From: Dyella sp. C11
GTDB lineage: Bacteria > Pseudomonadota > Gammaproteobacteria > Xanthomonadales > Rhodanobacteraceae
DNA: 64,000 nucleotides
Reading direction: 5' to 3'
Assembly (NCBI RefSeq): GCF_003121485.1
Contig: NZ_QAVX01000006.1
Location: forward strand, 1 to 64,000
A program made the translations under genes and the position numbers. Numbering within the stretch: position 1 is the first letter of the stretch; the number at the start of each line of letters is the position of its first letter. Below, in pieces: positions 1-64,000 of the stretch. The notes beneath the pieces are model-generated. The model ran no database searches. It was not told the origin of the DNA and worked only from the letters and a program-made list of their open reading frames with translations.

Positions 1-23
1 CACGCGTTAGAGCGGCGGCAGCG

Positions 24-2072
24 TCAGATTGCTATAAGCGACATCCTCAACCCCATCCTCGGCTCCCACCCCAACACATCCCTCGCCACCCGCTGATCGA
101 AATTCGCCAACGGCCGCAACGAACGCACCCGATAACGCGTCAGCGGAACACCGCGCCGCATTGCCTTGCCCAGACCCTCCACGCCCACCGCCAACGCAAG
201 CAACAAACCCGTCGGCCAGCGCATCAACCGTAGATCCTTGCCGCGCTTGCGCCGCACACGATCCAAGTATTCACCCTGCGTGACGATGGCCGGGTCCACC
301 ACGTGCACCACCTGCCCCTGCGCTGCCGGCGTATTCGATGCCTGCAACAGCGCATCGACCACATCGTCCACGTACACCAGCGGCAACGTCTGGGCAGGAG
401 AACCAACGGCAATCCATCGACCCGCAATGGCCAGCGTTCCGTTGGGCGTGGTGTTCTCCGAACCGGGCCCGATGATCTGTCCGGGACGAATCACCACCGC
501 CGGCAAGTCATGATCACGAATGGCATCGCGCACAATGATTTCGGCGATCAACTTCGTCTGTGTATAGCTACCGCGCCAATCGGGATGAGGCTCCACGGCC
601 GAGGTTTCATTGATGGCCACCGACGGATCACGCCCCGCGTGATCCAGCACGCTCATCGAGCTCACGTAGACCAGCTTCTGCGTGCCATGCTTCAGGCACG
701 CATCCACCACATTGCGCGTGCCCCACACCGTGCCTGCTTCAAATTCCTTTGCACTGCCGCCCATGGCGGCACCGACGTGGTAAACCACGCGCACGCCTTG
801 CACGGCGTGGTCGACCATGCGCGGATCGCCCAGGTCGCCGATAACCACCTGCTGTGCCAGCGACGCCAGGCGCGCATCCGGCCTCCGCGCGAGTACACGC
901 ACACGCTGGCCGCTGCGACGCAGCGCCTGCAGCAGCGTACGCCCGAGGAAACCGGAAGCACCGGTCACCAGTACATCCACGGGTTCAATCGCTTCGAGAC
1001 GTGCGTCGAGTTCCTGGCGACGTTCGTCATCCGCGCGTCGGCACGCCGCTTCCATCAGCGCGACAGGACGACGCCCGTCCTCGGCGCTGACGGGCGGCGC
1101 CTTGCCGTCGTGCAACGCCTGCGCAAAGGCCGCCGCACCGGACTGGATGCCGGGCGAAGGCTTCAATCCACCGGTGGCGAAACGAAGCACATTCCATGGA
1201 ATGCGAAACACATCGCGCACGGCGTCGAAAAAAGCGCCCAGCACAATGCCGATGAACTTTGGTCCTGGCAGCACGCGCCGAACGTGGCAAACCTGCAGGA
1301 AGCGGTCGATCTCGATCATGCCGCGCGTGCCCTGCACCACGATGCGATTGAGCATGGGGCGCACGTTCCACGACAGCATGATGCGGCCCGCACCCCGCGC
1401 GCAGTCGGCCGACGCCTGCCACTCGTCGAACTTCAGCGTGGTGGACCGCCCCGTGGACCGATAACGGATGTCCACATCGGCGATCTCGCCCAGGAAGGCT
1501 TCCAGCGTGTACAGGCCATGCACACCCAGATCGCGGAACGGATAGGAGCCTTGCGCCACCATCCCGGGCAAGGGACCGCCGCCATAGGGCGGATAGTCGG
1601 AACTGCGCCACACGTCCACGGCGATCAGCTCCCCGCACGCGCCGGATTCCACCAGTTGCTTCGCCCGCAACACCATGGGGTCGAACAGGTCGGAATGATC
1701 AACGGACAGCACCAGTCCCTTTTCCCGCGCCTTGGCGATCATCGCGTCGCACTCGGCCACGGAATCGGCCATCGGCTTTTCGACGAAGACGTGGCAACCC
1801 ATGTCGAGCGCCCGCAGCGTGAGCGCAGCATGGCTGGACGGTGGCGTAAGCACGTAGATGGCGTGTGGTCGCTGCGCCCCCAGCTCGGCGAGATCGGCCG
1901 TAACCAGCGCGATGCCGTAGGTCTGCGCCAGCTTCCCCGCTGCCGCATGGTCCAGGTCGCAGATGCCCACGATCTCCACGAAATCGAGCCGCTTCAGCGC
2001 CTCGATGTGATAGCGGGCGACATAGCCGGCACCCACGATGCCGATGCGCAGCTTGTTCTCGACAACACTCAT
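24..2072 (-). CDS. Gfo/Idh/MocA oxidoreductase fused to NAD-dependent epimerase/dehydratase
   Basis: This 682-residue protein joins two NAD(P)-binding enzymes. Residues about 8-350 are a Gfo/Idh/MocA oxidoreductase: a Rossmann glycine motif (GIVGAGYVARYH) near residue 10 and the family EKP motif (VFVEKPMADS). Residues about 368-682 are an extended short-chain dehydrogenase of the epimerase family: a second Rossmann motif (VTGASGFLGR), the YVSSMSV strand and the catalytic YxxxK (YTQTK). Both halves keep their cofactor-binding and catalytic motifs, so both look active. The substrate is probably a nucleotide sugar or its keto derivative, inferred from the glycosyltransferase directly upstream. 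Its ATG overlaps that gene's stop as ATGA, so the two are translationally coupled. The exact reactions cannot be read from the sequence. The gene ends 23 bases from the window edge. Confidence 0.85.
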   Translation of the reverse strand: MSVVENKLRIGIVGAGYVARYHIEALKRLDFVEIVGICDLDHAAAGKLAQTYGIALVTADLAELGAQRPHAIYVLTPPSSHAALTLRALDMGCHVFVEKPMADSVAECDAMIAKAREKGLVLSVDHSDLFDPMVLRAKQLVESGACGELIAVDVWRSSDYPPYGGGPLPGMVAQGSYPFRDLGVHGLYTLEAFLGEIADVDIRYRSTGRSTTLKFDEWQASADCARGAGRIMLSWNVRPMLNRIVVQGTRGMIEIDRFLQVCHVRRVLPGPKFIGIVLGAFFDAVRDVFRIPWNVLRFATGGLKPSPGIQSGAAAFAQALHDGKAPPVSAEDGRRPVALMEAACRRADDERRQELDARLEAIEPVDVLVTGASGFLGRTLLQALRRSGQRVRVLARRPDARLASLAQQVVIGDLGDPRMVDHAVQGVRVVYHVGAAMGGSAKEFEAGTVWGTRNVVDACLKHGTQKLVYVSSMSVLDHAGRDPSVAINETSAVEPHPDWRGSYTQTKLIAEIIVRDAIRDHDLPAVVIRPGQIIGPGSENTTPNGTLAIAGRWIAVGSPAQTLPLVYVDDVVDALLQASNTPAAQGQVVHVVDPAIVTQGEYLDRVRRKRGKDLRLMRWPTGLLLALAVGVEGLGKAMRRGVPLTRYRVRSLRPLANFDQRVARDVLGWEPRMGLRMSLIAI

Positions 2073-3259
2073 CCAGGCACCCGACGGTCAGCAAGAGTCA
2101 TGTCCGCCGTGGCGAGCGACGAAGCGACTTCGCGCAGCACATCCTCCACACGGCGATCCCAGGTTTGATCGGCCACCGACGCCATGCGTTCGGCGGCGCC
2201 TTTTTCGGCACCCTCGGCGAGCACCTGCTCAAGCCCCGCGAGGAAATCTTCACGACCTTCGGCGATGCGCACCACGGCGGCAAAGCGCGCAATCTCCGGA
2301 TTGCTCACCGCCACGATGGGCTTGCCGGTGGCAAGGTATTCGCGCAGCTTCAGCGGATTGGCGTTTTCCACTTGCCGGTTGCGACGATACGGAATGATGG
2401 CCGCATCGAATGCCTTGGCCCATGCAGGCAGACTGGCGTAGGGCTGCGCCCCAGCGAGCAACACGTTCGGCAGAGCTTCCAGCTCGGGCACCTTGATCGC
2501 CGCATAGCCCACCAGCAGGAAGGTCCACTGCGGGCGCGACTGTGCCAGCCACGCGATCAATTCCACATCGATCCATTCGTGGATGGAACCGAAATAACCG
2601 ATCACCGGCCCAGAGAGATCGCGCGCCAGGAGAGGCACTTCGGTCGCTGGGTCGGACGCACGCGCAAACAGCCTGGCATCCACGCCATGCGGTGAGAATC
2701 GCGTCTGCGGATTCTGCGCCTGCTTGGTCGCCAGCAACGCAGGCGGCGCCACGAACACGATGTCCGCTTTCTTGGTGAGCGCCAGGTCACTCGCGGCGAT
2801 GACCTCGGCATCGACGCCGGGATGTGCGGCATAGTCGTCGATGCAGTAGTAGACGCAGAAGTCTTCACCCAGGCGTCGCGCCATGAAACCGGGATGCGGC
2901 GTGACGAACCAGGAAATCCGCCGGCTCGGTCCCAGCACGCGCATGGCACGGCGCAGGGCCCATTGCCCGAACAGGCGATTGAACAGCGTGACGCCGGGAA
3001 TACGACGAAACGGCATCTGCGGTACGGTGCAATGCCACAGGTTGTCGTCCACGCGCCGTGGCGCACGCAGGGCTTCGCGCAGCTTCCGCAAGGCACGCCG
3101 CAGATCGCGCCCGCTGGCCTGCGGTGCGCGCATTCCCGGCGAGTCCACATAGAGCACGGGCATGCGTGCCGCCAGTCGCACGGCCACGTGATGGCTGCTG
3201 GTGCGGTTTTCGGCGAACCAGTCGTTGCCGAAATACACGACGCCGTAACGTTCTAGCAT
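2069..3259 (-). CDS. Group-1 type glycosyltransferase
   Basis: A 396-residue GT-B glycosyltransferase. The N-terminal half begins GVVYFGNDWFAENRTSSHH and contains PVLYVDSPG, as in transferases that work on surface polysaccharides. The C-terminal nucleotide-sugar domain has GPVIGYFGSIHEW near residue 215, followed by LLVGYAAIKVPELEALPNV and the acidic loop region NPLKLREYLATGKPIVAV. The KLREYLATGKP segment is characteristic of GT4-like enzymes. It is the first gene of a two-gene minus-strand operon with the oxidoreductase-epimerase fusion. The ATG is preceded by a strong GGAGG ribosome site. No signal peptide or membrane span is seen, so it probably acts on the cytoplasmic face of the membrane. 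Donor and acceptor sugars are unknown. Confidence 0.85.
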   Translation of the reverse strand: MLERYGVVYFGNDWFAENRTSSHHVAVRLAARMPVLYVDSPGMRAPQASGRDLRRALRKLREALRAPRRVDDNLWHCTVPQMPFRRIPGVTLFNRLFGQWALRRAMRVLGPSRRISWFVTPHPGFMARRLGEDFCVYYCIDDYAAHPGVDAEVIAASDLALTKKADIVFVAPPALLATKQAQNPQTRFSPHGVDARLFARASDPATEVPLLARDLSGPVIGYFGSIHEWIDVELIAWLAQSRPQWTFLLVGYAAIKVPELEALPNVLLAGAQPYASLPAWAKAFDAAIIPYRRNRQVENANPLKLREYLATGKPIVAVSNPEIARFAAVVRIAEGREDFLAGLEQVLAEGAEKGAAERMASVADQTWDRRVEDVLREVASSLATADMTLADRRVPG

Positions 3260-3673
3260 GCCCCCTCCGCAAGGGGCTGGCGTAGAGCCACCATCACCTG
3301 CCCCTGTCCAGGTTGATCACGAGAAGCGAAAAGGCGCTGCCATCTGTGCCGCGCCCAGTCCTTTCGATGCTTCCGTCCGGCTTGCATCCGACACCACGAG
3401 CCTAGCTCAATGCTTCCGGTGGTCCCATAAGTCGAATTGCCAAGGCTCCCGCCGGGAAAAGGCGGGTTTTCAGGCTTCCCGTCGATGAATGGAACACGCA
3501 GGGCGCCGCCCTCGGCCGTTCGCCATAGCCTGTCGGTGGCATGGGGTACTGACTATGTGCTCAATGGCACTGAACCCCGGAAGACGACACAGTGAGCGTG
3601 TCCGGATGGCGCCTTCGCGCCGCCCGGTAGCCGTGGTTGCCCGGGATAAGGGCAACGTTTTTCCATCCTTTCC
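3260..3673. other. Divergent intergenic region, no gene seen
   Basis: This 414-base gap separates two divergent glycan operons and must hold both promoters. The short reading frames inside it have no ribosome site or recognisable product. The only structure noted is a GC hairpin followed by four T residues, listed separately. Confidence 0.6.
3448..3470 (+). terminator. Hairpin with T-run, possible leader attenuator
   Basis: CCCGCC pairs with GGCGGG across a seven-base loop and is followed by TTTT, the form of a small intrinsic terminator reading rightward. No plus-strand gene lies upstream, so if it works it would be an attenuator in the leader of the deacetylase operon rather than an end-of-gene terminator. 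The stem is short and this is tentative. Confidence 0.3.
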
Positions 3674-3688
3674 GTGCGAACTGTCGTG

Positions 3689-4321
3689 ATGACTTTGCGA
3701 CCGAAAAAGATGCAGCTGTTGCAATGGTTCCCGGACGCGGTGGTATCCACGCGCGCCTCGGGCGCTGAGCAGGCGCTGTACCTCACGTTCGACGACGGTC
3801 CCAATCCATCGCACACGCCTGCGCTGCTGGAATTGCTGGGCAGGCACGGCGTCAAGGCCACGTTCTTCCTAATTGGCCGCGAAGCGGAGCGTTACCCGCA
3901 GCTGGTCGAGCGCATCGTGGAAGAAGGCCACGTACTGGGCAACCACTCCTACAGTCATCCCATGTTCGATGCGCTCACGCTTACCGAACAGTGGATCGAG
4001 GTGGAACGTACCGATCAGGTACTGTCCAATTTCGATGGGCGCACGCACCACGGCTTTCGGCCGCCACGCGGCGTGTTCTCGCTGCTGCTCACCCTGCGCT
4101 TCGCGTTCAGCCGCCGCAAGTTGTCGTACTGGTCGTACGACACCCTGGACTATCAAGGCCGCGAACCCGACGAGCTAGCTGCGCGGTTGCGCGCCAGCCC
4201 GCCGCGCGCCGGCGATGTGATGTTGATGCACGACGACAGCGACTGCTCGCTGCGCATGCTCGAACAGTTGATTCCCGAATGGAAACAGCATGGCTTCACC
4301 TTTCGCTCGTTGCCTGCATGA
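3689..4321 (+). CDS. Polysaccharide deacetylase (NodB/CE4 family)
   Basis: A 210-residue carbohydrate esterase 4 domain with little else. The NodB motifs are in order: TFDDGPNPS (motif 1, catalytic Asp and metal Asp), GNHSYSHP (motif 2, metal-binding HxxxH), RPPRG (motif 3), WSYDTLDYQ (motif 4) and MLMHDD (motif 5). All metal ligands are present, so it should remove N- or O-acetyl groups from a glycan. There is no signal peptide, so the substrate may be a lipid-linked precursor in the cytoplasm; export by another route cannot be excluded. The ATG at 3689 is preferred over in-frame GTGs at 3674 and 3686, but no ribosome site decides it. It heads a plus-strand run of four glycan genes. Confidence 0.85.
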   Translation: MTLRPKKMQLLQWFPDAVVSTRASGAEQALYLTFDDGPNPSHTPALLELLGRHGVKATFFLIGREAERYPQLVERIVEEGHVLGNHSYSHPMFDALTLTEQWIEVERTDQVLSNFDGRTHHGFRPPRGVFSLLLTLRFAFSRRKLSYWSYDTLDYQGREPDELAARLRASPPRAGDVMLMHDDSDCSLRMLEQLIPEWKQHGFTFRSLPA

Positions 4322-4387
4322 CGCACGGCAGCCAATTGCGCGACGCCTGCCTGCCCCGGCATGACGATCGCTGACAGGGGATATCCG

Positions 4388-5632
4388 ATGAATCCATACG
4401 TTGGCCTGGCGTTGCTCGCACTCATCGTGATGGTGGTGCTGTTCGTCATCGTCGCGTGGCTGGCCATTCGATCGCGCAACATGCAGGCGTGGCTGGGCAG
4501 CTATCTGCGACGTCGCCCGCGGCCGCCGGTGAAGGGCCCCACGCATGTCATGTTCTGCTTCGTCGACCACTACGAGCCCGCATGGGGACGCGTGGACCTG
4601 GCAACCCAGCGTGCCCGCGTGGATCGCTGGCACAAGGACTATCCCGTCATGGCATCGCGCCATCGCGACGCCGATGGCCGTCCGCCGCAGCACACGTTCT
4701 TCTATCCGGAAGAGGAATACCTGCCGGAGCACCTGGACAAGATCGCCGGCCTTTGCGCCGATGGCTTTGGCGAAATCGAAATCCACCTGCACCACGACAA
4801 CGACACGGCGGAGAACTTCTGCGCGACCATCTCGCGCTTCAACGAGCTGCTGCATGCACGGCATGGTGCGTTGTCGCGTGATCCTAAAACAGGCCAGCTA
4901 CGCTTTGGCTTCATCCACGGAAACTGGTCCCTGGACAACTCGCGTGCCGACGGCCGCTGGTGCGGCCTGAACAACGAATTGATCCTGCTGCGCGAACTCG
5001 GCTGCTATGCCGATTTCACCCTGCCCTCCGCGCCCAGCGAAACGCAGACGCGCACCATCAATGCGATCTACTACGCCACCGACGACCCCTGCTGCCCCAA
5101 GTCGCACAACACCGGTACGCCAGTGAAAGTCGGCGGCACGGCCGTGGGCGACCTGATGATCGTGCAGGGCCCGCTCGGGTTGGACTGGAAGCGCCGACGC
5201 AAGCTGGTCATGCCGCGCATCGAGAACTCGGACATCCGCCACAGCTGCCCGCCGACGCCGGAACGCGTCGATGCATGGGTGCGCACCGGCATCCATGTTG
5301 AGGGACGCCCCGAATGGATCTTCATCAAGATCCACACGCACGGCACGCAGGAGCGCGACATGGACACGCTGCTGGGCACGCCGATGCATGCCATGCACGA
5401 TCACCTTGAGCAGAACTACAACGACGGTAAGCATCACGTGCTGCATTACGTCACCTCTCGCGAGATGTACAACATCATCAAGGCGGCCGAGGCTGGCATG
5501 GAAGGCAATCCGGCGCGTTACCGCGACTTCGAGCTGCCCCCACCGCCCGGCGTCACCCGCTGGACGTCCGCGGCAAGCTCCACCGAATCGCGCACGTCCG
5601 AGGCGCTGGTCGACCTTCCCGGCATGGAGTGA
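4388..5632 (+). CDS. Membrane-anchored protein of unknown function in glycan operon
   Basis: A 414-residue protein I do not recognise. Residues about 3-27 form one hydrophobic helix (LALLALIVMVVLFVIVAWLAI) followed by the basic stretch RRRPRPP, typical of a single anchor with the remainder on one side of the membrane. The soluble part has conspicuous clusters: CFVDHYEPAW, EIEIHLHHDNDTAENF, FGFIHGNWSLDNS and YADFTLPSAPSE. These loosely recall the strands and metal-binding His/Asp of NodB-type polysaccharide deacetylases, which would suit a neighbour of a true deacetylase, but the canonical motifs are missing. The ATG at 4388 follows AGGGG and removes a nine-residue extension. Its stop overlaps the start of the next gene, so it is co-translated with the methyltransferase. 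Confidence 0.7.
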   Translation: MNPYVGLALLALIVMVVLFVIVAWLAIRSRNMQAWLGSYLRRRPRPPVKGPTHVMFCFVDHYEPAWGRVDLATQRARVDRWHKDYPVMASRHRDADGRPPQHTFFYPEEEYLPEHLDKIAGLCADGFGEIEIHLHHDNDTAENFCATISRFNELLHARHGALSRDPKTGQLRFGFIHGNWSLDNSRADGRWCGLNNELILLRELGCYADFTLPSAPSETQTRTINAIYYATDDPCCPKSHNTGTPVKVGGTAVGDLMIVQGPLGLDWKRRRKLVMPRIENSDIRHSCPPTPERVDAWVRTGIHVEGRPEWIFIKIHTHGTQERDMDTLLGTPMHAMHDHLEQNYNDGKHHVLHYVTSREMYNIIKAAEAGMEGNPARYRDFELPPPPGVTRWTSAASSTESRTSEALVDLPGME

Positions 5633-6582
5633 CGCATATGCACTGGCGAGCCAAAGGCGTTCTGCAGAAGGTGCTGGGTCATGTGCCGGGCGGCGAACAG
5701 GCGCACTACCAGCTCCAGCGCCGTTTCGGCGGCTTGCGCGGATTCACCCGCGAATTCGACATCAAGATGGACGACTGGCGCCTGATGGCCGGCCATTTGC
5801 GCGAGGCCGGCCTGCCAATGGCCGGTGCGCGCCTGTTCGAAATCGGTAGCGGCTGGTATCCCACCTTTCCCTTCGCCTGCTACCTGGGCGGCGCGCGGCA
5901 AGTCATCACGGTGGATTTGAATCGCCACATCAAGATCGACCTGGTACGCAACTGCGCGGAAAGCCTGGCTCGACACACCGCGCTGATCGCTGAAGCGTCC
6001 GGCGTACCGGAGGAAGACGTGCGGCGACGCCAGCAGCAATTGGCCGAACGCCTGGCGCGCGGTGATGACGTGATGGCGGCAACCGATGGCGTGGTGATCT
6101 ACGAAGCTCCCGCGGATGCGTCGCGCACCACGCTCGCCGCACAGGAGCTGGACTGCGTGTTCTCCAACAGCGTGCTCGAACACGTGATTCCCGAGGCCGT
6201 CGACGGCATCTTCCGCGAGGCCATGCGCATTCTTGTACCCGGCGGCATCATGTTCCACTCGGTCAATTGCGGCGACCACTACGCGTATGTGGACCGCAAG
6301 ATCAACCAGCTGAATTACCTCAAATACTCCGATCGTGAGTGGCAGCGCTGGGACAACGCGTTCCTTTACCAGAACCGCATGCGCGCCTACGAATTCGTCG
6401 ACCGCGCGCAAGCCATCGGCTTCGACATCGTGCTGAACACCGAGTGCGCACGCGAAGGCCGACTGGCCCAGCTGGCAGCCATGCACGTGCACCCGCAGTT
6501 CGCCCACATCCCGCCCGAACGCCTCTGCGTGACATCCATCGACTTCATCGGCCGCAAGCGCGCCGCGGAGGCCGCGCCGTGA
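5629..6582 (+). CDS. Class I SAM-dependent methyltransferase
   Basis: A 317-residue Rossmann-fold methyltransferase. The SAM-binding motif is LFEIGSGWYPT near residue 70, motif II is VITVDLN, and the post-motif region is CVFSNSVLEHV followed by AMRILVPGGIMFHSVNC. Between motif II and the SNSVLEH strand there is an insertion of roughly 60 residues rich in charged amino acids. The GTG at 5629 overlaps the previous stop; an ATG at 5638 is an alternative. Placed between a deacetylase-like gene and a GT2 glycosyltransferase, it may methylate a sugar of the surface glycan. That role is inferred from context only. Confidence 0.8.
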   Translation: MTHMHWRAKGVLQKVLGHVPGGEQAHYQLQRRFGGLRGFTREFDIKMDDWRLMAGHLREAGLPMAGARLFEIGSGWYPTFPFACYLGGARQVITVDLNRHIKIDLVRNCAESLARHTALIAEASGVPEEDVRRRQQQLAERLARGDDVMAATDGVVIYEAPADASRTTLAAQELDCVFSNSVLEHVIPEAVDGIFREAMRILVPGGIMFHSVNCGDHYAYVDRKINQLNYLKYSDREWQRWDNAFLYQNRMRAYEFVDRAQAIGFDIVLNTECAREGRLAQLAAMHVHPQFAHIPPERLCVTSIDFIGRKRAAEAAP

Positions 6583-7331
6583 CCGATGCGCTGATCAGCG
6601 TGATCATGCCGGCCTACAACGCGGCCAAATATCTTCGCGGTGCCGTGGGCTCCGTGTTGTCCCAGACCTATGCATCGTGGGAATTGGTGATCGTCGACGA
6701 CTGTTCCACCGACGAAACCCCCACCCTGCTCGATGCACTTGCCGATGCCGACAAACGCATCCGCGTCATTCACGCTGAAAGGAACGCCGGCGTGGCCGCA
6801 GCCCGCAACACCGCCATCGCCGCCGCACGCGGCAGCCATATCGCCTTTCTCGACAGCGACGACGGCTGGCACCCGCGCAAGCTGGAATGGCAAATGGAAC
6901 ACATGGACGAAACCCGCGCACGCGTCTGCTACACGCCGTATGACCGCGTGGATGAAGAAGGCCACCTGCTCTCACGCGTGCGTCCACCGGCATCGGTCAC
7001 CTACGCGCAAATGTTGCGCAGCAACCACATCGGCAACCTCACCGGCCTCTACGACCGCAGCATTGGCGATGCCCTGTTTCGTTCCGTGGGGCATGAGGAT
7101 TATGTGTTCTGGCTGGAAATGGTACGCCGCGCAGGCGAGGCATCCTGCGTGCCGATTGAACAGCCGCTTGCCTACTACCTGGTACGGAACGGCTCGGTGT
7201 CGTCGGACAAGTGGCGCGCCGCGCGCTGGCAGTGGCGCATTTATCGCGATGTGGCGCAGCTTGGTTGGCTGTCGTCGTCGCAGCATATGTGTCATTACGC
7301 TTGGGAGGCGGTGCGCAAGCGCATGGCGTGA
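6579..7331 (+). CDS. Family 2 glycosyltransferase
   Basis: A 250-residue GT-A transferase. It opens with SVIMPAYNAAKYL, continues with WELVIVDDCSTDETP (nucleotide-binding aspartates), VAAARNTAIAAARGSHIAFLDSDD (DxD-type metal site) and GHEDYVFWLEM (catalytic base region). The GTG at 6579 overlaps the methyltransferase stop codon. The longer open frame upstream lies entirely inside that gene and is rejected. No membrane span is present. It is the last gene of the glycan operon; a large repeat region follows. The sugar transferred is unknown. Confidence 0.85.
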   Translation: MTDALISVIMPAYNAAKYLRGAVGSVLSQTYASWELVIVDDCSTDETPTLLDALADADKRIRVIHAERNAGVAAARNTAIAAARGSHIAFLDSDDGWHPRKLEWQMEHMDETRARVCYTPYDRVDEEGHLLSRVRPPASVTYAQMLRSNHIGNLTGLYDRSIGDALFRSVGHEDYVFWLEMVRRAGEASCVPIEQPLAYYLVRNGSVSSDKWRAARWQWRIYRDVAQLGWLSSSQHMCHYAWEAVRKRMA

Positions 7332-7444
7332 GTGGTTGGTGGTTGGTTTTCCGGTGAACTGGTCTTTACGTTGCCTTTTCGATGCGTCCCTGCGGTCTAG
7401 CCGCTCGCACCCCGGGGGCTTGCCGTTCCGCTTGTATCCCTCAG

Positions 7445-7474
7445 CGTCACTCCCGCGAAGGCGGGAGTCCAGTG
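7445..7474 (+). repeat. Dispersed palindrome, class A (single copy)
   Basis: A copy of the 30-base element of the form CGTCAyTCCCGCGAA-GGCGGGAnTCCAGTG. Other copies occur near 19845, 31671, 37075, 55153 and 60918. The core TCCCGC/GCGGGA is self-complementary. Confidence 0.8.
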
Positions 7475-7579
7475 TCTTTGCATTTTGGTTTTTACGTTTT
7501 GGTCGTTCGTCTTTTCAAGCGTTACCGCGACCTGGCCGCTCACGCCGCGGCGGCGTTTCGATCGTCTGCCGACGCTCGA

Positions 7580-7655
7580 GTCACTTTTCTTTTGCTGGCC
7601 CAAAAGATCCCACGGGGACTAGCGTTGCGTCGAAAGTAACCCAAAGAAAATGGCC
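7580..7655 (+). repeat. CTTTTCTTT element, class D, left copy
   Basis: Starts GTCACTTTTCTTTTGC and ends AAAGTAACCCAAAGAAAA. The reverse complement of 8295-8341 matches both ends, but this copy has about 25 extra bases between its halves. The two copies form an inverted pair about 640 bases apart. Similar sequences are common between genes in xanthomonads and pseudomonads (from general knowledge). Confidence 0.7.
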
Positions 7656-7799
7656 TTCAGAGCCAAGGCTCGTAGCATGGCGTGGGGATAAGCCCGAACG
7701 GGTGAGGTGCGTTGATGCTTGGCAACCTTCGCCGCAACACAGCGGGTACTTCACTGCGCTTCGCAACGCGCCGATGCGAAGAGGGCTTAGAGCAGGTGG

Positions 7800-7950
7800 T
7801 CGCTACGCTTCCCGACCACTGCGATGGTTCAAAGCCAACGCTACGCTTCCCGATCGCTGTGGTGGTGTAAAGCCCGCGCGCTGCTTGCCGACTGCATGGT
7901 CGATTCAAGAGGCGCGCTTCGCTTTCCGACCGTAGTGGCAATGGACTCCG
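7800..7950 (+). repeat. Imperfect tandem repeat, unit about 35-42 bases
   Basis: Four degenerate units follow each other, starting near 7802 (CGCTACGCTTCCCGACC), 7843 (CGCTACGCTTCCCGATC), 7880 (CGCTGCTTGCCGACTG) and 7916 (CGCTTCGCTTTCCGACC). The first two units are closest. No coding frame is preserved across them. Confidence 0.6.
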
Positions 7951-7980
7951 TTGCGACACGGCAGCGCAACCGCCGCGTTA

Positions 7981-8021
7981 GCTCCCTCTCCCCTCTGGGG
8001 AGAGGGTTGGGGTGAGGGGCC
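7981..8021 (+). repeat. GCTCCCTCTCCCC element, class C
   Basis: Reads GCTCCCTCTCCCC then GGGGAGAGGG and GGGGTGAGGGGC; the CCTCTCCCC/GGGGAGAGG core is a perfect palindrome. An inverted copy is at 8511-8549 and a direct copy at 36021-36061 between pstB and phoU. Confidence 0.75.
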
Positions 8022-8294
8022 AACCTGGCCTCAACCTTCCTAACCCCGCTTGTCGCGAAGGCAGGAGCACAGCGACCTGCCCACAATGCGATGTGCAGCG
8101 CAGCTGCACGAGCCGTCCGCTCCGCTCGTGATCTTGGGCCCCCTGTGCGGCGGTGAGGGGTGGACGAGCAGGCCCCGCAGGGGTGCCTGGCAGGACGCCA
8201 GGCACTTTTCGCCCGGGCAGGAGCCCGGTCGAAAAGCCCGGCCGCCCCTCACGGACTGGCTGGGCTGAAAGCCCAGACAGCGCCAAGTGGGGGT

Positions 8295-8341
8295 GCCCTT
8301 TCTTTTGGTTACTTTTCTTTGGGCAAGCAAAGAAAAGTGAC
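8295..8341 (-). repeat. CTTTTCTTT element, class D, right copy
   Basis: Inverted partner of 7580-7655. On the minus strand it reads GTCACTTTTCTTTGCTTGCC followed by AAAGAAAAGTAACC, without the extra internal bases of the left copy. Confidence 0.7.
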
Positions 8342-8456
8342 CCGGACTGCGGCAGCAGTTCGGAAGCCCGCGGCAGGCGAGCCAGGTCGAGGTAACGCTT
8401 CAACCGAGCGACAGAGCTAAAGCAAGGTCACTGGATGACCAGCCCTTGAAAAGCGC

Positions 8457-8479
8457 CTCCCGCCTTCGCGGGAATAACG
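8457..8479 (-). repeat. Partial class A palindrome
   Basis: CTCCCGCCTTCGCGGGAATAACG is a degenerate, shortened copy of the class A element, in the inverse orientation to the copy at 7445. Confidence 0.55.
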
Positions 8480-8510
8480 GTGATGGGTAGAAACGCTATC
8501 GCGAGCACCC

Positions 8511-8549
8511 GCCCCTCACCCCAACCCTCTCCCCGGCGGGGAGAGGGAG
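8511..8549 (-). repeat. Class C element, inverted copy
   Basis: GCCCCTCACCCCAACCCTCT followed by CCCCGGCGGGGAGAGGG is the reverse of the 7981 element. It ends seven bases before the mrp stop codon, so it lies directly downstream of mrp. Confidence 0.7.
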
Positions 8550-8556
8550 AAAAAGC

Positions 8557-9645
<1,089 letters not shown>

Positions 9646-9794
9646 ATCGGAATCTATGAGATGTCATGGGGATTGCCCATTATGCCAGTCACGGTTCATG
9701 GGCCGCCTGTCGCGCTTTCGCAATGCAGCTTGACGCCTTTGCGCAAGGTCGGTCAGGCTCCGAAACATACGCTTTCGTACGGGAGGAATCATCC

Positions 9795-10244
9795 ATGAAG
9801 TCACTGCTTCGCACCGCCATTGTCGCTGGTCTCCTGCTGGGTGCCGGCTCCGTGTTCGCCGCCGACGTCACGCCCGTGGGCACCTGGAAGACGATCGACG
9901 ACGAAACCGGCAAGCCCAAGTCCATCGTGAAGATCACCGACGAAGGCGGCGAACTGAAGGCCACCGTGCTGGAAGTGCTGCAGTCCGATGAAGGCCCGCA
10001 TCCCATCTGCAAGGTGTGCGACGGCGAGCGCAAGAACAAGCCCATCGAAGGCATGAACATCATGTGGGGCGTGCACAAGGACGGCGACACCATCTGGGAC
10101 GGCGGCAAGATCCTCGACCCGAAGACCGGCAAGATCTACAAGGTGAAGCTGCAGCCCAGCGAGGATGGCACCAAGCTGACCGTGCGCGGCTATATCGGCT
10201 TCTCGCTGCTCGGTCGCAGCCAGGAATGGCAGCGCCAGCAGTAA
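9795..10244 (+). CDS. Exported DUF2147 family protein
   Basis: A 149-residue protein with a clear signal peptide (MKSLLRTAIVAGLLLGAGSVFA, cleavage expected after AFA at about residue 22). The mature part begins VTPVGTWKTIDDETGKPKSIVKI and contains the family features WDGGKILDPKTGKIYK and LTVRGYIG. The DUF2147 family is periplasmic and of unknown function, with a lipocalin-like beta-barrel predicted. A short CxxC (KVCDGE with PIC before it) could form a disulfide. The ATG at 9795 has GGGAGGA eight bases upstream; the longer frame starts are rejected. It stands alone, followed by a 26-base perfect inverted repeat. Confidence 0.85.
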   Translation: MKSLLRTAIVAGLLLGAGSVFAADVTPVGTWKTIDDETGKPKSIVKITDEGGELKATVLEVLQSDEGPHPICKVCDGERKNKPIEGMNIMWGVHKDGDTIWDGGKILDPKTGKIYKVKLQPSEDGTKLTVRGYIGFSLLGRSQEWQRQQ

Positions 10245-10256
10245 GTTTTGTTTTTT

Positions 10257-10329
10257 GTGGGAGCGCACCCTGTGCGCGACTGCCGCACCGTATCGATGGG
10301 TGCCAGTCGCGCACAGGGTGCGCTCCCAC
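10257..10329. repeat. Class B palindrome with 26-base perfect arms
   Basis: Arms 10257-10282 and 10304-10329 are exact reverse complements (left arm begins GTGGGAGCGCACCCTGTGCG) around a 21-base loop. An identical pair of arms occurs at 36858-36925 with a different loop. It starts 12 bases after the DUF2147 stop and could also act as a transcript-end hairpin. Confidence 0.9.
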
Positions 10330-10351
10330 AATGCGTTTGGAATGACTCGAA

Positions 10352-11158
10352 CTAATCCGCCGTCGCCTCGGCGCGATGCACCGCCACGCCACGCGCCGTA
10401 AACGCCGCCCGGGTCGACTTGTCGGCCGAATGTTCCACCACCAGGTGCTGCACGCGCGCCAGCTCAGCCACTTGATGCGCCGCCACCGCGCCAAGCTTGT
10501 CGTCCGTGGCGACAACAATCGTTTCGTCGCTGGCCTCGATCATCGCGCGCTTGAACAGCGATTCCTCGCTGTCGAATCCCCACAGGCCATGTGCCGCATC
10601 AATGGCGCAGGCACCGGGAAAACACAGGTCCGCGCGCACGCGACGCACCTGATCCACGGCCTGTGAACCCGTGGCACCGCCGATGGTGGTGTCGATGCGC
10701 CCGCCGATCAGCAACACGTCGAATCCTTCGCGATCCAGCAACACCTGCGCGATGTGCGGTGCATTGGTGATCACGGTGAGCCGCGCGTCGCGCGGCAATT
10801 CGGCGGCGATGGCTGCGTTGGTGCTGCCCGCATCGATCAGCAACGTCTGCCCCACTTGCACCAGGCTCGCCGCCTTGCGTGCCAGCGCCTGCTTGCGGGC
10901 CGAATGTTCGTTGCGTCGCTGCTTCAGCGGCGTCAACGTTACCGTGGGTAGCAACGCGCCACCGTAGACGCGCTTGCACAAGCCGTGTGCGGCCAGTTCG
11001 CGCAGGTCGCGGCGAATGGAATCTTCGGATACCTCAAAGGCCAGCGCGAGTTCGGCCGCCACCACGCGTCCTTCCGCGCGCAAACGTTCAAGAATGCGCT
11101 GCTGCCGCTCTTCCGGCAGCGCGTTGCTGTCCATCACGACGCTCGGCGACTTAACCAT
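10352..11158 (-). CDS. DeoR/GlpR-type transcriptional regulator
   Basis: A 268-residue regulator. The N-terminal DeoR helix-turn-helix (EERQQRILERLRAEGRVVAAELALAFEVSEDSIRRDLRELAAHG) spans about residues 12-60, and the C-terminal half is the sugar-isomerase-like sensor domain with LLIDAGSTNAAIAAEL and VITNAPHIA. Such proteins usually repress sugar or nucleoside genes and release DNA on binding a phosphorylated sugar. The ATG at 11158 lies inside the end of the HAD gene (8-base overlap); an in-frame ATG at 11134 is an alternative. It is the last gene of an MFS-HAD-DeoR operon, so self-control of that operon is likely. The ligand is unknown. Confidence 0.85.
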   Translation of the reverse strand: MVKSPSVVMDSNALPEERQQRILERLRAEGRVVAAELALAFEVSEDSIRRDLRELAAHGLCKRVYGGALLPTVTLTPLKQRRNEHSARKQALARKAASLVQVGQTLLIDAGSTNAAIAAELPRDARLTVITNAPHIAQVLLDREGFDVLLIGGRIDTTIGGATGSQAVDQVRRVRADLCFPGACAIDAAHGLWGFDSEESLFKRAMIEASDETIVVATDDKLGAVAAHQVAELARVQHLVVEHSADKSTRAAFTARGVAVHRAEATAD

Positions 11159-11792
11159 GGGACGCCTCGCGAGCGGAAGCATCCAGGAGTGCCAACTCCA
11201 CCAGGCGCTCGCGCAGGCCATCTGCGCCACGGAACCACCAGCCCTGCATGCCAAGCGCCTCGGCGGCAGCCACGTTGCGCGCGGAGTCGTCGATGTAGAG
11301 CGCCGTTGACGGCTCGACGGCATAGCGTTCCAGCAGGCGCTGATAGATGCGCGGATCAGGCTTGATCAAGCGTTCTTCGCCGGACACCACGATGCCTTCG
11401 AACCATTGCAGGAAGGGGAAAAGCCGTCGCGCGATGGGAAAGGTTTCCTGCGACCAGTTGGTGAGCGCCAGCAAACGCACACCGCGATCACGCAGTGCCG
11501 CAAGCAGCGCAACGCTGTCTTCCATGGCGCCGACAAGGGTTTCTTCCCATCGCAGGTGATAGGCGTCGATCCATTCGGCGTGCTCGGGAAATTTCTCGCG
11601 CAGCAACGCGGTGGCTTCGGACCACGGGCGGCCCGCGTCCTGCTGTTCGTTCCATTCGCTGTTGCACACTTCGCGCAGAAACCATTCGCGCTGCGCTTCG
11701 TCCTCGATCAACTGCTTATACAGTCGGCGCGGGTCCCAGCCGATGAGCACGTTGCCAAGGTCGAAGATCACGGTATCCACGGGCTTGCTCAT
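11151..11792 (-). CDS. HAD-superfamily hydrolase
   Basis: A 213-residue haloacid dehalogenase-like phosphatase. Motif I is VIFDLGNVLIGWD (nucleophile Asp with the DxG variant seen in YihX-like enzymes), motif II is LLALTNWS, motif III is the Lys of RLIKPDPRIYQ and motif IV is YIDDSARNV. The GNVLIGWDP opening resembles the YihX/alpha-glucose-1-phosphatase branch, so a sugar phosphate is a reasonable substrate guess. The ATG overlaps the transporter stop (TGATG). Being between a transporter and a DeoR regulator fits a small sugar-handling operon. Confidence 0.85.
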   Translation of the reverse strand: MSKPVDTVIFDLGNVLIGWDPRRLYKQLIEDEAQREWFLREVCNSEWNEQQDAGRPWSEATALLREKFPEHAEWIDAYHLRWEETLVGAMEDSVALLAALRDRGVRLLALTNWSQETFPIARRLFPFLQWFEGIVVSGEERLIKPDPRIYQRLLERYAVEPSTALYIDDSARNVAAAEALGMQGWWFRGADGLRERLVELALLDASAREASHG

Positions 11793-12958
11793 CACTTCAC
11801 GATCCTCGCCGAGAGAGACACCAGCACCAGCAGCGCGGCCACGCCACCAAAAGCGACGGCCAGGTTGCTCACGTGCGCGACAACACCGATCAGCGCCGGG
11901 CCGCTGAGCAGCCCCACGTAACCCAAGGTGGTGACCGTGGCGATGGCGATGGCCGGTGGCGTGCCAGGCAGCCGTCCTGCGGCGCTGAACATCACCGGCA
12001 CGATGTTGGATGCGCCAATGCCGATCAGCACGAAGCCGACGATCGACATCGCTGCACTGGAAACGACGGCCGCCATGAGGAAACCGGCAGCTGCGAGCGC
12101 GGCGCCGATGCGCATGGTCCATACAGGGCCGAAACGCCCCACGATGCGATCTCCCGTGAGTCGCCCCAGTGCCATGGCGACGGAGAAGAACGCATAGCCG
12201 AAACCTGCCGATGCCGGCGATACGCCGCGGAAATCACGCATGAACACCGCGCTCCAGTCGAGCATGGAGCCTTCGGCCAGGAAGCTGACGAAGCACAGCA
12301 GGCCAAGCAACCACGCCAGCGCATGCGGCATGGTCAGCGGTTCCTTGGGCGGCGCATCAGCCGACGGTGCGTCGTTGAGCAGGTCGTGGCGCAGCCACAT
12401 CACCACGCCCGCCAACATCACGGCCATGACCGAGGCGGCGACGATCAGCGGTACGCCCAGGGCCAGCAGCGCGCTCATGACACCCGAACCGGTGAGGCCG
12501 CCCACGCTGAAAAGCCCATGGAAGCCGGACATCAATCGCCCGCCATCCATGCGCTCCACATCCACCGCGTGCGCATTCATGGACACGTCCACCGCGCCAA
12601 GCACCACGCCGAAATACAGCAGCACGGCGATCAGGGCGGCCATGTCAGGCACCAGCGCCAACGCTGGCAGCGCCAGACACATAAGCAGGCCCGACGCCAC
12701 GATGAGCGTGCGATTGCCCAATCGATGCGCCAACCAGCCCACGAACGGCATGGACAACATCGAGCCACCGCCGAAGGCCAGCAGCGCGAGGCCGAGCTGG
12801 GCATCATCCAGGCCCAATCGCGCCTTGGCATACGGCACCATGGGCGCCCAGGCCGACATGCCAATGCCTGCCACGAGGAAGATCAGGCGCGTCGCGCGCT
12901 TGGCCCCGTTGAGCATCGAAACAGACGGACCGCGTAAAGTGTCGGTAGTGGCGTCCAC
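11792..12958 (-). CDS. MFS transporter (YbjJ-like)
   Basis: A 388-residue major facilitator with 12 predicted hydrophobic helices. The start LIFLVAGIGMSAWAPMVPYAKARLGLDDAQLGLALLAFGGGSMLSMP and the loop GWLAHRLGNRT (motif A region) resemble the E. coli YbjJ group. YbjJ also neighbours a HAD phosphatase gene (ybjI) in E. coli, a similar pairing. The substrate is not known. The start is a GTG at 12958 with only a weak GAG upstream; an internal ATG at 12916 is possible but would remove little of the first helix. A good promoter lies 29-57 bases upstream. Confidence 0.83.
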   Translation of the reverse strand: MDATTDTLRGPSVSMLNGAKRATRLIFLVAGIGMSAWAPMVPYAKARLGLDDAQLGLALLAFGGGSMLSMPFVGWLAHRLGNRTLIVASGLLMCLALPALALVPDMAALIAVLLYFGVVLGAVDVSMNAHAVDVERMDGGRLMSGFHGLFSVGGLTGSGVMSALLALGVPLIVAASVMAVMLAGVVMWLRHDLLNDAPSADAPPKEPLTMPHALAWLLGLLCFVSFLAEGSMLDWSAVFMRDFRGVSPASAGFGYAFFSVAMALGRLTGDRIVGRFGPVWTMRIGAALAAAGFLMAAVVSSAAMSIVGFVLIGIGASNIVPVMFSAAGRLPGTPPAIAIATVTTLGYVGLLSGPALIGVVAHVSNLAVAFGGVAALLVLVSLSARIVK

Positions 12959-13355
12959 AGGCTACTCATGCGCAAGAATGGACGACAATGTATTAAATCG
13001 TGCACAAACGTGCAATCACCCAAGCCAAAATTCAGCATGCATGGATGCGGAGCTCGGCGGCTGACCATGCCTGCGAATTCTCGACTCCTGTCGAAGCGCG
13101 ACCTTCGCACCAGTTCCGGCGCTACGCGACAGCCTGCACCTCTTCCGTTTCATCGCAGTGTCGCCACTAGGCGCGTGATGGCTCATCGCCCTGTGTGCTA
13201 ATGGCCAGCGCGACTGCAAAGTCGTGCACCGGCCTGATTGCCATCGGCCTTGATCGCGCCGCCATGCCGGCATGGCGACGGGCGTCCAGACGGCTCTAAG
13301 GTCTCGGGGGCGACGCGTGTCATAATGACCAACCCCTCACGAACGTTGCCGCCCC
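12959..13355. other. Divergent promoter region between MFS operon and metG
   Basis: No gene is seen in this 397-base gap. It contains the minus-strand promoter described next. The metG-proximal half shows no recognised T-box, riboswitch or terminator. Confidence 0.6.
12987..13015 (-). promoter_or_regulatory. Sigma-70 promoter of MFS-HAD-DeoR operon with direct repeat operator
   Basis: On the minus strand TTGCAC (13015-13010) and TACATT (12992-12987) are separated by exactly 17 bases. The hexamer TGCACG occurs twice ten bases apart (13014-13009 and 13004-12999), the first overlapping the -35 box and the second in the spacer. Same-face direct repeats in a promoter spacer fit a repressor site, most simply for the DeoR protein encoded in the operon. 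The binding claim is inference. Confidence 0.6.
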
Positions 13356-15449
13356 ATGAGCCGACGCCTTCTCGTCACCAATGCGCTGCCCTATGCCAAT
13401 GGCCCTCTCCATCTGGGTCATCTGCTGGGTTACATCCAGGCCGATGTCTGGGTTCGCGCGCAGCGGATGCAAGGCAACGAGGCCATCTATGTGTGTGCGG
13501 ACGACGCCCACGGCACGCCTATCATGCTGGCCGCCGAAAAGGCCGGACTGGCTCCCGAGGCATACATCGAAGAAGTCCGCGTGGGCCATGAAGCCGATTT
13601 CGCGGCTTTCGGCGTGGCATTCGATCACTACCATTCCACGCACTCGGAAGAAAACCGCGAGCTCGCGTCGCTGATCTACACGCGCCTGCGCGACGGTGGC
13701 TTCATCGCCCGCCGCAACATCCAGCAGCTGTTCGATCCGGAAAAGGAAATGTTCCTGCCGGATCGCTACATCAAGGGCACCTGCCCCAACTGCAAGACGC
13801 CCGACCAGTACGGCGACAACTGCGAGAACTGCGGCGCCACGTATGCGCCGACGGATCTGATCAACCCGTACTCGGTGATGTCCGGCGCCACGCCCGTGCT
13901 GCGCGACTCGGAACATTTCTTCTTCGAGCTGGACAAGTTCGAGCAACTGCTGCGCGACTGGTTCGCCGGCAAGTTCACCAATGGCCAGCCGGTGGCCAAC
14001 AGCGGTGTCGCCGCCAAGCTGCGCGAATGGCTGGACGGCGGCCTGAAGGATTGGGACATCTCGCGCGATGCGCCCTACTTCGGTTTTCCGATTCCCGATG
14101 AACCGGGCAAGTTCTTCTACGTGTGGCTGGACGCGCCGGTGGGTTATCTCGCCAGCTTCAAGGCGCTGTGCGATCGCACCGACCTGAAGTTCGAGGATTT
14201 CCTGGCACCCGACAGCCACGCCGAAATGCACCACTTCATCGGCAAGGACATCATCAACTTCCACGGCCTGTTCTGGCCGGCGATGCTGCACGGTGCGAAT
14301 TTCCGCGTGCCGACGGCGCTGCACGTCAACGGCTACCTCACCGTCAACGGCGCCAAGATGTCCAAGTCGCGCGGCACCTTCATCAAGGCGCGCACGTACC
14401 TGGACTCGGGCCTGCATCCGGAATTCCTGCGCTACTACTTCACCACCATGCTGAGCGACACGCCGGTGGACGTGGACCTGGACCTGAAGACCTTCGAGGA
14501 ACGCGTCAACTCGCACCTGGTCGGCAAGTGGGTGAACATCGCCAGCCGCACCGCCGGCTTCGTGCACAAGTTCTTCGATGGACGCCTCGCACCGGCATTC
14601 AGCGCGGAAGAACAGGCACTGTGGCGCGAACTGCTTTCGCTTTATGGCGATGTGCCCGCGCTCTACAGCGCCAGTGACTTCGCCGAAGTGGCGCGTCGTT
14701 TCGTGACCATGGCCGACATGGTCAATGGCTATATCGCCGCCAAGGCACCGTGGGCCATGGCCAAGGACGAAGCGCGCCGCGAGGAATTGCACCAGGTGTG
14801 TTCGTTCGCGCTGGCCGCGTTCCGGCTGCTCGCCGGCTTGCTCAAGCCCGTGGTGCCTGCGACGGTGGAAGCCGCAGAGCGATTCCTGGCCGCGCCCATC
14901 AACGACTTCGACGACGCGCGCGCCGAACTGCACAACCACACCATCAACGCGTTCGAGCCGTTGCTCGGCCGCATCGATCCCAAGCAGGTGGAAGCCATGG
15001 TGGAGGCGTCGAAGGATTCCCTCGCGCCCGCCGAACCCAAACCTGCACCGAAGAAAGCCAAAGAAGAAAAAACCAAGACCATGACCGACGCACCTGCCAC
15101 GCCCGCCGCTGAAACCGCCGTCATCGGCATCGACGACTTCGCCAGGCTCGACCTGCGCATCGGCAAGGTCACCGCGTGCGAATTCGTGGATGGTTCGGAC
15201 AAGCTGTTGCGTTTCGAACTCGACGCTGGCCCGCTGGGCACGCGCCAGATCTTCTCGGGCATTCGCGCCGCCTATGAGCAGCCGGAAAAGCTGGTCGGCC
15301 GCAACGTGGTCTTCATCGCCAACCTCGCGCCGCGCAAGATGCGCTTCGGCCTGTCCGAAGGCATGATCCTGTCGGCGGGTGACGGTGGCAGCGATCTCTT
15401 CCTGCTCGACGCCGACCAGGGCGCCAAGCCGGGCGCCACCGTTCGCTGA
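13356..15449 (+). CDS. metG: Methionyl-tRNA synthetase
   Basis: A 697-residue class I aminoacyl-tRNA synthetase that charges tRNA-Met. The HIGH-type motif HLGH is at residues 19-22 and KMSKS at 334-338. The connective domain carries the zinc knuckle [17 protein letters not shown] at about 145-161, the four-Cys form. After an Ala/Lys/Pro-rich linker (about 555-580), residues about 590-697 form the EMAP/Trbp111 tRNA-binding and dimerisation domain ([15 protein letters not shown]). The architecture and length are the usual ones for this group. It is followed after five bases by the rsxB-like gene. Confidence 0.96.
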
Positions 15450-15454
15450 TTGCC

Positions 15455-16063
15455 ATGACGCTGGCCGACCGCATCGACGCGCTGCTGCCGCAGACGCAAT
15501 GCGAACAATGCGGTTACCACGGTTGCCGCCCTTACGCGGAGGCCATCGCCGGCGGTGAAGCGGCCATCAACCTGTGTCCTCCGGGCGGTGCTGACGGCAT
15601 CGCCCGGCTCGCACAACTGTTGAACGTGCCGGTGCTGCCGCTTGATCCGGAACACGGCGTGGAAAAGCCGCGCATGCTGGCGCGCATCGTCGAAGCCGAT
15701 TGCATCGGTTGCACCAAGTGCATCCAGGTATGCCCGGTCGATGCCATCGTCGGCGCATCCAAAGTCATGCACACCGTGATGCGCGACGACTGCACCGGCT
15801 GCGAACTGTGCGTGCCCGCCTGCCCGGTCGATTGCATCGTGCTTGAACCCATGCCGATGGCGCAGGTGAACGACATCGCGCATGCCGATGCATCACGCGC
15901 ACATTTCCAGCGTCGGGAAGCACGACTGGCGCGTGAGCAGGCGCGCCGCGATGCCGAGCTTGCCGCACGGAAGGCGGAAGTCGCCGCCACGGCCACGCCC
16001 ACCAATCCGGTGCTCGCCGCGCTGGCCCGTGCCAAGGCAAAGCAGCAAGGAAAGCCCTCGTGA
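15455..16063 (+). CDS. RnfB/RsxB-type ferredoxin protein
   Basis: A 202-residue iron-sulfur protein. It starts with the RnfB four-cysteine cluster domain (CEQCGYHGC near residue 14, fourth Cys in NLCPPGG). Two bacterial ferredoxin motifs follow: [14 protein letters not shown] and [14 protein letters not shown]. The usual RnfB N-terminal membrane helix is absent, and no other rnf/rsx subunit is nearby, so it is probably a soluble electron carrier. The C-terminus is an Ala/Arg-rich charged helix. It sits directly upstream of nth with a TGA/GTG overlap, an arrangement reminiscent of E. coli, where the rsx operon ends in nth. A role in electron supply to Fe-S proteins is inferred. Confidence 0.85.
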
Positions 16064-16698
16064 AGAAAGCCGATATCGTCGAACTCTTCACGCGCCTTCG
16101 CGAACTCGATCCACACCCCACCACGGAACTCAACTACACCACGCCGTTCGAATTGCTGGTGGCCGTGGTGTTGTCCGCCCAAGCCACGGATGTGGGCGTG
16201 AACAAGGCCACGAAAAAGTTGTACCCGGTGGCGAACACGGCGCAGGCGATCCTCGATATGGGCGAGGAAAAGCTCAAGCAGTACATCAGCACCATTGGCC
16301 TGTTCAACAGCAAGGCCAAGAACGTCATCGCGCTGTGTCGCATCCTGGTTGACCAATACGGCGGCGAAGTGCCCGACACGCGCGAGGCCTTGGAAGCGCT
16401 GCCCGGCGTGGGTCGCAAGACGGCCAACGTGGTGCTCAACACGGCGTTCGGCCACGCGACCATCGCCGTGGATACGCACATTTTCCGCGTATCCAACCGT
16501 ACCGGTCTCGCCCCTGGCAAAGACGTGCGCGTGGTGGAAGACAAGCTCGAGAAGGTCGTGCCACTGGAGTTCAAGCAGGACGCTCACCACTGGCTGATTC
16601 TTCACGGTCGCTACGTGTGCAAGGCACGCAAACCGGATTGTCCACAATGTGTGATCCGCGACCTTTGCCGCTACAAGGACAAGACGCCCGCGTCATAG
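16060..16698 (+). CDS. nth: Endonuclease III
   Basis: A 212-residue DNA glycosylase/AP lyase that removes oxidised pyrimidines. The helix-hairpin-helix is [13 protein letters not shown] near residue 113, carrying the catalytic Lys; the catalytic Asp is in [13 protein letters not shown]. The [4Fe-4S] site is at the C-terminus with spacing C-x6-C-x2-C-x5-C ([17 protein letters not shown]). Length matches E. coli Nth (211). The GTG start overlaps the preceding stop and has AAGGAAAG upstream. Confidence 0.96.
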
Positions 16699-17181
16699 CA
16701 ACGTCACCGATGCTTACCGTGACGTGACGGTTGCATCGGCAACAACTTCAGCACTCATTGCCTTGCTTGTCTCTGCGATCCGCAGGCACATGAGCATCGT
16801 CGCGACCTGACCACTTTGTCGTCGCCCTGCATCGTTGCCTATAGCCACGCACGACGTCATGGCATCGACATCTCCCATGCCCGGCGAACTGTTTCTCTCG
16901 CAACTACAACACGCACGTACGAACTGCGCACAGCACGCATGTCATGGCATCGACATCGCAAGCCATCAAGCCTGCCTGCCAGAAGTCATGCATGCACGCG
17001 CCACGTTGCCGTTGCGCGTCATTTCAGCGCGACAGGCCCATGACAAGTGGCATAGAACATGTGGCGACGCTGGTAAAACCTCATAAATCCCTCAGCAATT
17101 CGTGCAAGTTCCTCAAGCTTGATTTGCGTGCCCGACCTAACGTGAAGCCTCCCCCGGAACTCCCCGTCAGGAGGCCTCACC
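16699..17181. other. Intergenic region with 17-base direct repeat
   Basis: This 483-base gap holds no supported gene; short frames lack ribosome sites. GTCATGGCATCGACATC occurs at 16856-16872 and again at 16941-16957, 85 bases apart. A related GTCATGGCATGCACAT appears at 17741-17756 over the start of the response regulator. Just after nth, CGTCAC/GTGACG near 16702-16726 can form a weak hairpin without a T-run. Confidence 0.6.
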
Positions 17182-17490
17182 ATGAAGCGCTTGATCATCC
17201 CCGCTGTCGTGGCTGCAGTCGCACTTGCCTGGATTGGCCAGGCACAGGCTGCCGTTGAAACCTACACTGTCGACATGAACGGCTACGCCGTCATCGGTTT
17301 TGTTGGCAGCACCCCGGAAGACTATGCACGCGCCCAGCAACAGGCGAACAGTTGGGAAGCCCAGCGTCACCTCATGCTGAAACCCGTGTCGATGAAGGCT
17401 GTCGCCATCGACCAGTCACAGGGCGTCGCCCTCAATAAAGTGGAACTGCGCCAGGCCATCGTGCAGGCGGCGCTCGCCAAGACGCCGTAA
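17182..17490 (+). CDS. Small exported protein of unknown function
   Basis: A 102-residue protein with a signal peptide (MKRLIIPAVVAAVALAWIGQAQA, cleavage after AQA at about 23). The mature part, about 79 residues, begins AVETYTVDMNGYAVIGFVGSTPEDYARAQQQ and has no cysteine or recognised motif. The ribosome site CAGGAGG lies eight bases upstream of the ATG, which makes translation likely. A stable hairpin follows the gene. It precedes a two-component system but is separated from it by about 257 bases, so joint function is unproven. Confidence 0.7.
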   Translation: MKRLIIPAVVAAVALAWIGQAQAAVETYTVDMNGYAVIGFVGSTPEDYARAQQQANSWEAQRHLMLKPVSMKAVAIDQSQGVALNKVELRQAIVQAALAKTP

Positions 17491-17542
17491 ACACGCGCCA
17501 TTCACGTTTTCGACGGCGCTGCGCATGGGCGCCGAAACAGGA

Positions 17543-17578
17543 AGGAAGACGGCGGCTGAGCATGTCCGCCGTTTTCCT
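17543..17578 (+). terminator. Stable hairpin after small exported protein gene
   Basis: AGGAAGACGGCGG pairs with CCGCCGTTTTCCT (13 pairs, one G-T) around a ten-base loop. It is 52 bases after the stop codon. The U-run lies in the 3' arm rather than after it, so it is not a textbook intrinsic terminator; it may stabilise the 3' end. Confidence 0.4.
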
Positions 17579-17663
17579 GTGCGCCAAAGGTTCCCTGCCC
17601 CATTGACGCTGCGCGTCTCACTTGCCAACGTGACACCCGCCGGCCAGGGTTGTGCCGGCAAAA

Positions 17664-17689
17664 GATCCACAAAAGCTAGCTTGTGGATC
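17664..17689. promoter_or_regulatory. Inverted repeat upstream of response regulator
   Basis: GATCCACAA (17664-17672) and TTGTGGATC (17681-17689) are perfect reverse complements eight bases apart, about 58 bases before the response regulator ATG. The symmetry and position suggest a regulator-binding site. Binding by the adjacent OmpR-type protein is a guess, since such proteins more often use direct repeats. Confidence 0.4.
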
Positions 17690-17747
17690 ATGGCGCGGAG
17701 GTGGCCCCAAGGGTCTGCCGTCCGCCGGTCCATACGGGTGTCATGGC

Positions 17748-18413
17748 ATGCACATTCTGCTGGTCGAAGACGATGCCGAACTTGGCGGCGCGATCAAGCA
17801 CGCGCTGGAACACCAGTCGTACGCGGTGACCTGGTTGCGCGACGGTCGCGAAGCCATGGAAGCGCTGCGCGGCGATCCCGTGGATCTTGTGCTGCTCGAC
17901 CTGGGCCTGCCGGGCAAGGACGGCCTTGAAGTACTGGCTGAAGCGCGCCGATCCGGCGTGAAAACCCCCGTGCTGGTGATGACCGCCCGCGACGCGCTGG
18001 AAATGCGCATTCGTGGCCTGGACCTGGGCGCGGACGACTACCTGGTAAAGCCGTTCCATCTGGGCGAACTGGCCGCGCGTATCCGCTCGCTCACGCGCCG
18101 TACGCAAGGCCTTGCCGACAACCTGGTGGAAGTCGGCGGACTGCGTTTGAACCTTGCGACGGCCGAAGTCGAATTCCGTGGTGAGCGCGTGACGCTTACG
18201 CGCCGCGAGTTCGCCCTGCTCCGCGTGCTGATGGAGCGCGCCGGCCGCATCGTGCGGCGCGAGGCGCTTGAGAATTCCGTGTACGGCCTGGACACCATCG
18301 TCGAGCGCAATGCCATCGAAGTACAGGTGCATTGGCTGCGGCGCAAACTCAGTCCCGAGGTGATCCACACGGTGCGCGGCATCGGTTACATGATTCCCCG
18401 CGAGCCGCAATGA
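17748..18413 (+). CDS. OmpR-family response regulator
   Basis: A 222-residue response regulator. The receiver domain (1-118) has acidic residues E7-D8-D9, phospho-acceptor D51 (LLDLGLPG), T79 and K101 (DYLVKPF). The C-terminal winged helix (about 130-220) contains LTRREFALLRVLMERAGRIVRREAL and VQVHWLRRKL, typical of PmrA/QseB-like OmpR members. The ATG at 17748 starts exactly at the receiver domain; upstream frame extension is rejected. Its last bases overlap the sensor kinase start (ATGA), so both are made together. Targets are unknown; the RND operon 1.7 kb downstream is a candidate by proximity only. Confidence 0.92.
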   Translation: MHILLVEDDAELGGAIKHALEHQSYAVTWLRDGREAMEALRGDPVDLVLLDLGLPGKDGLEVLAEARRSGVKTPVLVMTARDALEMRIRGLDLGADDYLVKPFHLGELAARIRSLTRRTQGLADNLVEVGGLRLNLATAEVEFRGERVTLTRREFALLRVLMERAGRIVRREALENSVYGLDTIVERNAIEVQVHWLRRKLSPEVIHTVRGIGYMIPREPQ

Positions 18414-19816
18414 CCCACATCGATGCGCATCCGGCGAGCCTTCGCACCCGCCTGACGTGGCTGATCATCGCCGTGATGGTGGTGGTGCTGATTCCCCTGG
18501 GATGGATCAGCTACCGGCGCGAACTTCGGGAAATGAACGAGTTGCTCGATGGGCGCCTCGCGCAGGCGGGCCGCACGCTGGGCACGCTGATTGCGAACGG
18601 CCAGGTGCCCTTGCGCGATGCAGACCTGCCCGACATCCAGCAAAGCGGGGACAAGCATCGTCACGGCGTGGTGGTTTCCGTGCACCCCCACAACTACGAG
18701 CCGGAAGTGGGTTTTCAGGCCTACGATCCGCAAGGTGAACTGATCGCCGCCACGTCCAATTTCGCCGAACTGCCCCCGCCCACCAGCGAAGAGCGCGGCT
18801 TTCGCGACATCAGGCATCAGGGCAGCCAGTGGCGCACGTTCACGCTGCAGAACCGATGGCATCTGGTGATACGCATTGGCGAGCGATCGGACAACCGCAG
18901 CGACATCGCCCGTGGGCTGGTGATCGAACACACGCTGCCCTTGCTGATTGGCCTGCCGCTGCTTGCCCTGTTGGTAAGCCTGGCGGTGAAGCGCGGACTG
19001 CGCCCGGTCGCCGTGCTCACGGACATGCTGGACAAGCGCACGCCAGGCAGTCGCAAGCCCATGCCAGCCGACGTGGCGCCCAGCGAGATCAAACCGTTGA
19101 TCGTCGCGTTGAACCAGCAGCTGGAGCGTCTGGAAGATGCGCTTGATCGCGAACATCGCTTCGCCACCGACGTTGCGCACGAACTTCGCACACCGCTCGC
19201 AGCAACCATGATCCATCTCGAAAGCGCCATGATCGCGAACGATCAGGCCGAGGTGGAATTCACGGTGCGGCATGCGCAGCAAAGCATGGCGCGTCTTGGC
19301 CGGCGCATCGAGCAGATCCTGGCCATGGCCCGCCTCGAAGCGGGCGCGGCCTCGCAACAGCGCACGCCGATGGACCTGGTTCGCATCGCCACCGAGGTGA
19401 TCGAAGAACTCGCGCCACTCATTGCCGAGAAGGACATCGCCTTCGGCCTGGCCCACGACGATGACATGGTCGTGGTGCTTGGTCATGAAGTGGCGCTCAC
19501 CGCCATGTTCCGCAACCTGATCGAGAACGCGTTGCGCTACACCGAGACCGAAGGCCAGGTGGATGTATCCATCCGCCGTGACGGTGCGCAGGCCATCATC
19601 GACATCTGCGACAATGGGCCGGGCATTCCCGAGGATCGGCGGCAGGCGGGTTTCCAGCGTTTCCATCGCGAGGTGGAAAGTGCGACGCGAGGTTATGGGC
19701 TGGGCCTGAGTATCGTGCAGCGTGCGATCGAGTTGCATGAGGCGTCGATCGAGCTGCTGGAGTCGCCGCTGGGGCGGGGGTTGCTGGTTCGGATTCGGAT
19801 GGCGGCGGCTGGGTGA
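18410..19816 (+). CDS. Membrane sensor histidine kinase
   Basis: A 468-residue kinase pairing with the upstream regulator. The first membrane helix is LTWLIIAVMVVVLIPLGWI (about 15-33). A periplasmic domain of roughly 140 residues follows, then a second helix (LPLLIGLPLLALLVSLAV, about 181-198). The dimerisation/phosphotransfer helix carries H257 in ATDVAHELRTPL. The ATPase domain has the N-box NLIENALRY, G1 DNGPGIPEDRRQ and G2 GYGLGLSIVQ. The sensor domain contains histidines (DKHRHGVVV, HPHN), possibly relevant to ligand or metal sensing, but this is speculative. Confidence 0.92.
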   Translation: MTHIDAHPASLRTRLTWLIIAVMVVVLIPLGWISYRRELREMNELLDGRLAQAGRTLGTLIANGQVPLRDADLPDIQQSGDKHRHGVVVSVHPHNYEPEVGFQAYDPQGELIAATSNFAELPPPTSEERGFRDIRHQGSQWRTFTLQNRWHLVIRIGERSDNRSDIARGLVIEHTLPLLIGLPLLALLVSLAVKRGLRPVAVLTDMLDKRTPGSRKPMPADVAPSEIKPLIVALNQQLERLEDALDREHRFATDVAHELRTPLAATMIHLESAMIANDQAEVEFTVRHAQQSMARLGRRIEQILAMARLEAGAASQQRTPMDLVRIATEVIEELAPLIAEKDIAFGLAHDDDMVVVLGHEVALTAMFRNLIENALRYTETEGQVDVSIRRDGAQAIIDICDNGPGIPEDRRQAGFQRFHREVESATRGYGLGLSIVQRAIELHEASIELLESPLGRGLLVRIRMAAAG

Positions 19817-19844
19817 GCAACGACTTCTGAGTGTCGCCGAAAGG

Positions 19845-19944
19845 CACTGGATCCCCGCCTTCGCGGGGATGACGAGCTGAAGGGCTGCAAATCGTGCAGT
19901 TACCTAGCTATTACCTCACCGTCATCCCCGCGAACGCGGGAGGC
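19845..19944. repeat. Class A palindromes as an inverted pair
   Basis: CACTGGATCCCCGCCTTCGC (starting at 19845) and CGTCATCCCCGCGAACGCGGG (starting near 19920) are inversely oriented copies about 45 bases apart. They lie between the sensor kinase and the RND permease gene. Confidence 0.75.
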
Positions 19945-20095
19945 GCTGTTCAACGGCCGAAGGGCCGGTCATCCAGCGACTTTTCGCGTTAGCAGAAGCC
20001 CGCACAGCTCCCTTTCACCCTCCCAAAAGGTTCCCACAAGACTGCACTGGGATCATTCCAGGGTCGGGCCTTGGGCCCTCTGATCGCGGCGTCCC

Positions 20096-23000
20096 ATGCT
20101 TGGCCTTGTCCGAATCGCCCTGTCACGACCACTGACCTTCATCGTGTTGGCCGTGCTTATCCTCATTGCCGGACCGCTGGCTGCCCTGCGCACGCCGACC
20201 GACATCTTCCCGAACATCGGCATTCCGGTGATCAGCGTGGTGTGGAGCTACAACGGCCTGCCGCCGGACCAGATGTCCGGCCGCGTCGTGTACTACTACG
20301 AGCGCCAGCTCAGCACGTCGGTCAACAACATCGAGCACATCGAGTCGCAGTCGCTGCCCGGCATGGGCATCGTGAAGATCTTCTTCCAGCCGGGCGTGGA
20401 TATCCGCACGGCCACCGCGCAGGTCACCTCGATCTCGCAGACCGTGCTCAAGCAGATGCCGCCCGGCATTACCCCGCCACTGATCCTCAACTACAACGCC
20501 TCGACCGTGCCCATCCTGCAGATGGCGCTGTCGAGCAAGACGCTGTCCGAATCGAAGATCCTCGATCTGGGCCTGAACATCATGCGCCCGATGCTGACTT
20601 CCGTTCCTGGCGTTGCGGTGCCCACGCCCTACGGTGGCGCGGCGCGGCAGGTGACGCTGGATCTTGATCCGCGCGCACTCGCCGCCAACGGTCTTTCCGC
20701 GCAGGACGTAAGCAACGCGCTGGCGGCGCAAAACCAGATCATCCCGGTGGGCACCGCCAAGATCGGCACGTACGAGTACCACGTGCAGCTCAACAACAGC
20801 CCCGAGGCCATCGACGAACTCAACCAGCTGCCGGTGAAGACCGTGCACGGCGCCACCATCACTCTTGGCGACGTCGCCCACGTGCGCGATGGCGCCGCAC
20901 CACAGACCAACGTGGTGCGTGTGGATGGCAAGCGCGCGGTGCTCATGCCCGCACTGAAGGTGGGTGAAGCATCAACATTGGCTGTGGTGTCGGGCATCAA
21001 GCAGTTGATGCCGCTGGTGAAGGAATCCATTCCTTCCGACCTGAAGGTGACGCTGCTCAGCGATCAGTCCGTGTTCGTGAAGGACGCCATCAGCTCCGTG
21101 GCGCGCGAGGGCATCATCGCCGCCCTGCTCACGTCGGTGATGATCCTGATCTTCCTCGGCAGCTGGCGTTCCACGGTGATCATCGCGGTGTCGATCCCGC
21201 TGGCCATTCTCTCGGCCATCGCCCTGCTTTCGGCGTTCGGGCAGACACTCAACGTGATGACGCTGGGTGGCCTGGCACTGGCCGTCGGCATTCTGGTCGA
21301 CGATGCCACGGTTACCATCGAAAACATCAACTGGCATCTTGAACAGGGCAAGAGCGTCCATGACGCGATCATGGACGGCGCCAGGCAGATCGTGACGCCG
21401 GCCTTCGTCTCGCTGCTGTGCATCTGCATCGTGTTCGTACCGATGTTCCTTCTGGACGGCATCGCAGGCTTCCTGTTCCGGCCGATGGCGCTGGCGGTGA
21501 TCTTTGCCATGGTGTCTTCGTTCGTGCTGTCGCGAACGTTGGTGCCGACACTGGCGATGTACCTGCTGAAGCCGCATCACGTGGAAACGGGCCCGGGGGA
21601 CCACCCCGAGGACGCCTACCTCAATCATCACGAGGGTGACCAGCCGGCCAGGCGCAAGCGCAGCGCGTTGCTCACTTCCATGGTGACGTTCCAGCAGCGC
21701 TTCGAGCATCGCTTTGCCCAGGTGCGCGATGCCTATCACGCCACGCTGGCGGTGGCGCTTGCCAACCGCAAGCGCTTCATCGTGGGCTTCATGGTGTTCG
21801 TGCTTGCCTCGTTCGCGCTGGTGCCGTTCCTTGGCCGCGACTTCTTCCCGGATGTCGATGCCGGCGCGATTGCCTTGCACGTGCGTGCGCCGATGGGCAC
21901 GCGTGTGGAAGAGACAGCCGCCGAGTTCGACCGCATCGAAAACGCCATCCGCAAAGTGGTGCCACCCGATCAGCTGGAGACGGTGACCGACAACATCGGC
22001 CTGCCGTTGTCCGGCGTGAACATGGTCTACAACTCCAGCGGCACCATTGGCCCACAGGACGGCGACATCCAGGTGGAACTGAAGGAAGGCCACGCCCCCA
22101 CCGCCGACTTCGTGCGCGAACTGCGCGCCCGCCTGCCCCGCGAATTCCCCGGCACGCAATTCGCCTTCCTGCCGGCGGACATGAGCTCGCAGATCCTCAA
22201 CTTCGGCTCGCCCGCGCCGCTGGACGTGTCCATTGCCGGTCGTGACCTGAAGGCCAACGAGGCCTATGCCACCGAGATCATGAAGCGTCTACGCGAAGTA
22301 CCCGGCATCGCCGACGTTCGACTGCAGCAAAGCACCAGTTACCCGCAGCTCAACGTGACGGTGAACCGCACGCGCGCCGACATGCTCGGTGTCACCGAAC
22401 GCGACGTCACCAACACCATGGTGGCGTCCCTCGCCGGCAGCTCGCAGGTCGCACCCACGTTCTGGCTCAACCCGAAGAACGGCGTGTCCTATCCCATCGT
22501 CGCGGCCACGCCGCAATACAAGATGGACAGCATGTCCGACATCGCCGGCCTGCCGGTAACGCCGTCCAGCAAGGGCGCCAGCCAGGTGCTGGGTGGCCTG
22601 GCCACGTTCACGCGCGTGCCCAGCGCCGCCGTGGTGTCGCACTACAACATCATGCCGTCGTTCGATATCTATGCATCGGTGCAGGATCGCGACCTCGGCG
22701 CGGTGTCCGGCGACGTGCAGAAAGTGCTCGACCAGTTCGCATCATCGCGTCCCAAGGGCACGCTGGTGAGCCTGCACGGCCAGGTGAACACAATGAACGA
22801 GGCGTTCGGCGGCCTGATCTTTGGCCTCGTCGGCGCCATCGTGCTGATCTACCTGCTGATCGTGGTGAACTTCCAGTCGTGGCTGGACCCGTTCGTGATC
22901 ATCACCGCCCTGCCCGCCGCGCTCGCCGGCATTGTGTGGATGCTGTTCCTGTCGCACACCACGCTGTCGGTACCCGCGTTGACCGGCGCGATCATGTGCA

Positions 23001-23335
23001 TGGGCGTGGCCACCGCCAACTCCATCCTCGTCGTCAGCTTCTGCCGCGAGCGTCTTGCCGAACACGGTGACGCGTTGAAGGCCGCACTGGAAGCCGGCTT
23101 CACCCGCTTCCGCCCGGTCTGCATGACGGCGCTGGCCATGATCATCGGCATGTTGCCGATGGCACTGACGCACGAACAGAACTCGCCACTGGGTCGCGCC
23201 GTCATCGGCGGCCTGTTGTTCGCCACCTTTGCCACCCTGCTCTTCGTGCCGGTGATTTTCAGCATCGTGCACGGTCGTGAGCAGGCACAGCCGCAATCCG
23301 ATTCCGCTCTGGGAGAACCCGTCCATGTCGCATGA
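20096..23335 (+). CDS. RND efflux transporter permease
   Basis: A 1079-residue inner-membrane RND pump. It starts MLGLVRIALSRPLTFIVLAVLILIAGPLAALRTPTDIFP and has 12 predicted helices with two large periplasmic loops. Proton-relay aspartates D402-D403 are present in TM4 (GILVDDATVTIENI). The Lys that completes the relay in AcrB TM10 (K940) is replaced by Ala (A974 in GVATANSILVV). This variant occurs in a branch of HAE/HME-like RND proteins distinct from AcrB (family knowledge). The order permease, adaptor, outer-membrane factor differs from the common adaptor-first order. Substrates are unknown; antimicrobials or aromatic acids are possible. Confidence 0.92.
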   Translation: MLGLVRIALSRPLTFIVLAVLILIAGPLAALRTPTDIFPNIGIPVISVVWSYNGLPPDQMSGRVVYYYERQLSTSVNNIEHIESQSLPGMGIVKIFFQPGVDIRTATAQVTSISQTVLKQMPPGITPPLILNYNASTVPILQMALSSKTLSESKILDLGLNIMRPMLTSVPGVAVPTPYGGAARQVTLDLDPRALAANGLSAQDVSNALAAQNQIIPVGTAKIGTYEYHVQLNNSPEAIDELNQLPVKTVHGATITLGDVAHVRDGAAPQTNVVRVDGKRAVLMPALKVGEASTLAVVSGIKQLMPLVKESIPSDLKVTLLSDQSVFVKDAISSVAREGIIAALLTSVMILIFLGSWRSTVIIAVSIPLAILSAIALLSAFGQTLNVMTLGGLALAVGILVDDATVTIENINWHLEQGKSVHDAIMDGARQIVTPAFVSLLCICIVFVPMFLLDGIAGFLFRPMALAVIFAMVSSFVLSRTLVPTLAMYLLKPHHVETGPGDHPEDAYLNHHEGDQPARRKRSALLTSMVTFQQRFEHRFAQVRDAYHATLAVALANRKRFIVGFMVFVLASFALVPFLGRDFFPDVDAGAIALHVRAPMGTRVEETAAEFDRIENAIRKVVPPDQLETVTDNIGLPLSGVNMVYNSSGTIGPQDGDIQVELKEGHAPTADFVRELRARLPREFPGTQFAFLPADMSSQILNFGSPAPLDVSIAGRDLKANEAYATEIMKRLREVPGIADVRLQQSTSYPQLNVTVNRTRADMLGVTERDVTNTMVASLAGSSQVAPTFWLNPKNGVSYPIVAATPQYKMDSMSDIAGLPVTPSSKGASQVLGGLATFTRVPSAAVVSHYNIMPSFDIYASVQDRDLGAVSGDVQKVLDQFASSRPKGTLVSLHGQVNTMNEAFGGLIFGLVGAIVLIYLLIVVNFQSWLDPFVIITALPAALAGIVWMLFLSHTTLSVPALTGAIMCMGVATANSILVVSFCRERLAEHGDALKAALEAGFTRFRPVCMTALAMIIGMLPMALTHEQNSPLGRAVIGGLLFATFATLLFVPVIFSIVHGREQAQPQSDSALGEPVHVA

Positions 23336-24506
23336 CGCCACCATCGCCACGCCCACGCGAACGCCGAAGTTGGGACGCGCGGTGCGCATTGGGCTGGCTG
23401 TTGCCGTACTCGCCACCATCGCTGGCATTTCCGTGCGTGCCTACGACTACCACCGCGTGACCCAGTGGACCGACGCGCAGGTCACCCCCACCGTGCAGGT
23501 GGTGACGCCCGAAGGCAGCGGCGGCCTGCACGCCATGACGTTGCCTGGCCATCTGGATGCCTGGATCAGCGCACCCATCCATGCGCGCGTCAGCGGCTAC
23601 CTGAAGACCTGGAGCCGCGATATCGGCAGCCAGGTCACAGCCGGCCAGTCGCTGGCGGAAATCGATACACCCGAACTCGATCAGCAGTTCGAACAGGCCA
23701 AGGCCAACCTCGCCCGCGCGCAGGCCAACGCACGACTGGCCGCACTCACGGACAAGCGCTGGAAAAACCTGCTTACGTCCAACTCGGTTTCCAAGCAGGA
23801 AGCGGACGAAAAGGCCGGCGAAGCCGAAGCCGCACAGGCCAACGTACTGGGCGCACAGGCCGACGTGGATCGCATCGCCGCCATGGAAGCGTTCAAGCAC
23901 ATCACCGCGCCATTTGCTGGCACGGTGACGGCACGCAATACCGACATCGGCGACCTGATCAGCGCGAGCAGCGAAAGCGCGCCAGCGCTGTTCACCGTAT
24001 CCGACACCACGCGCATGCGCCTGTATGTGGAAGTGCCGCAGGGTTACGCCGATGCCATCCACCCCGACATGACGGTGCAACTAGATGTGCCCGATCATCC
24101 GGGTGAGCAGTTCACCGGCCATCTCATCGGCAACTCCGGCGCGGTGAACCAGGCCTCCGGTTCGCTGCTCACGCAGTTCGAAGTGGACAACCCGAAGGGT
24201 GAACTGCTTCCCGGCGCCTATGCCGAAGTGCACATTCCCATGACCGGCAACAGCCACACGCTGACCGTACCCGCCACCACGCTGATCTTCCGCGCGCAGG
24301 GGCCGCAGGTCGCCGTGGTCGGGGCCGACAACAAGGTCGTGCTGCGCGATGTGCATATCGCGATGGACCTGGGCGATCGCCTGCGCATCGACAAGGGACT
24401 GCAACCCGGTGATCGCGTCATCAATCACCCGGCCGACTCGCTCGCGCAAGGCGATGCCGTGCAGATAGCGAAAGCCGCCGACGACGGCGCTGCGAAGGCG
24501 GAGTGA
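23325..24506 (+). CDS. RND periplasmic adaptor (membrane fusion protein)
   Basis: A 393-residue HlyD-like adaptor linking the permease to the outer-membrane factor. An N-terminal membrane helix (VRIGLAVAVLATIAGISVRAY) is followed by the barrel-sandwich half ISAPIHARVSGYLKTWSRDIGSQVTAGQSLAEIDTPELDQQ, an alpha-helical hairpin (about 110-170, Ala/Gln-rich), the second lipoyl half ITAPFAGTVTARNTDIGDLI and the beta-barrel/proximal domains. The ATG at 23325 overlaps the permease gene by 11 bases and has GGGAGA upstream. No lipidation Cys is seen, so it is anchored by the helix. Confidence 0.9.
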   Translation: MSHDATIATPTRTPKLGRAVRIGLAVAVLATIAGISVRAYDYHRVTQWTDAQVTPTVQVVTPEGSGGLHAMTLPGHLDAWISAPIHARVSGYLKTWSRDIGSQVTAGQSLAEIDTPELDQQFEQAKANLARAQANARLAALTDKRWKNLLTSNSVSKQEADEKAGEAEAAQANVLGAQADVDRIAAMEAFKHITAPFAGTVTARNTDIGDLISASSESAPALFTVSDTTRMRLYVEVPQGYADAIHPDMTVQLDVPDHPGEQFTGHLIGNSGAVNQASGSLLTQFEVDNPKGELLPGAYAEVHIPMTGNSHTLTVPATTLIFRAQGPQVAVVGADNKVVLRDVHIAMDLGDRLRIDKGLQPGDRVINHPADSLAQGDAVQIAKAADDGAAKAE

Positions 24507-24511
24507 TCGCC

Positions 24512-25996
24512 ATGACTTGCAACCTTTCCCTGCTGCGTCGTGTTCTGCCGTTGGCACTCGTGGCGCTGCTTCCTGCGTGTTCACTCGCTCCTGCCTACAA
24601 AAAACCGGACGTTGGCCCCGTTCCCGACAGTTACGCGGGACAGACGGCGGACGGCCTCTGGTCGCCGGCGCATCCCACGGATACCGCGTCGCGCGGCCCG
24701 TGGTGGTCGGTGTACGCCAATCCGAAACTCGATCAGCTGGAACAGCAGCTCGATACGTCCAATCCGAGTCTTGCCGTTGCCCTTGCGCGCTACGACGCCG
24801 CACGCGCATTGCTGGGCGAGGCGCGCTCGGATCTTTATCCCACGCTCGGTGTCGATGCGTCCGATTCGCGCAATCGCCAGTCGAACAACCGACCGTTGCG
24901 CGGCAGCGGCCAGCCGAATGAATACAGCGCGGAAACCTTTGGCTTCGGCCTGGGCTACGAACTGGATCTTTGGGGACGCGTGCGCAACGAAGTCGCTGCG
25001 GGCAACGCCAACGCCACGGCCGCGGAAGCTGATCTGGCATCGGTGAAGCTCAGCCTGGAAGCGCAGCTGGCCGATCTCTATATCCGCCTGCGCGGCTACG
25101 ACGTGCAGGAACGCATCCTCCAGGACACGCTGAATGCCTACCAGCAAGGCCTGGACATGACGCAGCGCCGCTTCGAGGGCGGCATTGCTTCAGGCCTCGA
25201 TGTCAGCCGCGCCAAAGCGCAGCTGTCGGATGCGCAGGCGCAGGTATCCGAGGTGGTGGCGCAACGCGCGTTGACCGAACACGCCATGGCCACGTTGGTG
25301 GGTGAATCGGCATCGCGCTTCTCGCTGCCACCCGACAACTCGCCAATGAACGTACCGGCCATACCACTGGGCGTGCCATCGCAACTGCTGGAACGCCGTC
25401 CCGACATCGCGTCCGCCGAGCGACACGTGTTTGCTGCCAACGCTGAAATCGGCGTGGCACGCGCAGCGTTCTTTCCCCGGTTGAGCCTGTCGGCCGCGCT
25501 GGGCTTCCAGGACACCGGCATGGGCAACCTGCTCAGCACGGGCAACCGCTACTGGGCGCTGGGCCCCGACCTGGCGATGACACTGTTCGATGGCGGAAGG
25601 CGGCGCTCGAAAGTACAGGCTGCGCAGGCCAATCTCGACGCGTCAGCCGGCATGTACAAAGGTGTGGTGCTCAATGCGTTCCAGCAAGTGGAAGACAACC
25701 TCACGCTGTTGCAGCAGCTCGGCAAGGAAGCGCATCAGCAGGACGACGCGGCAAGCGCAGCCCACGATTCACAGACCATCGCCACCAACCGCTACCGCGA
25801 GGGCGCGGTGAACTATCTCGACGTGGTGAGTGCGCAAACCGCTGCACTGCAGGCAGAACGAAGCGCCGAACAAGTACGCACGCGGCGACTGCAGGCCAGT
25901 GTGGATCTGATCCGCGCGCTGGGCGGCGGATGGGATTCAGCTCAGCTGTCGGCCACCACCCATGCGGTGACCGACAGCGTGACCCAGGCCCGCTGA
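24512..25996 (+). CDS. Outer-membrane efflux lipoprotein (OprM/NodT family)
   Basis: A 494-residue TolC-like channel. The lipobox LLPAC places the acylated Cys at residue 23, followed by SLAPAYKKPDVGPVPDSY, the NodT-family start. Two outer-membrane efflux repeats carry the expected landmarks: FGFGLGYELDLWGRVRNEV in the first half and VPSQLLERRPDIASAERHVFAANAEIGVARAAFFPRLSLSA in the second. The ATG at 24512 is preferred to the GTG at 24503 because GGAG lies eight bases upstream and the signal peptide is better formed. Third gene of the RND operon. Confidence 0.92.
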   Translation: MTCNLSLLRRVLPLALVALLPACSLAPAYKKPDVGPVPDSYAGQTADGLWSPAHPTDTASRGPWWSVYANPKLDQLEQQLDTSNPSLAVALARYDAARALLGEARSDLYPTLGVDASDSRNRQSNNRPLRGSGQPNEYSAETFGFGLGYELDLWGRVRNEVAAGNANATAAEADLASVKLSLEAQLADLYIRLRGYDVQERILQDTLNAYQQGLDMTQRRFEGGIASGLDVSRAKAQLSDAQAQVSEVVAQRALTEHAMATLVGESASRFSLPPDNSPMNVPAIPLGVPSQLLERRPDIASAERHVFAANAEIGVARAAFFPRLSLSAALGFQDTGMGNLLSTGNRYWALGPDLAMTLFDGGRRRSKVQAAQANLDASAGMYKGVVLNAFQQVEDNLTLLQQLGKEAHQQDDAASAAHDSQTIATNRYREGAVNYLDVVSAQTAALQAERSAEQVRTRRLQASVDLIRALGGGWDSAQLSATTHAVTDSVTQAR

Positions 25997-26035
25997 CGCG
26001 ACGTTACCTACGTCGTTGCGTCCGCCTGGGGACCC

Positions 26036-26085
26036 AAGGAGCCTCTCATGAGGAGAGGGAGGGGAGGCACAAGAGGCTCCTTTAT
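26036..26085. terminator. Terminator between convergent genes
   Basis: AAGGAGCCTCT (26036-26046) and AGAGGCTCCTT (26072-26082) are perfect 11-base complements, followed on the plus strand by TTTAT. It sits between the convergent outer-membrane factor and SulP genes and probably ends the RND operon transcript. Confidence 0.6.
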
Positions 26086-26096
26086 CGCGGGCGGCA

Positions 26097-27608
26097 TCAC
26101 GCCGCGCGCCGCACGCCTTCCACGCGCTGGTTGAGTTGTTGCCAGTCCACAACAAGCTCACAACCGCGCGCTGAGGCGTTGCGACCCCATTCGCGCAGCA
26201 ATTCCAGACACGCCTGGTCGACGTGGTGAAGACGATCCACTTCCAGCTGCAGTCGCGTATTCGGCGGCACGCGTTCCAGCGTACGGGCCACGGAAGGCAC
26301 GCGCAGGAACGTGGCGGAGCCTTCCAGTCGCAGCGAGGCCGTGCCCGGTTCGTCGTGGTGATCCAACGCCACCTTGAGGCGCGAGGAACGCAACGCCAGG
26401 CGGAACAGCGACAGCGCGAAACCGATCAGCACGCCTGCCAGCAGATCCGTCGCGACAATGGCCACGGTGGTGCCCACGTAGATCCACGCGGTGCCCTTGC
26501 CGTATTCGGCCAACGACTTCACCTGCTTGAAGTTCACCATCTTGACGCCGGTGAACACCAGGATGCCGGCGAGACACGCCACGGGCGTCATGCGCATCAG
26601 CCACGGCAGCAGCGACGCAAACACCAGCAACAGGCCGCCGTGCATGATGGTCGCCATGCGCGTGGCGGAACCCGCCTGCACGTTGGCCGCACTGCGCACG
26701 ATCACGCCCGTCATCGGCAACGCACCCAGCAAACCACAGAGGGTGTTGCCGATACCTTGCGCGGTGAGCTCGCGATCGTAGTTGGTGCGCGCGCCGTCGT
26801 GCATGCGATCCACCGCAGCGGCGGACAACAGCGTTTCCGCACTGGCGATGAAGGCGAACGTGAGCGCGGCGATCATCAGCGACGGCTCAAGCAAGCCGGC
26901 CATGTTGCCGAAGCTCGGCAGCGACACGGCGGACAACAGGTTCGCCGGCACATCCACCGTTTTCACCGACAAGCCGCCGAACTGCACGATGGCCGTCAAC
27001 GACACCACGGCGAGCAATGCACCCGGCACGAAGCGCAGTTTCGCCGGGCGAAGTTTTTCCCAGCCCAGCATGATCGCGATGGTGGCCACGCCAACACCCA
27101 ACGCCGTCATGCTGCCGGAATCGCCCTGCACTGCATCGATCACGGCACCCGGAAGCGCAGCGAAGTTTTCCAGACCTCGCGCCTTGGGCAACGCGTCCAT
27201 CAACACGTGCAACTGCGACGCCACGATCAGCACGCCAATGCCCGACAGCATGCCCGCGACCACGGCCGGCGAACACATGCGGAACCACACACCCACGCGG
27301 CACAGGCCCGCGGCGATCTGGATAAGGCCGGCCAGCAACACCACCGGACCCAATGCCATCACGCCGTGCTCGCGAACAAGCTCGAACACGAGCACGGCAA
27401 GACCTGCCGCGGGACCACTGACCTGCAATGGCGAACCCGCGACCATGCCCACCACGATGCCACCCACGATGCCCGTGATCAGGCCCGCTGCCGGCGGCAT
27501 GCCGGAAGCGATGGCGATGCCCATGCACAAGGGCAACGCCACCAGGAACACCACGATGGAACCGAGCAGGTCGCGTCCGAACAATCCCTGCTTGAAATAG
27601 TTGCTCAT
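26097..27608 (-). CDS. SulP-family anion transporter with STAS domain
   Basis: A 503-residue SulP transporter. The membrane part (about 1-390) begins DLLGSIVVFLVALPLCMGIAIASGMPPAAGLITGIVGGIVVG and includes GSPLQVSGPAAGLAVLV and GALPMTGVIVRSAANVQAG, both SulP signatures. The C-terminal part (about 410-503) is a short STAS domain. Immediately downstream in the same operon order is a beta-carbonic anhydrase gene; with it, bicarbonate is the most likely substrate, though sulfate or other dicarboxylates cannot be excluded from sequence. The ATG at 27608 is preferred over a GTG one codon earlier. On the minus strand the carbonic anhydrase gene lies upstream and its stop is 14 bases from this start. 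Confidence 0.88.
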   Translation of the reverse strand: MSNYFKQGLFGRDLLGSIVVFLVALPLCMGIAIASGMPPAAGLITGIVGGIVVGMVAGSPLQVSGPAAGLAVLVFELVREHGVMALGPVVLLAGLIQIAAGLCRVGVWFRMCSPAVVAGMLSGIGVLIVASQLHVLMDALPKARGLENFAALPGAVIDAVQGDSGSMTALGVGVATIAIMLGWEKLRPAKLRFVPGALLAVVSLTAIVQFGGLSVKTVDVPANLLSAVSLPSFGNMAGLLEPSLMIAALTFAFIASAETLLSAAAVDRMHDGARTNYDRELTAQGIGNTLCGLLGALPMTGVIVRSAANVQAGSATRMATIMHGGLLLVFASLLPWLMRMTPVACLAGILVFTGVKMVNFKQVKSLAEYGKGTAWIYVGTTVAIVATDLLAGVLIGFALSLFRLALRSSRLKVALDHHDEPGTASLRLEGSATFLRVPSVARTLERVPPNTRLQLEVDRLHHVDQACLELLREWGRNASARGCELVVDWQQLNQRVEGVRRAA

Positions 27609-27622
27609 CACGACGGCAATCC

Positions 27623-28306
27623 TCAGGCAGCCGTCGCCGTGGGAGCCGCGAAACGCGCGTGCGGCGTGGCTTCGGGCACGTCGAACTTGCCGGGCTCGAT
27701 CTGCACGAAACGACCCTGCTGTGCGTCGAACGCCTTCAATTCGGCGTGGCCGATGTCATACACCCAGCCGTGGATGCGCAACTCGCCAGCTGCCATGGCC
27801 GCGGCCACCGCAGGCAAGGTGCGCAGATGCTCAAGCTGGCCGACCACGTTCTCTTCGGTGAGATGGCGCAAGCCTTCATCGCCCAGCAGGTTGGGACGGT
27901 TCTGCGCCACCACGTAGCGCGCCACATCGGCGTGCATCATCCACGCGGCGACGGACGGCATGTCCTTCACCCGCTCGGGATATTGCAGCGCTTTCATCGC
28001 ACCGCAATCGGAATGGCCGCAGATCACGATGTGCTTCACCTTGAGCACCTTCACCGCGTACTCGATGGCGGCCACCACGCCGCTCACGTGCTGCGCATAC
28101 GGTGGAACGATGTTGCCGATGTTGCGATACACGAACAGCTCACCCGGCTGCGCGGAGAACATCAGTTCCGGCATCACACGCGAATCGGCGCAGGTAATGA
28201 ACATGGTGTGGGGACTCTGACCCGACGCGAGCTGGCGAAACACTTCGCGCTGCGCGGGGAAAACATCGTTGCGGAACTGCTCGAAACCTTCGATCAAACG
28301 CTTCAT
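27623..28306 (-). CDS. Beta-class carbonic anhydrase
   Basis: A 227-residue zinc enzyme interconverting CO2 and bicarbonate. Zinc ligands are C39 and (from GHSDCG) H98 and C101; D41 and R43 of CADSR form the catalytic dyad. The fold markers YRNIGNIV and VSGVVAAIEYAV are present. The ATG at 28306 gives the standard N-terminus FEQFRNDVFP; an upstream extension in the same frame is rejected. It is the first gene of a two-gene unit with the SulP transporter, a pairing that supports bicarbonate uptake or supply for carboxylation. Confidence 0.93.
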   Translation of the reverse strand: MKRLIEGFEQFRNDVFPAQREVFRQLASGQSPHTMFITCADSRVMPELMFSAQPGELFVYRNIGNIVPPYAQHVSGVVAAIEYAVKVLKVKHIVICGHSDCGAMKALQYPERVKDMPSVAAWMMHADVARYVVAQNRPNLLGDEGLRHLTEENVVGQLEHLRTLPAVAAAMAAGELRIHGWVYDIGHAELKAFDAQQGRFVQIEPGKFDVPEATPHARFAAPTATAA

Positions 28307-28524
28307 GCGAATACTCCAGATGGAAAAGAGGTATCGACGCCCACGGCGCAACGCGCGCCGGGCAAAGGGCGTCAGGAAAAGTTCGAATGCATGGCCCCGA
28401 TGGCGCATGCGCACGCAAGCACGTGCCGCAGGCGCGGTATCAGTGTTGTATCGGGACCATGGGCTGCGTCATGCCTTCAAAAGCACGCGCAGGGGGAAGG
28501 CGCGCCGCTAAAGCGGCCAGCGCA

Positions 28525-28878
28525 TCAAACGGCTTCGGGCGGGCGCAACAGCCGTGCGGGGTCGTGCAGGCCCACGTCGTACGTCACGGACGCAGGCGCC
28601 TGGTTGGGCATGGGCGCCCACAGGAAAGCCACATCGAACGGGTGGAGGATGTCGTCCATGCCGCCGTTGGTGGAGTTGTCTTCGAAGGATGGCGAACCGA
28701 CGTCATCGGCGTTTACATCGGCGACGTCATCGACCAGCACCATCGTTGCCACCGCCTTGCCATCCGCCGATGCGGACGACACCTGCACCGGGCGCACGGG
28801 CGTGCCGACCAGCAGAAGCAGGCCGAACATGCACGCCAGGAACTTGGCGAAGTGGGAACGAAGAAGACGCGAAGTCAT
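28525..28878 (-). CDS. Hypothetical exported or membrane protein
   Basis: A 117-residue protein I do not recognise. The N-terminus (MTSRLLRSHFAKFLACMFGLLLLVGTPVRP) looks like an uncleaved anchor or a signal peptide. The rest is acidic, with DDVADVNADDVGSPSFEDN and a proline-rich end; no known motif. The ATG at 28878 is chosen because the hydrophobic segment starts soon after. It may be real but has no support beyond codon pattern, a plausible leader and position. It is not clearly in an operon with the carbonic anhydrase gene. Confidence 0.5.
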   Translation of the reverse strand: MTSRLLRSHFAKFLACMFGLLLLVGTPVRPVQVSSASADGKAVATMVLVDDVADVNADDVGSPSFEDNSTNGGMDDILHPFDVAFLWAPMPNQAPASVTYDVGLHDPARLLRPPEAV

Positions 28879-29009
28879 GAGATCGAAGGTATCGGAAAGC
28901 ACATGACAGCCGCAAGAGTTTGCGAGAAATCAATCGGGCATCTTCAGAAAAGTGCTGGCGAATATTCATGTTTGCGGCGTCGGTATGACACGCGATGTTT
29001 TGTAAGCAC

Positions 29010-29041
29010 AAAAGAAAACGGCGAGCCGAAGCTCGCCGTTT
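29010..29041 (-). terminator. Intrinsic terminator of the porin gene
   Basis: On the minus strand ACGGCGAGC, a TTCG tetraloop and GCTCGCCGT form a nine-pair stem followed by TTTCTTTT. It lies about 50 bases after the porin stop codon. Confidence 0.85.
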
Positions 29042-29090
29042 GTCCGTCCATGGGTGGAACTCCGTTGCGATAGCCGTACCGCCGATCCGA

Positions 29091-30728
29091 TTAGAACGGG
29101 TAGTAGCGGAAGGAGGTGAAGAACATGTTCTCGGTGGCCTTCGGCGAGGAAATGCCGTTGGCGACCGGGCCGCTCACGCCATTGATGAAGCCCTGGCCAG
29201 CGAACGCTTCCTTCTGCGTGTAGGAGTACTGCGCGCCGAACTGCATCTTGCCGAACTTGCCCTGGTAGAACTTCCACCAGAAGCCCGCCGTGCCCTGCCA
29301 GATCTCGCGGGCGTTGCCCACGCAGTTGGCGCCGCCAGCGATGTCGCACTGGCTGTTGTTGTAGGCCGGGTTGCCGTAGCCGAGCTGCACCACGCCGCCG
29401 TTGTAAGCGGTGAAGTCCTTCTTGCTGGCCTGCTCACGACCACCGAACAGATAGAAGTCCAGATCCGGGTTGGCGTGCAGGGTCAGGCCCGACAGGATCA
29501 TGTTTTCCTTGATCGGGGCGATGTTGCCGTTCGGGCTGAACGTCACGTCCGAAAGCTGGGCGCTGCCGTAACGGCCGATGCCCTTGCCGTCCATGCCGGA
29601 CAACTGGAAGTCGAGGGTCTTCTCGATGAGCGGCAGCACCATGCCAGCACCCCAACCGCCGCCCCACGTATCGTGGTTCGAGTACGAACCATTGATGGCG
29701 TAGCGGTTGTAGAACGAGCGAGCCAGACCGAACACTTCGTAGTGACCGTAACCCGGGTCAGCCGCGAACTTCACGATCACGTCCGGGATGTGGTTCAGCG
29801 ACAGCGTGTTGGCCGAGTCGTAACCCGAGCCAGCAGCGATGTTGTAGGCGGTCTGCTGGACCGGAGCCTTCGACTGGTTCGGGCTGCTGTAGAACGTGGT
29901 CTGCGGGTTCTCGAGCGAGATACCCAGCCAGTAGGTCTTGTCCCAATCCTTGACCAGGCGGACCTGTGCCTGACGCGCCCAGGTGAAGCCCGGGATGTAC
30001 TGTGCGTCGATCTGCGGCGGGGTCAGCTCGGTGCGCGGCGTGATGCCCTTGCTGTTCATCGTCAGCAGCGACCAGTTCTGGCCGGCCAGCAGGTGCAGGC
30101 CCGAGTTGTCCCAGTCAGCCGTCATGTAGACGTTGCGCATACGCGGGTTGAACGAGTTGGATTCGTTCTGGTTGGCGGTCTGCGCGCCACCCAGGAAGTC
30201 CATTTCAACGTAACCGGCGAGGTGCGTGTTCGGATCCACGTCACCCTGCACGAGGGCCGACAGGCGGCTCTGGCGAGCCGACATGCGGAACTCGTTCATG
30301 TGAGCGGTCTGCACGTTCTTGTACGGGATCGCGCTGTAGTTGGAGGCGATGTCCGCGCCTTCCTGGTTCGAGCGGTAGATCGATTCGGCAGCGAGGAAGC
30401 CGCCGAGCGTGATGTTCACGCCCTTGTAGGCCAGCTTGTCGGCCGACTTCTTCAGCTGCGCATCGGTGGCAGCCGTCTGCTTCTGCACCTGTTCCACGGC
30501 CTGGCCGGTGGAAACGTTGATGTCAGACTGAGCGTCCGTGCGCTGCTCGAGTTCGACGACCTTCGCCTGCAGGGCCTGCAACTGGGCCTTCAGCGCTTCG
30601 ATTTCAGCAGCCTGGGTGGACTGCGAGGTGGTCTTCGAGCTCGACGCCCCGGCCGGGTCGGCCATGACGTGGAAGCTGGTAACGCCCAAACCGGCAGCAA
30701 CGGCCACCGCGAGCAACTTGGAACGCAT
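29091..30728 (-). CDS. DcaP/OprP-like outer-membrane porin
   Basis: A 545-residue porin. After a signal peptide (MRSKLLAVAVAAGLGVTSFHVMA) comes a coiled-coil segment, about residues 38-70 (AAEIEALKAQLQALQAKVVELEQ), then a beta-barrel starting near GVNITLGGFLAAESIYRSN. The chain ends in Phe (SFRYYPF), the usual outer-membrane insertion signal. The coiled coil plus the GGFLAAES barrel start match DcaP-like trimeric porins. A Pho-box-like site about 114 bases upstream and a pst operon nearby suggest induction in phosphate starvation and anion uptake. The ATG at 30728 has GGAGA upstream; an ATG at 30743 is possible. An intrinsic terminator follows. Confidence 0.85.
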   Translation of the reverse strand: MRSKLLAVAVAAGLGVTSFHVMADPAGASSSKTTSQSTQAAEIEALKAQLQALQAKVVELEQRTDAQSDINVSTGQAVEQVQKQTAATDAQLKKSADKLAYKGVNITLGGFLAAESIYRSNQEGADIASNYSAIPYKNVQTAHMNEFRMSARQSRLSALVQGDVDPNTHLAGYVEMDFLGGAQTANQNESNSFNPRMRNVYMTADWDNSGLHLLAGQNWSLLTMNSKGITPRTELTPPQIDAQYIPGFTWARQAQVRLVKDWDKTYWLGISLENPQTTFYSSPNQSKAPVQQTAYNIAAGSGYDSANTLSLNHIPDVIVKFAADPGYGHYEVFGLARSFYNRYAINGSYSNHDTWGGGWGAGMVLPLIEKTLDFQLSGMDGKGIGRYGSAQLSDVTFSPNGNIAPIKENMILSGLTLHANPDLDFYLFGGREQASKKDFTAYNGGVVQLGYGNPAYNNSQCDIAGGANCVGNAREIWQGTAGFWWKFYQGKFGKMQFGAQYSYTQKEAFAGQGFINGVSGPVANGISSPKATENMFFTSFRYYPF

Positions 30729-30841
30729 GGAATATCTCCGCATGTAGGTAAGAATCACCTGGACCGCCCCCTTTGATCCCTCGATCTCCGGCCGTCCAAG
30801 CACGATCGGAGCGCAGGATGGGCTTCGGGCTTTACCGTTAC

Positions 30842-30859
30842 ATGGACGTTATGTGACAG
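30842..30859 (-). promoter_or_regulatory. Candidate Pho box upstream of porin
   Basis: The minus strand reads CTGTCACATAACGTCCAT, the 7-4-7 pattern of the PhoB consensus CTGTCATAWAWCTGTCAT with the first half nearly exact. It is 114 bases from the porin ATG. PhoB binding is inferred. Confidence 0.6.
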
Positions 30860-30945
30860 AACGAAGACATGCGTTCGCACGCGTACGGACTCAGCGCCAG
30901 CGGTGCGCCAGCCGGGCCGGTTGCCCTGGCTGATATGCTTGGACG

Positions 30946-31605
30946 ATGGACAAGCTCAACAACAGCATGGCCGGCCGTATGGCCGAGCGATTCCGCGGCT
31001 TCCTGCCTGTCATCGTGGACGTCGAAACCGGTGGCTTCGATTCGGAGCGCGACGCGCTGCTGGAAATCGCCGCCGTCGTGCTGCGCATGACACCCGAGGG
31101 CTATCTGCAGCCCATGCCGGCCGTGGCCGCGCACGTGCACCCCTTTCCTGGCGCCAATATCGACCCTCGCGCCCTGGAGATCACCGGCATTGATCCGGAC
31201 AACCCCTTGCGTGGCGCGCTTGATGAGCGCGTGGCGCTGGACCATGTGTTCAAGCCCATCCGCGACGCCATGCGCGACATGGATTGCCAGCGCGCCATCC
31301 TGGTGGGGCACAACGCGGCGTTCGACCTGGGCTTTCTCAATGCGGCCGTGCGTCGCGTGGGCCACAAGCGCAATCCGTTCCATCCTTTCAGCTGCTTTGA
31401 TACCGCCACGCTCAGCGGCCTGGCCTACGGCCAGACCGTGCTGAGCAAGTCCGTGCAGGCCGCGGGCATTGCCTTTGATACGCGCGAGGCGCACTCCGCC
31501 ATCTATGACGCGGAACGCACGGCGGAGTTGTTCTGCACCATCATCAACCGCTGGCGTCGACTCGAGGAGTTCGAGCGGGACCAGATTGGGGTGGAGTCGC
31601 TTTAA
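30946..31605 (+). CDS. rnt: Ribonuclease T
   Basis: A 219-residue DEDDh 3'-5' exoribonuclease that trims tRNA and other stable RNA ends. Exo I is [13 protein letters not shown] (acidic pair D24, E26), Exo II is [13 protein letters not shown] and Exo III is [14 protein letters not shown] with the His and Asp. The internal sequence [16 protein letters not shown] and the [22 protein letters not shown] block are specific to RNase T within the family. Length agrees with E. coli Rnt (215). It is transcribed away from the porin gene and followed by a repeat-rich gap. Confidence 0.95.
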
Positions 31606-31670
31606 GGGATGTTGTTTGGGTATGGGCGCCAAGGCCCACCACCTACCCCTCACTACCCATACCTCCTCAC

Positions 31671-31781
31671 CGTCATTCCGGCGAAGGCCGGAATCCAGTG
31701 CCTTTTGCACTGTTGTTGCCCTGCTCTATTAATAATCCAAAAAAGCAAAGGCACTGGATTCCGGCCTTCGCCGGAATGACG
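31671..31781. repeat. Class A inverted repeat pair
   Basis: Arms 31671-31700 and 31752-31781 are inverse copies of the class A element (CGTCATTCCGGCGAAGGCCG at the left end) around about 50 bases. The whole unit can fold into one long hairpin. Confidence 0.85.
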
Positions 31782-31992
31782 TTGAGGGATAAATGACGGT
31801 GAGGGGTGTGGGGCCGGCGACGGTGAGGGTTGGCGACGGTGACGGGCTGGCGTCAATGGGGGCCAGCGACCATGCAAAGGCCGTCGGGCGCTTCCTTTGA
31901 CGCTCATCCAGGCCCCGCCTCGAAGACCCAGGGCCCTCTTCACCTTTCACCAACCCTCTATGCGTCAATGATTTATGACAGCCCCTCACCGC

Positions 31993-32010
31993 CTGTCATA
32001 TCCCTGAAAC
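31993..32010 (+). promoter_or_regulatory. pstS: Candidate Pho box upstream of pstS
   Basis: CTGTCATATCCCTGAAAC: the first seven bases equal the PhoB consensus half-site and the second half CTGAAAC is close. It lies 86 bases before the pstS GTG, a usual place for PhoB activation of pst operons. Confidence 0.75.
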
Positions 32011-32095
32011 ATTGAGCTCATTTCATTGCAACACGGCGCGCATGAAATAACGGCGGGCGGGAATCCCCCGAAACCCTTATCGCTAAGGAGCAACC

Positions 32096-33130
32096 GTGTT
32101 GATCTCAACCAAATCCATGACTCGTATCGGCACGGCTGCCGTGTTCGCGACGGCTTCGCTGTTCGCCATGGCCGCCCAGGCCACGGACATCACCGGCGCT
32201 GGCTCCAGCTTCGTCTATCCGGTGCTCTCCAAGTGGTCCGCCGGCTACGCCGAAAAGACTGGCAACAAGCTCAACTATCAGTCCGTCGGCTCGGGCGCCG
32301 GCGTGGCACAGATCAAGGAAGGCACCATCGATTTCGGCGCCACCGACGCTCCGGTGAAGGCTGAAGACCTGGCGCAGTTCGGCCTGGGCCAGTTCCCGGT
32401 CGTCGTCGGCGGCATCGTGCCGGTGGTGAACATCCCGGGCGTGGAAGCGGGCCAGGTGAAGCTGGACGGCGCCACCCTCGCCGACATCTTCCTCGGCAAG
32501 ATCACCATGTGGAACGATCCGCGCATCGCTTCGCAGAACGCTGGCGTGAACCTGCCGGCCAAGAAGATCACTGTCGTGCATCGCTCGGACGGTTCGGGTA
32601 CCTCGTTCAACTTCACCAACTACCTGTCCAAGGTCAGCCCGGATTGGGCCGCCAAGGTCAAGTTCGGCACGGCCGTCGAGTGGCCGACCGGCGTGGGTGG
32701 CAAGGGCAACGAAGGCGTCTCGCAGTACGTGAAGCAGATCGTCGGTTCGATCGGCTACGTCGAATACGCCTATGCCGTGAAGAACAAGATCAGCTGGGTG
32801 GACCTGAAGAACGCCGCTGGCCAGGTCGTCGCTCCGAGCGCCGAAGCCTTCGCCGCTGCCGCCGCGACCGCCGACTGGGCGAGCGCCAAGGACTTCAACG
32901 TGATCATGACCAACGCCTCCGGTGCGCAGGCATGGCCGATCACGGCGACCACCTGGGTGGTGATGTACAAGAAGCCGAAGAACGCCGAGCACACCAAGGT
33001 GGCCTTCGAGTTCTTCAAGTGGGCGCTCGAGAACGGCCAGAAGGACGCCGCCTCGCTCGACTACGTCGCCCTGCCGGACACGCTGGTCAAGAAGATCGAA
33101 GCCTACTGGGCTTCGGAGTACAAGCACTGA
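32096..33130 (+). CDS. pstS: Phosphate ABC transporter binding protein PstS
   Basis: A 344-residue periplasmic phosphate receptor. The signal peptide runs to about residue 30 (cleavage near AAQA), and the mature protein starts TDITGAGSSFVYPVLSKWS. Phosphate ligands are in GAGSSF, SVGSGAGVAQI, FGATDAPV and RSDGSGTSFNF. The GTG at 32096 follows AAGGAG at the right distance; an in-frame ATG seven codons later is an alternative. It is the first gene of pstSCAB-phoU and has a Pho box upstream. Scavenges inorganic phosphate for the PstCAB permease. Confidence 0.96.
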   Translation: MLISTKSMTRIGTAAVFATASLFAMAAQATDITGAGSSFVYPVLSKWSAGYAEKTGNKLNYQSVGSGAGVAQIKEGTIDFGATDAPVKAEDLAQFGLGQFPVVVGGIVPVVNIPGVEAGQVKLDGATLADIFLGKITMWNDPRIASQNAGVNLPAKKITVVHRSDGSGTSFNFTNYLSKVSPDWAAKVKFGTAVEWPTGVGGKGNEGVSQYVKQIVGSIGYVEYAYAVKNKISWVDLKNAAGQVVAPSAEAFAAAAATADWASAKDFNVIMTNASGAQAWPITATTWVVMYKKPKNAEHTKVAFEFFKWALENGQKDAASLDYVALPDTLVKKIEAYWASEYKH

Positions 33131-33310
33131 GGAGCCGCGTCTCGTCGGTCACGCTACGGCAACCGACAGCGCTTAACCTGATGGCTTGACTGCACGACAA
33201 CGGCCGCCCGATTAACCTCGGGCGGCCTGTTGCTGAAAGGCGCCCGGAAGCGCCGTCCATCCCCAGACGGCTGCGCCGCTCTGATCTGAATGCCGAGGAA
33301 TCCTCCGCAC

Positions 33311-34330
33311 ATGCAAGCGAATGTAGGCGCCGTTGACGCCACCGTGCCCCAACAGGAAGCGCGCGCCCGCCGCGACGCTCGGCACGACCGCCTGTTCAGT
33401 TGGCTGCTCAAGGGCTGTGCCCTGCTGGTGCTGGCCTGTCTCCTCGGTGCCGCGGGAGCCACCCTGTGGGGTGGCCGCCATGCGTTTGGCACCTTCGGCT
33501 GGCACTTCCTGGTCAGCGACGCGTGGGATCCGGGTTCGGACACCTACGGCGCCCTGGTGCCGGTGTACGGCACGCTGATGACCTCGTTCATCGCGCTCGT
33601 CATTGCCGTGCCGATCAGCTTCGGCATCGCGCTGTATCTTTCCGAAGTGGCGCCGCCGTGGCTGCGCACGCCGGTGGCCTCGGCCATCGAACTGCTGGCC
33701 GGCATCCCTTCGATCATCTACGGCATGTGGGGCCTTTTCATCTTTGCGCCCTTCTTCGCCGACCACATCAAGCCGTGGCTGACCAACTACCTGGGCAACA
33801 AGCCCGACGACGGCAAGCTGTCGTGGGTGGCCCAGCACACGTTCCTCGGCAAGCTGTTCGGCAGTGACTATCCGTTCGGCGCCAGCATCCTGACGGCGGG
33901 TATCGTGCTCGCGGTGATGATCATCCCGTTCATTTCCTCGGTGATGCGCGAAGTGTTCCAGACGGTGCCTTCGCGCCTGAAGGAATCGGCGTATGCGCTG
34001 GGTTCCAGCACGTGGGAAGTCTCCTGGGACATCGTGCTGCCGTACACGCGCTCGGCGGTGATCGGCGGCATCTTCCTCGGCCTTGGCCGCGCACTGGGTG
34101 AAACGATGGCGGTGACTTTCGTGCTCGGCAACGCCATGCAGCTGTCGGCATCCATTCTCGATCCGGGCGCATCGATTGCGTCCACCATCGCCAACCAGTT
34201 CAGTGAAGCGGCGGGCCTGCAGAAGTCCTCGCTGATGGCCCTGGCCTTCCTGCTGTTCGTGGTGACCTTCATCGTGCTGTTGATTGCCCGCTGGATGCTG
34301 CGCCAGCTCGCCCACAAGGAGGGTCGCTGA
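33311..34330 (+). CDS. pstC: Phosphate ABC transporter permease PstC
   Basis: A 339-residue inner-membrane permease with about six helices. Markers are YGTLMTSFIALVIAVPISFGIALYLSE, ELLAGIPSIIYGMWGLF and the ABC-contact loop ESAYALGSSTWEVSWDIVLPYTRS. The periplasmic loop between the middle helices (about 145-200) is longer than in E. coli PstC, as often seen in this group. The ATG at 33311 is chosen because GAGGAA precedes it; the ATG at 33290 has no ribosome site. The 180-base gap after pstS shows no terminator. Confidence 0.93.
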   Translation: MQANVGAVDATVPQQEARARRDARHDRLFSWLLKGCALLVLACLLGAAGATLWGGRHAFGTFGWHFLVSDAWDPGSDTYGALVPVYGTLMTSFIALVIAVPISFGIALYLSEVAPPWLRTPVASAIELLAGIPSIIYGMWGLFIFAPFFADHIKPWLTNYLGNKPDDGKLSWVAQHTFLGKLFGSDYPFGASILTAGIVLAVMIIPFISSVMREVFQTVPSRLKESAYALGSSTWEVSWDIVLPYTRSAVIGGIFLGLGRALGETMAVTFVLGNAMQLSASILDPGASIASTIANQFSEAAGLQKSSLMALAFLLFVVTFIVLLIARWMLRQLAHKEGR

Positions 34331-35205
34331 TGGCCGGCAACTCGATGCTGTACTCCAAGCGCCGCATCAAGAACATCATTGCTCTTTCGTTGAGCGTGGT
34401 CGCGACCCTGATCGGCCTGGTCTTCCTCGCGTGGATCCTGTGGGAAACGCTGCAGCAAGGTATCGCTGCACTGAAACCGCAGCTCTTCATCAAGATCACC
34501 GCCTACGGTGAAGACGGCGGCCTGGCTAACGCCATGGTCGGCAGCTTCATCATCAATCTGATCGGCATCCTGATCGCCACGCCCATCGGCGTGCTGGCGG
34601 GTACCTGGCTGGCCGAATACGCGAACGGTACCAAGCTCGGCGAATCGATCCGCTTCCTCAACGACATCCTGCTGTCGGCGCCGTCGATCGTGCTGGGCCT
34701 GTTCGTCTACACCATCATCGTGTTGCCGAGCACGTCGCTTACCAATGGCTCCACCACGTTCTCCGGCTGGGCTGGCGGCGTGGCGCTGGCCTTGATCGCC
34801 CTGCCCGTCATCGTGCGCACCTCGGACGAAATGCTGCGCCTGGTGCCTTCCACGCTGCGCGAAGCCTCGCTGTCGCTGGGCATTCCGCAGTGGAAGCTGA
34901 CCACGCAGATCCTGATCCGCGCCGCACGCTCGGGCATCATCACCGGTGTGCTGCTGGCGCTGGCTCGCATCAGCGGCGAAACCGCACCGCTGCTGTTCAC
35001 TGCGTTCGGCAACAACTACATGACGTTCAATCCGTCGGACAAGATGTCCAGCCTGCCGCAAATGATTTACCAGTACGCCAACGATCCGGGCGAAGGCCTG
35101 CACGCCATCGCGTGGGCCGGTGCCTTCGTGCTTACCATGTTCGTGCTGTTGCTGAGCCTTGCTTCCCGTCTGGTCCTTTCACGCTCCAAGGTGTCCCATG
35201 ACTGA
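34330..35205 (+). CDS. pstA: Phosphate ABC transporter permease PstA
   Basis: A 291-residue partner of PstC. It has six predicted helices, with [53 protein letters not shown] and the EAA-type coupling loop [20 protein letters not shown]. Its ATG shares one base with the pstC stop (TGATG), so the two permease subunits are translationally coupled. Length and motifs are standard. Confidence 0.95.
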
Positions 35206-36013
35206 GTCCGCCGCCGCCGGCATCCATCCGCAGTCCGCGGCCACGCATGCCCCCATCGCGCCCACCAAGCTGACGGTGCGCGACCTGCACTTCTACTACA
35301 ACGGGTTCCATGCGCTGAAAGGCATCAACATGGACATCCCGGAGAAGAAAGTGACGGCCATCATTGGCCCGTCCGGCTGCGGCAAGTCCACGCTGCTGCG
35401 CATCTTCAACCGCATCTATGCGATCTACCCGAAGCTGGAGGCCAAGGGCGAGATCGTGCTGGACGGCGAGAACATCCTGGACTCGCGCTATTCCATGAAC
35501 CGCCTGCGCAGCAAGGTCGGCATGGTGTTCCAGAAGCCGGTGCCGTTCCCGATGACCATCTTCGAGAACGTCGCCTACGGCATCCGTCACCACGAAAAGC
35601 TCTCGCGTGCCGACATGGACATCCGCGTCGAACAGGCGCTGCGCAGCGCCGCGCTGTGGGATGAGGTGAAGGACAAGCTCAAGCAGAGCGCGCTGGGCCT
35701 CTCCGGCGGTCAGCAGCAGCGTCTTTGCATCGCGCGTGGCATCGCGTTGAAGCCCGAAGTGCTGCTGCTCGACGAACCGACGTCGGCACTCGATCCGATC
35801 GCCACCGGCCGTATCGAACAGCTGGTGGAAGAGCTCAAGAGCGAATACACCATCGTCATCGTCACCCACAACATGCAGCAGGCGGCCCGTTGCTCGGACC
35901 TCACCGCCTTCATGTACCTGGGCGAGCTGATCGAATTCGACCGCACCGAACAGATCTTCACCAAGCCGGGCAAGAAGCAGACCGAGGATTACATCACCGG
36001 TCGCTTCGGTTAA
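35198..36013 (+). CDS. pstB: Phosphate ABC transporter ATPase PstB
   Basis: A 271-residue ABC ATPase energising phosphate import. Walker [12 protein letters not shown] is near residue 60, the Q-loop is in [13 protein letters not shown], the signature [16 protein letters not shown] and Walker [13 protein letters not shown] follow, with the switch His in [13 protein letters not shown]. The PVPFPMTI segment is typical of PstB. The ATG lies inside the end of pstA with an eight-base overlap. A short N-terminal extension rich in Ala precedes the domain. Confidence 0.96.
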
Positions 36014-36020
36014 TCGTTAT

Positions 36021-36061
36021 GCTCCCTCTCCCCTCCGGGGAGAGGGCCGGGGTGAGGGGCC
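36021..36061 (+). repeat. Class C element between pstB and phoU
   Basis: GCTCCCTCTCCCC then GGGGAGAGGGCCGGGGTGAG, nearly identical to 7981-8021. It sits inside the pst operon and could form a hairpin that lowers phoU read-through or protects the upstream message. Confidence 0.8.
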
Positions 36062-36104
36062 ACGCCGCCCCTCCCTCCCAAACGGACTCAAAAGAGAATC
36101 CCCC

Positions 36105-36839
36105 ATGAGCGGCAGCAGCAAAGAACACATCATCAAGAGCTACGACGACGAGCTGACCCGCCTCACCGGCGAAATCGTCCGCATGGGCGAGCTCGCGGTA
36201 AGCCAGCTGGAAGCAGCCATCGACGTGATCGACCGCCGTGACGAGCGCGCCGCGCAGCACGTGGTCAACAACGACGACGCCATCGACCTGCTGGAACAGG
36301 AAATCAGCCACGACGTGGTGCGCCTGCTCGCCCTGCGCGCGCCCATTGCCGGCGACCTGCGCAATGTGTTCGCCGCGCTGCGCATTGCCGCCGACATCGA
36401 ACGCATCGGCGACTACGCCGCCAACGTGGCCAAGCGCTCCATTCCGCTGTCCATGGTGGCTCCGGTCGCGCCGACCAGCGGCCTGGGCTACCTGGCCGAA
36501 CTCGCTGCCAAGGAAGTGCGCGACGTGCTGATGGCCTATCGCGACCGCGACGCCGAGCGCGCCTACCAGGTGTGGAAGGACGACGCGGAACTGGACGAAG
36601 CCTATACCGGCTACTTCCGCCAGTTGCTTACGTACATGATGGAAGATCCGCGCAACATCACGCCGTGCACGCACCTGCTGTTCATGGCGAAGAACATCGA
36701 GCGCATCGGCGACCACGCCACCAACATCGCCGAAAGCATCTGGTATCAGGTGAATGGCGAACCGTTGACGGCACAGCGTGCCAAGCGTGATTTCACGTCG
36801 AACCCAGAGCTGACGAAGCTGGGCATCAAGCCCGAGTAA
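36105..36839 (+). CDS. phoU: Phosphate signalling protein PhoU
   Basis: A 244-residue protein of two PhoU three-helix repeats. The metal-binding repeats appear as AALRIAADIERIGDYAANVAK in the first half and LLFMAKNIERIGDHATNIAE in the second (E/D-x-x-R-I-G-D). PhoU links PstSCAB to the PhoR-PhoB system and represses the Pho regulon when phosphate is plentiful. It is the last gene of the pst operon, 91 bases after pstB; phoB and phoR are not in this window. Confidence 0.96.
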   Translation: MSGSSKEHIIKSYDDELTRLTGEIVRMGELAVSQLEAAIDVIDRRDERAAQHVVNNDDAIDLLEQEISHDVVRLLALRAPIAGDLRNVFAALRIAADIERIGDYAANVAKRSIPLSMVAPVAPTSGLGYLAELAAKEVRDVLMAYRDRDAERAYQVWKDDAELDEAYTGYFRQLLTYMMEDPRNITPCTHLLFMAKNIERIGDHATNIAESIWYQVNGEPLTAQRAKRDFTSNPELTKLGIKPE

Positions 36840-36857
36840 GGCAACACAGCTACTCCT

Positions 36858-36925
36858 GTGGGAGCGCACCCTGTGCGCGACTGGCGGCATGAGACGCCCC
36901 AGTCGCGCACAGGGTGCGCTCCCAC
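36858..36925. repeat. Class B palindrome, second copy
   Basis: Arms 36858-36883 and 36900-36925 are identical to those at 10257-10329, with a 16-base loop instead of 21. Two exact copies 26 kb apart indicate a mobile or conserved dispersed element. Confidence 0.9.
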
Positions 36926-37074
36926 AGTGTTTTTGGACATTGGCGGTGCTCACCGCGTGTGAGCCTCAATCCCACCCAAGCAATCTTCCGCCTCAGCTTT
37001 CTTAGCTGGACGACAGGACAAGAAATGGCTAGCGCAGCGGCTCACGTCCTGCGGAAACAGCCACATCCCCTCAC

Positions 37075-37158
37075 CGTCATTCCCGCGAAAGCGGGAATCC
37101 AGTGACTTTAAGCCTTGAAGAGCGAAGGCGCTGGATTCCCGCTTTCGCGGGAATGACG
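37075..37158. repeat. Class A inverted repeat pair
   Basis: CGTCATTCCCGCGAAAGCGG at 37075 and its inverse ending at 37158 flank about 24 bases. The arms match each other almost perfectly over 30 bases. Confidence 0.85.
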
Positions 37159-37213
37159 GTGAGGAGTATTTCGATGCGAGGAACGTGTGGGAGCCCTCGC
37201 CCCTGGAACGGCG

Positions 37214-37537
37214 TTAGTGCGCGCCACCGGTGAGCTTCAGCCCCACCATGCCCAGCACCACCAGCCCCACGCAGGCCAGCCGCAACGGCGAGGCCGAATC
37301 GCCGAACAGCACGATGCCGAGAATCACGGCACCCACGGCGCCGATGCCCGTCCAGATCGCATAAGCCGTACCGATCGGCAATGTTTTCACTGCCATCGCC
37401 AGCAACACGATGCTCGCGATCATGGCCGAACCCGTGATCACGCTGGGCCACAGTCGCGAGAAACCTTCGGTGTACTTGAGCCCGATGGCCCAAACCACTT
37501 CGAGCAAACCGGCGACGAGAAGATAAATCCAGGGCAT
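37214..37537 (-). CDS. gdx: Guanidinium exporter Gdx (SugE, SMR family)
   Basis: A 107-residue small multidrug resistance protein with four helices. The essential Glu is E13 ([16 protein letters not shown]), and [20 protein letters not shown] is typical of the SugE/Gdx subtype, which exports guanidinium in exchange for protons. A guanidine-II riboswitch immediately upstream supports this identity over a multidrug EmrE role. The gene is probably its own transcript with induction by guanidine. Length is standard for the family. Confidence 0.93.
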
Positions 37538-37559
37538 GACGCACTCCTCTGGATGAAGA

Positions 37560-37606
37560 GCAGGGTCGTCCCCGCAAGAAACACATGCATGCGGGGCCGT
37601 CCCCGC
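37560..37606 (-). promoter_or_regulatory. Guanidine-II (mini-ykkC) riboswitch
   Basis: On the minus strand two hairpins occur in tandem: GCGGGGACGGCCCCGC (37606-37591, loop ACGG) and GCGGGGACGACCCTGC (37575-37560, loop ACGA). Both loops match the invariant ACGR of the guanidine-II class, the stems are fully paired (one G-T), and the linker is 15 bases. The second hairpin ends 22 bases before the gdx ATG, beside its AGAGGAG ribosome site, so control is likely at translation initiation: guanidine binding joins the loops and frees the site. Confidence 0.93.
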
Positions 37607-37665
37607 AGACCGGCCCCATTGCAGGGCCAGTCACACCATTCTACGGATGCCGCCTGAACGACCTG

Positions 37666-37953
37666 TCAGGACGTGATCTTGCTGCCCAGCTCCCGCGCTT
37701 CGCGGCGCGCACGCGCCGAATGCACGATGCCGTACACGCCAATGACGATCCATGCCACCTGCATGAAGAACGCCGGCCAGTTCATCGCCACGCCAAACAC
37801 CAGCGACAACACCACGCCCAGCGCGCCCAGCACATTCATCAGCTGATACAGCAGTCCGTTGCCGTGCAGCTTGTGGGCCTGCAACAGCAGGAACGCCAGC
37901 AGTACCAGCACCACGCCGATATAGCCCGCCCAGTCATGCCATAGGAACGTCAT
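37666..37953 (-). CDS. Small membrane protein (CBU_0592-like)
   Basis: A 95-residue protein with about three hydrophobic helices (GYIGVVLVLLAFLLLQ, LLYQLMNVLGALGVVLSLVF, FFMQVAWIVIGVYGIV). The pattern AGYIGVVLVLLAFLL...LMNVLGALGVV resembles the CBU_0592 family, which has no known function. Its start overlaps the rlmB stop, so it is co-transcribed downstream of rlmB. No charged or cysteine motif suggests an activity. It ends with a basic tail. Confidence 0.75.
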   Translation of the reverse strand: MTFLWHDWAGYIGVVLVLLAFLLLQAHKLHGNGLLYQLMNVLGALGVVLSLVFGVAMNWPAFFMQVAWIVIGVYGIVHSARARREARELGSKITS

Positions 37954-38696
37954 CGCTTCTCACTCCTTTGCCGCAATGCCTCGAACAGCACGATGCCCGT
38001 CGCGACGGACACGTTCAGACTTTCCATGACGCCCGGCATCGGGATCTTGGCCACGAAATCGCAGGTTTCACGCGTCAGTCGACGCATGCCCTCGCCTTCG
38101 CTGCCCAGCACCAGGGCTACTGGTCCGCGCATGTCGATGGAGTAAAGCGAAGTGTCCGTATCGCCGGCCAGGCCGGTAATCCACACGCCCGCATCCTTCA
38201 GCGTGCGCAAGGCACGTGCGAGATTGGTTGCAGCAATCAGCGGCACGCGGTCCGCCCCGCCGGCCGACGCGCGACGCACCACCGGCGTCAGGCCCACGGC
38301 GCGGTCCTTGGGCACGATGACCATGGTGACCTTGGCTGCCGCCGAACTGCGCAGGCAGGCGCCAAGGTTGTGCGGATCGGTAACGCCATCGAGCACCAAT
38401 ACCAGCGCATCCTGGCCGGCCTCGTTGAGCAGGCGTTCGATGTCGTTTTCCGAACCCATCGGCGGCGCTTCATAGCGCGCGACCACGCCCTGATGCCTGG
38501 CTTCGCCGGACACGCGATCCAGTTGCTCGCGCGGGCGGTGGTGTACGGGAATGTTCAAGGCCTTGGCGCGCTCGGCCAGCTCATGCACGCGCGCATTGCG
38601 CTGGCCGTTTTCGACCAGCACTTCGCGCACGCGCGTGGCGTCGTTGCTCAGGGCGCCTTCAACCGGGTTGATCCCGACGATCCAACTGTCACTCAT
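37950..38696 (-). CDS. rlmB: 23S rRNA (guanosine-2'-O)-methyltransferase RlmB
   Basis: A 248-residue SpoU/TrmH-family enzyme that methylates G2251 in 23S rRNA. The N-terminal substrate-binding domain starts IVGINPVEGAL. The knotted catalytic domain has the three SpoU motifs: VLDGVTDPHNLGACLRSSAA (motif 1), ALVLGSEGEGM (motif 2) and IPMPGVMESLNVSVATGIVL (motif 3). Overlaps rnr by four bases, the usual rnr-rlmB order. Confidence 0.95.
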   Translation of the reverse strand: MSDSWIVGINPVEGALSNDATRVREVLVENGQRNARVHELAERAKALNIPVHHRPREQLDRVSGEARHQGVVARYEAPPMGSENDIERLLNEAGQDALVLVLDGVTDPHNLGACLRSSAAAKVTMVIVPKDRAVGLTPVVRRASAGGADRVPLIAATNLARALRTLKDAGVWITGLAGDTDTSLYSIDMRGPVALVLGSEGEGMRRLTRETCDFVAKIPMPGVMESLNVSVATGIVLFEALRQRSEKR

Positions 38697-41323
38697 TTCT
38701 TGCCCTTGTTCTTTCCAGCTTTCTTGATCTTTGCGCCAGCAGCTTTGTCTGCCGCCTTCTTCTTGCCCTTGGCGACATCCTTCACCTTGGCCAGTGCGCC
38801 CTTCGCCGCCGCCTTGGCCTTGGAGAACGGACTGGCGACCATCGGCTTGTCCTGCGCTACCGCCTTGCGCCCCACGGGTGGCAGCGGCGGCAGGGACAGC
38901 GAGGGGGCAGCATTATCGCGCTCCGCAGGCCGTTCCGCTTGCCTGGTGCGTTCCTTGTTGCCCTTGGGCAGCGAGTAACGTTCGCCAGCGGCTGCGTAGT
39001 CGTAGCGCCGTTCGCTGCGCGGCGGGGTGAACCCCTCCTTGCGCGGCGACACCAGGCGGAAGTCGATCTTGCGGTCTTCCAGGCTCGCGCGAAGCACCTG
39101 GATGCGCACGTGATCGCCAAGGCGGAACTGCATGCCGCTGCGCTCGCCCTTCAACAGGTGGCGCACCGGGTCGAAGTGGTAGTAGTCGTTGGACAACTGG
39201 CTGATGTGCACCAGCCCCGACACCTTCGACTCGTTCAATTCAACGAACAGGCCGAAGGAAGTGACGCCGGTCACCGTGCCTTCGAATTCGCTGCCCACGT
39301 GCTTGGACATCCACGCGCACTTGAACCGCTCGTCCACGTCGCGCTCTGCCTCTTCCGCACGACGCTCGCGCTGCGAGCAATGCACCGCCATCGCGGCCAT
39401 TTCGGTGGGCGTATAGCTATACGCCGATGGCTTGCCGCCACCGATGGCGTAGCGAATCGCGCGATGCACCAGCAGATCCGGATAGCGACGGATCGGCGAG
39501 GTGAAGTGCGCGTACGCTTCCAGCGCCAGACCGAAGTGGCCGCGATTGTCGGGCTGATAGGCCGCCATGCTCTGCGAACGCAGCAGCACCGACTGCACCA
39601 GCTCGCGTTCGGGCCGGTCGTGCACCAGGCGCAGGATGTCGGCGTAATCGCCGGGTGTCACTTCCTCCACCGGCGGCATGCGCAGCTTGAACTCGCGCAG
39701 GAACTGCTGGAGGTCTTCGTACTTCTCGGCCGGCGGCGGCTCGTGCGCGCGGAACAGGGCCGGAATCTTTTTCTTTTCCAGGAACAAGGCCGCCTGCACG
39801 TTGGCGGCAATCATGCATTCCTCGATCAGCTTGTGCGCATCGTTGCGTTCGGTGGCGCCTGCGGACTCCACTTCGCCACGCTGGTCGAGGCGGAACTTCA
39901 CTTCCGGCGTCTCGAAATCGATGGCGCCGCGACGCTTGCGCTGCGCGGCCATCAACTTGTACAGGCCATGCAGGTGTTCCAGCTGCGGCAGCACGTCAGC
40001 CACCTGATGCCTGGCGTCGGGGTCGTTGAGACCAACGACCTGCCACACGAGGTCATACGTAAGGCGCGCATGCGAGCGCATCACGGCGTTGTAGAACTTG
40101 GAGCGCGTGACTTCGCCCTCCGCGTTCACCGTCATGTCGCACACCATGCACAAACGTTCGACCTTGGGGTTCAGCGAACAGATGCCGTTGGACAGCGTCT
40201 CCGGCAACATCGGTACCACGAAGCCCGGGAAATACGTCGACGTGCTGCGCTCGTACGCTTCCTTGTCCAGCGCCGAGCCGACCTTTACGTAGTGCGACAC
40301 GTCAGCGATGGCGACCACCAGGCGATAACCGCCACCGCGCTTGGGTTCGGCATAGACCGCATCGTCGAAATCGCGCGCATCGGCGCCGTCGATGGTCACC
40401 AGCGGCAGCGAACGCAGGTCCACCCTGCCCTCGCGCTCGGCGGCCGTCACCTGCGGTTCCACCTGCGCGGCGTCGCGCATCACCGCGGCCGGCCACTCAT
40501 GCGGCAGGTCGTGGCTGGCAATGGCCATTTCCACCAGCAACGACGGCTGCAGGCGTTCGCCCAATACCGCGCGAATAGCGCCCATCGGGCCACGGTGCGC
40601 GGTCGGCGGATCGGTGATCTCGGCCACCACGATCTGGCCGGAACGGGCGTCCATGGTCTGGCCGGGCACGATCATCACGTCCTGGTGCACGCGGCGATCG
40701 TCCGGCGCCACCAGGGTGACGCCGTTCTCGATCACCACGCGACCCACCAGTCGCGGCGAACGGCGCTGCAGCACTTCGACAATCGCGCCCTGCTTGCGGC
40801 CGCGACGATCGATGCCGACCACGCTGGCAAGCACGCGATCGCCATGCAATACGGTGCGCATCTGCTGCGGCGAGAGATAGAGATCGTCGCCGCCGCCATC
40901 GGGGCGCAGGAAGCCGTATCCCTCGGCGTTGGCCAGCACCACGCCCTGGATCAGGTCCAGCTTGTTCGCCGGCGCATAGCCGCCTCGGCGCCCCAACAAC
41001 AGCTGGCCGTCGCGCACCATCGCGCCCAGGCGCTTGCGCAGTGCATTGAGTTCGTATTCGTCGAACAGGGACAGCGACTCGGCGATGCGCGCCTCGGTGA
41101 GCAGTTCGCCGCGTTCTTCCAGCAGGGCGAGAATGGCCTCACGGCTGGGAATGGGTCGCTCATACCGCTGCGCCTCGCGCTCGGCATGCGGGTCGTCCAC
41201 CGTGCCCACGGGTGCACGAGAGGGATCGACCGCCGATCGCTTAAGCCGGGCGTCGCCCTTCTTCGGCGGCTTGGGGCCCCGCTTGGCTTCCTGCTGATGG
41301 CGCGGTTCTTTTTTCTTGCTCAC
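38693..41323 (-). CDS. rnr: Ribonuclease R
   Basis: An 876-residue processive 3'-5' exoribonuclease of the RNB family. In order: a Lys/Arg-rich start (KKKEPRHQQEAKRGPKPPKK), a winged-helix segment (LLTEARIAESLSLFDEYELNALRKRL), two cold-shock domains, the RNB catalytic domain with the acidic site ADARDFDDAVY, an S1 domain (VGSEFEGTVTGVTSFGLFVEL), and a Lys-rich tail of about 35 residues. The GTG at 41323 is preferred. A longer frame reaches an upstream start at 41407, but that extension runs into the tRNA-Leu promoter. Forms an operon with rlmB and the small membrane protein gene. Confidence 0.92.
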   Translation of the reverse strand: MSKKKEPRHQQEAKRGPKPPKKGDARLKRSAVDPSRAPVGTVDDPHAEREAQRYERPIPSREAILALLEERGELLTEARIAESLSLFDEYELNALRKRLGAMVRDGQLLLGRRGGYAPANKLDLIQGVVLANAEGYGFLRPDGGGDDLYLSPQQMRTVLHGDRVLASVVGIDRRGRKQGAIVEVLQRRSPRLVGRVVIENGVTLVAPDDRRVHQDVMIVPGQTMDARSGQIVVAEITDPPTAHRGPMGAIRAVLGERLQPSLLVEMAIASHDLPHEWPAAVMRDAAQVEPQVTAAEREGRVDLRSLPLVTIDGADARDFDDAVYAEPKRGGGYRLVVAIADVSHYVKVGSALDKEAYERSTSTYFPGFVVPMLPETLSNGICSLNPKVERLCMVCDMTVNAEGEVTRSKFYNAVMRSHARLTYDLVWQVVGLNDPDARHQVADVLPQLEHLHGLYKLMAAQRKRRGAIDFETPEVKFRLDQRGEVESAGATERNDAHKLIEECMIAANVQAALFLEKKKIPALFRAHEPPPAEKYEDLQQFLREFKLRMPPVEEVTPGDYADILRLVHDRPERELVQSVLLRSQSMAAYQPDNRGHFGLALEAYAHFTSPIRRYPDLLVHRAIRYAIGGGKPSAYSYTPTEMAAMAVHCSQRERRAEEAERDVDERFKCAWMSKHVGSEFEGTVTGVTSFGLFVELNESKVSGLVHISQLSNDYYHFDPVRHLLKGERSGMQFRLGDHVRIQVLRASLEDRKIDFRLVSPRKEGFTPPRSERRYDYAAAGERYSLPKGNKERTRQAERPAERDNAAPSLSLPPLPPVGRKAVAQDKPMVASPFSKAKAAAKGALAKVKDVAKGKKKAADKAAGAKIKKAGKNKGKK

Positions 41324-41400
41324 ATCCTTGCCTTTTCTTGGTTTTATGGGGCATCCGGATCGGAGGAGACGAGATCCGGAATAAATTTTGTGAAGAATAG

Positions 41401-41429
41401 TTGACAACCTACCAACACATGCCTAATCT
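41401..41429 (+). promoter_or_regulatory. Sigma-70 promoter of tRNA-Leu
   Basis: TTGACA (41401-41406), a 17-base spacer and TAATCT (41424-41429), with a GC-rich discriminator just after, about 40 bases before the tRNA. This is the strongest promoter seen in the window. Confidence 0.8.
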
Positions 41430-41468
41430 ACGCGGCTCACGCAGACCACTTAGCGAAGCGTGACACCT

Positions 41469-41553
<85 letters not shown>

Positions 41554-41563
41554 ATTATAGAAG

Positions 41564-41588
41564 AAGCCCGCAGCGATGCGGGCTTTTT
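41564..41588 (+). terminator. Intrinsic terminator of tRNA-Leu
   Basis: GCCCGCA, a GCGA loop and TGCGGGC form a seven-pair stem followed by TTTTT, starting ten bases after the tRNA. Confidence 0.9.
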
Positions 41589-41633
41589 CGTTTCTGGCGT
41601 TTGCGCATTGGCGCGGCTTGCACCGCGCTGTTT

Positions 41634-43184
41634 TCATCCAGCAACGCGCAATGCATTGAGCCCGCCAGCCAACGAATACACCTGGGGCACGCCCTCGTCG
41701 CGTAACAGCCGCGCCGCATGGCCACTGCGACGCCCGCTGGCGCACACCAGCAACCAACGCCCTTCCTGTAGTTCGTCCGCCCGCTGCACCACTTGCGCGG
41801 AAGGCACGTGCATCGCTCCCGCGAGCGGCAGTGGATCGCAAGCCAGTTCTTCAGCCTCGCGTATGTCGATCAGCTGGAAGCCGGCAACCACCGCATCGTC
41901 CAGTCGATCGAAGACGAGGTCGATGTCGTCCTCGCCGCTGAGCCGATCAAGCGCGCGTCGCGCCACCTCGACGCAACCACCGTGCACCTCGCAGCCTTGC
42001 GTCGCGTCGATCGCCAGGTGCTGGACGGAAAGATCGATCAGGTTCACCAGCGACAACGCGCCCGCACGCGGCTGCGGCAAGCCAAGCAGATACTTCAGCG
42101 CTTCCGTGGCCTGCATGGCGCCCAGCACGCCGGGTACCGGCCCCAGCACGCCAGAAAGTGCACAGCTGCCCACGGATTCGGGCGACGGTTCCTGCGGCCA
42201 CAGGCAACGCAGGCATGGCGTGCCCGGCCTGGCCGCCACGAACTGCATCTGCCCTTCGTATTGATAGATGCTGGCAAGGATGAGCGGCGTGCTGCTGAGC
42301 ACGGACGCGTCGCTGCTGAGGTAACGGCTGCGCATGTCGTCCGTGCATTCGACCACCAGGTCGAACTGGCGAAACACGTCGACGGCATCGCGGGCAGTCA
42401 GCGGTTGCTTCCAGACCTGCACATTCACTGCCGGGTTGAGCGCGGCTACGCGACGCGCTGCAAGTTCGGCCTTGTATTCGCCGATGTCGCGTGCGTCGTA
42501 CATGACCTGGCGATGCAGGTTGCTGGCGTCGAGCCGGTCGCCATCGACGATGCCGAGCGTGCCGATACCCGCACCGGCGAGATAGCTGATCACCGGGCAA
42601 CCCAGGCCGCCGGCACCAATCACCAGCACACGCGAGGCCGCCAGTTTCGCCTGGCCTGCTTCGCCCACTTCGCGAAGGCGGATCTGTCTCGAATAGTCGG
42701 GCACGAACGGCGCGGCGTGATCGTGATGATGATGGTCGTGACCTTCGTGCTCGTGTTCGCGATACACATGCGTGCACGCCACCCAGTCCGATTCACCGGT
42801 GACGTAGTGTTCCTTCTTCCAGATCGGCAGGCGATGCTTGATCTCGTCGATGATGTATCGGCACGCGCGAAAGGCTTCGTCGCGGTGGGGCGCTGAAGCG
42901 CCGACCCACACCGCCATGTCGCCAATCTTCAGATCGCCGGTGCGGTGGACACAGCGCGCATCGCTCACGCCATAGCGCGCCATGGCCTCGGCAACAATGC
43001 GCTCGCCTTCCGCCACGGCGAGATCCGCATAGGCCTCGTAGGAAAGGCCATCCACTTCTTTCCCTTCGTTGCTGTTGCGCACCCAGCCTTCGAACGCGCA
43101 ATACCCGCCACTTTGCGGATGACGGAGCTGATCGCGCTGACGTGCGATATCGACCTCAACGCTGGAAAGTTCGAAACGGCTCAT
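41634..43184 (-). CDS. MoaE-MoeB-rhodanese triple fusion
   Basis: A 516-residue protein combining three molybdopterin steps. Residues 1-145 are MoaE, the large subunit of molybdopterin synthase, with the active-site lysine region IDEIKHRLPIWKKEH. Residues 144-157 are a His-rich linker (EHEHEGHDHHHHDH). Residues about 163-410 are MoeB/ThiF adenylyltransferase: GAGGLG at 190-195, zinc cysteines C324 and C327, and C341 in the SCALSG loop. The second zinc pair is C398 with H401 instead of Cys (GCEVHGG). Residues about 420-516 are a rhodanese with active C481 (CASGRRS). MoaD, which it would adenylate and sulfurate, is encoded just upstream with an ATGA overlap. Confidence 0.92.
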   Translation of the reverse strand: MSRFELSSVEVDIARQRDQLRHPQSGGYCAFEGWVRNSNEGKEVDGLSYEAYADLAVAEGERIVAEAMARYGVSDARCVHRTGDLKIGDMAVWVGASAPHRDEAFRACRYIIDEIKHRLPIWKKEHYVTGESDWVACTHVYREHEHEGHDHHHHDHAAPFVPDYSRQIRLREVGEAGQAKLAASRVLVIGAGGLGCPVISYLAGAGIGTLGIVDGDRLDASNLHRQVMYDARDIGEYKAELAARRVAALNPAVNVQVWKQPLTARDAVDVFRQFDLVVECTDDMRSRYLSSDASVLSSTPLILASIYQYEGQMQFVAARPGTPCLRCLWPQEPSPESVGSCALSGVLGPVPGVLGAMQATEALKYLLGLPQPRAGALSLVNLIDLSVQHLAIDATQGCEVHGGCVEVARRALDRLSGEDDIDLVFDRLDDAVVAGFQLIDIREAEELACDPLPLAGAMHVPSAQVVQRADELQEGRWLLVCASGRRSGHAARLLRDEGVPQVYSLAGGLNALRVAG

Positions 43185-43423
43185 CCGCCTGCCACCGGTG
43201 GAATGAAAACGATGGTGTCACCTTCGCGCAGTGGACGATCCCAGCTGCTGAATTCGGCATTCACGGCCACCTTCAACGCGTCGGCCACCAACGAGAAGCC
43301 GCGGCGGACGCGCAATTCATCGTAAAGACCGCGCAGCGACGTAGCATCAGTGGTCACCTGTTCACCATTGACGCCGGCCTGCTCACGCAATTGCGCGTAG
43401 TACTGAAGGTTCACCACGGTCAT
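43181..43423 (-). CDS. moaD: Molybdopterin synthase sulfur carrier MoaD
   Basis: An 80-residue ubiquitin-like protein ending in the required Gly-Gly (IVFIPPVAGG), the site of thiocarboxylation. It starts MTVVNLQYYAQLREQAG, the usual MoaD beta1-helix. The start at 43423 overlaps the mobA stop and its own stop overlaps the MoaE fusion start. It delivers sulfur to cyclic pyranopterin monophosphate after activation by the adjacent MoeB domain. Confidence 0.95.
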   Translation of the reverse strand: MTVVNLQYYAQLREQAGVNGEQVTTDATSLRGLYDELRVRRGFSLVADALKVAVNAEFSSWDRPLREGDTIVFIPPVAGG

Positions 43424-44019
43424 GCCATCGACTCCAGCCGTTGCTGCATCGCGTCCCGCTCCTCGGGTGTGTTGACGTTGTCCAGCGCATCTCCCGCCGC
43501 GGGCAACAGTTTCGCGTTCGATTGGATCAACGCCTTGCGCGGGCAATAGCTGCCATCGACGTACCTTTGGTGCAGCAGCGCATGGCTGGCCGGCTCCCAG
43601 ATGGCGCAAAGCGGTTCGGGCAAGCCGTCGTGGTTGCTGGCGAAAGCCGTGGCGGTCGCCCGTGGATCGCGCGCGTCGATCAAGTGGTGAAGCGTGTCCC
43701 GGTCGAGCAAGGGCAGATCGCAGGCGATCACCAGCCATGCCGCATCGGGAAAACGATCCTGCGCCGAGAGAATGCCAGCGACGGGGCCGATGGCATCGTA
43801 GCTATCCACGATCTGCGGAAGACCGGCGCGCAGCGGGTCGGCGCTCTGGCTGTCGCGCACGGATACGAATGCGCGTTCGGTGACCGCTTCCAGCAAGCGC
43901 CATGCCCGCAGCAGCTGAGGCTCGCCGCGATAGGCCAGCGCCGCCTTGTCCTGCCGCATGCGTTGACTGGCACCGCCACTCAGCAACAATCCATACAAGG
44001 GAGCCACGGTGTTGCTCAT
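43420..44019 (-). CDS. mobA: Molybdenum cofactor nucleotidyltransferase MobA
   Basis: A 199-residue nucleotidyltransferase. The signature LLLSGGASQRMRQDKAAL at residues 11-28 has the GxxxRMxxDK loop for nucleotide and metal; ACDLPLLDRDTL supplies a metal-binding Asp. The context (formate dehydrogenase needs the bis-MGD cofactor) favours MobA, GTP-specific, over the CTP-specific MocA. It overlaps moaC and moaD by a few bases each, so all three are translated together. Confidence 0.85.
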   Translation of the reverse strand: MSNTVAPLYGLLLSGGASQRMRQDKAALAYRGEPQLLRAWRLLEAVTERAFVSVRDSQSADPLRAGLPQIVDSYDAIGPVAGILSAQDRFPDAAWLVIACDLPLLDRDTLHHLIDARDPRATATAFASNHDGLPEPLCAIWEPASHALLHQRYVDGSYCPRKALIQSNAKLLPAAGDALDNVNTPEERDAMQQRLESMA

Positions 44020-44510
44020 GCGGCCTCCGTGGCATCGAAGTCGTGCTTGCCGCCCGACTTGGCGAGCAGGCGGATCTCGCCGATCACGATGTCGTGCGAC
44101 ATCGCCTTGCACATGTCGTAGATGGTGAGAGCCGCCACGCTGGCGCCGGTAAGCGCTTCCATTTCCACGCCGGTGCGTCCACTGCACGACACGGTGCAAT
44201 CGATGAATGCGTCCACGCCTTCCATCCGAATGGCGATATCGCACTTGTCGATGGCCAGGGGATGGCAAAGCGGAATCAATTGCGACGTGGCCTTGGCGCC
44301 CATGACACCGGCAATGTGCGCCACCGTCAGCACGGCACCCTTGGGAGTGACATAGCCGGCTTCATGAAGACGTTGCGCAACGTCGACCGGAAACGTCACC
44401 CGGGCGCGTGCACGTGCCGTGCGGCGGGTTTCCGCCTTGGCGCCCACATCGACCATGCGTGGTTGCTGCTGGTCGTCGACGTGGGAAAGCTGGGTGGGGT
44501 GAGCGGTCAC
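44016..44510 (-). CDS. moaC: Cyclic pyranopterin monophosphate synthase MoaC
   Basis: A 164-residue enzyme forming cPMP from the MoaA product. Family sequence is clear: LSHVDDQQQPRMVDVGAKAETRR, LIPLCHPLAID and VEMEALTGASVAALTIYDMCKA, with catalytic Lys in LAKSGGK. The GTG at 44510 is chosen because GGAG lies six bases upstream; the longer frame to a TTG at 44534 has none. It follows moaA after a 95-base gap that shows no riboswitch I can recognise. Confidence 0.94.
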   Translation of the reverse strand: MTAHPTQLSHVDDQQQPRMVDVGAKAETRRTARARARVTFPVDVAQRLHEAGYVTPKGAVLTVAHIAGVMGAKATSQLIPLCHPLAIDKCDIAIRMEGVDAFIDCTVSCSGRTGVEMEALTGASVAALTIYDMCKAMSHDIVIGEIRLLAKSGGKHDFDATEAA

Positions 44511-44605
44511 GAAAAACTCCGGAACGTCGGTCAAGGGGATTATCAGCCTGTGGCGGGCCTGGAGAATTAAGAAACCGTCTACGGCGCTGCCGCGGCCTGC
44601 CGGAT

Positions 44606-45652
44606 TCAGCCACCGATGTAATGCATCTCGATCTTGCGTGGCGCCTTGCCATGGTGCTCGGCCCGTTCCTCGCTGTAGCGGTCGTGGCGTTTCAGCCAGA
44701 CCTCGCGCAGGCGGCGGACCAGCATCTCGTCGCCGGCACCGTTGCGCAGCAAGGCACGCAGGTCGGTGCCCTGGGTGGCGAACAGGCAGGTATAAAGCAT
44801 GCCTTCGGAGGACAGCCGCGCCCGCGTGCAGCCGCCGCAGAACGGCTGGCTGATGGACGAGATCATGCCGATTTCGCCGGCGCCGTCGTCGAAGCGGTAT
44901 CGCGTGGCCACCTCGCCGGCGTATTTGGCGGGCAGCGCATGCAGCGGCCAGCGCGCATGGATGCGTTGCACCAGCTCGGCCGAAGGCACGACCGATTCGC
45001 GGTGCCAGTCGTTGCGATTGCCCACGTCCATGTATTCGATGAAGCGCACCACCGTGCCCGTGCCGCGAAAACGTTCGACCAGGTCGATCACCGTGTGATC
45101 GTTCACGCCGCGCTGCACGACAGTGTTGAGTTTCACGCCATGGGGAAAACCGGCAGCCCGCGCTGCATCGATGCCGGCCAGCACGTCATCGAGTGCACCG
45201 CGACCACCGCTCATGCGATGGAACAGCGCGGGGTCCAGCGTGTCCAGGCTGACGGTGACGCGATCAAGGCCCGCATCACGTAGAGCGTCGGCATGACGCG
45301 CCAGCAACAAACCGTTTGTGGTCAGGGCAAGATCGGTAATGCCATCCAGCCGACGCAGTCGAGCGACCAGTTCGTCCAGGTGTGGACGAAGCAACGGCTC
45401 GCCGCCCGTCAAACGCAGCTTGCTTACGCCTTGCGTCGCCGCAAGGCGACACAGGCGTTCGATCTCGTCGAAGTCCAGGCGTTCGTCGTTGCGCAAGAAG
45501 GTGAAGTGTTCGCCGTAGGTGGATTCGGGCATGCAATACGGGCAACGGAAATTGCAGCGATCCATGACCGAGATGCGCAGATCGTGCAACGGCCTGCCCA
45601 GCTGATCGATCGGCCGTGCGGTTGCCTCGTTGATGGAATCCAACACGTTCAT
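44606..45652 (-). CDS. moaA: GTP 3',8-cyclase MoaA
   Basis: A 348-residue radical SAM enzyme starting molybdopterin synthesis from GTP. The N-terminal SAM cluster is CNFRCPYC near residue 33, with LRLTGGEPLLR as the SAM-binding GGE motif. The C-terminal second cluster has CGGCTRARLSSEG and a later Cys in MLYTCLFATQG. It ends in Gly-Gly, required for MoaA activity. The ATG at 45652 is one base from the moeA stop. Confidence 0.96.
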   Translation of the reverse strand: MNVLDSINEATARPIDQLGRPLHDLRISVMDRCNFRCPYCMPESTYGEHFTFLRNDERLDFDEIERLCRLAATQGVSKLRLTGGEPLLRPHLDELVARLRRLDGITDLALTTNGLLLARHADALRDAGLDRVTVSLDTLDPALFHRMSGGRGALDDVLAGIDAARAAGFPHGVKLNTVVQRGVNDHTVIDLVERFRGTGTVVRFIEYMDVGNRNDWHRESVVPSAELVQRIHARWPLHALPAKYAGEVATRYRFDDGAGEIGMISSISQPFCGGCTRARLSSEGMLYTCLFATQGTDLRALLRNGAGDEMLVRRLREVWLKRHDRYSEERAEHHGKAPRKIEMHYIGG

Positions 45653-45653
45653 G

Positions 45654-46856
45654 TCACCACCGCCAGAACGTTGCCACCGTACCGCTGGGCGCCTTGCCCG
45701 TGCCCGGCGGCAGCTGTACGAAGCCTTGCGTGCGCGGCAGCGAGGAAAAGTCACCGGACGTTTTCGACGGTACCGGAGTGGCCATCAACCGGCCCTGGTC
45801 GTCGGTTTTCACGTGAGCTGGAACAAAGCTCACCAGCATCGGATTGAGGTCGACCTCGCCGTCGAGACATACAGTTTCGGGCGAAATCGCCGACTCGCCC
45901 TGCGCTGCCCTCAAAGCCGGAAGCGCGTAGCGCGTGGCGCAAACCAGTGCCGAGACAGGGTTGCCCGGCAGCGCGAACACCACCTGCCCTCGCGGGCCAA
46001 GGCCGAACCACATCGGCTTGCCGGGCTTCTGAGCAATGCGATGCAGCACTTTGCGTACGCCTTGCGCGGCCAGTGCCTCGGGCACGTAGTCACGCTGACC
46101 CATCGACACACCACCGGAGAGCACGAGCACATCGTGCCGCTCCAGCAGCTCGGCAATGCGCACGCGCGTCTCGGCTTCGTCGTCGGCAATGTGCTCCATC
46201 ACCACCCGGTCGAATCCATGCAGGCGCAACGCGGCACGCACGGCGGTGTCGTTGGAGCGGCGAATCTGGCCTTCGCCAAGAGGGGCATCAACCTCCACCA
46301 GCTCGTCGCCGGTAGAAACGATGGCCATCGACGGCGTATTGGCCACCTCCACCTTCGCCACGCCATTCGCCGCGAGCAAGGCCATTTCCGCCGGCCCCAG
46401 GCGCATGCCGGAGGAAAGCAGCAGCGTTCCCTGGGTGCAGTCGGAACCGCGTCGATGGATGAACTGGCCGGCCATCGGGCGGCAATCATCCCGCAGGAGG
46501 TAGACATCGCCATCGCGCCGCAGCTGCTCGACGGGAATCACGCAGTCGCATCCATCAGGCAGCATGGCGCCCGTGGTGACTTCGAGGCATGCGTCGGCAT
46601 CGGCAAGCGACTGTCGACGCATGCCGGCCATTTGCGAACCGGCCACGCGAAGTCGTCGCGGCATCGCTTCCGACCAGCGCACGGCAATGCCATCCATCAT
46701 CACGCGATCAAACGGCGGGTGATCGTGTTCGGCATGCACGGATTGCCGGAGCACGCGGCCGACGGCATCGTCCAGCGACACTTGCCCGCTGCCGAACGAG
46801 GGCATGTGCTCGGCAATCAGGGCTTCGGCCTGGCTGACGCTGATCAGTTCGCTCAT
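45654..46856 (-). CDS. moeA: Molybdopterin molybdenumtransferase MoeA, copy 1
   Basis: A 400-residue MoeA that inserts molybdate into adenylated molybdopterin. Markers are FDRVMMDGIAVR, AMLPDGCDCVIPVEQ, IVSTGDELVE and SGGVSMGQRDYV, and the MPT-binding loop ALPGNPVSAL. The ATG at 46856 gives the conserved MSELISVSQAEALI start; longer starts at 46865, 46898 and 46925 exist and the last would overlap modC. It is one of two moeA genes in the same cluster, and less standard (no Cys-free deletion seen). Confidence 0.88.
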   Translation of the reverse strand: MSELISVSQAEALIAEHMPSFGSGQVSLDDAVGRVLRQSVHAEHDHPPFDRVMMDGIAVRWSEAMPRRLRVAGSQMAGMRRQSLADADACLEVTTGAMLPDGCDCVIPVEQLRRDGDVYLLRDDCRPMAGQFIHRRGSDCTQGTLLLSSGMRLGPAEMALLAANGVAKVEVANTPSMAIVSTGDELVEVDAPLGEGQIRRSNDTAVRAALRLHGFDRVVMEHIADDEAETRVRIAELLERHDVLVLSGGVSMGQRDYVPEALAAQGVRKVLHRIAQKPGKPMWFGLGPRGQVVFALPGNPVSALVCATRYALPALRAAQGESAISPETVCLDGEVDLNPMLVSFVPAHVKTDDQGRLMATPVPSKTSGDFSSLPRTQGFVQLPPGTGKAPSGTVATFWRW

Positions 46857-46908
46857 GGTGTCCATCGTGCCGGGAAAGGAATCCAGCTGCCACAGCATAT
46901 CGCCATGG

Positions 46909-47997
46909 TCAGATGCCCAGCGCAACGGCTTTTACCTGGGCCCAGGCATCGCTGCCGGGCGCCAGGCCCAGCGCATGCCAGGAGCGGCGGGTGATGCGTG
47001 CCAACAGCAGACTGCCGCCCGCATCCAGTTGCACGAGCACCTGGGAAGGATGGTCCGCGTCGGCCACCGCGACGATCCGGCAAGGCAGCTGATTGAGCGC
47101 ACTGGTGCCTACCTGGGGTACCCGGGCCACCACCACGTCGCGCGCACCGATGCGGCACCGCAGGCGTTGCCCCACCTGCTCGTGACGATAAGGCAGCCAC
47201 AGCTTTCCTCCCGGGAAAGCCAGCTGGATAAGCTGGTCGTGCGCGTCGTAATCCACCACCTGCCCTTCGATGACCGCCCCCACGGCCTCACCCAGCGTCG
47301 GCGGAAGATCCAGCCGTATCAGGGTGTCCTGCAAGCTGCCCTGCGCGACGACGTGTCCGGCATCCATCAGCACCAGGTGATCGGCGAGACGAGCCACTTC
47401 TTCCACGTTGTGGCTTACATAGATCATCGGCACGCGCAGCGAAGCGTGCAGTGACTCCAGGCAACCCAGCAGATCCGTGCGCGCCGTGCCGTCCAGCGCG
47501 GACAGGGGCTCGTCGAACAGCAACAACGCGGGATCGGAAAGCAACGCGCGAACCATGGATACGCGCTGGCGCTCGCCGCCGGACAGCGTATCGACACGAC
47601 GATCCAACAAAGCGTTCAGGCCAAAGCGTTCGACCAGTCCATCGCGATCCAGGTGCGCCGGGCGCCCCGCGCGTCGAAAGCCGAAATCCAGATTGCCCGC
47701 GACAGTGCGGTGCGTGAACAGGCCAGGCTCCTGGAACACGTAGCCGATGCGCCGGCGATGCGGCGGTATGAAGACGCGACGCTCGGTGTCCTGCCACACG
47801 GCCTGCCCGAAATTCACCCGGCCGACCGCATCGCGTTCCAGGCCGGCAATGGCCCGCAGGCAACTGGTCTTGCCTGCGCCCGAGGGGCCGAACAAGGCGG
47901 TGATGCCCTGCGCAGGCAGCGTCAGGTCGACGTCAAACGCCAGTGCCCCGCGGCGCCAGCCAAGCCTGGCGTGCAGTCCATGCGCCGCCTCAGTCAC
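46909..47997 (-). CDS. modC: Molybdate ABC transporter ATPase ModC
   Basis: A 362-residue ABC ATPase. Walker [10 protein letters not shown] is at about 37-45, signature [16 protein letters not shown] and Walker [14 protein letters not shown] follow, with the switch His in [13 protein letters not shown]. The C-terminal third is the molybdate-binding TOBE (MopI-like) domain, with [13 protein letters not shown] and [20 protein letters not shown]. The start is a GTG at 47997, overlapping modB by eight bases. Function depends on ModB, which is interrupted here. Confidence 0.92.
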
Positions 47998-48673
47998 GTG
48001 CCGGCCTGCGCGTGCGCAACAGCGACATGGCGAGCAACGCCGCAAACGACACGGCCAACAGGCAGAGCGACAACACGTTGGCCTGATGGTATTCGCCGGC
48101 CTGCACGTGATCGTAGATGCGCATCGACAGCACGCGCGTCTGCCCGGGTATGTTGCCGCCAATCATCAGCACCACGCCGAATTCGCCCACCGTGTGGGCA
48201 AAGCCGAGCACGGCTGCCGTGACCACGCCCGGCAAAGCAAGCGGAAGCGCAACGGTGAAGAAGCGATCCAGCGGGCCGGCGCCCAAACAGGCGGCCACTT
48301 CCAGCGGTCGACGTCCCACGGCTTCGAACGCGTTGTGCAACGGCTGCACCACGAATGGCAGCGAATACAGCATCGACGCCACCACCAATCCTTTGAAGGT
48401 GAACGGCAACGCGGCCCACCCCATCGCCGCCAAGGCTCGCCCCACCATACCGTTAGGTCCCAACAGCATCAGCAGGTAGAAACCCAGCACGGTGGGCGGC
48501 TATACCAGCGGCAATGCGACCACGGCGGCCAACGGCCGACGCCAGCGCGAGCGCGTGTGCGCCAGCCACCAGGCCAGCGGCAGTCCCAGCCCCAGCAACA
48601 GCAAGGTGACCGTGGTCGCGAGCCGCAACGTCAGGCCCAACGCTTCCATGTCCGCCTGGGTCAGCAGCCCCAT
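47990..48673 (-). pseudogene. modB: modB interrupted by an amber codon
   Basis: The permease frame starts at an ATG at 48673 (MGLLTQADMEALGLTLRLAT) and reads 57 codons to LPLV. Then a TAG (48502-48500) stops it. In the same frame the family sequence continues ([17 protein letters not shown]) to 47990, for a total of about 227 codons, a normal ModB length. One base change (TTG to TAG) would explain it, since the ModB family has LPLVLPPTVLG here. The remainder keeps the EAA-type loop ([21 protein letters not shown]). Starts inside the second part, such as the GTG at 48490, would lose the first helix. Sequencing error cannot be excluded. Confidence 0.85.
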
Positions 48674-48682
48674 GAACGTGGC

Positions 48683-49459
48683 TCAGTGCGCCGTGTCGTC
48701 GGGCAGGTTGAACCCGTAGCGCGAAAGAATCGCCTTGCCCTGCGCGCCCTGCACGTAGCTGGCGAAATCCTGGGCGAGAGCGTTGTCCTTGCCGCGTTGC
48801 GTGAGCACGAAGCTCTGCTTCAGCGGCTCATAGAGCGACGGCGGCACCGGCACGAACGAGCCCTTTACCGTCGAGTTCACCACCAGCGATTCGGCCACCA
48901 GACCTACCTGCGCGTTGCCGCTTTGTGCGAACTGCGCGGTCTGGCTGATGTTGTCACCAAACACCAGTCGCGATTGCACCTGATCCCAGATGCCAGCGGC
49001 GCGCAACGCCTGTTCGGCCCGCTTGCCATATGGCGCGTGCTGAGGATTGGCGATGGCGATGCGACCAAACTTCGGCTGCGCGAGATCCGCCACCTGCACG
49101 CCTTTCATGTCGATGCTCGCGCTCCACATCACCAGGTGCCCGAGCGCGTACGGCACCGGCGTTCCACCCGCCTTGCCGTGATCGACCAGTTGCTGCGGGT
49201 AGCCGCTGTCCGCCGAAAAGAACAGTTCGAACGGCGCGCCCTGCTCGATCTGCGTGAGCAGGTTGCCGGACGAGCCGTACACCACGTCGATGCGGCTGTC
49301 GGGATGATCGTGGCGATAAGCCGCCACCACGTCGTCGAGCGCCTGGTGAAGATCCGCCGCGGCGGCGACGGTGATGTGATTGTCTGCGGGCGCAGCCGTC
49401 GTCACCGACGTCCACACCGCACCCAGTACCAGCAAACCTTGCAGCAGCCGACGGATCAT
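48683..49459 (-). CDS. modA: Molybdate-binding periplasmic protein ModA
   Basis: A 258-residue binding protein with a signal peptide (MIRRLLQGLLVLGAVWTSVTTAAPA). The mature sequence starts ITVAAAADLHQALDDV and has YGSSGNLLTQIEQGAPFELFFSAD, carrying the Ser residues that contact molybdate, and GDNISQTAQFAQSGNAQVGLV. The ATG at 49459 has AGAGGAG at good distance; the longer frame is rejected. It overlaps nothing but is only nine bases upstream of modB. Confidence 0.93.
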   Translation of the reverse strand: MIRRLLQGLLVLGAVWTSVTTAAPADNHITVAAAADLHQALDDVVAAYRHDHPDSRIDVVYGSSGNLLTQIEQGAPFELFFSADSGYPQQLVDHGKAGGTPVPYALGHLVMWSASIDMKGVQVADLAQPKFGRIAIANPQHAPYGKRAEQALRAAGIWDQVQSRLVFGDNISQTAQFAQSGNAQVGLVAESLVVNSTVKGSFVPVPPSLYEPLKQSFVLTQRGKDNALAQDFASYVQGAQGKAILSRYGFNLPDDTAH

Positions 49460-49515
49460 CCCATTGCTCCTCTGGCGGTGTTTGGCAGATGTGCCGGAGA
49501 GTAGCCCAAGCCGTG

Positions 49516-49869
49516 TCAAAGACGGTGTTTGTCCGGGTAGCGGTGTTTCACGCTGTCGCGCACGTCCACGTCGAACCGCAATTCCAGCGGCGCGCCCTCC
49601 CCGCTTTCCAGCTGGAACGACAGGCCTTCGCGGGTGGGCAGGCGGGCGGCATGGGCGCGCACGTCGTCCAGCGGCAAGTCGATGGTCCAGGCGTCCGGCT
49701 GCCCGTCGAACCGGGCCGCGTTACTGGGCACGGCTTGCAGCGTGCACGACAGCGACATCTGCAGGGTGAAACGCGTGCGACCCACCACGGGACGTTCGCC
49801 GAGCAACACGGCCAGTTCGTCTTCGTTGACGCGTACGCGCAGGCTTTGGCCTTCGATCTGCAATTTCAT
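49516..49869 (-). CDS. Conserved protein of unknown function in molybdenum cluster
   Basis: A 117-residue protein I do not recognise. It has no signal peptide, cysteine cluster or membrane span. It begins MKLQIEGQSLRVRVNEDELAVLLGERPVVGRT and is rich in hydrophobic/charged alternations suggesting a beta-rich fold. The ATG at 49869 follows GGGAG and the stop of moeA copy 2 at 49872, so the two are coupled. Placement between moeA and modA suggests a Mo-related role; that is inference. Confidence 0.75.
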   Translation of the reverse strand: MKLQIEGQSLRVRVNEDELAVLLGERPVVGRTRFTLQMSLSCTLQAVPSNAARFDGQPDAWTIDLPLDDVRAHAARLPTREGLSFQLESGEGAPLELRFDVDVRDSVKHRYPDKHRL

Positions 49870-49871
49870 GA

Positions 49872-51128
49872 TCACGCTCCCGTTGGATACGTACCGACGC
49901 CCGGCGGCGTCCCTGGCTGCAGGCTGGCAATGCGAACCGGCTTGCCAGCATCAACGCTTTGTTCACTACCCTGCAGCATCACCCATGCATTCGCTTGCGC
50001 GAACGGCTGTATGCGAAACGGCTGCTGTTGCGCGAGCACCTGCGCATGAAGGCGGCCGTCCTCACCCTGCGCCACGCTGGCCCGCAGGAAATGCAGCAGG
50101 CCGCCTTTCAGTTGCTGCGGCGTATCCAGCACGGCCTGCATCGTGCGCTCCGGTTGCTCGCCGTGCATGGCGCGCAGCACCGGCGCAATGAAAAAGCGCA
50201 AGCCCACGGCCACCGCCATCGGCGTGCCGGGCAACGCGAAAACCAGGGCATCGCCAAGCACGGCCGCCAGCTGCGGCTTGCCGGGGCGAATGGCCACCTT
50301 GTGGAACAGCACGCGCGCGCCCAGCTGCGCCAGTGCATCCGGGACGAAGTCGTAACGTCCCATGGACACGGCACCCGTGCTGACGATCAGATCCGCGCCC
50401 ACAGCGCGTGCACGATTCACCGCCGCTACGAAGGTGCCGCTGGTGTCGTCCACCGTTTCGCAGGCGAGCACGTGCGCGCCCAGCCCGGCGAAAGCGGCCA
50501 CGAGATAGGGTCCGTTTGAGCCGTAGATCTGACCATCACCCAGCGCTTGCGTGGGGTCGGCCTGCAATTCCTTGCCCGTGCAGATGATGGCCACGCGCGG
50601 TGCGCGAACGACCGCGACCGAGGCCACCCCAAGCGCGGCCAGCAGCATGATGTGGCTGGGTTCGATGCGCGTACCGGCCTTGATGGTCACCGCGCCCTTG
50701 GCCACGTCGCTCCCGGCATAACGTACGTTCGCTTTCGGCGGCAGCACATCGAGCAGGCGGATGCGCGCGGGCGAACCATCCGCGTGTCGCTCAAGCAGTT
50801 CGGTGCGTTCCACCGGCACCACGGTATCGAGACCGTCGGGGAGTCGCGCGCCGGTCATGATCTCCCACGCCACGCCTTCCGATGCCCTCGCCGTATCGCC
50901 CGCGGCCTGCGAGCCTTGCACCACGTGTTCGGAACCGGCAGCCAGTGCGCCCGCGGCATGCAATGCATAGCCATCCATGGCGGAGTGATCGAACGACGGC
51001 AGGTCCATCGGGCTCACCACATCACTCGCCAGCACCTTGCCCAGCGCGCCGGCTGTTGCACAGGCCACGGCATCGAGCGGCCTGGCGTGCCGCAGCAGTC
51101 CGATCAGGGCGTCGTCATAACCGATCAT
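49872..51128 (-). CDS. moeA: Molybdopterin molybdenumtransferase MoeA, copy 2
   Basis: A 418-residue MoeA paralog. It starts MIGYDDALIGLLRHARPL and carries SFDHSAMDGYALH, ARLPDGLDTVVPVE, IICTGKEL, STGAVSMGRYDFV and FALPGTPMAV. The two MoeA copies diverge strongly, so one may serve a different cofactor form or have a specialised partner. The ATG at 51128 is chosen by homology; the frame extends to a GTG at 51227 that would add 33 residues without domain. It is the first gene of the minus-strand molybdenum block, divergent from the formate dehydrogenase operon. Confidence 0.88.
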   Translation of the reverse strand: MIGYDDALIGLLRHARPLDAVACATAGALGKVLASDVVSPMDLPSFDHSAMDGYALHAAGALAAGSEHVVQGSQAAGDTARASEGVAWEIMTGARLPDGLDTVVPVERTELLERHADGSPARIRLLDVLPPKANVRYAGSDVAKGAVTIKAGTRIEPSHIMLLAALGVASVAVVRAPRVAIICTGKELQADPTQALGDGQIYGSNGPYLVAAFAGLGAHVLACETVDDTSGTFVAAVNRARAVGADLIVSTGAVSMGRYDFVPDALAQLGARVLFHKVAIRPGKPQLAAVLGDALVFALPGTPMAVAVGLRFFIAPVLRAMHGEQPERTMQAVLDTPQQLKGGLLHFLRASVAQGEDGRLHAQVLAQQQPFRIQPFAQANAWVMLQGSEQSVDAGKPVRIASLQPGTPPGVGTYPTGA

Positions 51129-51388
51129 GCGAAAGCGTGGCCTGGGTCGTGGCGCAATGGCGTATGTCTTCGCATGCTCCGTGTGAGCGCGGCGGCATGC
51201 AAGGGCTTTGGACGTTTCCGTTGTCACAATCCGTTGCGCCGCAGCAACACCGTGAGTGCCAATTGGGCATAGTGCGGTTTCAGTGCAGGGCGTTCGACCA
51301 TGGTCGGCTGGCGCAGCCTCCGTGGCAGTTCAAAGATCGCGCGTGATACGGGCTGGGGAGCCCGGCAACCATCAAGGGGGAGATGCTC

Positions 51389-53038
51389 ATGGTAGGTGAT
51401 GCAGACGTCCTGACTTCGGCGCGCGATGACGCGCCGTCCGTGCTGTCCCGGGAACGAACGATTGCCGGGCCGCGCTTCAACCGCTGGCTGGTGCCGCCAG
51501 CGGCGTTGGCGATCCACCTGAGCATCGGCATGGCCTATGGCTTTTCCGTGTTCTGGCTGCCGATGACCAAGCTGTTGTCGGAAGCCGATCCGGCCGCCTG
51601 CGCCAACCTGGGCTTTCTCGCCCAGCTGTTCACCACGGCCTGCAACTGGACCGTGCCGGCGGTGAACCACATCTTCGAAACCTTCATCGCCGTGCTCGGC
51701 ATTTCGGCCGCCATCTGGGGCAAGTGGCTGGAACACGCGGGACCGCGCAAAGCCGGCTTCGTGGCCGCGTTGTGCTGGGGCGGCGGCCTGGTGGTCGGTG
51801 GCATCGGTGTGTCGATGCACCAGTTGTGGCTGGTCTACCTGGGGGCGGGCGTACTCGGCGGCATCGGACAAGGGCTGGGCTACATCACGCCCGTATCCAC
51901 GCTGATCAAATGGTTCCCCGACCGGCGAGGACTGGCGACCGGCTTCGCCATCATGGGTTACGGCGGCGGCGCCATGATCGGCGCTCCAATTGCCGTGGCG
52001 CTGATGCAGAAGTTCTCCAGCGGCGGCGTACCGGGCGTGTCGTCCACGCTGATCTGCATGGGCGCCATTTATCTCATGGCGATGATGGCGGGCGCGTTCG
52101 GCTTCCGCGTACCACCTTCCGGCTGGCGCCCGTTGGGCTGGACGCCGAGCGAGTCGACCAACAAGCTGATCACGCATCGTCACGTGCACCTCAGCCGCGC
52201 GTGGAAAACGCCGCAGTTCTGGCTGATCTGGATGGTGCTGTGCATGAACGTCACCGCCGGCATCGGCGTGCTGTCCATGGCCAGCCCCATGTTCCAGGAC
52301 GTGTTTGGCGGTCGACTGCTGGGACTGGATTCGTCCGTGGTGTTGAGCACGGCACAGAAGGCCGCCATCGCGGCATCCGCCGCCGGCCTCGTCGGCCTGA
52401 TCAGCCTGTTCAACAGCCTGGGGCGCATCTTCTGGGCGTCGACCTCCGACTTCATCGGTCGCAAGAAGACGTACTTCATCTTCTTCGCGCTGGGCATCGT
52501 GCTTTATTGCCTGCTGCCGACACTGGGCCACATGGGTATGGCCGCCCTGTTCGTGCTGGCGGTATGCGTGATCCTGTCGATGTACGGCGGTGGTTTTGCC
52601 ACGGTGCCGGCGTACCTGTCGGACATCTTCGGCACGCAGATGGTTGGCGCCATCCACGGCCGCCTGCTCACCGCATGGTCGGTGGCCGGCGTCGCCGGGC
52701 CCTTCCTGATTGCCGCCGTGCGCCAGGCGCAGCTGGATGCGGGAGTTGCAAAGAACCTCGTTTACGATCGCACGCTCTATATCCTTGCCGTTCTGCTGCT
52801 GGTGGGCATGATCTGCAACCTGCTGATCAAACCGGTGAAGGAAACCGCGTTGATGAGCGAGCAGGAACTGGAACGCGAAAAATCGCTGCAGCACGAAGCC
52901 GTTTCGGTGTCCGCACGTGCACAGGACGCCGCCCGCGGCGGCTTTGGCGCCGTCGGTTTCGTCGCCTGGGCACTGGTAGGCATTCCGTTCCTGATCGGCG
53001 TATGGATAGCGATAAGCAAGGCCGCGGCCTTGTTCTGA
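51389..53038 (+). CDS. OFA-family MFS transporter
   Basis: A 549-residue major facilitator of the oxalate/formate antiporter group. It has 12 predicted helices and the segments WLVPPAALAIHLSIGMAYGFSVFWLPMTKLL, GGIGQGLGYITPVSTLIKWFPDRRGLATGFAIMGYGGGAMIG and LGRIFWASTSDFIGRKKTYF. Its place at the head of the formate dehydrogenase operon, 22 bases before fdsG, makes formate (or oxalate/formate) the probable substrate. The ATG at 51389 is chosen because the strong AAGGGGGAG lies six bases upstream, rather than immediately abutting the ATG at 51383. Confidence 0.88.
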   Translation: MVGDADVLTSARDDAPSVLSRERTIAGPRFNRWLVPPAALAIHLSIGMAYGFSVFWLPMTKLLSEADPAACANLGFLAQLFTTACNWTVPAVNHIFETFIAVLGISAAIWGKWLEHAGPRKAGFVAALCWGGGLVVGGIGVSMHQLWLVYLGAGVLGGIGQGLGYITPVSTLIKWFPDRRGLATGFAIMGYGGGAMIGAPIAVALMQKFSSGGVPGVSSTLICMGAIYLMAMMAGAFGFRVPPSGWRPLGWTPSESTNKLITHRHVHLSRAWKTPQFWLIWMVLCMNVTAGIGVLSMASPMFQDVFGGRLLGLDSSVVLSTAQKAAIAASAAGLVGLISLFNSLGRIFWASTSDFIGRKKTYFIFFALGIVLYCLLPTLGHMGMAALFVLAVCVILSMYGGGFATVPAYLSDIFGTQMVGAIHGRLLTAWSVAGVAGPFLIAAVRQAQLDAGVAKNLVYDRTLYILAVLLLVGMICNLLIKPVKETALMSEQELEREKSLQHEAVSVSARAQDAARGGFGAVGFVAWALVGIPFLIGVWIAISKAAALF

Positions 53039-53060
53039 TCAAGATAGACAAGGTGGAAAC

Positions 53061-53561
53061 ATGAAACGCGCGGTAAACGGCCCGTCGCTGGCGGACATTC
53101 CCGAAAACATCCGCATCGTCGTACTTGAAGTGACGGAACGACTGAAAGACACCCCCGGCGCCCTGCTTCCCGTGCTGCACGGCATTCAGGATGCGCTGGG
53201 TTACGTGCCCGAAGCATCCGTGCCCCTCATCGCCCGCGAGCTGAACCTCTCGCGGGCCGATGTGCACGGCGTCATCAGCTTCTATCACTACTTCCGGCAG
53301 AAGCCCGCGGGGCGGCATGTGATCCACCTTTGCCGGGCGGAATCGTGCCAGGCCATGGGTGCCGTCACGCTGGAAAAACATGTGAAACAGCGCCTGGGCG
53401 TAGACTTTCACGAGACGACGAAAGACGGCCAATACACGCTGGAGCCGGTTTATTGCCTGGGCAACTGCGCGTGTTCGCCGGCCATGATGGTGGATGGCGA
53501 GCTGCAGGGTCGCGTGACACCCGAACGTTTCGACGCCTGGCTTGCCGCGGAGGTTGAATGA
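53061..53561 (+). CDS. fdsG: NAD-dependent formate dehydrogenase gamma subunit FdsG
   Basis: A 166-residue thioredoxin-like [2Fe-2S] protein of the NuoE family. Cluster cysteines are in CRAESC (about residues 94-99) and CLGNCAC (about 133-137). The N-terminal helical domain ends GYVPEASVPLIARELNLSRADVHGVISFYHYF. It passes electrons between the FMN subunit and the alpha subunit. It overlaps fdsB by four bases. Confidence 0.94.
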   Translation: MKRAVNGPSLADIPENIRIVVLEVTERLKDTPGALLPVLHGIQDALGYVPEASVPLIARELNLSRADVHGVISFYHYFRQKPAGRHVIHLCRAESCQAMGAVTLEKHVKQRLGVDFHETTKDGQYTLEPVYCLGNCACSPAMMVDGELQGRVTPERFDAWLAAEVE

Positions 53562-55111
53562 GCATCACGGTCTACGTGCCACGCGATGCCAGTGCGCTGT
53601 CGCTGGGAGCCGACGCGGTGGCCGACGCCATCGCGTCGGAAGCGGCTCGCCGTGGTATCGACGTGCATGTCGTGCGCAACGGATCACGCGGCCTGTTCTG
53701 GCTTGAGCCGCTGGTGGAAGTGGCCACGGCAGAAGGCCGCATCGCGTATGGCCCGGTGCAGGCCGACGACGTGGCATCCCTGTTCGATGCAGGCTTCCTG
53801 CATGCCGGTGATCACGCGCTCGCGCTCGGCCCTGCGGAATCCATCGATTACCTAAAACGGCAACAGCGACTGACGTTCGCCCGTGTCGGCATCGTCGACC
53901 CGCGCAGCCTGGAGGATTACCTCGCGCACGGCGGCTATCGCGGCCTGGAGAACGCGCTGCGCATGAGCGGCTCGGACATCGTGCAGACGGTGACGGACTC
54001 GGGCCTGCGTGGACGCGGCGGCGCCGCCTTTCCCACGGGCATCAAGTGGAAAACGTGCCTGGACGCGAAAGCCGACCAGAAGTACGTGGCCTGCAATGCC
54101 GACGAAGGTGACTCAGGCACCTACGCCGACCGCATGATCATGGAAGGCGATCCGTTCGTGCTGCTGGAAGGCATGACCATTGCCGGCATCGCGACGGGCG
54201 CTACGCACGGTTACATCTACCTGCGTGTGGAATACCCGCATGCGCAGCGGTCACTGCTCGCCGCCATCGCTGCCGCCGAAGCACATGGCTATCTCGGCAA
54301 TGACGTGCGCGGCAGTGGCAACGCGTTCCACATCGAGGTTCGCCTGGGCGGCGGCGCGTACATCTGCGGCGAAGAAACCTCCATGTTGGAGTCGCTGGAA
54401 GGCAAGCGCGGCCAGGTGCGCGTGAAGCCGCCACTGCCCGCCATCCACGGATTGTTCGGCAAGCCGACGGTGATCAACAACGTGATCACCTTCTCATCGG
54501 TGCCGGTGATCCTCGACAAGGGCGCAGAACACTATCGCGACTACGGTAGCGGCAAATCACGCGGCACGTTGCCCCTCCAGCTCGCGGGCAACCTGAAGCG
54601 CCCCGGCCTGGTGGAACTCGCTTTTGGCACGAGCCTGCGCGAACTCATCGAAGGTTACGGCGGTGGCACGGCCAGCGGGCGGCCGGTGCGCGCGGTGCAG
54701 GTCGGCGGCCCTCTGGGTGCCTACATTCCCGCCTCCCGACTCGATGCACCCATCGACTATGAAGGTTTTGCGGCCATCGGCGGCATGCTCGGCCATGGTG
54801 GCGTGGTGGTCTTCGACGACACGGTGAACATGGCGGCGCAGGCGCGTTACGCCATGGAATTCTGCGCCATCGAATCCTGCGGCAAATGCACGCCTTGCCG
54901 CATCGGTTCCACCCGCGGCGTGGAAGTGATCGACCGCATGATGGTTAGCGACAACGCCGGTCGTCAGCGCGACGAAGTACTGCTGCGCGATCTCTGCCAC
55001 ACCATGGTCGCCGGCTCGCTCTGCGCACTCGGCGGCATGGCGCCCTTTCCCGTGCTCAGCGCGCTGGATCATTTCCACGAAGATTTCGTGGCTTCGGATG
55101 TTGCGAGTTGA
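53558..55111 (+). CDS. fdsB: Formate dehydrogenase beta subunit FdsB
   Basis: A 517-residue NuoF-like flavoprotein that reduces NAD+. The N-terminal 110 residues are a thioredoxin-like domain; the NADH/FMN domain has GLRGRGGAAFPTGIKW, CNADEGDSGTYADR and GAYICGEETSMLESLEGKRGQ. The [4Fe-4S] site is ESCGKCTPCRIGS with a fourth Cys near DLCHTM. Lengths and order of motifs match FdsB of Cupriavidus and Rhodobacter. A class A repeat lies between this gene and fdsA. Confidence 0.95.
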   Translation: MSITVYVPRDASALSLGADAVADAIASEAARRGIDVHVVRNGSRGLFWLEPLVEVATAEGRIAYGPVQADDVASLFDAGFLHAGDHALALGPAESIDYLKRQQRLTFARVGIVDPRSLEDYLAHGGYRGLENALRMSGSDIVQTVTDSGLRGRGGAAFPTGIKWKTCLDAKADQKYVACNADEGDSGTYADRMIMEGDPFVLLEGMTIAGIATGATHGYIYLRVEYPHAQRSLLAAIAAAEAHGYLGNDVRGSGNAFHIEVRLGGGAYICGEETSMLESLEGKRGQVRVKPPLPAIHGLFGKPTVINNVITFSSVPVILDKGAEHYRDYGSGKSRGTLPLQLAGNLKRPGLVELAFGTSLRELIEGYGGGTASGRPVRAVQVGGPLGAYIPASRLDAPIDYEGFAAIGGMLGHGGVVVFDDTVNMAAQARYAMEFCAIESCGKCTPCRIGSTRGVEVIDRMMVSDNAGRQRDEVLLRDLCHTMVAGSLCALGGMAPFPVLSALDHFHEDFVASDVAS

Positions 55112-55152
55112 AACGCATGTTCAACAATCTTCGCCAGGCCCACTCCCCTCAC

Positions 55153-55240
55153 CGTCATTCCAGCGAAGGCTGGAATCCAGTGCCTTCAGGCTCTAACGCG
55201 GCGAGAAAGCCACTGGATTCCGGCCTTCGCCGGAATGACG
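55153..55240. repeat. Class A inverted pair inside the fds operon
   Basis: Arms starting 55153 (CGTCATTCCAGCGAAGGCTGG) and ending 55240 are inverse copies around about 28 bases. The pair fills most of the 187-base gap between fdsB and fdsA. Confidence 0.85.
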
Positions 55241-55298
55241 GTGAGGGAGTAGATAGCTGTCGAAACATGTTGAACTGGCAGTAAGGAGATAGGTCGTC

Positions 55299-58223
55299 AT
55301 GCTTTCCATCGTCGAAATCGATCTCGGCACACCCAAGTCGACCTCATCCACCGTGGTCGCACTGGAGATCGATGGCCGAACGGTACAGGTGCCCGAAGGC
55401 ACCTCGATCATGCGTGCCGCTGCCCAAGCGGGCATCAGCATTCCCAAGCTCTGCGCCACCGAAATGCTCGATGCGTTCGGTTCGTGCCGCCTTTGCCTGG
55501 TGGAGATTGAAGGACGCAGGGGCTATCCCGCTTCGTGCACCACACCGGTGAGCGAGGGCATGAAGGTGACCACGCAGACGCCAAAACTCGCGGATATCCG
55601 CCGCGGCGTGATGGAGCTGTACATCTCCGATCATCCGCTCGACTGCCTCACCTGCCCGGCCAACGGTCACTGCGAACTGCAGGACATGGCAGGCGTGGTG
55701 GGACTGCGCGAAGTGCGCTACGGCTACGACGGTGCCAATCATGTTTTTGCGCGCATCCCAGCGCGCGAAGATCAAGAAGCGGCCATCCCTGGCCGCACTC
55801 TTCAAACAAAGCCCAATCCGCTGTATTCGCCCAAGGACGAATCCAACCCCTACTTCACCTTCGATCCCTCCAAATGCATCGCCTGCTCGCGTTGCGTGCG
55901 CGCCTGTGACGAAGTGCAAGGCACCTTTGCGCTCACCATCCAGGGCCGCGGCTTCGAATCCAAGGTATCGGCCAGCCAGAACAACCGCTTCCTCGATTCC
56001 GAATGCGTTTCCTGCGGCGCCTGCGTGCAGGCCTGCCCCACGGCGACGCTTTCCGAGAAGTCGCTGATCGAGAAAGGACAGGCCGAGCACAGCGTGATCA
56101 CCACCTGTGCCTACTGCGGTGTCGGATGCAGCTTCCGCGCGGAGATGAAGGGCCAGGACATTGTGCGCATGGTGCCCAACAAGGAGGGTCACGCCAATCA
56201 CGGTCACTCCTGCGTGAAGGGGCGTTTCGCCATTGGCTATGCCACGCACCCGGATCGCATCACCACGCCGATGATCCGCGCCAGGATTTCCGATCCATGG
56301 CGCGTCGTGAGCTGGGACGAAGCCGTGGCGCACGTCGCCAACGAGTTCAAGCGCTTGCAGGCCACCTATGGCCGGCACGCCGTGGGCGGCATCACCTCGT
56401 CACGTTGCACCAACGAGGAAACCTATCTTGTGCAGAAACTGGTACGCGCCGGTTTCGGCAACAACAACGTGGATACCTGCGCACGCGTGTGCCATTCGCC
56501 CACCGGCTACGGCCTGAAGTCCACGCTGGGCGAATCGGCCGGCACGCAGGATTTCGATTCGATCCTGTCGACCGACGTGGTGCTGGTGATCGGCGCCAAC
56601 CCCACCGACGCGCATCCCGTGTTCGGTTCGCAGATGAAGCAGCGCCTGCGCGATGGCGCGCGACTGATCGTGATCGATCCGCGTCGCATCGATCTGGTGC
56701 GTACACCGCACATCAAGGCCGACTATCACCTGCGCCTGCGCCCCGGCACCAATGTCGCCGTGCTCGATTCGCTTGCGCACGTGATCGTTACGGAAGGCTT
56801 GGTCGATGAGGCGTTCGTCGCCAGCCGTTGCGAGCCGGAAGCCTTTGCCAAGTGGCGCGACTTTGTATCGCAGGACAAGTACAGTCCCGAAGCGATGGAG
56901 AGCACGACCGGCGTGCCTGCCGCGTTGATACGCGGTGCCGCGCGCCTGTACGCCACCGGCGGCAACGCGGCGATCTACTACGGCCTGGGCGTCACCGAGC
57001 ATGCGCAAGGCTCGACCTCGGTGATGGCGATTGCCAACCTCGCCATGGCCACGGGCAATATCGGACGCGAAGGCGTGGGCGTGAACCCGCTGCGCGGCCA
57101 GAACAACGTGCAGGGTTCGTGCGACATGGGCTCGTTCCCGCATGAATTCCCCGGTTATCGGCATGTGAGCGACACCACGGTCCGCCAGTCGCTGGAGCAG
57201 GCCTGGGGCGTGCCGTTGCTGGGCGAACCCGGCCTGCGCATTCCCAACATGTTCGAAGCGGCGCTGGATGGCAGCTTCAAGGGCCTGTACATCGAAGGCG
57301 AGGACATCGCGCAATCGGACCCGGACACGCAGCACGTCACCGCCGCGCTCACGGCGATGGAATGCATCGTGGTGCAGGACTTGTTCCTCAACGAAACCGC
57401 CAAGTTTGCGCACGTCTTCCTGCCCGGCAGCTCCTTCCTGGAAAAGGACGGCACCTTCACCAACGCCGAGCGCCGCATGTCGCGCGTGCGCAAGGTGATG
57501 GAACCCAAGGGTGGTTACGCCGACTGGGAAATTACCCAACTGTTGGCGCAGGCCATGGGTTATCCGATGAACTACACGCATCCCTCACAGATCATGGACG
57601 AGATTGCGCAGCTCACCCCGACGTTCCACGGCGTGAGCTACGAGAAGATCGACCAGCTGGGCTCCGTGCAGTGGCCCTGCAACGACGAAGCACCGCTGGG
57701 TACGCCGGTGATGCACGTGGATGAATTCGTGCGCGGCAAAGGCCGATTCATGCTGACCGAATACGTGCCCACTACGGAAAAGGTGAATGCGGAACATCCG
57801 CTGATCCTCACCACCGGTCGCATCCTCAGCCAGTACAACGTGGGTGCGCAGACACGCCGCACGGCCAACGTGATGTGGCATGACGAGGATCGCCTGGAAA
57901 TCCATCCGCACGATGCCGAGGAACGTGGCATCACCGACGGCGATTGGGTCGGCATTGTCAGTCGCGCGGGCGAAACCGTCCTGCGGGCGATGGTGTCCGA
58001 CCGCATGCAGCCGGGCGTGGTCTATACCACGTTCCACTTCCCGGGCTCCGGTGCCAACGTCATTACCACCGAGAACTCCGACTGGGCCACCAATTGCCCC
58101 GAGTACAAGGTGACGGCCGTGGAAGTGACACGCGTGACGCAGCCATCCGAATGGCAGAAGCGACACCGTGCCTTCACCGAGGCGCAGGAAGCGCTGCTCG
58201 ATCAGTCGGTGAAACCCGCTTGA
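55299..58223 (+). CDS. fdsA: Formate dehydrogenase alpha subunit FdsA
   Basis: A 974-residue molybdenum subunit oxidising formate to CO2. In order: a [2Fe-2S] ferredoxin domain (CGSCRLC-type: FGSCRLCLVEIEG), a His-Cys3 cluster region (DCLTCPANGHCELQD), two [4Fe-4S] clusters (CIACSRCVRACDEV and CVSCGACVQACPT), a further cluster at CAYCGVGC, and the bis-MGD domains. The Mo ligand is C398 with H399 next to it (ARVCHSPTGYGL), i.e. a Cys, not selenocysteine. MGD-binding sequences such as GLGVTEHAQGSTSVM and HVFLPGSSFLEKDGTFTNAERR follow. AGGAGA precedes the ATG. Confidence 0.95.
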   Translation: MLSIVEIDLGTPKSTSSTVVALEIDGRTVQVPEGTSIMRAAAQAGISIPKLCATEMLDAFGSCRLCLVEIEGRRGYPASCTTPVSEGMKVTTQTPKLADIRRGVMELYISDHPLDCLTCPANGHCELQDMAGVVGLREVRYGYDGANHVFARIPAREDQEAAIPGRTLQTKPNPLYSPKDESNPYFTFDPSKCIACSRCVRACDEVQGTFALTIQGRGFESKVSASQNNRFLDSECVSCGACVQACPTATLSEKSLIEKGQAEHSVITTCAYCGVGCSFRAEMKGQDIVRMVPNKEGHANHGHSCVKGRFAIGYATHPDRITTPMIRARISDPWRVVSWDEAVAHVANEFKRLQATYGRHAVGGITSSRCTNEETYLVQKLVRAGFGNNNVDTCARVCHSPTGYGLKSTLGESAGTQDFDSILSTDVVLVIGANPTDAHPVFGSQMKQRLRDGARLIVIDPRRIDLVRTPHIKADYHLRLRPGTNVAVLDSLAHVIVTEGLVDEAFVASRCEPEAFAKWRDFVSQDKYSPEAMESTTGVPAALIRGAARLYATGGNAAIYYGLGVTEHAQGSTSVMAIANLAMATGNIGREGVGVNPLRGQNNVQGSCDMGSFPHEFPGYRHVSDTTVRQSLEQAWGVPLLGEPGLRIPNMFEAALDGSFKGLYIEGEDIAQSDPDTQHVTAALTAMECIVVQDLFLNETAKFAHVFLPGSSFLEKDGTFTNAERRMSRVRKVMEPKGGYADWEITQLLAQAMGYPMNYTHPSQIMDEIAQLTPTFHGVSYEKIDQLGSVQWPCNDEAPLGTPVMHVDEFVRGKGRFMLTEYVPTTEKVNAEHPLILTTGRILSQYNVGAQTRRTANVMWHDEDRLEIHPHDAEERGITDGDWVGIVSRAGETVLRAMVSDRMQPGVVYTTFHFPGSGANVITTENSDWATNCPEYKVTAVEVTRVTQPSEWQKRHRAFTEAQEALLDQSVKPA

Positions 58224-59062
58224 GCCGCGACACCGACGACACGTTTCGCGGCTATGCCCATCGCAGCGTCGACCGCTGGCGCGATGGCGGTGTCTCGCGC
58301 GATGACGACTGCATTGCCGAAGAAGTACCCGTGGCGATGGTCTACAACGGCGCCACCTTCGCCGTGATGATGGCGACGCCGCAGGACCTCGACGATTTTG
58401 CCCTGGGCTTTTCGCTGACCGAACGCCTGATCAACGATCCCTCTCAGCTGCTGGAACTGGACACGCACACGCTGCTCGAAGGCATCGAACTTGCCATGCG
58501 CGTAACGGACAACGCACCCGGCGCGCATCTGGAAAAGGAACGCCAACGACTCCTGCCCGGCCGCAGCGGTTGTGGCATCTGCGGCACGCGCGAGCTGGAA
58601 AATGCCGTGCGTCATGACGGCGCGGTGGGCGAAGGCATCACCATCACGCGCGACGCCCTTGAATCCGCCTTGCTGGCGTTAAAGAGCCGCCAGCCAATGA
58701 ATCTCGCCACCGGCGCCGTGCATGCGGCGGCATGGGCCGATGCCAGCGGAAACATTCTTCATGTGCGCGAAGACGTGGGCCGGCACAACGCGCTGGACAA
58801 GCTGATTGGCGCCATTCGCCGCGCCGGCATCGACACCAACGAAGGTTTCGCCGTGGTCACCAGCCGCGCCAGCTACGAAATGGTGACCAAGGCCGCGAGC
58901 GCGGGCATCGCCGTACTCGCAGCCATTTCCGCGCCCACGGCCCTGGCGGTGGAACTCGCGCGCAGCGCGGGCATCACCCTGATTGGTTTCGCCCGCCCGG
59001 GCAGCCACAACATCTACGCGCATCCCGAGCGCGTGCTTTCGGCATCGCAAGAACAGGCATGA
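58220..59062 (+). CDS. fdhD: Formate dehydrogenase sulfurtransferase FdhD
   Basis: A 280-residue protein that transfers sulfur to the bis-MGD cofactor of formate dehydrogenase. The essential CxxC is CGIC (RSGCGICGTRE); EVPVAMVYNGATFAVMMATPQDLDDFALGFSL and VREDVGRHNALDKLIGA are family hallmarks. The start is a TTG at 58220 overlapping the fdsA stop; no clear ribosome site, so coupled translation is likely. An ATG start further in would cut the fold. Confidence 0.92.
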   Translation: MSRDTDDTFRGYAHRSVDRWRDGGVSRDDDCIAEEVPVAMVYNGATFAVMMATPQDLDDFALGFSLTERLINDPSQLLELDTHTLLEGIELAMRVTDNAPGAHLEKERQRLLPGRSGCGICGTRELENAVRHDGAVGEGITITRDALESALLALKSRQPMNLATGAVHAAAWADASGNILHVREDVGRHNALDKLIGAIRRAGIDTNEGFAVVTSRASYEMVTKAASAGIAVLAAISAPTALAVELARSAGITLIGFARPGSHNIYAHPERVLSASQEQA

Positions 59063-59286
59063 GAATCGAACGACTCATTCGCATGGCGAACGACATCGCC
59101 ACCTATTTCACCGTGGAACCCGACCACGCGGCAGCGGTGGCGAGCGTGCGCGATCACCTCAAGCGATTCTGGGACCCTGCCATGCGTCGGCAAATCAAGG
59201 CACACCTGGCGGAGGGCGGCGAAGGCCTGATGCCGCTAGCGCAAGAGGCCATTCGCGATCTGGACGTACCTGCGGATACTCACTGA
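59059..59286 (+). CDS. fdsD: Formate dehydrogenase delta subunit FdsD
   Basis: A 75-residue protein starting MRIERLIRMANDIATYF and containing FWDPAMRRQIKAHL, the pattern of FdsD. FdsD helps mature or stabilise the FdsGBA complex. It overlaps fdhD by ATGA, so it is the last gene of the operon, and its end overlaps the convergent downstream gene by seven bases. Confidence 0.93.
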   Translation: MRIERLIRMANDIATYFTVEPDHAAAVASVRDHLKRFWDPAMRRQIKAHLAEGGEGLMPLAQEAIRDLDVPADTH

Positions 59287-59816
59287 CGGGACGTGGTATC
59301 GCCGTCCACCACTTCGATGCTCGTCACATTGCGTACCCAGCGTGCGGGGCGCTTGTCGCCGGGCACCAGCAGGCGGAACGGGCCATCCTTGTCGAGCGGC
59401 TTGCCATCGCGCTGATCCACCAGCAACACCTGCGTATGTCCCAGCGTGGGGTCCAGGTCCGACAGCGCGAACACCACCTGGTACTGATCCGAAGCGGTCA
59501 CCCGCACGAACGAGGCCAGCTGTCGCCCACGCAGCGGCTTGTCCAGCGACACGCCCGCCTTCGCCAGCACGTCTTCCAGCTTCACGCCCTTCCACTGGCT
59601 GGGCGGCTCGTCGTGCGCCGTTGCGGTGACTTCTTCGTGCGGCAGGCCCGCGAAGGTCTTCGCATCCAGCGTCAGCGCGGGTTTTCCTGCCACGGTGACT
59701 TGCACGCTGGTCACGGCCGGTGTCGTGGGTGCATCGGCGGCGTGCGCGGACAAGGCCAAGCCGATGGACAAAACAACACTGGCCAGTATGGACTGCTTGA
59801 ACGCTCGCGTGGTCAT
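59280..59816 (-). CDS. Periplasmic molybdopterin-binding-like domain protein
   Basis: A 178-residue protein with a signal peptide (MTTRAFKQSILASVVLSIGLALSAHAA). The mature part resembles the oxidoreductase molybdopterin-binding (SUOX-like) fold: WKGVKLEDVLAKAGV, RVTASDQYQVVFALSDLDP and GPFRLLVPGDKRPARWVRNVTSIEV. It contains no cysteine at all, so the Cys that ligates Mo in sulfite oxidase-type enzymes is missing. It may bind another ligand or be a structural relative. Neighbouring molybdenum genes make the fold notable. It is convergent with fdsD. Confidence 0.8.
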   Translation of the reverse strand: MTTRAFKQSILASVVLSIGLALSAHAADAPTTPAVTSVQVTVAGKPALTLDAKTFAGLPHEEVTATAHDEPPSQWKGVKLEDVLAKAGVSLDKPLRGRQLASFVRVTASDQYQVVFALSDLDPTLGHTQVLLVDQRDGKPLDKDGPFRLLVPGDKRPARWVRNVTSIEVVDGDTTSRQ

Positions 59817-60096
59817 GCCTCACTCCCCTCGTTCGTGGTTTCACAACGCATTCACCGCGAAGCAAACGCGCGACGCGTAGACTGCTCACCGTGGCATCCA
59901 AACATGCTTTGCTATCCGCCGACAACACCGGCGCGATGACAAAGGCACGCTTGCAAGGGGAACATCGTTTCAGTTCGACGCGCCGTCCTGGGCACCATCG
60001 CCCTGCCGGGAGGTGTGCGAGAACGCCAGGCCGAGCGATCGCCTTCGCGACGCACCTGCCGGCGGCAGCGCATTGCACTTGCCCGGAGAAAGCGAC

Positions 60097-60294
60097 ATGA
60101 ACATCACGCCCTGGACCTGCCAGTCTTGCCAATCGCGCAACATCCACACGCCTGCGCAGGACAACAAATCACCTGTCATCGAATGGTCGGTAGCCGGAAC
60201 GCCGCCCACGCCGCGCGGCTTCGGCCAGAAGGAAAGCGTCTACGTCACCTGCCCGCGATGTCTGAAGGGGCAAATGATCGAGGTCGAGTCGTGA
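60097..60294 (+). CDS. Small zinc-ribbon protein
   Basis: A 65-residue protein with two cysteine pairs, CQSC at about 8-11 and CPRC at about 52-55 (TCQSCQSRN, VTCPRCLKG), as in a zinc ribbon. GGAGAAAG lies just before the ATG. It is directly followed by a membrane protein gene with one base between stop and start, so the two are co-expressed. No function is known. Confidence 0.75.
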   Translation: MNITPWTCQSCQSRNIHTPAQDNKSPVIEWSVAGTPPTPRGFGQKESVYVTCPRCLKGQMIEVES

Positions 60295-60295
60295 C

Positions 60296-60757
60296 ATGTC
60301 CACGCCACCGATCCAGACCGGCAGGCAAGTGACCGAGGAGGAGAAGTTCTACCTCGACTGGGGCCGTGAATCGCTCAAGGCCAACCTGCAACTGGCCAAC
60401 AACGTGTTGCAGCAGCTGCTCACGCTATCCACCTCGCTCGCCGCAGGCGGCGTGTTGTTTCTCTCCAAGGAGACCGTGCCCGCGTGGCTCATCGCGCCCG
60501 TGCTGTTGATGTTCATGCTCGCGCTGGTGGCGTCGCTGTGGGGCATTTTTCCCTACGGCGGGGTGATCAATCTCTCCTCGCCCGCGCAGATCCAGGCACA
60601 CAAGACGCGCGCACTTCGCCACAAGCGGCGGTTCATCACCATCGCCTTCGCGTTGCTCATGGTTGGCCTGCTGATGGCGGGCTACGGCGTGTGTGCGCAT
60701 GCCATCCACGCGCAGGCGTCGAAACCCGAGGCGACACGTTCTTGGCCGCCGTTGTAG
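60296..60757 (+). CDS. Small membrane protein of unknown function
   Basis: A 153-residue protein with an N-terminal cytoplasmic segment (about 1-40) and three hydrophobic stretches (LLTLSTSLAAGGVLFLS, WLIAPVLLMFMLALVASLWGIFPYGG, ITIAFALLMVGLLMAGYGV). A basic loop (HKTRALRHKRRF) comes before the last. No motif suggests an activity. Paired with the zinc-ribbon gene; together they may form a small membrane module. Confidence 0.7.
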   Translation: MSTPPIQTGRQVTEEEKFYLDWGRESLKANLQLANNVLQQLLTLSTSLAAGGVLFLSKETVPAWLIAPVLLMFMLALVASLWGIFPYGGVINLSSPAQIQAHKTRALRHKRRFITIAFALLMVGLLMAGYGVCAHAIHAQASKPEATRSWPPL

Positions 60758-61068
60758 TTTGCGACCGTCATCGACTTTGCCGTTATCTGCGGGCATCCAG
60801 ATCGATGCATTGGTGTGATGGTGGCCGATGCTCTCAACGCGGTGATTCTCAGCCGGATGTGACGGGCATTCCGCAGGAGTGAGTGGGTTGGTGCGTGTCG
60901 CATGAATGTGCACAAGGCACTGGATTCCGGCCTTCGCCGGAATGACGTGAGGGACGGGGAGGTTTCGTTAATCGTGTAACGCGGCCTCTCTGTTCTCCGC
61001 AAACCTCCTATTCGTCATTCCGGCGAAGGCCGGAATCCCGTGCCTTTTCCCCGATGCAAGGATCCACC
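60758..61068. other. Intergenic region with class A copies
   Basis: This 311-base gap between convergent genes holds two class A copies (60918-60947 and 61013-61042) and nothing else I can identify. Confidence 0.65.
60918..61042. repeat. Class A pair, inverted
   Basis: CACTGGATTCCGGCCTTCGC at 60918 and CGTCATTCCGGCGAAGGCCG at 61013 are inversely oriented copies about 65 bases apart. Confidence 0.8.
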
Positions 61069-61500
61069 TTACGTACCCTCAACCCTCATCGGCGGCCCCT
61101 TCAGCTCCACCATGTTCCCCTGAGGATCGTAGAGATAGATCGACGGCCCCTCGCCCTTCGCCCCGTAGCGCGATCCGATATCCCCCACGCGCACGCCATG
61201 CGCTGTGAGATGCGCCACGATGGCCGCCTCGTCGTAGTTCTCCACCTGCAGGCACAGATGATCCATGTTGTGCCCTTCGCTGCCCGGGCCGGCACCGCCT
61301 AGCCGCCCCAGCTTGCCATCCAGTGCCACCAGGTCGATCAGCGAATCGCCAGCGCGCAGCTGGATCAGGCCGATCTCGTCCTGCCGCCGCTCTTCCACGC
61401 AGCCCAGCACGTCGCAGTAGAAGCGCTGCATGGCTTGTGCATCTGCCACGCGCAGCACCACATGGTCGATTCGGGCAAGCTGGAACGGGGGCTTGGGCAT
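61069..61500 (-). CDS. VOC-family (glyoxalase-like) protein
   Basis: A 143-residue two-module VOC protein. The first module begins IDHVVLRVADAQAMQRFYCDVLG; the second has NMDHLCLQVENYDE and SIYLYDPQGNMVELK. Conserved His and Glu at the start and end of the modules fit metal ligands. Its substrate is unknown: it could be a lyase, dioxygenase or resistance protein. It is divergent from gcvP. Confidence 0.8.
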   Translation of the reverse strand: MPKPPFQLARIDHVVLRVADAQAMQRFYCDVLGCVEERRQDEIGLIQLRAGDSLIDLVALDGKLGRLGGAGPGSEGHNMDHLCLQVENYDEAAIVAHLTAHGVRVGDIGSRYGAKGEGPSIYLYDPQGNMVELKGPPMRVEGT

Positions 61501-61594
61501 GGCGGGGTTCCGTGGGACGGCCTTCCATCTTAGGCCGTTTGAGACCCGGTCCCTACGGCGACCCGGGAAGGAGGCAATTGGGCCCGCGGCAGCT

Positions 61595-61600
61595 TATAAT
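61595..61600 (+). promoter_or_regulatory. gcvP: Probable -10 box of gcvP
   Basis: A perfect TATAAT lies about ten bases before the riboswitch. No good -35 hexamer is found at 16-18 bases, so an activator may be needed. Confidence 0.5.
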
Positions 61601-61607
61601 CGGCGTT

Positions 61608-61790
61608 TAGTGTGTGGTGGGAGAAGCGGCGCGAGCCGCTGCCGAAGGCGCAACGCCCGTAATCGCTCAGGCCCCAGACCATCACGCGCTTAAACACTCT
61701 GGAGAGACCGGTTGAATCCGGCGCCGAAGGGGCACGAAGGCTGGCTCATGCAGCCGCCTTCCAAACTCTCAGGCAAAAGGACAGAGGGGC
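61608..61790 (+). promoter_or_regulatory. Tandem glycine riboswitch
   Basis: Two glycine aptamers in series. The first (about 61612-61686) has GGGAGAAGCGGC, GCCGAAGGCGCAAC and CGCTCAGGCC. The second (about 61694-61788) has GGAGAGACC, GCCGAAGGGGCACG and the highly conserved CTCTCAGGCAAAAGGACAG, with closing stem CTCTG/CAGAG. A short linker joins them. Located directly upstream of gcvP, it should switch on glycine cleavage when glycine is abundant, as known for this class. Confidence 0.95.
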
Positions 61791-61828
61791 GCTTCGCGTG
61801 CAGCTTGCACGCTACTTTCGGACGCCCC
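61786..61828 (+). promoter_or_regulatory. Hairpin after the glycine aptamers (expression platform)
   Basis: GGGGCG (61786-61791) pairs with CGCCCC (61823-61828), enclosing an inner perfect stem GCGTGCA/TGCACGC (61796-61812). The outer stem starts on the last base of the second aptamer's closing stem and ends four bases before the gcvP ATG. No T-run follows, so control is probably translational. No ribosome site is visible between hairpin and ATG. Confidence 0.55.
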
Positions 61829-61832
61829 TGCC

Positions 61833-64000
<2,168 letters not shown>

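Follow-up and report, generated by a model that had tools for sequence, protein, structure and literature searches.

The window analysed here comprises 64,000 nucleotides of the draft genome of Dyella sp. C11 (4.73 Mb in 46 contigs) and carries a molybdate uptake operon in which the permease gene, modB, is interrupted by an in-frame TAG (Table 1). modB is flanked by modA and modC, in the order modA-modB-modC. Read on the minus strand from 48673 to 47990, it encodes 57 ModB residues, the TAG at 48502-48500, a further 169 residues in the same frame, and a final TGA. With the stop read through, the whole frame matched the permease model TIGR02141 at 240 bits (cut-off 182.6 bits) with the single TAG inside, which bears out the preliminary description of a ModB frame that continues past an amber codon. 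The two pieces are collinear with the TIGR02141 profile (positions 2-45, then 47-207). The 57-residue piece scored 35.1 bits, and the 169-residue C-terminal piece, at 193.8 bits, exceeded the cut-off by itself. Under the standard code no uninterrupted modB frame was found at this locus, as the frame is closed at codon 58. The operon resembles ModABC systems in its gene order and in family scores above the cut-offs, but differs from them by this stop. The intact ModB of the relative G015 aligns with the solved ModB structures 2onk_C and 3d31_C.

The neighbouring genes that were examined are open, in line with the preliminary description. Both modA and modC are open frames with clear family matches. 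Because modC starts within the last bases of modB, translation of the two genes is probably coupled. Comparison with relatives revealed no internal stop in the moeA-like gene or in any of five moa/moe loci lying from 41637 to 46865, a set that leaves out a small gene near 43181-43423 (below the length filter). The molybdoenzyme said to be encoded nearby was identified as FdsA by its TIGR01591 match. The fds genes, together with a lactate/formate-type MFS transporter (51383-58223), have counterparts in the mod region of G015 and are absent from the compared mod regions of G003, G019, G007, and G002. Judged from these gene contents, the block beside the Mo-cofactor genes may represent a patchy insertion or loss.

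Table 1. Features of the molybdate region, with coordinates in the window and the basis of each assignment.
Feature	Coordinates	Strand	Basis
modB, permease gene of the molybdate ABC transporter, with a stop at codon 58	47990..48673	-	TIGR02141 and reading frame
In-frame TAG, codon 58, Leu in relatives	48500..48502	-	Frame reading, relatives
N-terminal piece, 57 residues, ending within the second hydrophobic stretch (residues 47-73)	48503..48673	-	TIGR02141 35.1 bits; hydropathy
Codon 86, TGG (Trp), in a column that is Leu in 18/18 relatives	48416..48418	-	Alignment
Possible restart product, 166 residues, from GTG 48490	47990..48490	-	ORF; weak ribosome-binding context
modA, molybdate-binding protein, open frame	48683..49459	-	TIGR01256 203.7 bits; no internal stop; start from ORF reading
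modC, ATPase, open frame, GTG start (47997) overlapping the end of modB	46909..47997	-	TIGR02142 390.2 bits for 46912-47994
moeA-like molybdotransferase, open frame	49872..51227	-	NF007960 286.2 bits, below the model cut-off of 440; free of stops in comparison with five relatives
Downstream Mo-cofactor genes (moe/moa type)	41634..46925	-	ORFs; names from ORF reading
fds-type NAD-linked formate dehydrogenase genes	53061..58223	+	Smaller subunits named from ORF reading
FdsA	55299-58223	+	TIGR01591 952.3 bits for 55299-58220

Among the genomes compared, the stop was confined to Dyella sp. C11. A modB above the family cut-off was present in 60 of 101 genomes, and an internal stop was found in one of these 60, that of Dyella sp. 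C11. When the 20 genus genomes were searched at the DNA level, 19 of them, Dyella sp. C11 included, gave a modB match. The comparison with close relatives that had been proposed revealed leucine at the position of codon 58 in all 18 other genus modBs, with no stop in any of the aligned proteins. Leucine was likewise found in 80 of 80 named loci (the best 80 of 576), again with no stop in the aligned part. These two samples probably overlap, as Dyella jiangningensis is one of the named loci and is probably the same as G009 among the 18; this species is also the nearest named relative among the best 80 of 576, in a search that may omit records of Dyella sp. C11 itself, with 90% identity over the C-terminal ModB piece. 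The expectation of leucine, drawn in the preliminary description from family knowledge, was thus correct. The accompanying proposal of a one-base change from TTG to TAG is valid only if the lineage had TTG: this is the codon in 7/18 genus modBs, and CTG is used in 11/18. The modABC tree placed Dyella sp. C11 in a group (support 72) with two genomes that have CTG, G015 and G016, whereas G003, the nearest relative by DNA identity (82.0% over modABC), has TTG. A one-base origin of the stop is therefore possible, but not established.

modA was present in 19/20 genus genomes. Of the 19 genomes other than Dyella sp. C11, 18 carry both modA and modB and one (G017) carries a Wtp-like set, which makes Dyella sp. 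C11 the exception. With this distribution, a long-term loss in the genus looks disfavoured, and the exceptional status of the strain is in keeping with a mutation that arose in the strain or in culture, or with an error of assembly.

Apart from the stop, modB of Dyella sp. C11 showed neither relaxed selection nor further lesions typical of pseudogene decay, the one additional unusual change being L86W. Its dN/dS against seven close relatives was 0.072-0.101, compared with a mean of 0.077 among those seven (21 pairs, range 0.027-0.137). Values of 0.096-0.183 were obtained for the 57 codons before the stop, and 0.063-0.078 for the codons after it. For modA, dN/dS was 0.091-0.140 (mean among relatives 0.118), and for modC 0.091-0.167 (mean among relatives 0.116). 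At the 143 columns that are invariant in the 18 relatives (142 by a second method, which gave the same two differences), modB of Dyella sp. C11 differs at two, namely the stop and L86W, where all 18 relatives have a leucine codon. The earlier statement that modB has no other defect is consequently right with respect to further stops, but has to be qualified by this substitution. In a leave-one-out comparison each relative had 0-4 unique changes, so that a single change such as L86W is within the usual number. Had constraint been absent along the whole branch, about 76-106 changes would be expected at the invariant columns (assumed branch dS 0.25-0.35). One amino-acid change beyond the stop, against this expectation, points to a young lesion. 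As a rough bound from these counts, the lesion, if real, would be confined to the last ~4.5-6% of the branch.

The genome of Dyella sp. C11 still contains several Mo-enzyme genes. Three matches to PF00384 were found, to fdsA in the window and to frames on contigs C9 and C13. The frame on C9 (C9:94685-96124, L207) contains an in-frame TGA and reads like a candidate selenocysteine formate dehydrogenase; such a match is present in 20/20 genus genomes. The C13 match we take, by its size, to be NuoG and not a Mo-enzyme. PF20256 matched two frames, on C4 and C23, and PF00174 gave one partial match in the window (38.9 bits, cut-off 24). Another type of PF00384 match, covering the full length (1-353), occurs in 17/20 genus genomes and is absent from Dyella sp. 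C11, G012, and G017. The corresponding protein of G015 (L147:5050-7722) is a NapA-type periplasmic nitrate reductase (1584 bits).

To gauge the quality of the assembly around modB, we set 39 conserved window loci against their counterparts in one to five relatives (queries of at least 80% identity and at least 130 aa, 60% covered, overlapping frames dropped). modB was the sole locus of the 39 with a stop inside the gene against every tabled relative. Its row lacks G015, which was removed by the coverage filter, but the same single stop was obtained with G015 before filtering. All remaining stops lay before the likely start or appeared against some relatives only. Those near extended starts (9666, 13251-13326, 20081, 30931, 45787, 53555, and 61713) were not counted; the stop at 45787 appeared against G015 only and lies ahead of the ORF start at 45754, and the stop at 53555 appeared against the sole tabled relative, just ahead of the ATG at 53558. 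Stops at 33865-34204 were also not counted, as they belong to an extended ORF in two of five relatives. A single in-gene stop among 39 loci speaks against a generally error-prone assembly, although one wrong base is still compatible with it.

The normal dN/dS, the single clear defect, and the stop-free relatives together point either to an error or to a lesion of very recent origin. Both had been listed in the preliminary description, along with uptake by another route, for which an intact sulfate ABC transporter is indeed present. We lean towards a single nonsense mutation of very recent date in the one modB gene found in the strain. The Mo-enzyme genes still in the genome speak against it, and two changes would be needed if the lineage had CTG, like its tree neighbours. 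A further point against it is that the back-up route is poor in E. coli BL21(DE3) (PMC3149613).

Less probable, though far from negligible, is a sequencing or assembly error, in which case modB of the strain would be intact and ModABC normal. Single nonsense changes or base errors both occur in draft bacterial genomes. The lack of relaxed selection in modB, the modAB or Wtp-like set in all 19 other genus genomes, the retained Mo-enzyme and cofactor genes, and the 46-contig draft state of the assembly are all consistent with an error. However, the 39-locus comparison suggests that such errors are infrequent, and a true codon CTG, as in 11/18 relatives, would require two wrong bases. The change is, moreover, a substitution and not a homopolymer indel, and substitutions are the less common type of error on some platforms. 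In the assembled sequence a mutation and a base-calling or assembly error give the same picture, and the data do not decide between them.

We also considered whether the stop could be real and ModB still partly functional, either through low-level misreading of the TAG or through a restart (at GTG 48490, ATG 48469, or later) that yields a split permease. This is unlikely. The genome has 47 tRNA matches (RF00005), and ARAGORN found no CTA anticodon in 30 tRNA loci and 15 stretches covering the other 17 matches; a suppressor tRNA able to read UAG was thus rejected. In favour of a restart, GTG 48490 is in frame nine bases past the stop, the C-terminal piece exceeds the TIGR02141 cut-off without the N-terminal one, and the rest of modB is apparently under intact selection. 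The anti-SD pairing of this GTG (-2.8 kcal/mol) is weak, as is that of the other restart context adjoining the stop (-3.1 kcal/mol), but modB's own start is equally weak (-1.9 kcal/mol), and stronger ribosome-binding contexts exist deeper in the gene (ATG codon 84, -4.7 kcal/mol; ATG codon 101, -7.2 kcal/mol). On the other hand, a protein made by restart would be missing its first hydrophobic stretch and some of the second (residues 47-73), and a later start would remove even more. The same split was present in none of the relatives compared, and recency explains the normal selection equally well. A stricter form, in which the 57-residue piece and the piece restarted at GTG 48490 assemble into a working split ModB, as a gene fission frozen by selection, would account for the normal dN/dS without recency, but we regard it as very improbable. 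Least credible of all is that the stop is recoded in a programmed way, is a conserved regulatory element, or reflects an alternative genetic code, since nothing speaks for this beyond the in-frame stop within an otherwise conserved gene, the stop recurs in 0/18 genus modBs and 0/80 named loci (best 80 of 576), a CTA-anticodon tRNA was not found, and the other 38 conserved window loci have no counted in-gene stop.

If a recent nonsense mutation is indeed present, translation would break off at residue 57, partway through the second hydrophobic stretch. A product ending there would not be a complete ModB permease, and a working ModABC importer would therefore not be expected. Translation of modC and downstream expression may also drop, through lost coupling and polarity. 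With plentiful molybdate, some Mo-enzymes could still be loaded via CysPTWA or another oxyanion permease, as judged from other bacteria.

A second modB was not found, as all further TIGR02141 matches in the genome stayed below the cut-off. The other six matches to this model were examined as Mo permeases and rejected, being CysT, CysW, PstC, PstA, and two sugar-type permeases. PstC (TIGR02138, 300.4 bits) and PstA (TIGR00974, 271.4 bits) are both encoded in the window, and the two permeases on C6 best match UgpE/UgpA-type sugar permeases, below the cut-offs of those models. The cysPTWA genes are present and open, adjacent to each other on C1. CysT scored 393.9 bits (cut-off 246.1), CysW 415.9 bits (cut-off 329.1), and the sulfate-binding protein beside them 517.7 bits (cut-off 288); an ABC ATPase with a TOBE domain adjoins cysT/cysW. 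CysT exceeded its cut-off in 20/20 genus genomes. By analogy with other bacteria, CysPTWA could serve as a low-affinity molybdate route in the strain. Uptake of molybdate via the sulfate system is described for mod-defective strains in PMC3149613 and PMC4710039, and entry by the sulfate transporter is stated in general form in PMC7759655.

A close parallel is E. coli BL21(DE3), which lacks modABC, modE, and modF and has kept its Mo-enzyme genes in spite of the missing high-affinity transporter. Molybdate added to BL21(DE3) can be taken in through the sulfate transporter, and nitrate reductase activity was regained with molybdate and fnr. When fnr was supplied together with 1 mM molybdate, FDH-H reached at best 10% of the K-12 level, and FDH-N did not recover in the absence of ModE (PMC3149613). 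The two cases differ in that BL21(DE3) carries a deletion, with partial recovery, whereas Dyella sp. C11 has a single in-frame stop known from one assembly.

WtpABC-type tungstate/molybdate transporters were considered as a further route. A three-gene Wtp-like set (L211:3245-5921) lies beside a YdeP-type enzyme gene in G017, the genus member without modA and modB, with family scores below the curated cut-offs. None of the remaining 19 genomes of the genus gave a match to its binding protein, and no Wtp-like transporter was found in the genome of Dyella sp. C11. G017 was initially a candidate precedent for life without a Mo transporter, but was dropped because the Wtp-like set adjoins its Mo-enzyme genes.

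The modB stop of Dyella sp. C11 is a real observation of an ordinary kind, and most likely does not reflect a new genetic mechanism. A high importance is not supported, since isolated nonsense changes are commonplace and PMC3149613 already documents that Mo-enzymes of E. coli BL21(DE3), which lacks ModABC, recover in part when molybdate is added. The case adds nothing new on recoding, and its relevance lies mainly with users of this strain. If the stop is real, the strain would be a natural mod mutant, whose formate oxidation should depend on a higher molybdate supply in the medium. The broken gene could also hide in automatic annotation, because its C-terminal piece is sufficient to exceed the ModB cut-off. 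A literature search on modB premature stops, pseudogenes, and Dyella molybdate or formate dehydrogenase returned no comparable case by title among the papers listed, a good part of which concern Neisseria or phase-variable DNA methyltransferase mod genes. In a survey of Brucella ABC systems modB is entered as present, in a text version in which the bold marking of broken genes is illegible.

MOT1-type transporters were searched for with PF16983, which gave three matches in the genome, two of them above the cut-off of 30 bits (C41, 37.2 bits; C7, 31.4 bits). All three proteins were assigned to the SulP sulfate permeases by PF00916 (window, 197.9; C41, 199.8; C7, 180.9 bits); scored as whole proteins with PF16983, they gave 27.9, 32.9, and 28.8, respectively. 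PF16983 matches above the cut-off were present in 19/20 genus genomes and are thus not special to Dyella sp. C11. The SulP proteins are possible oxyanion routes. The one encoded in the window (26112-27614) is a SulP-family sulfate permease with a weak MOT1 match, and the C41 and C7 proteins are similar.
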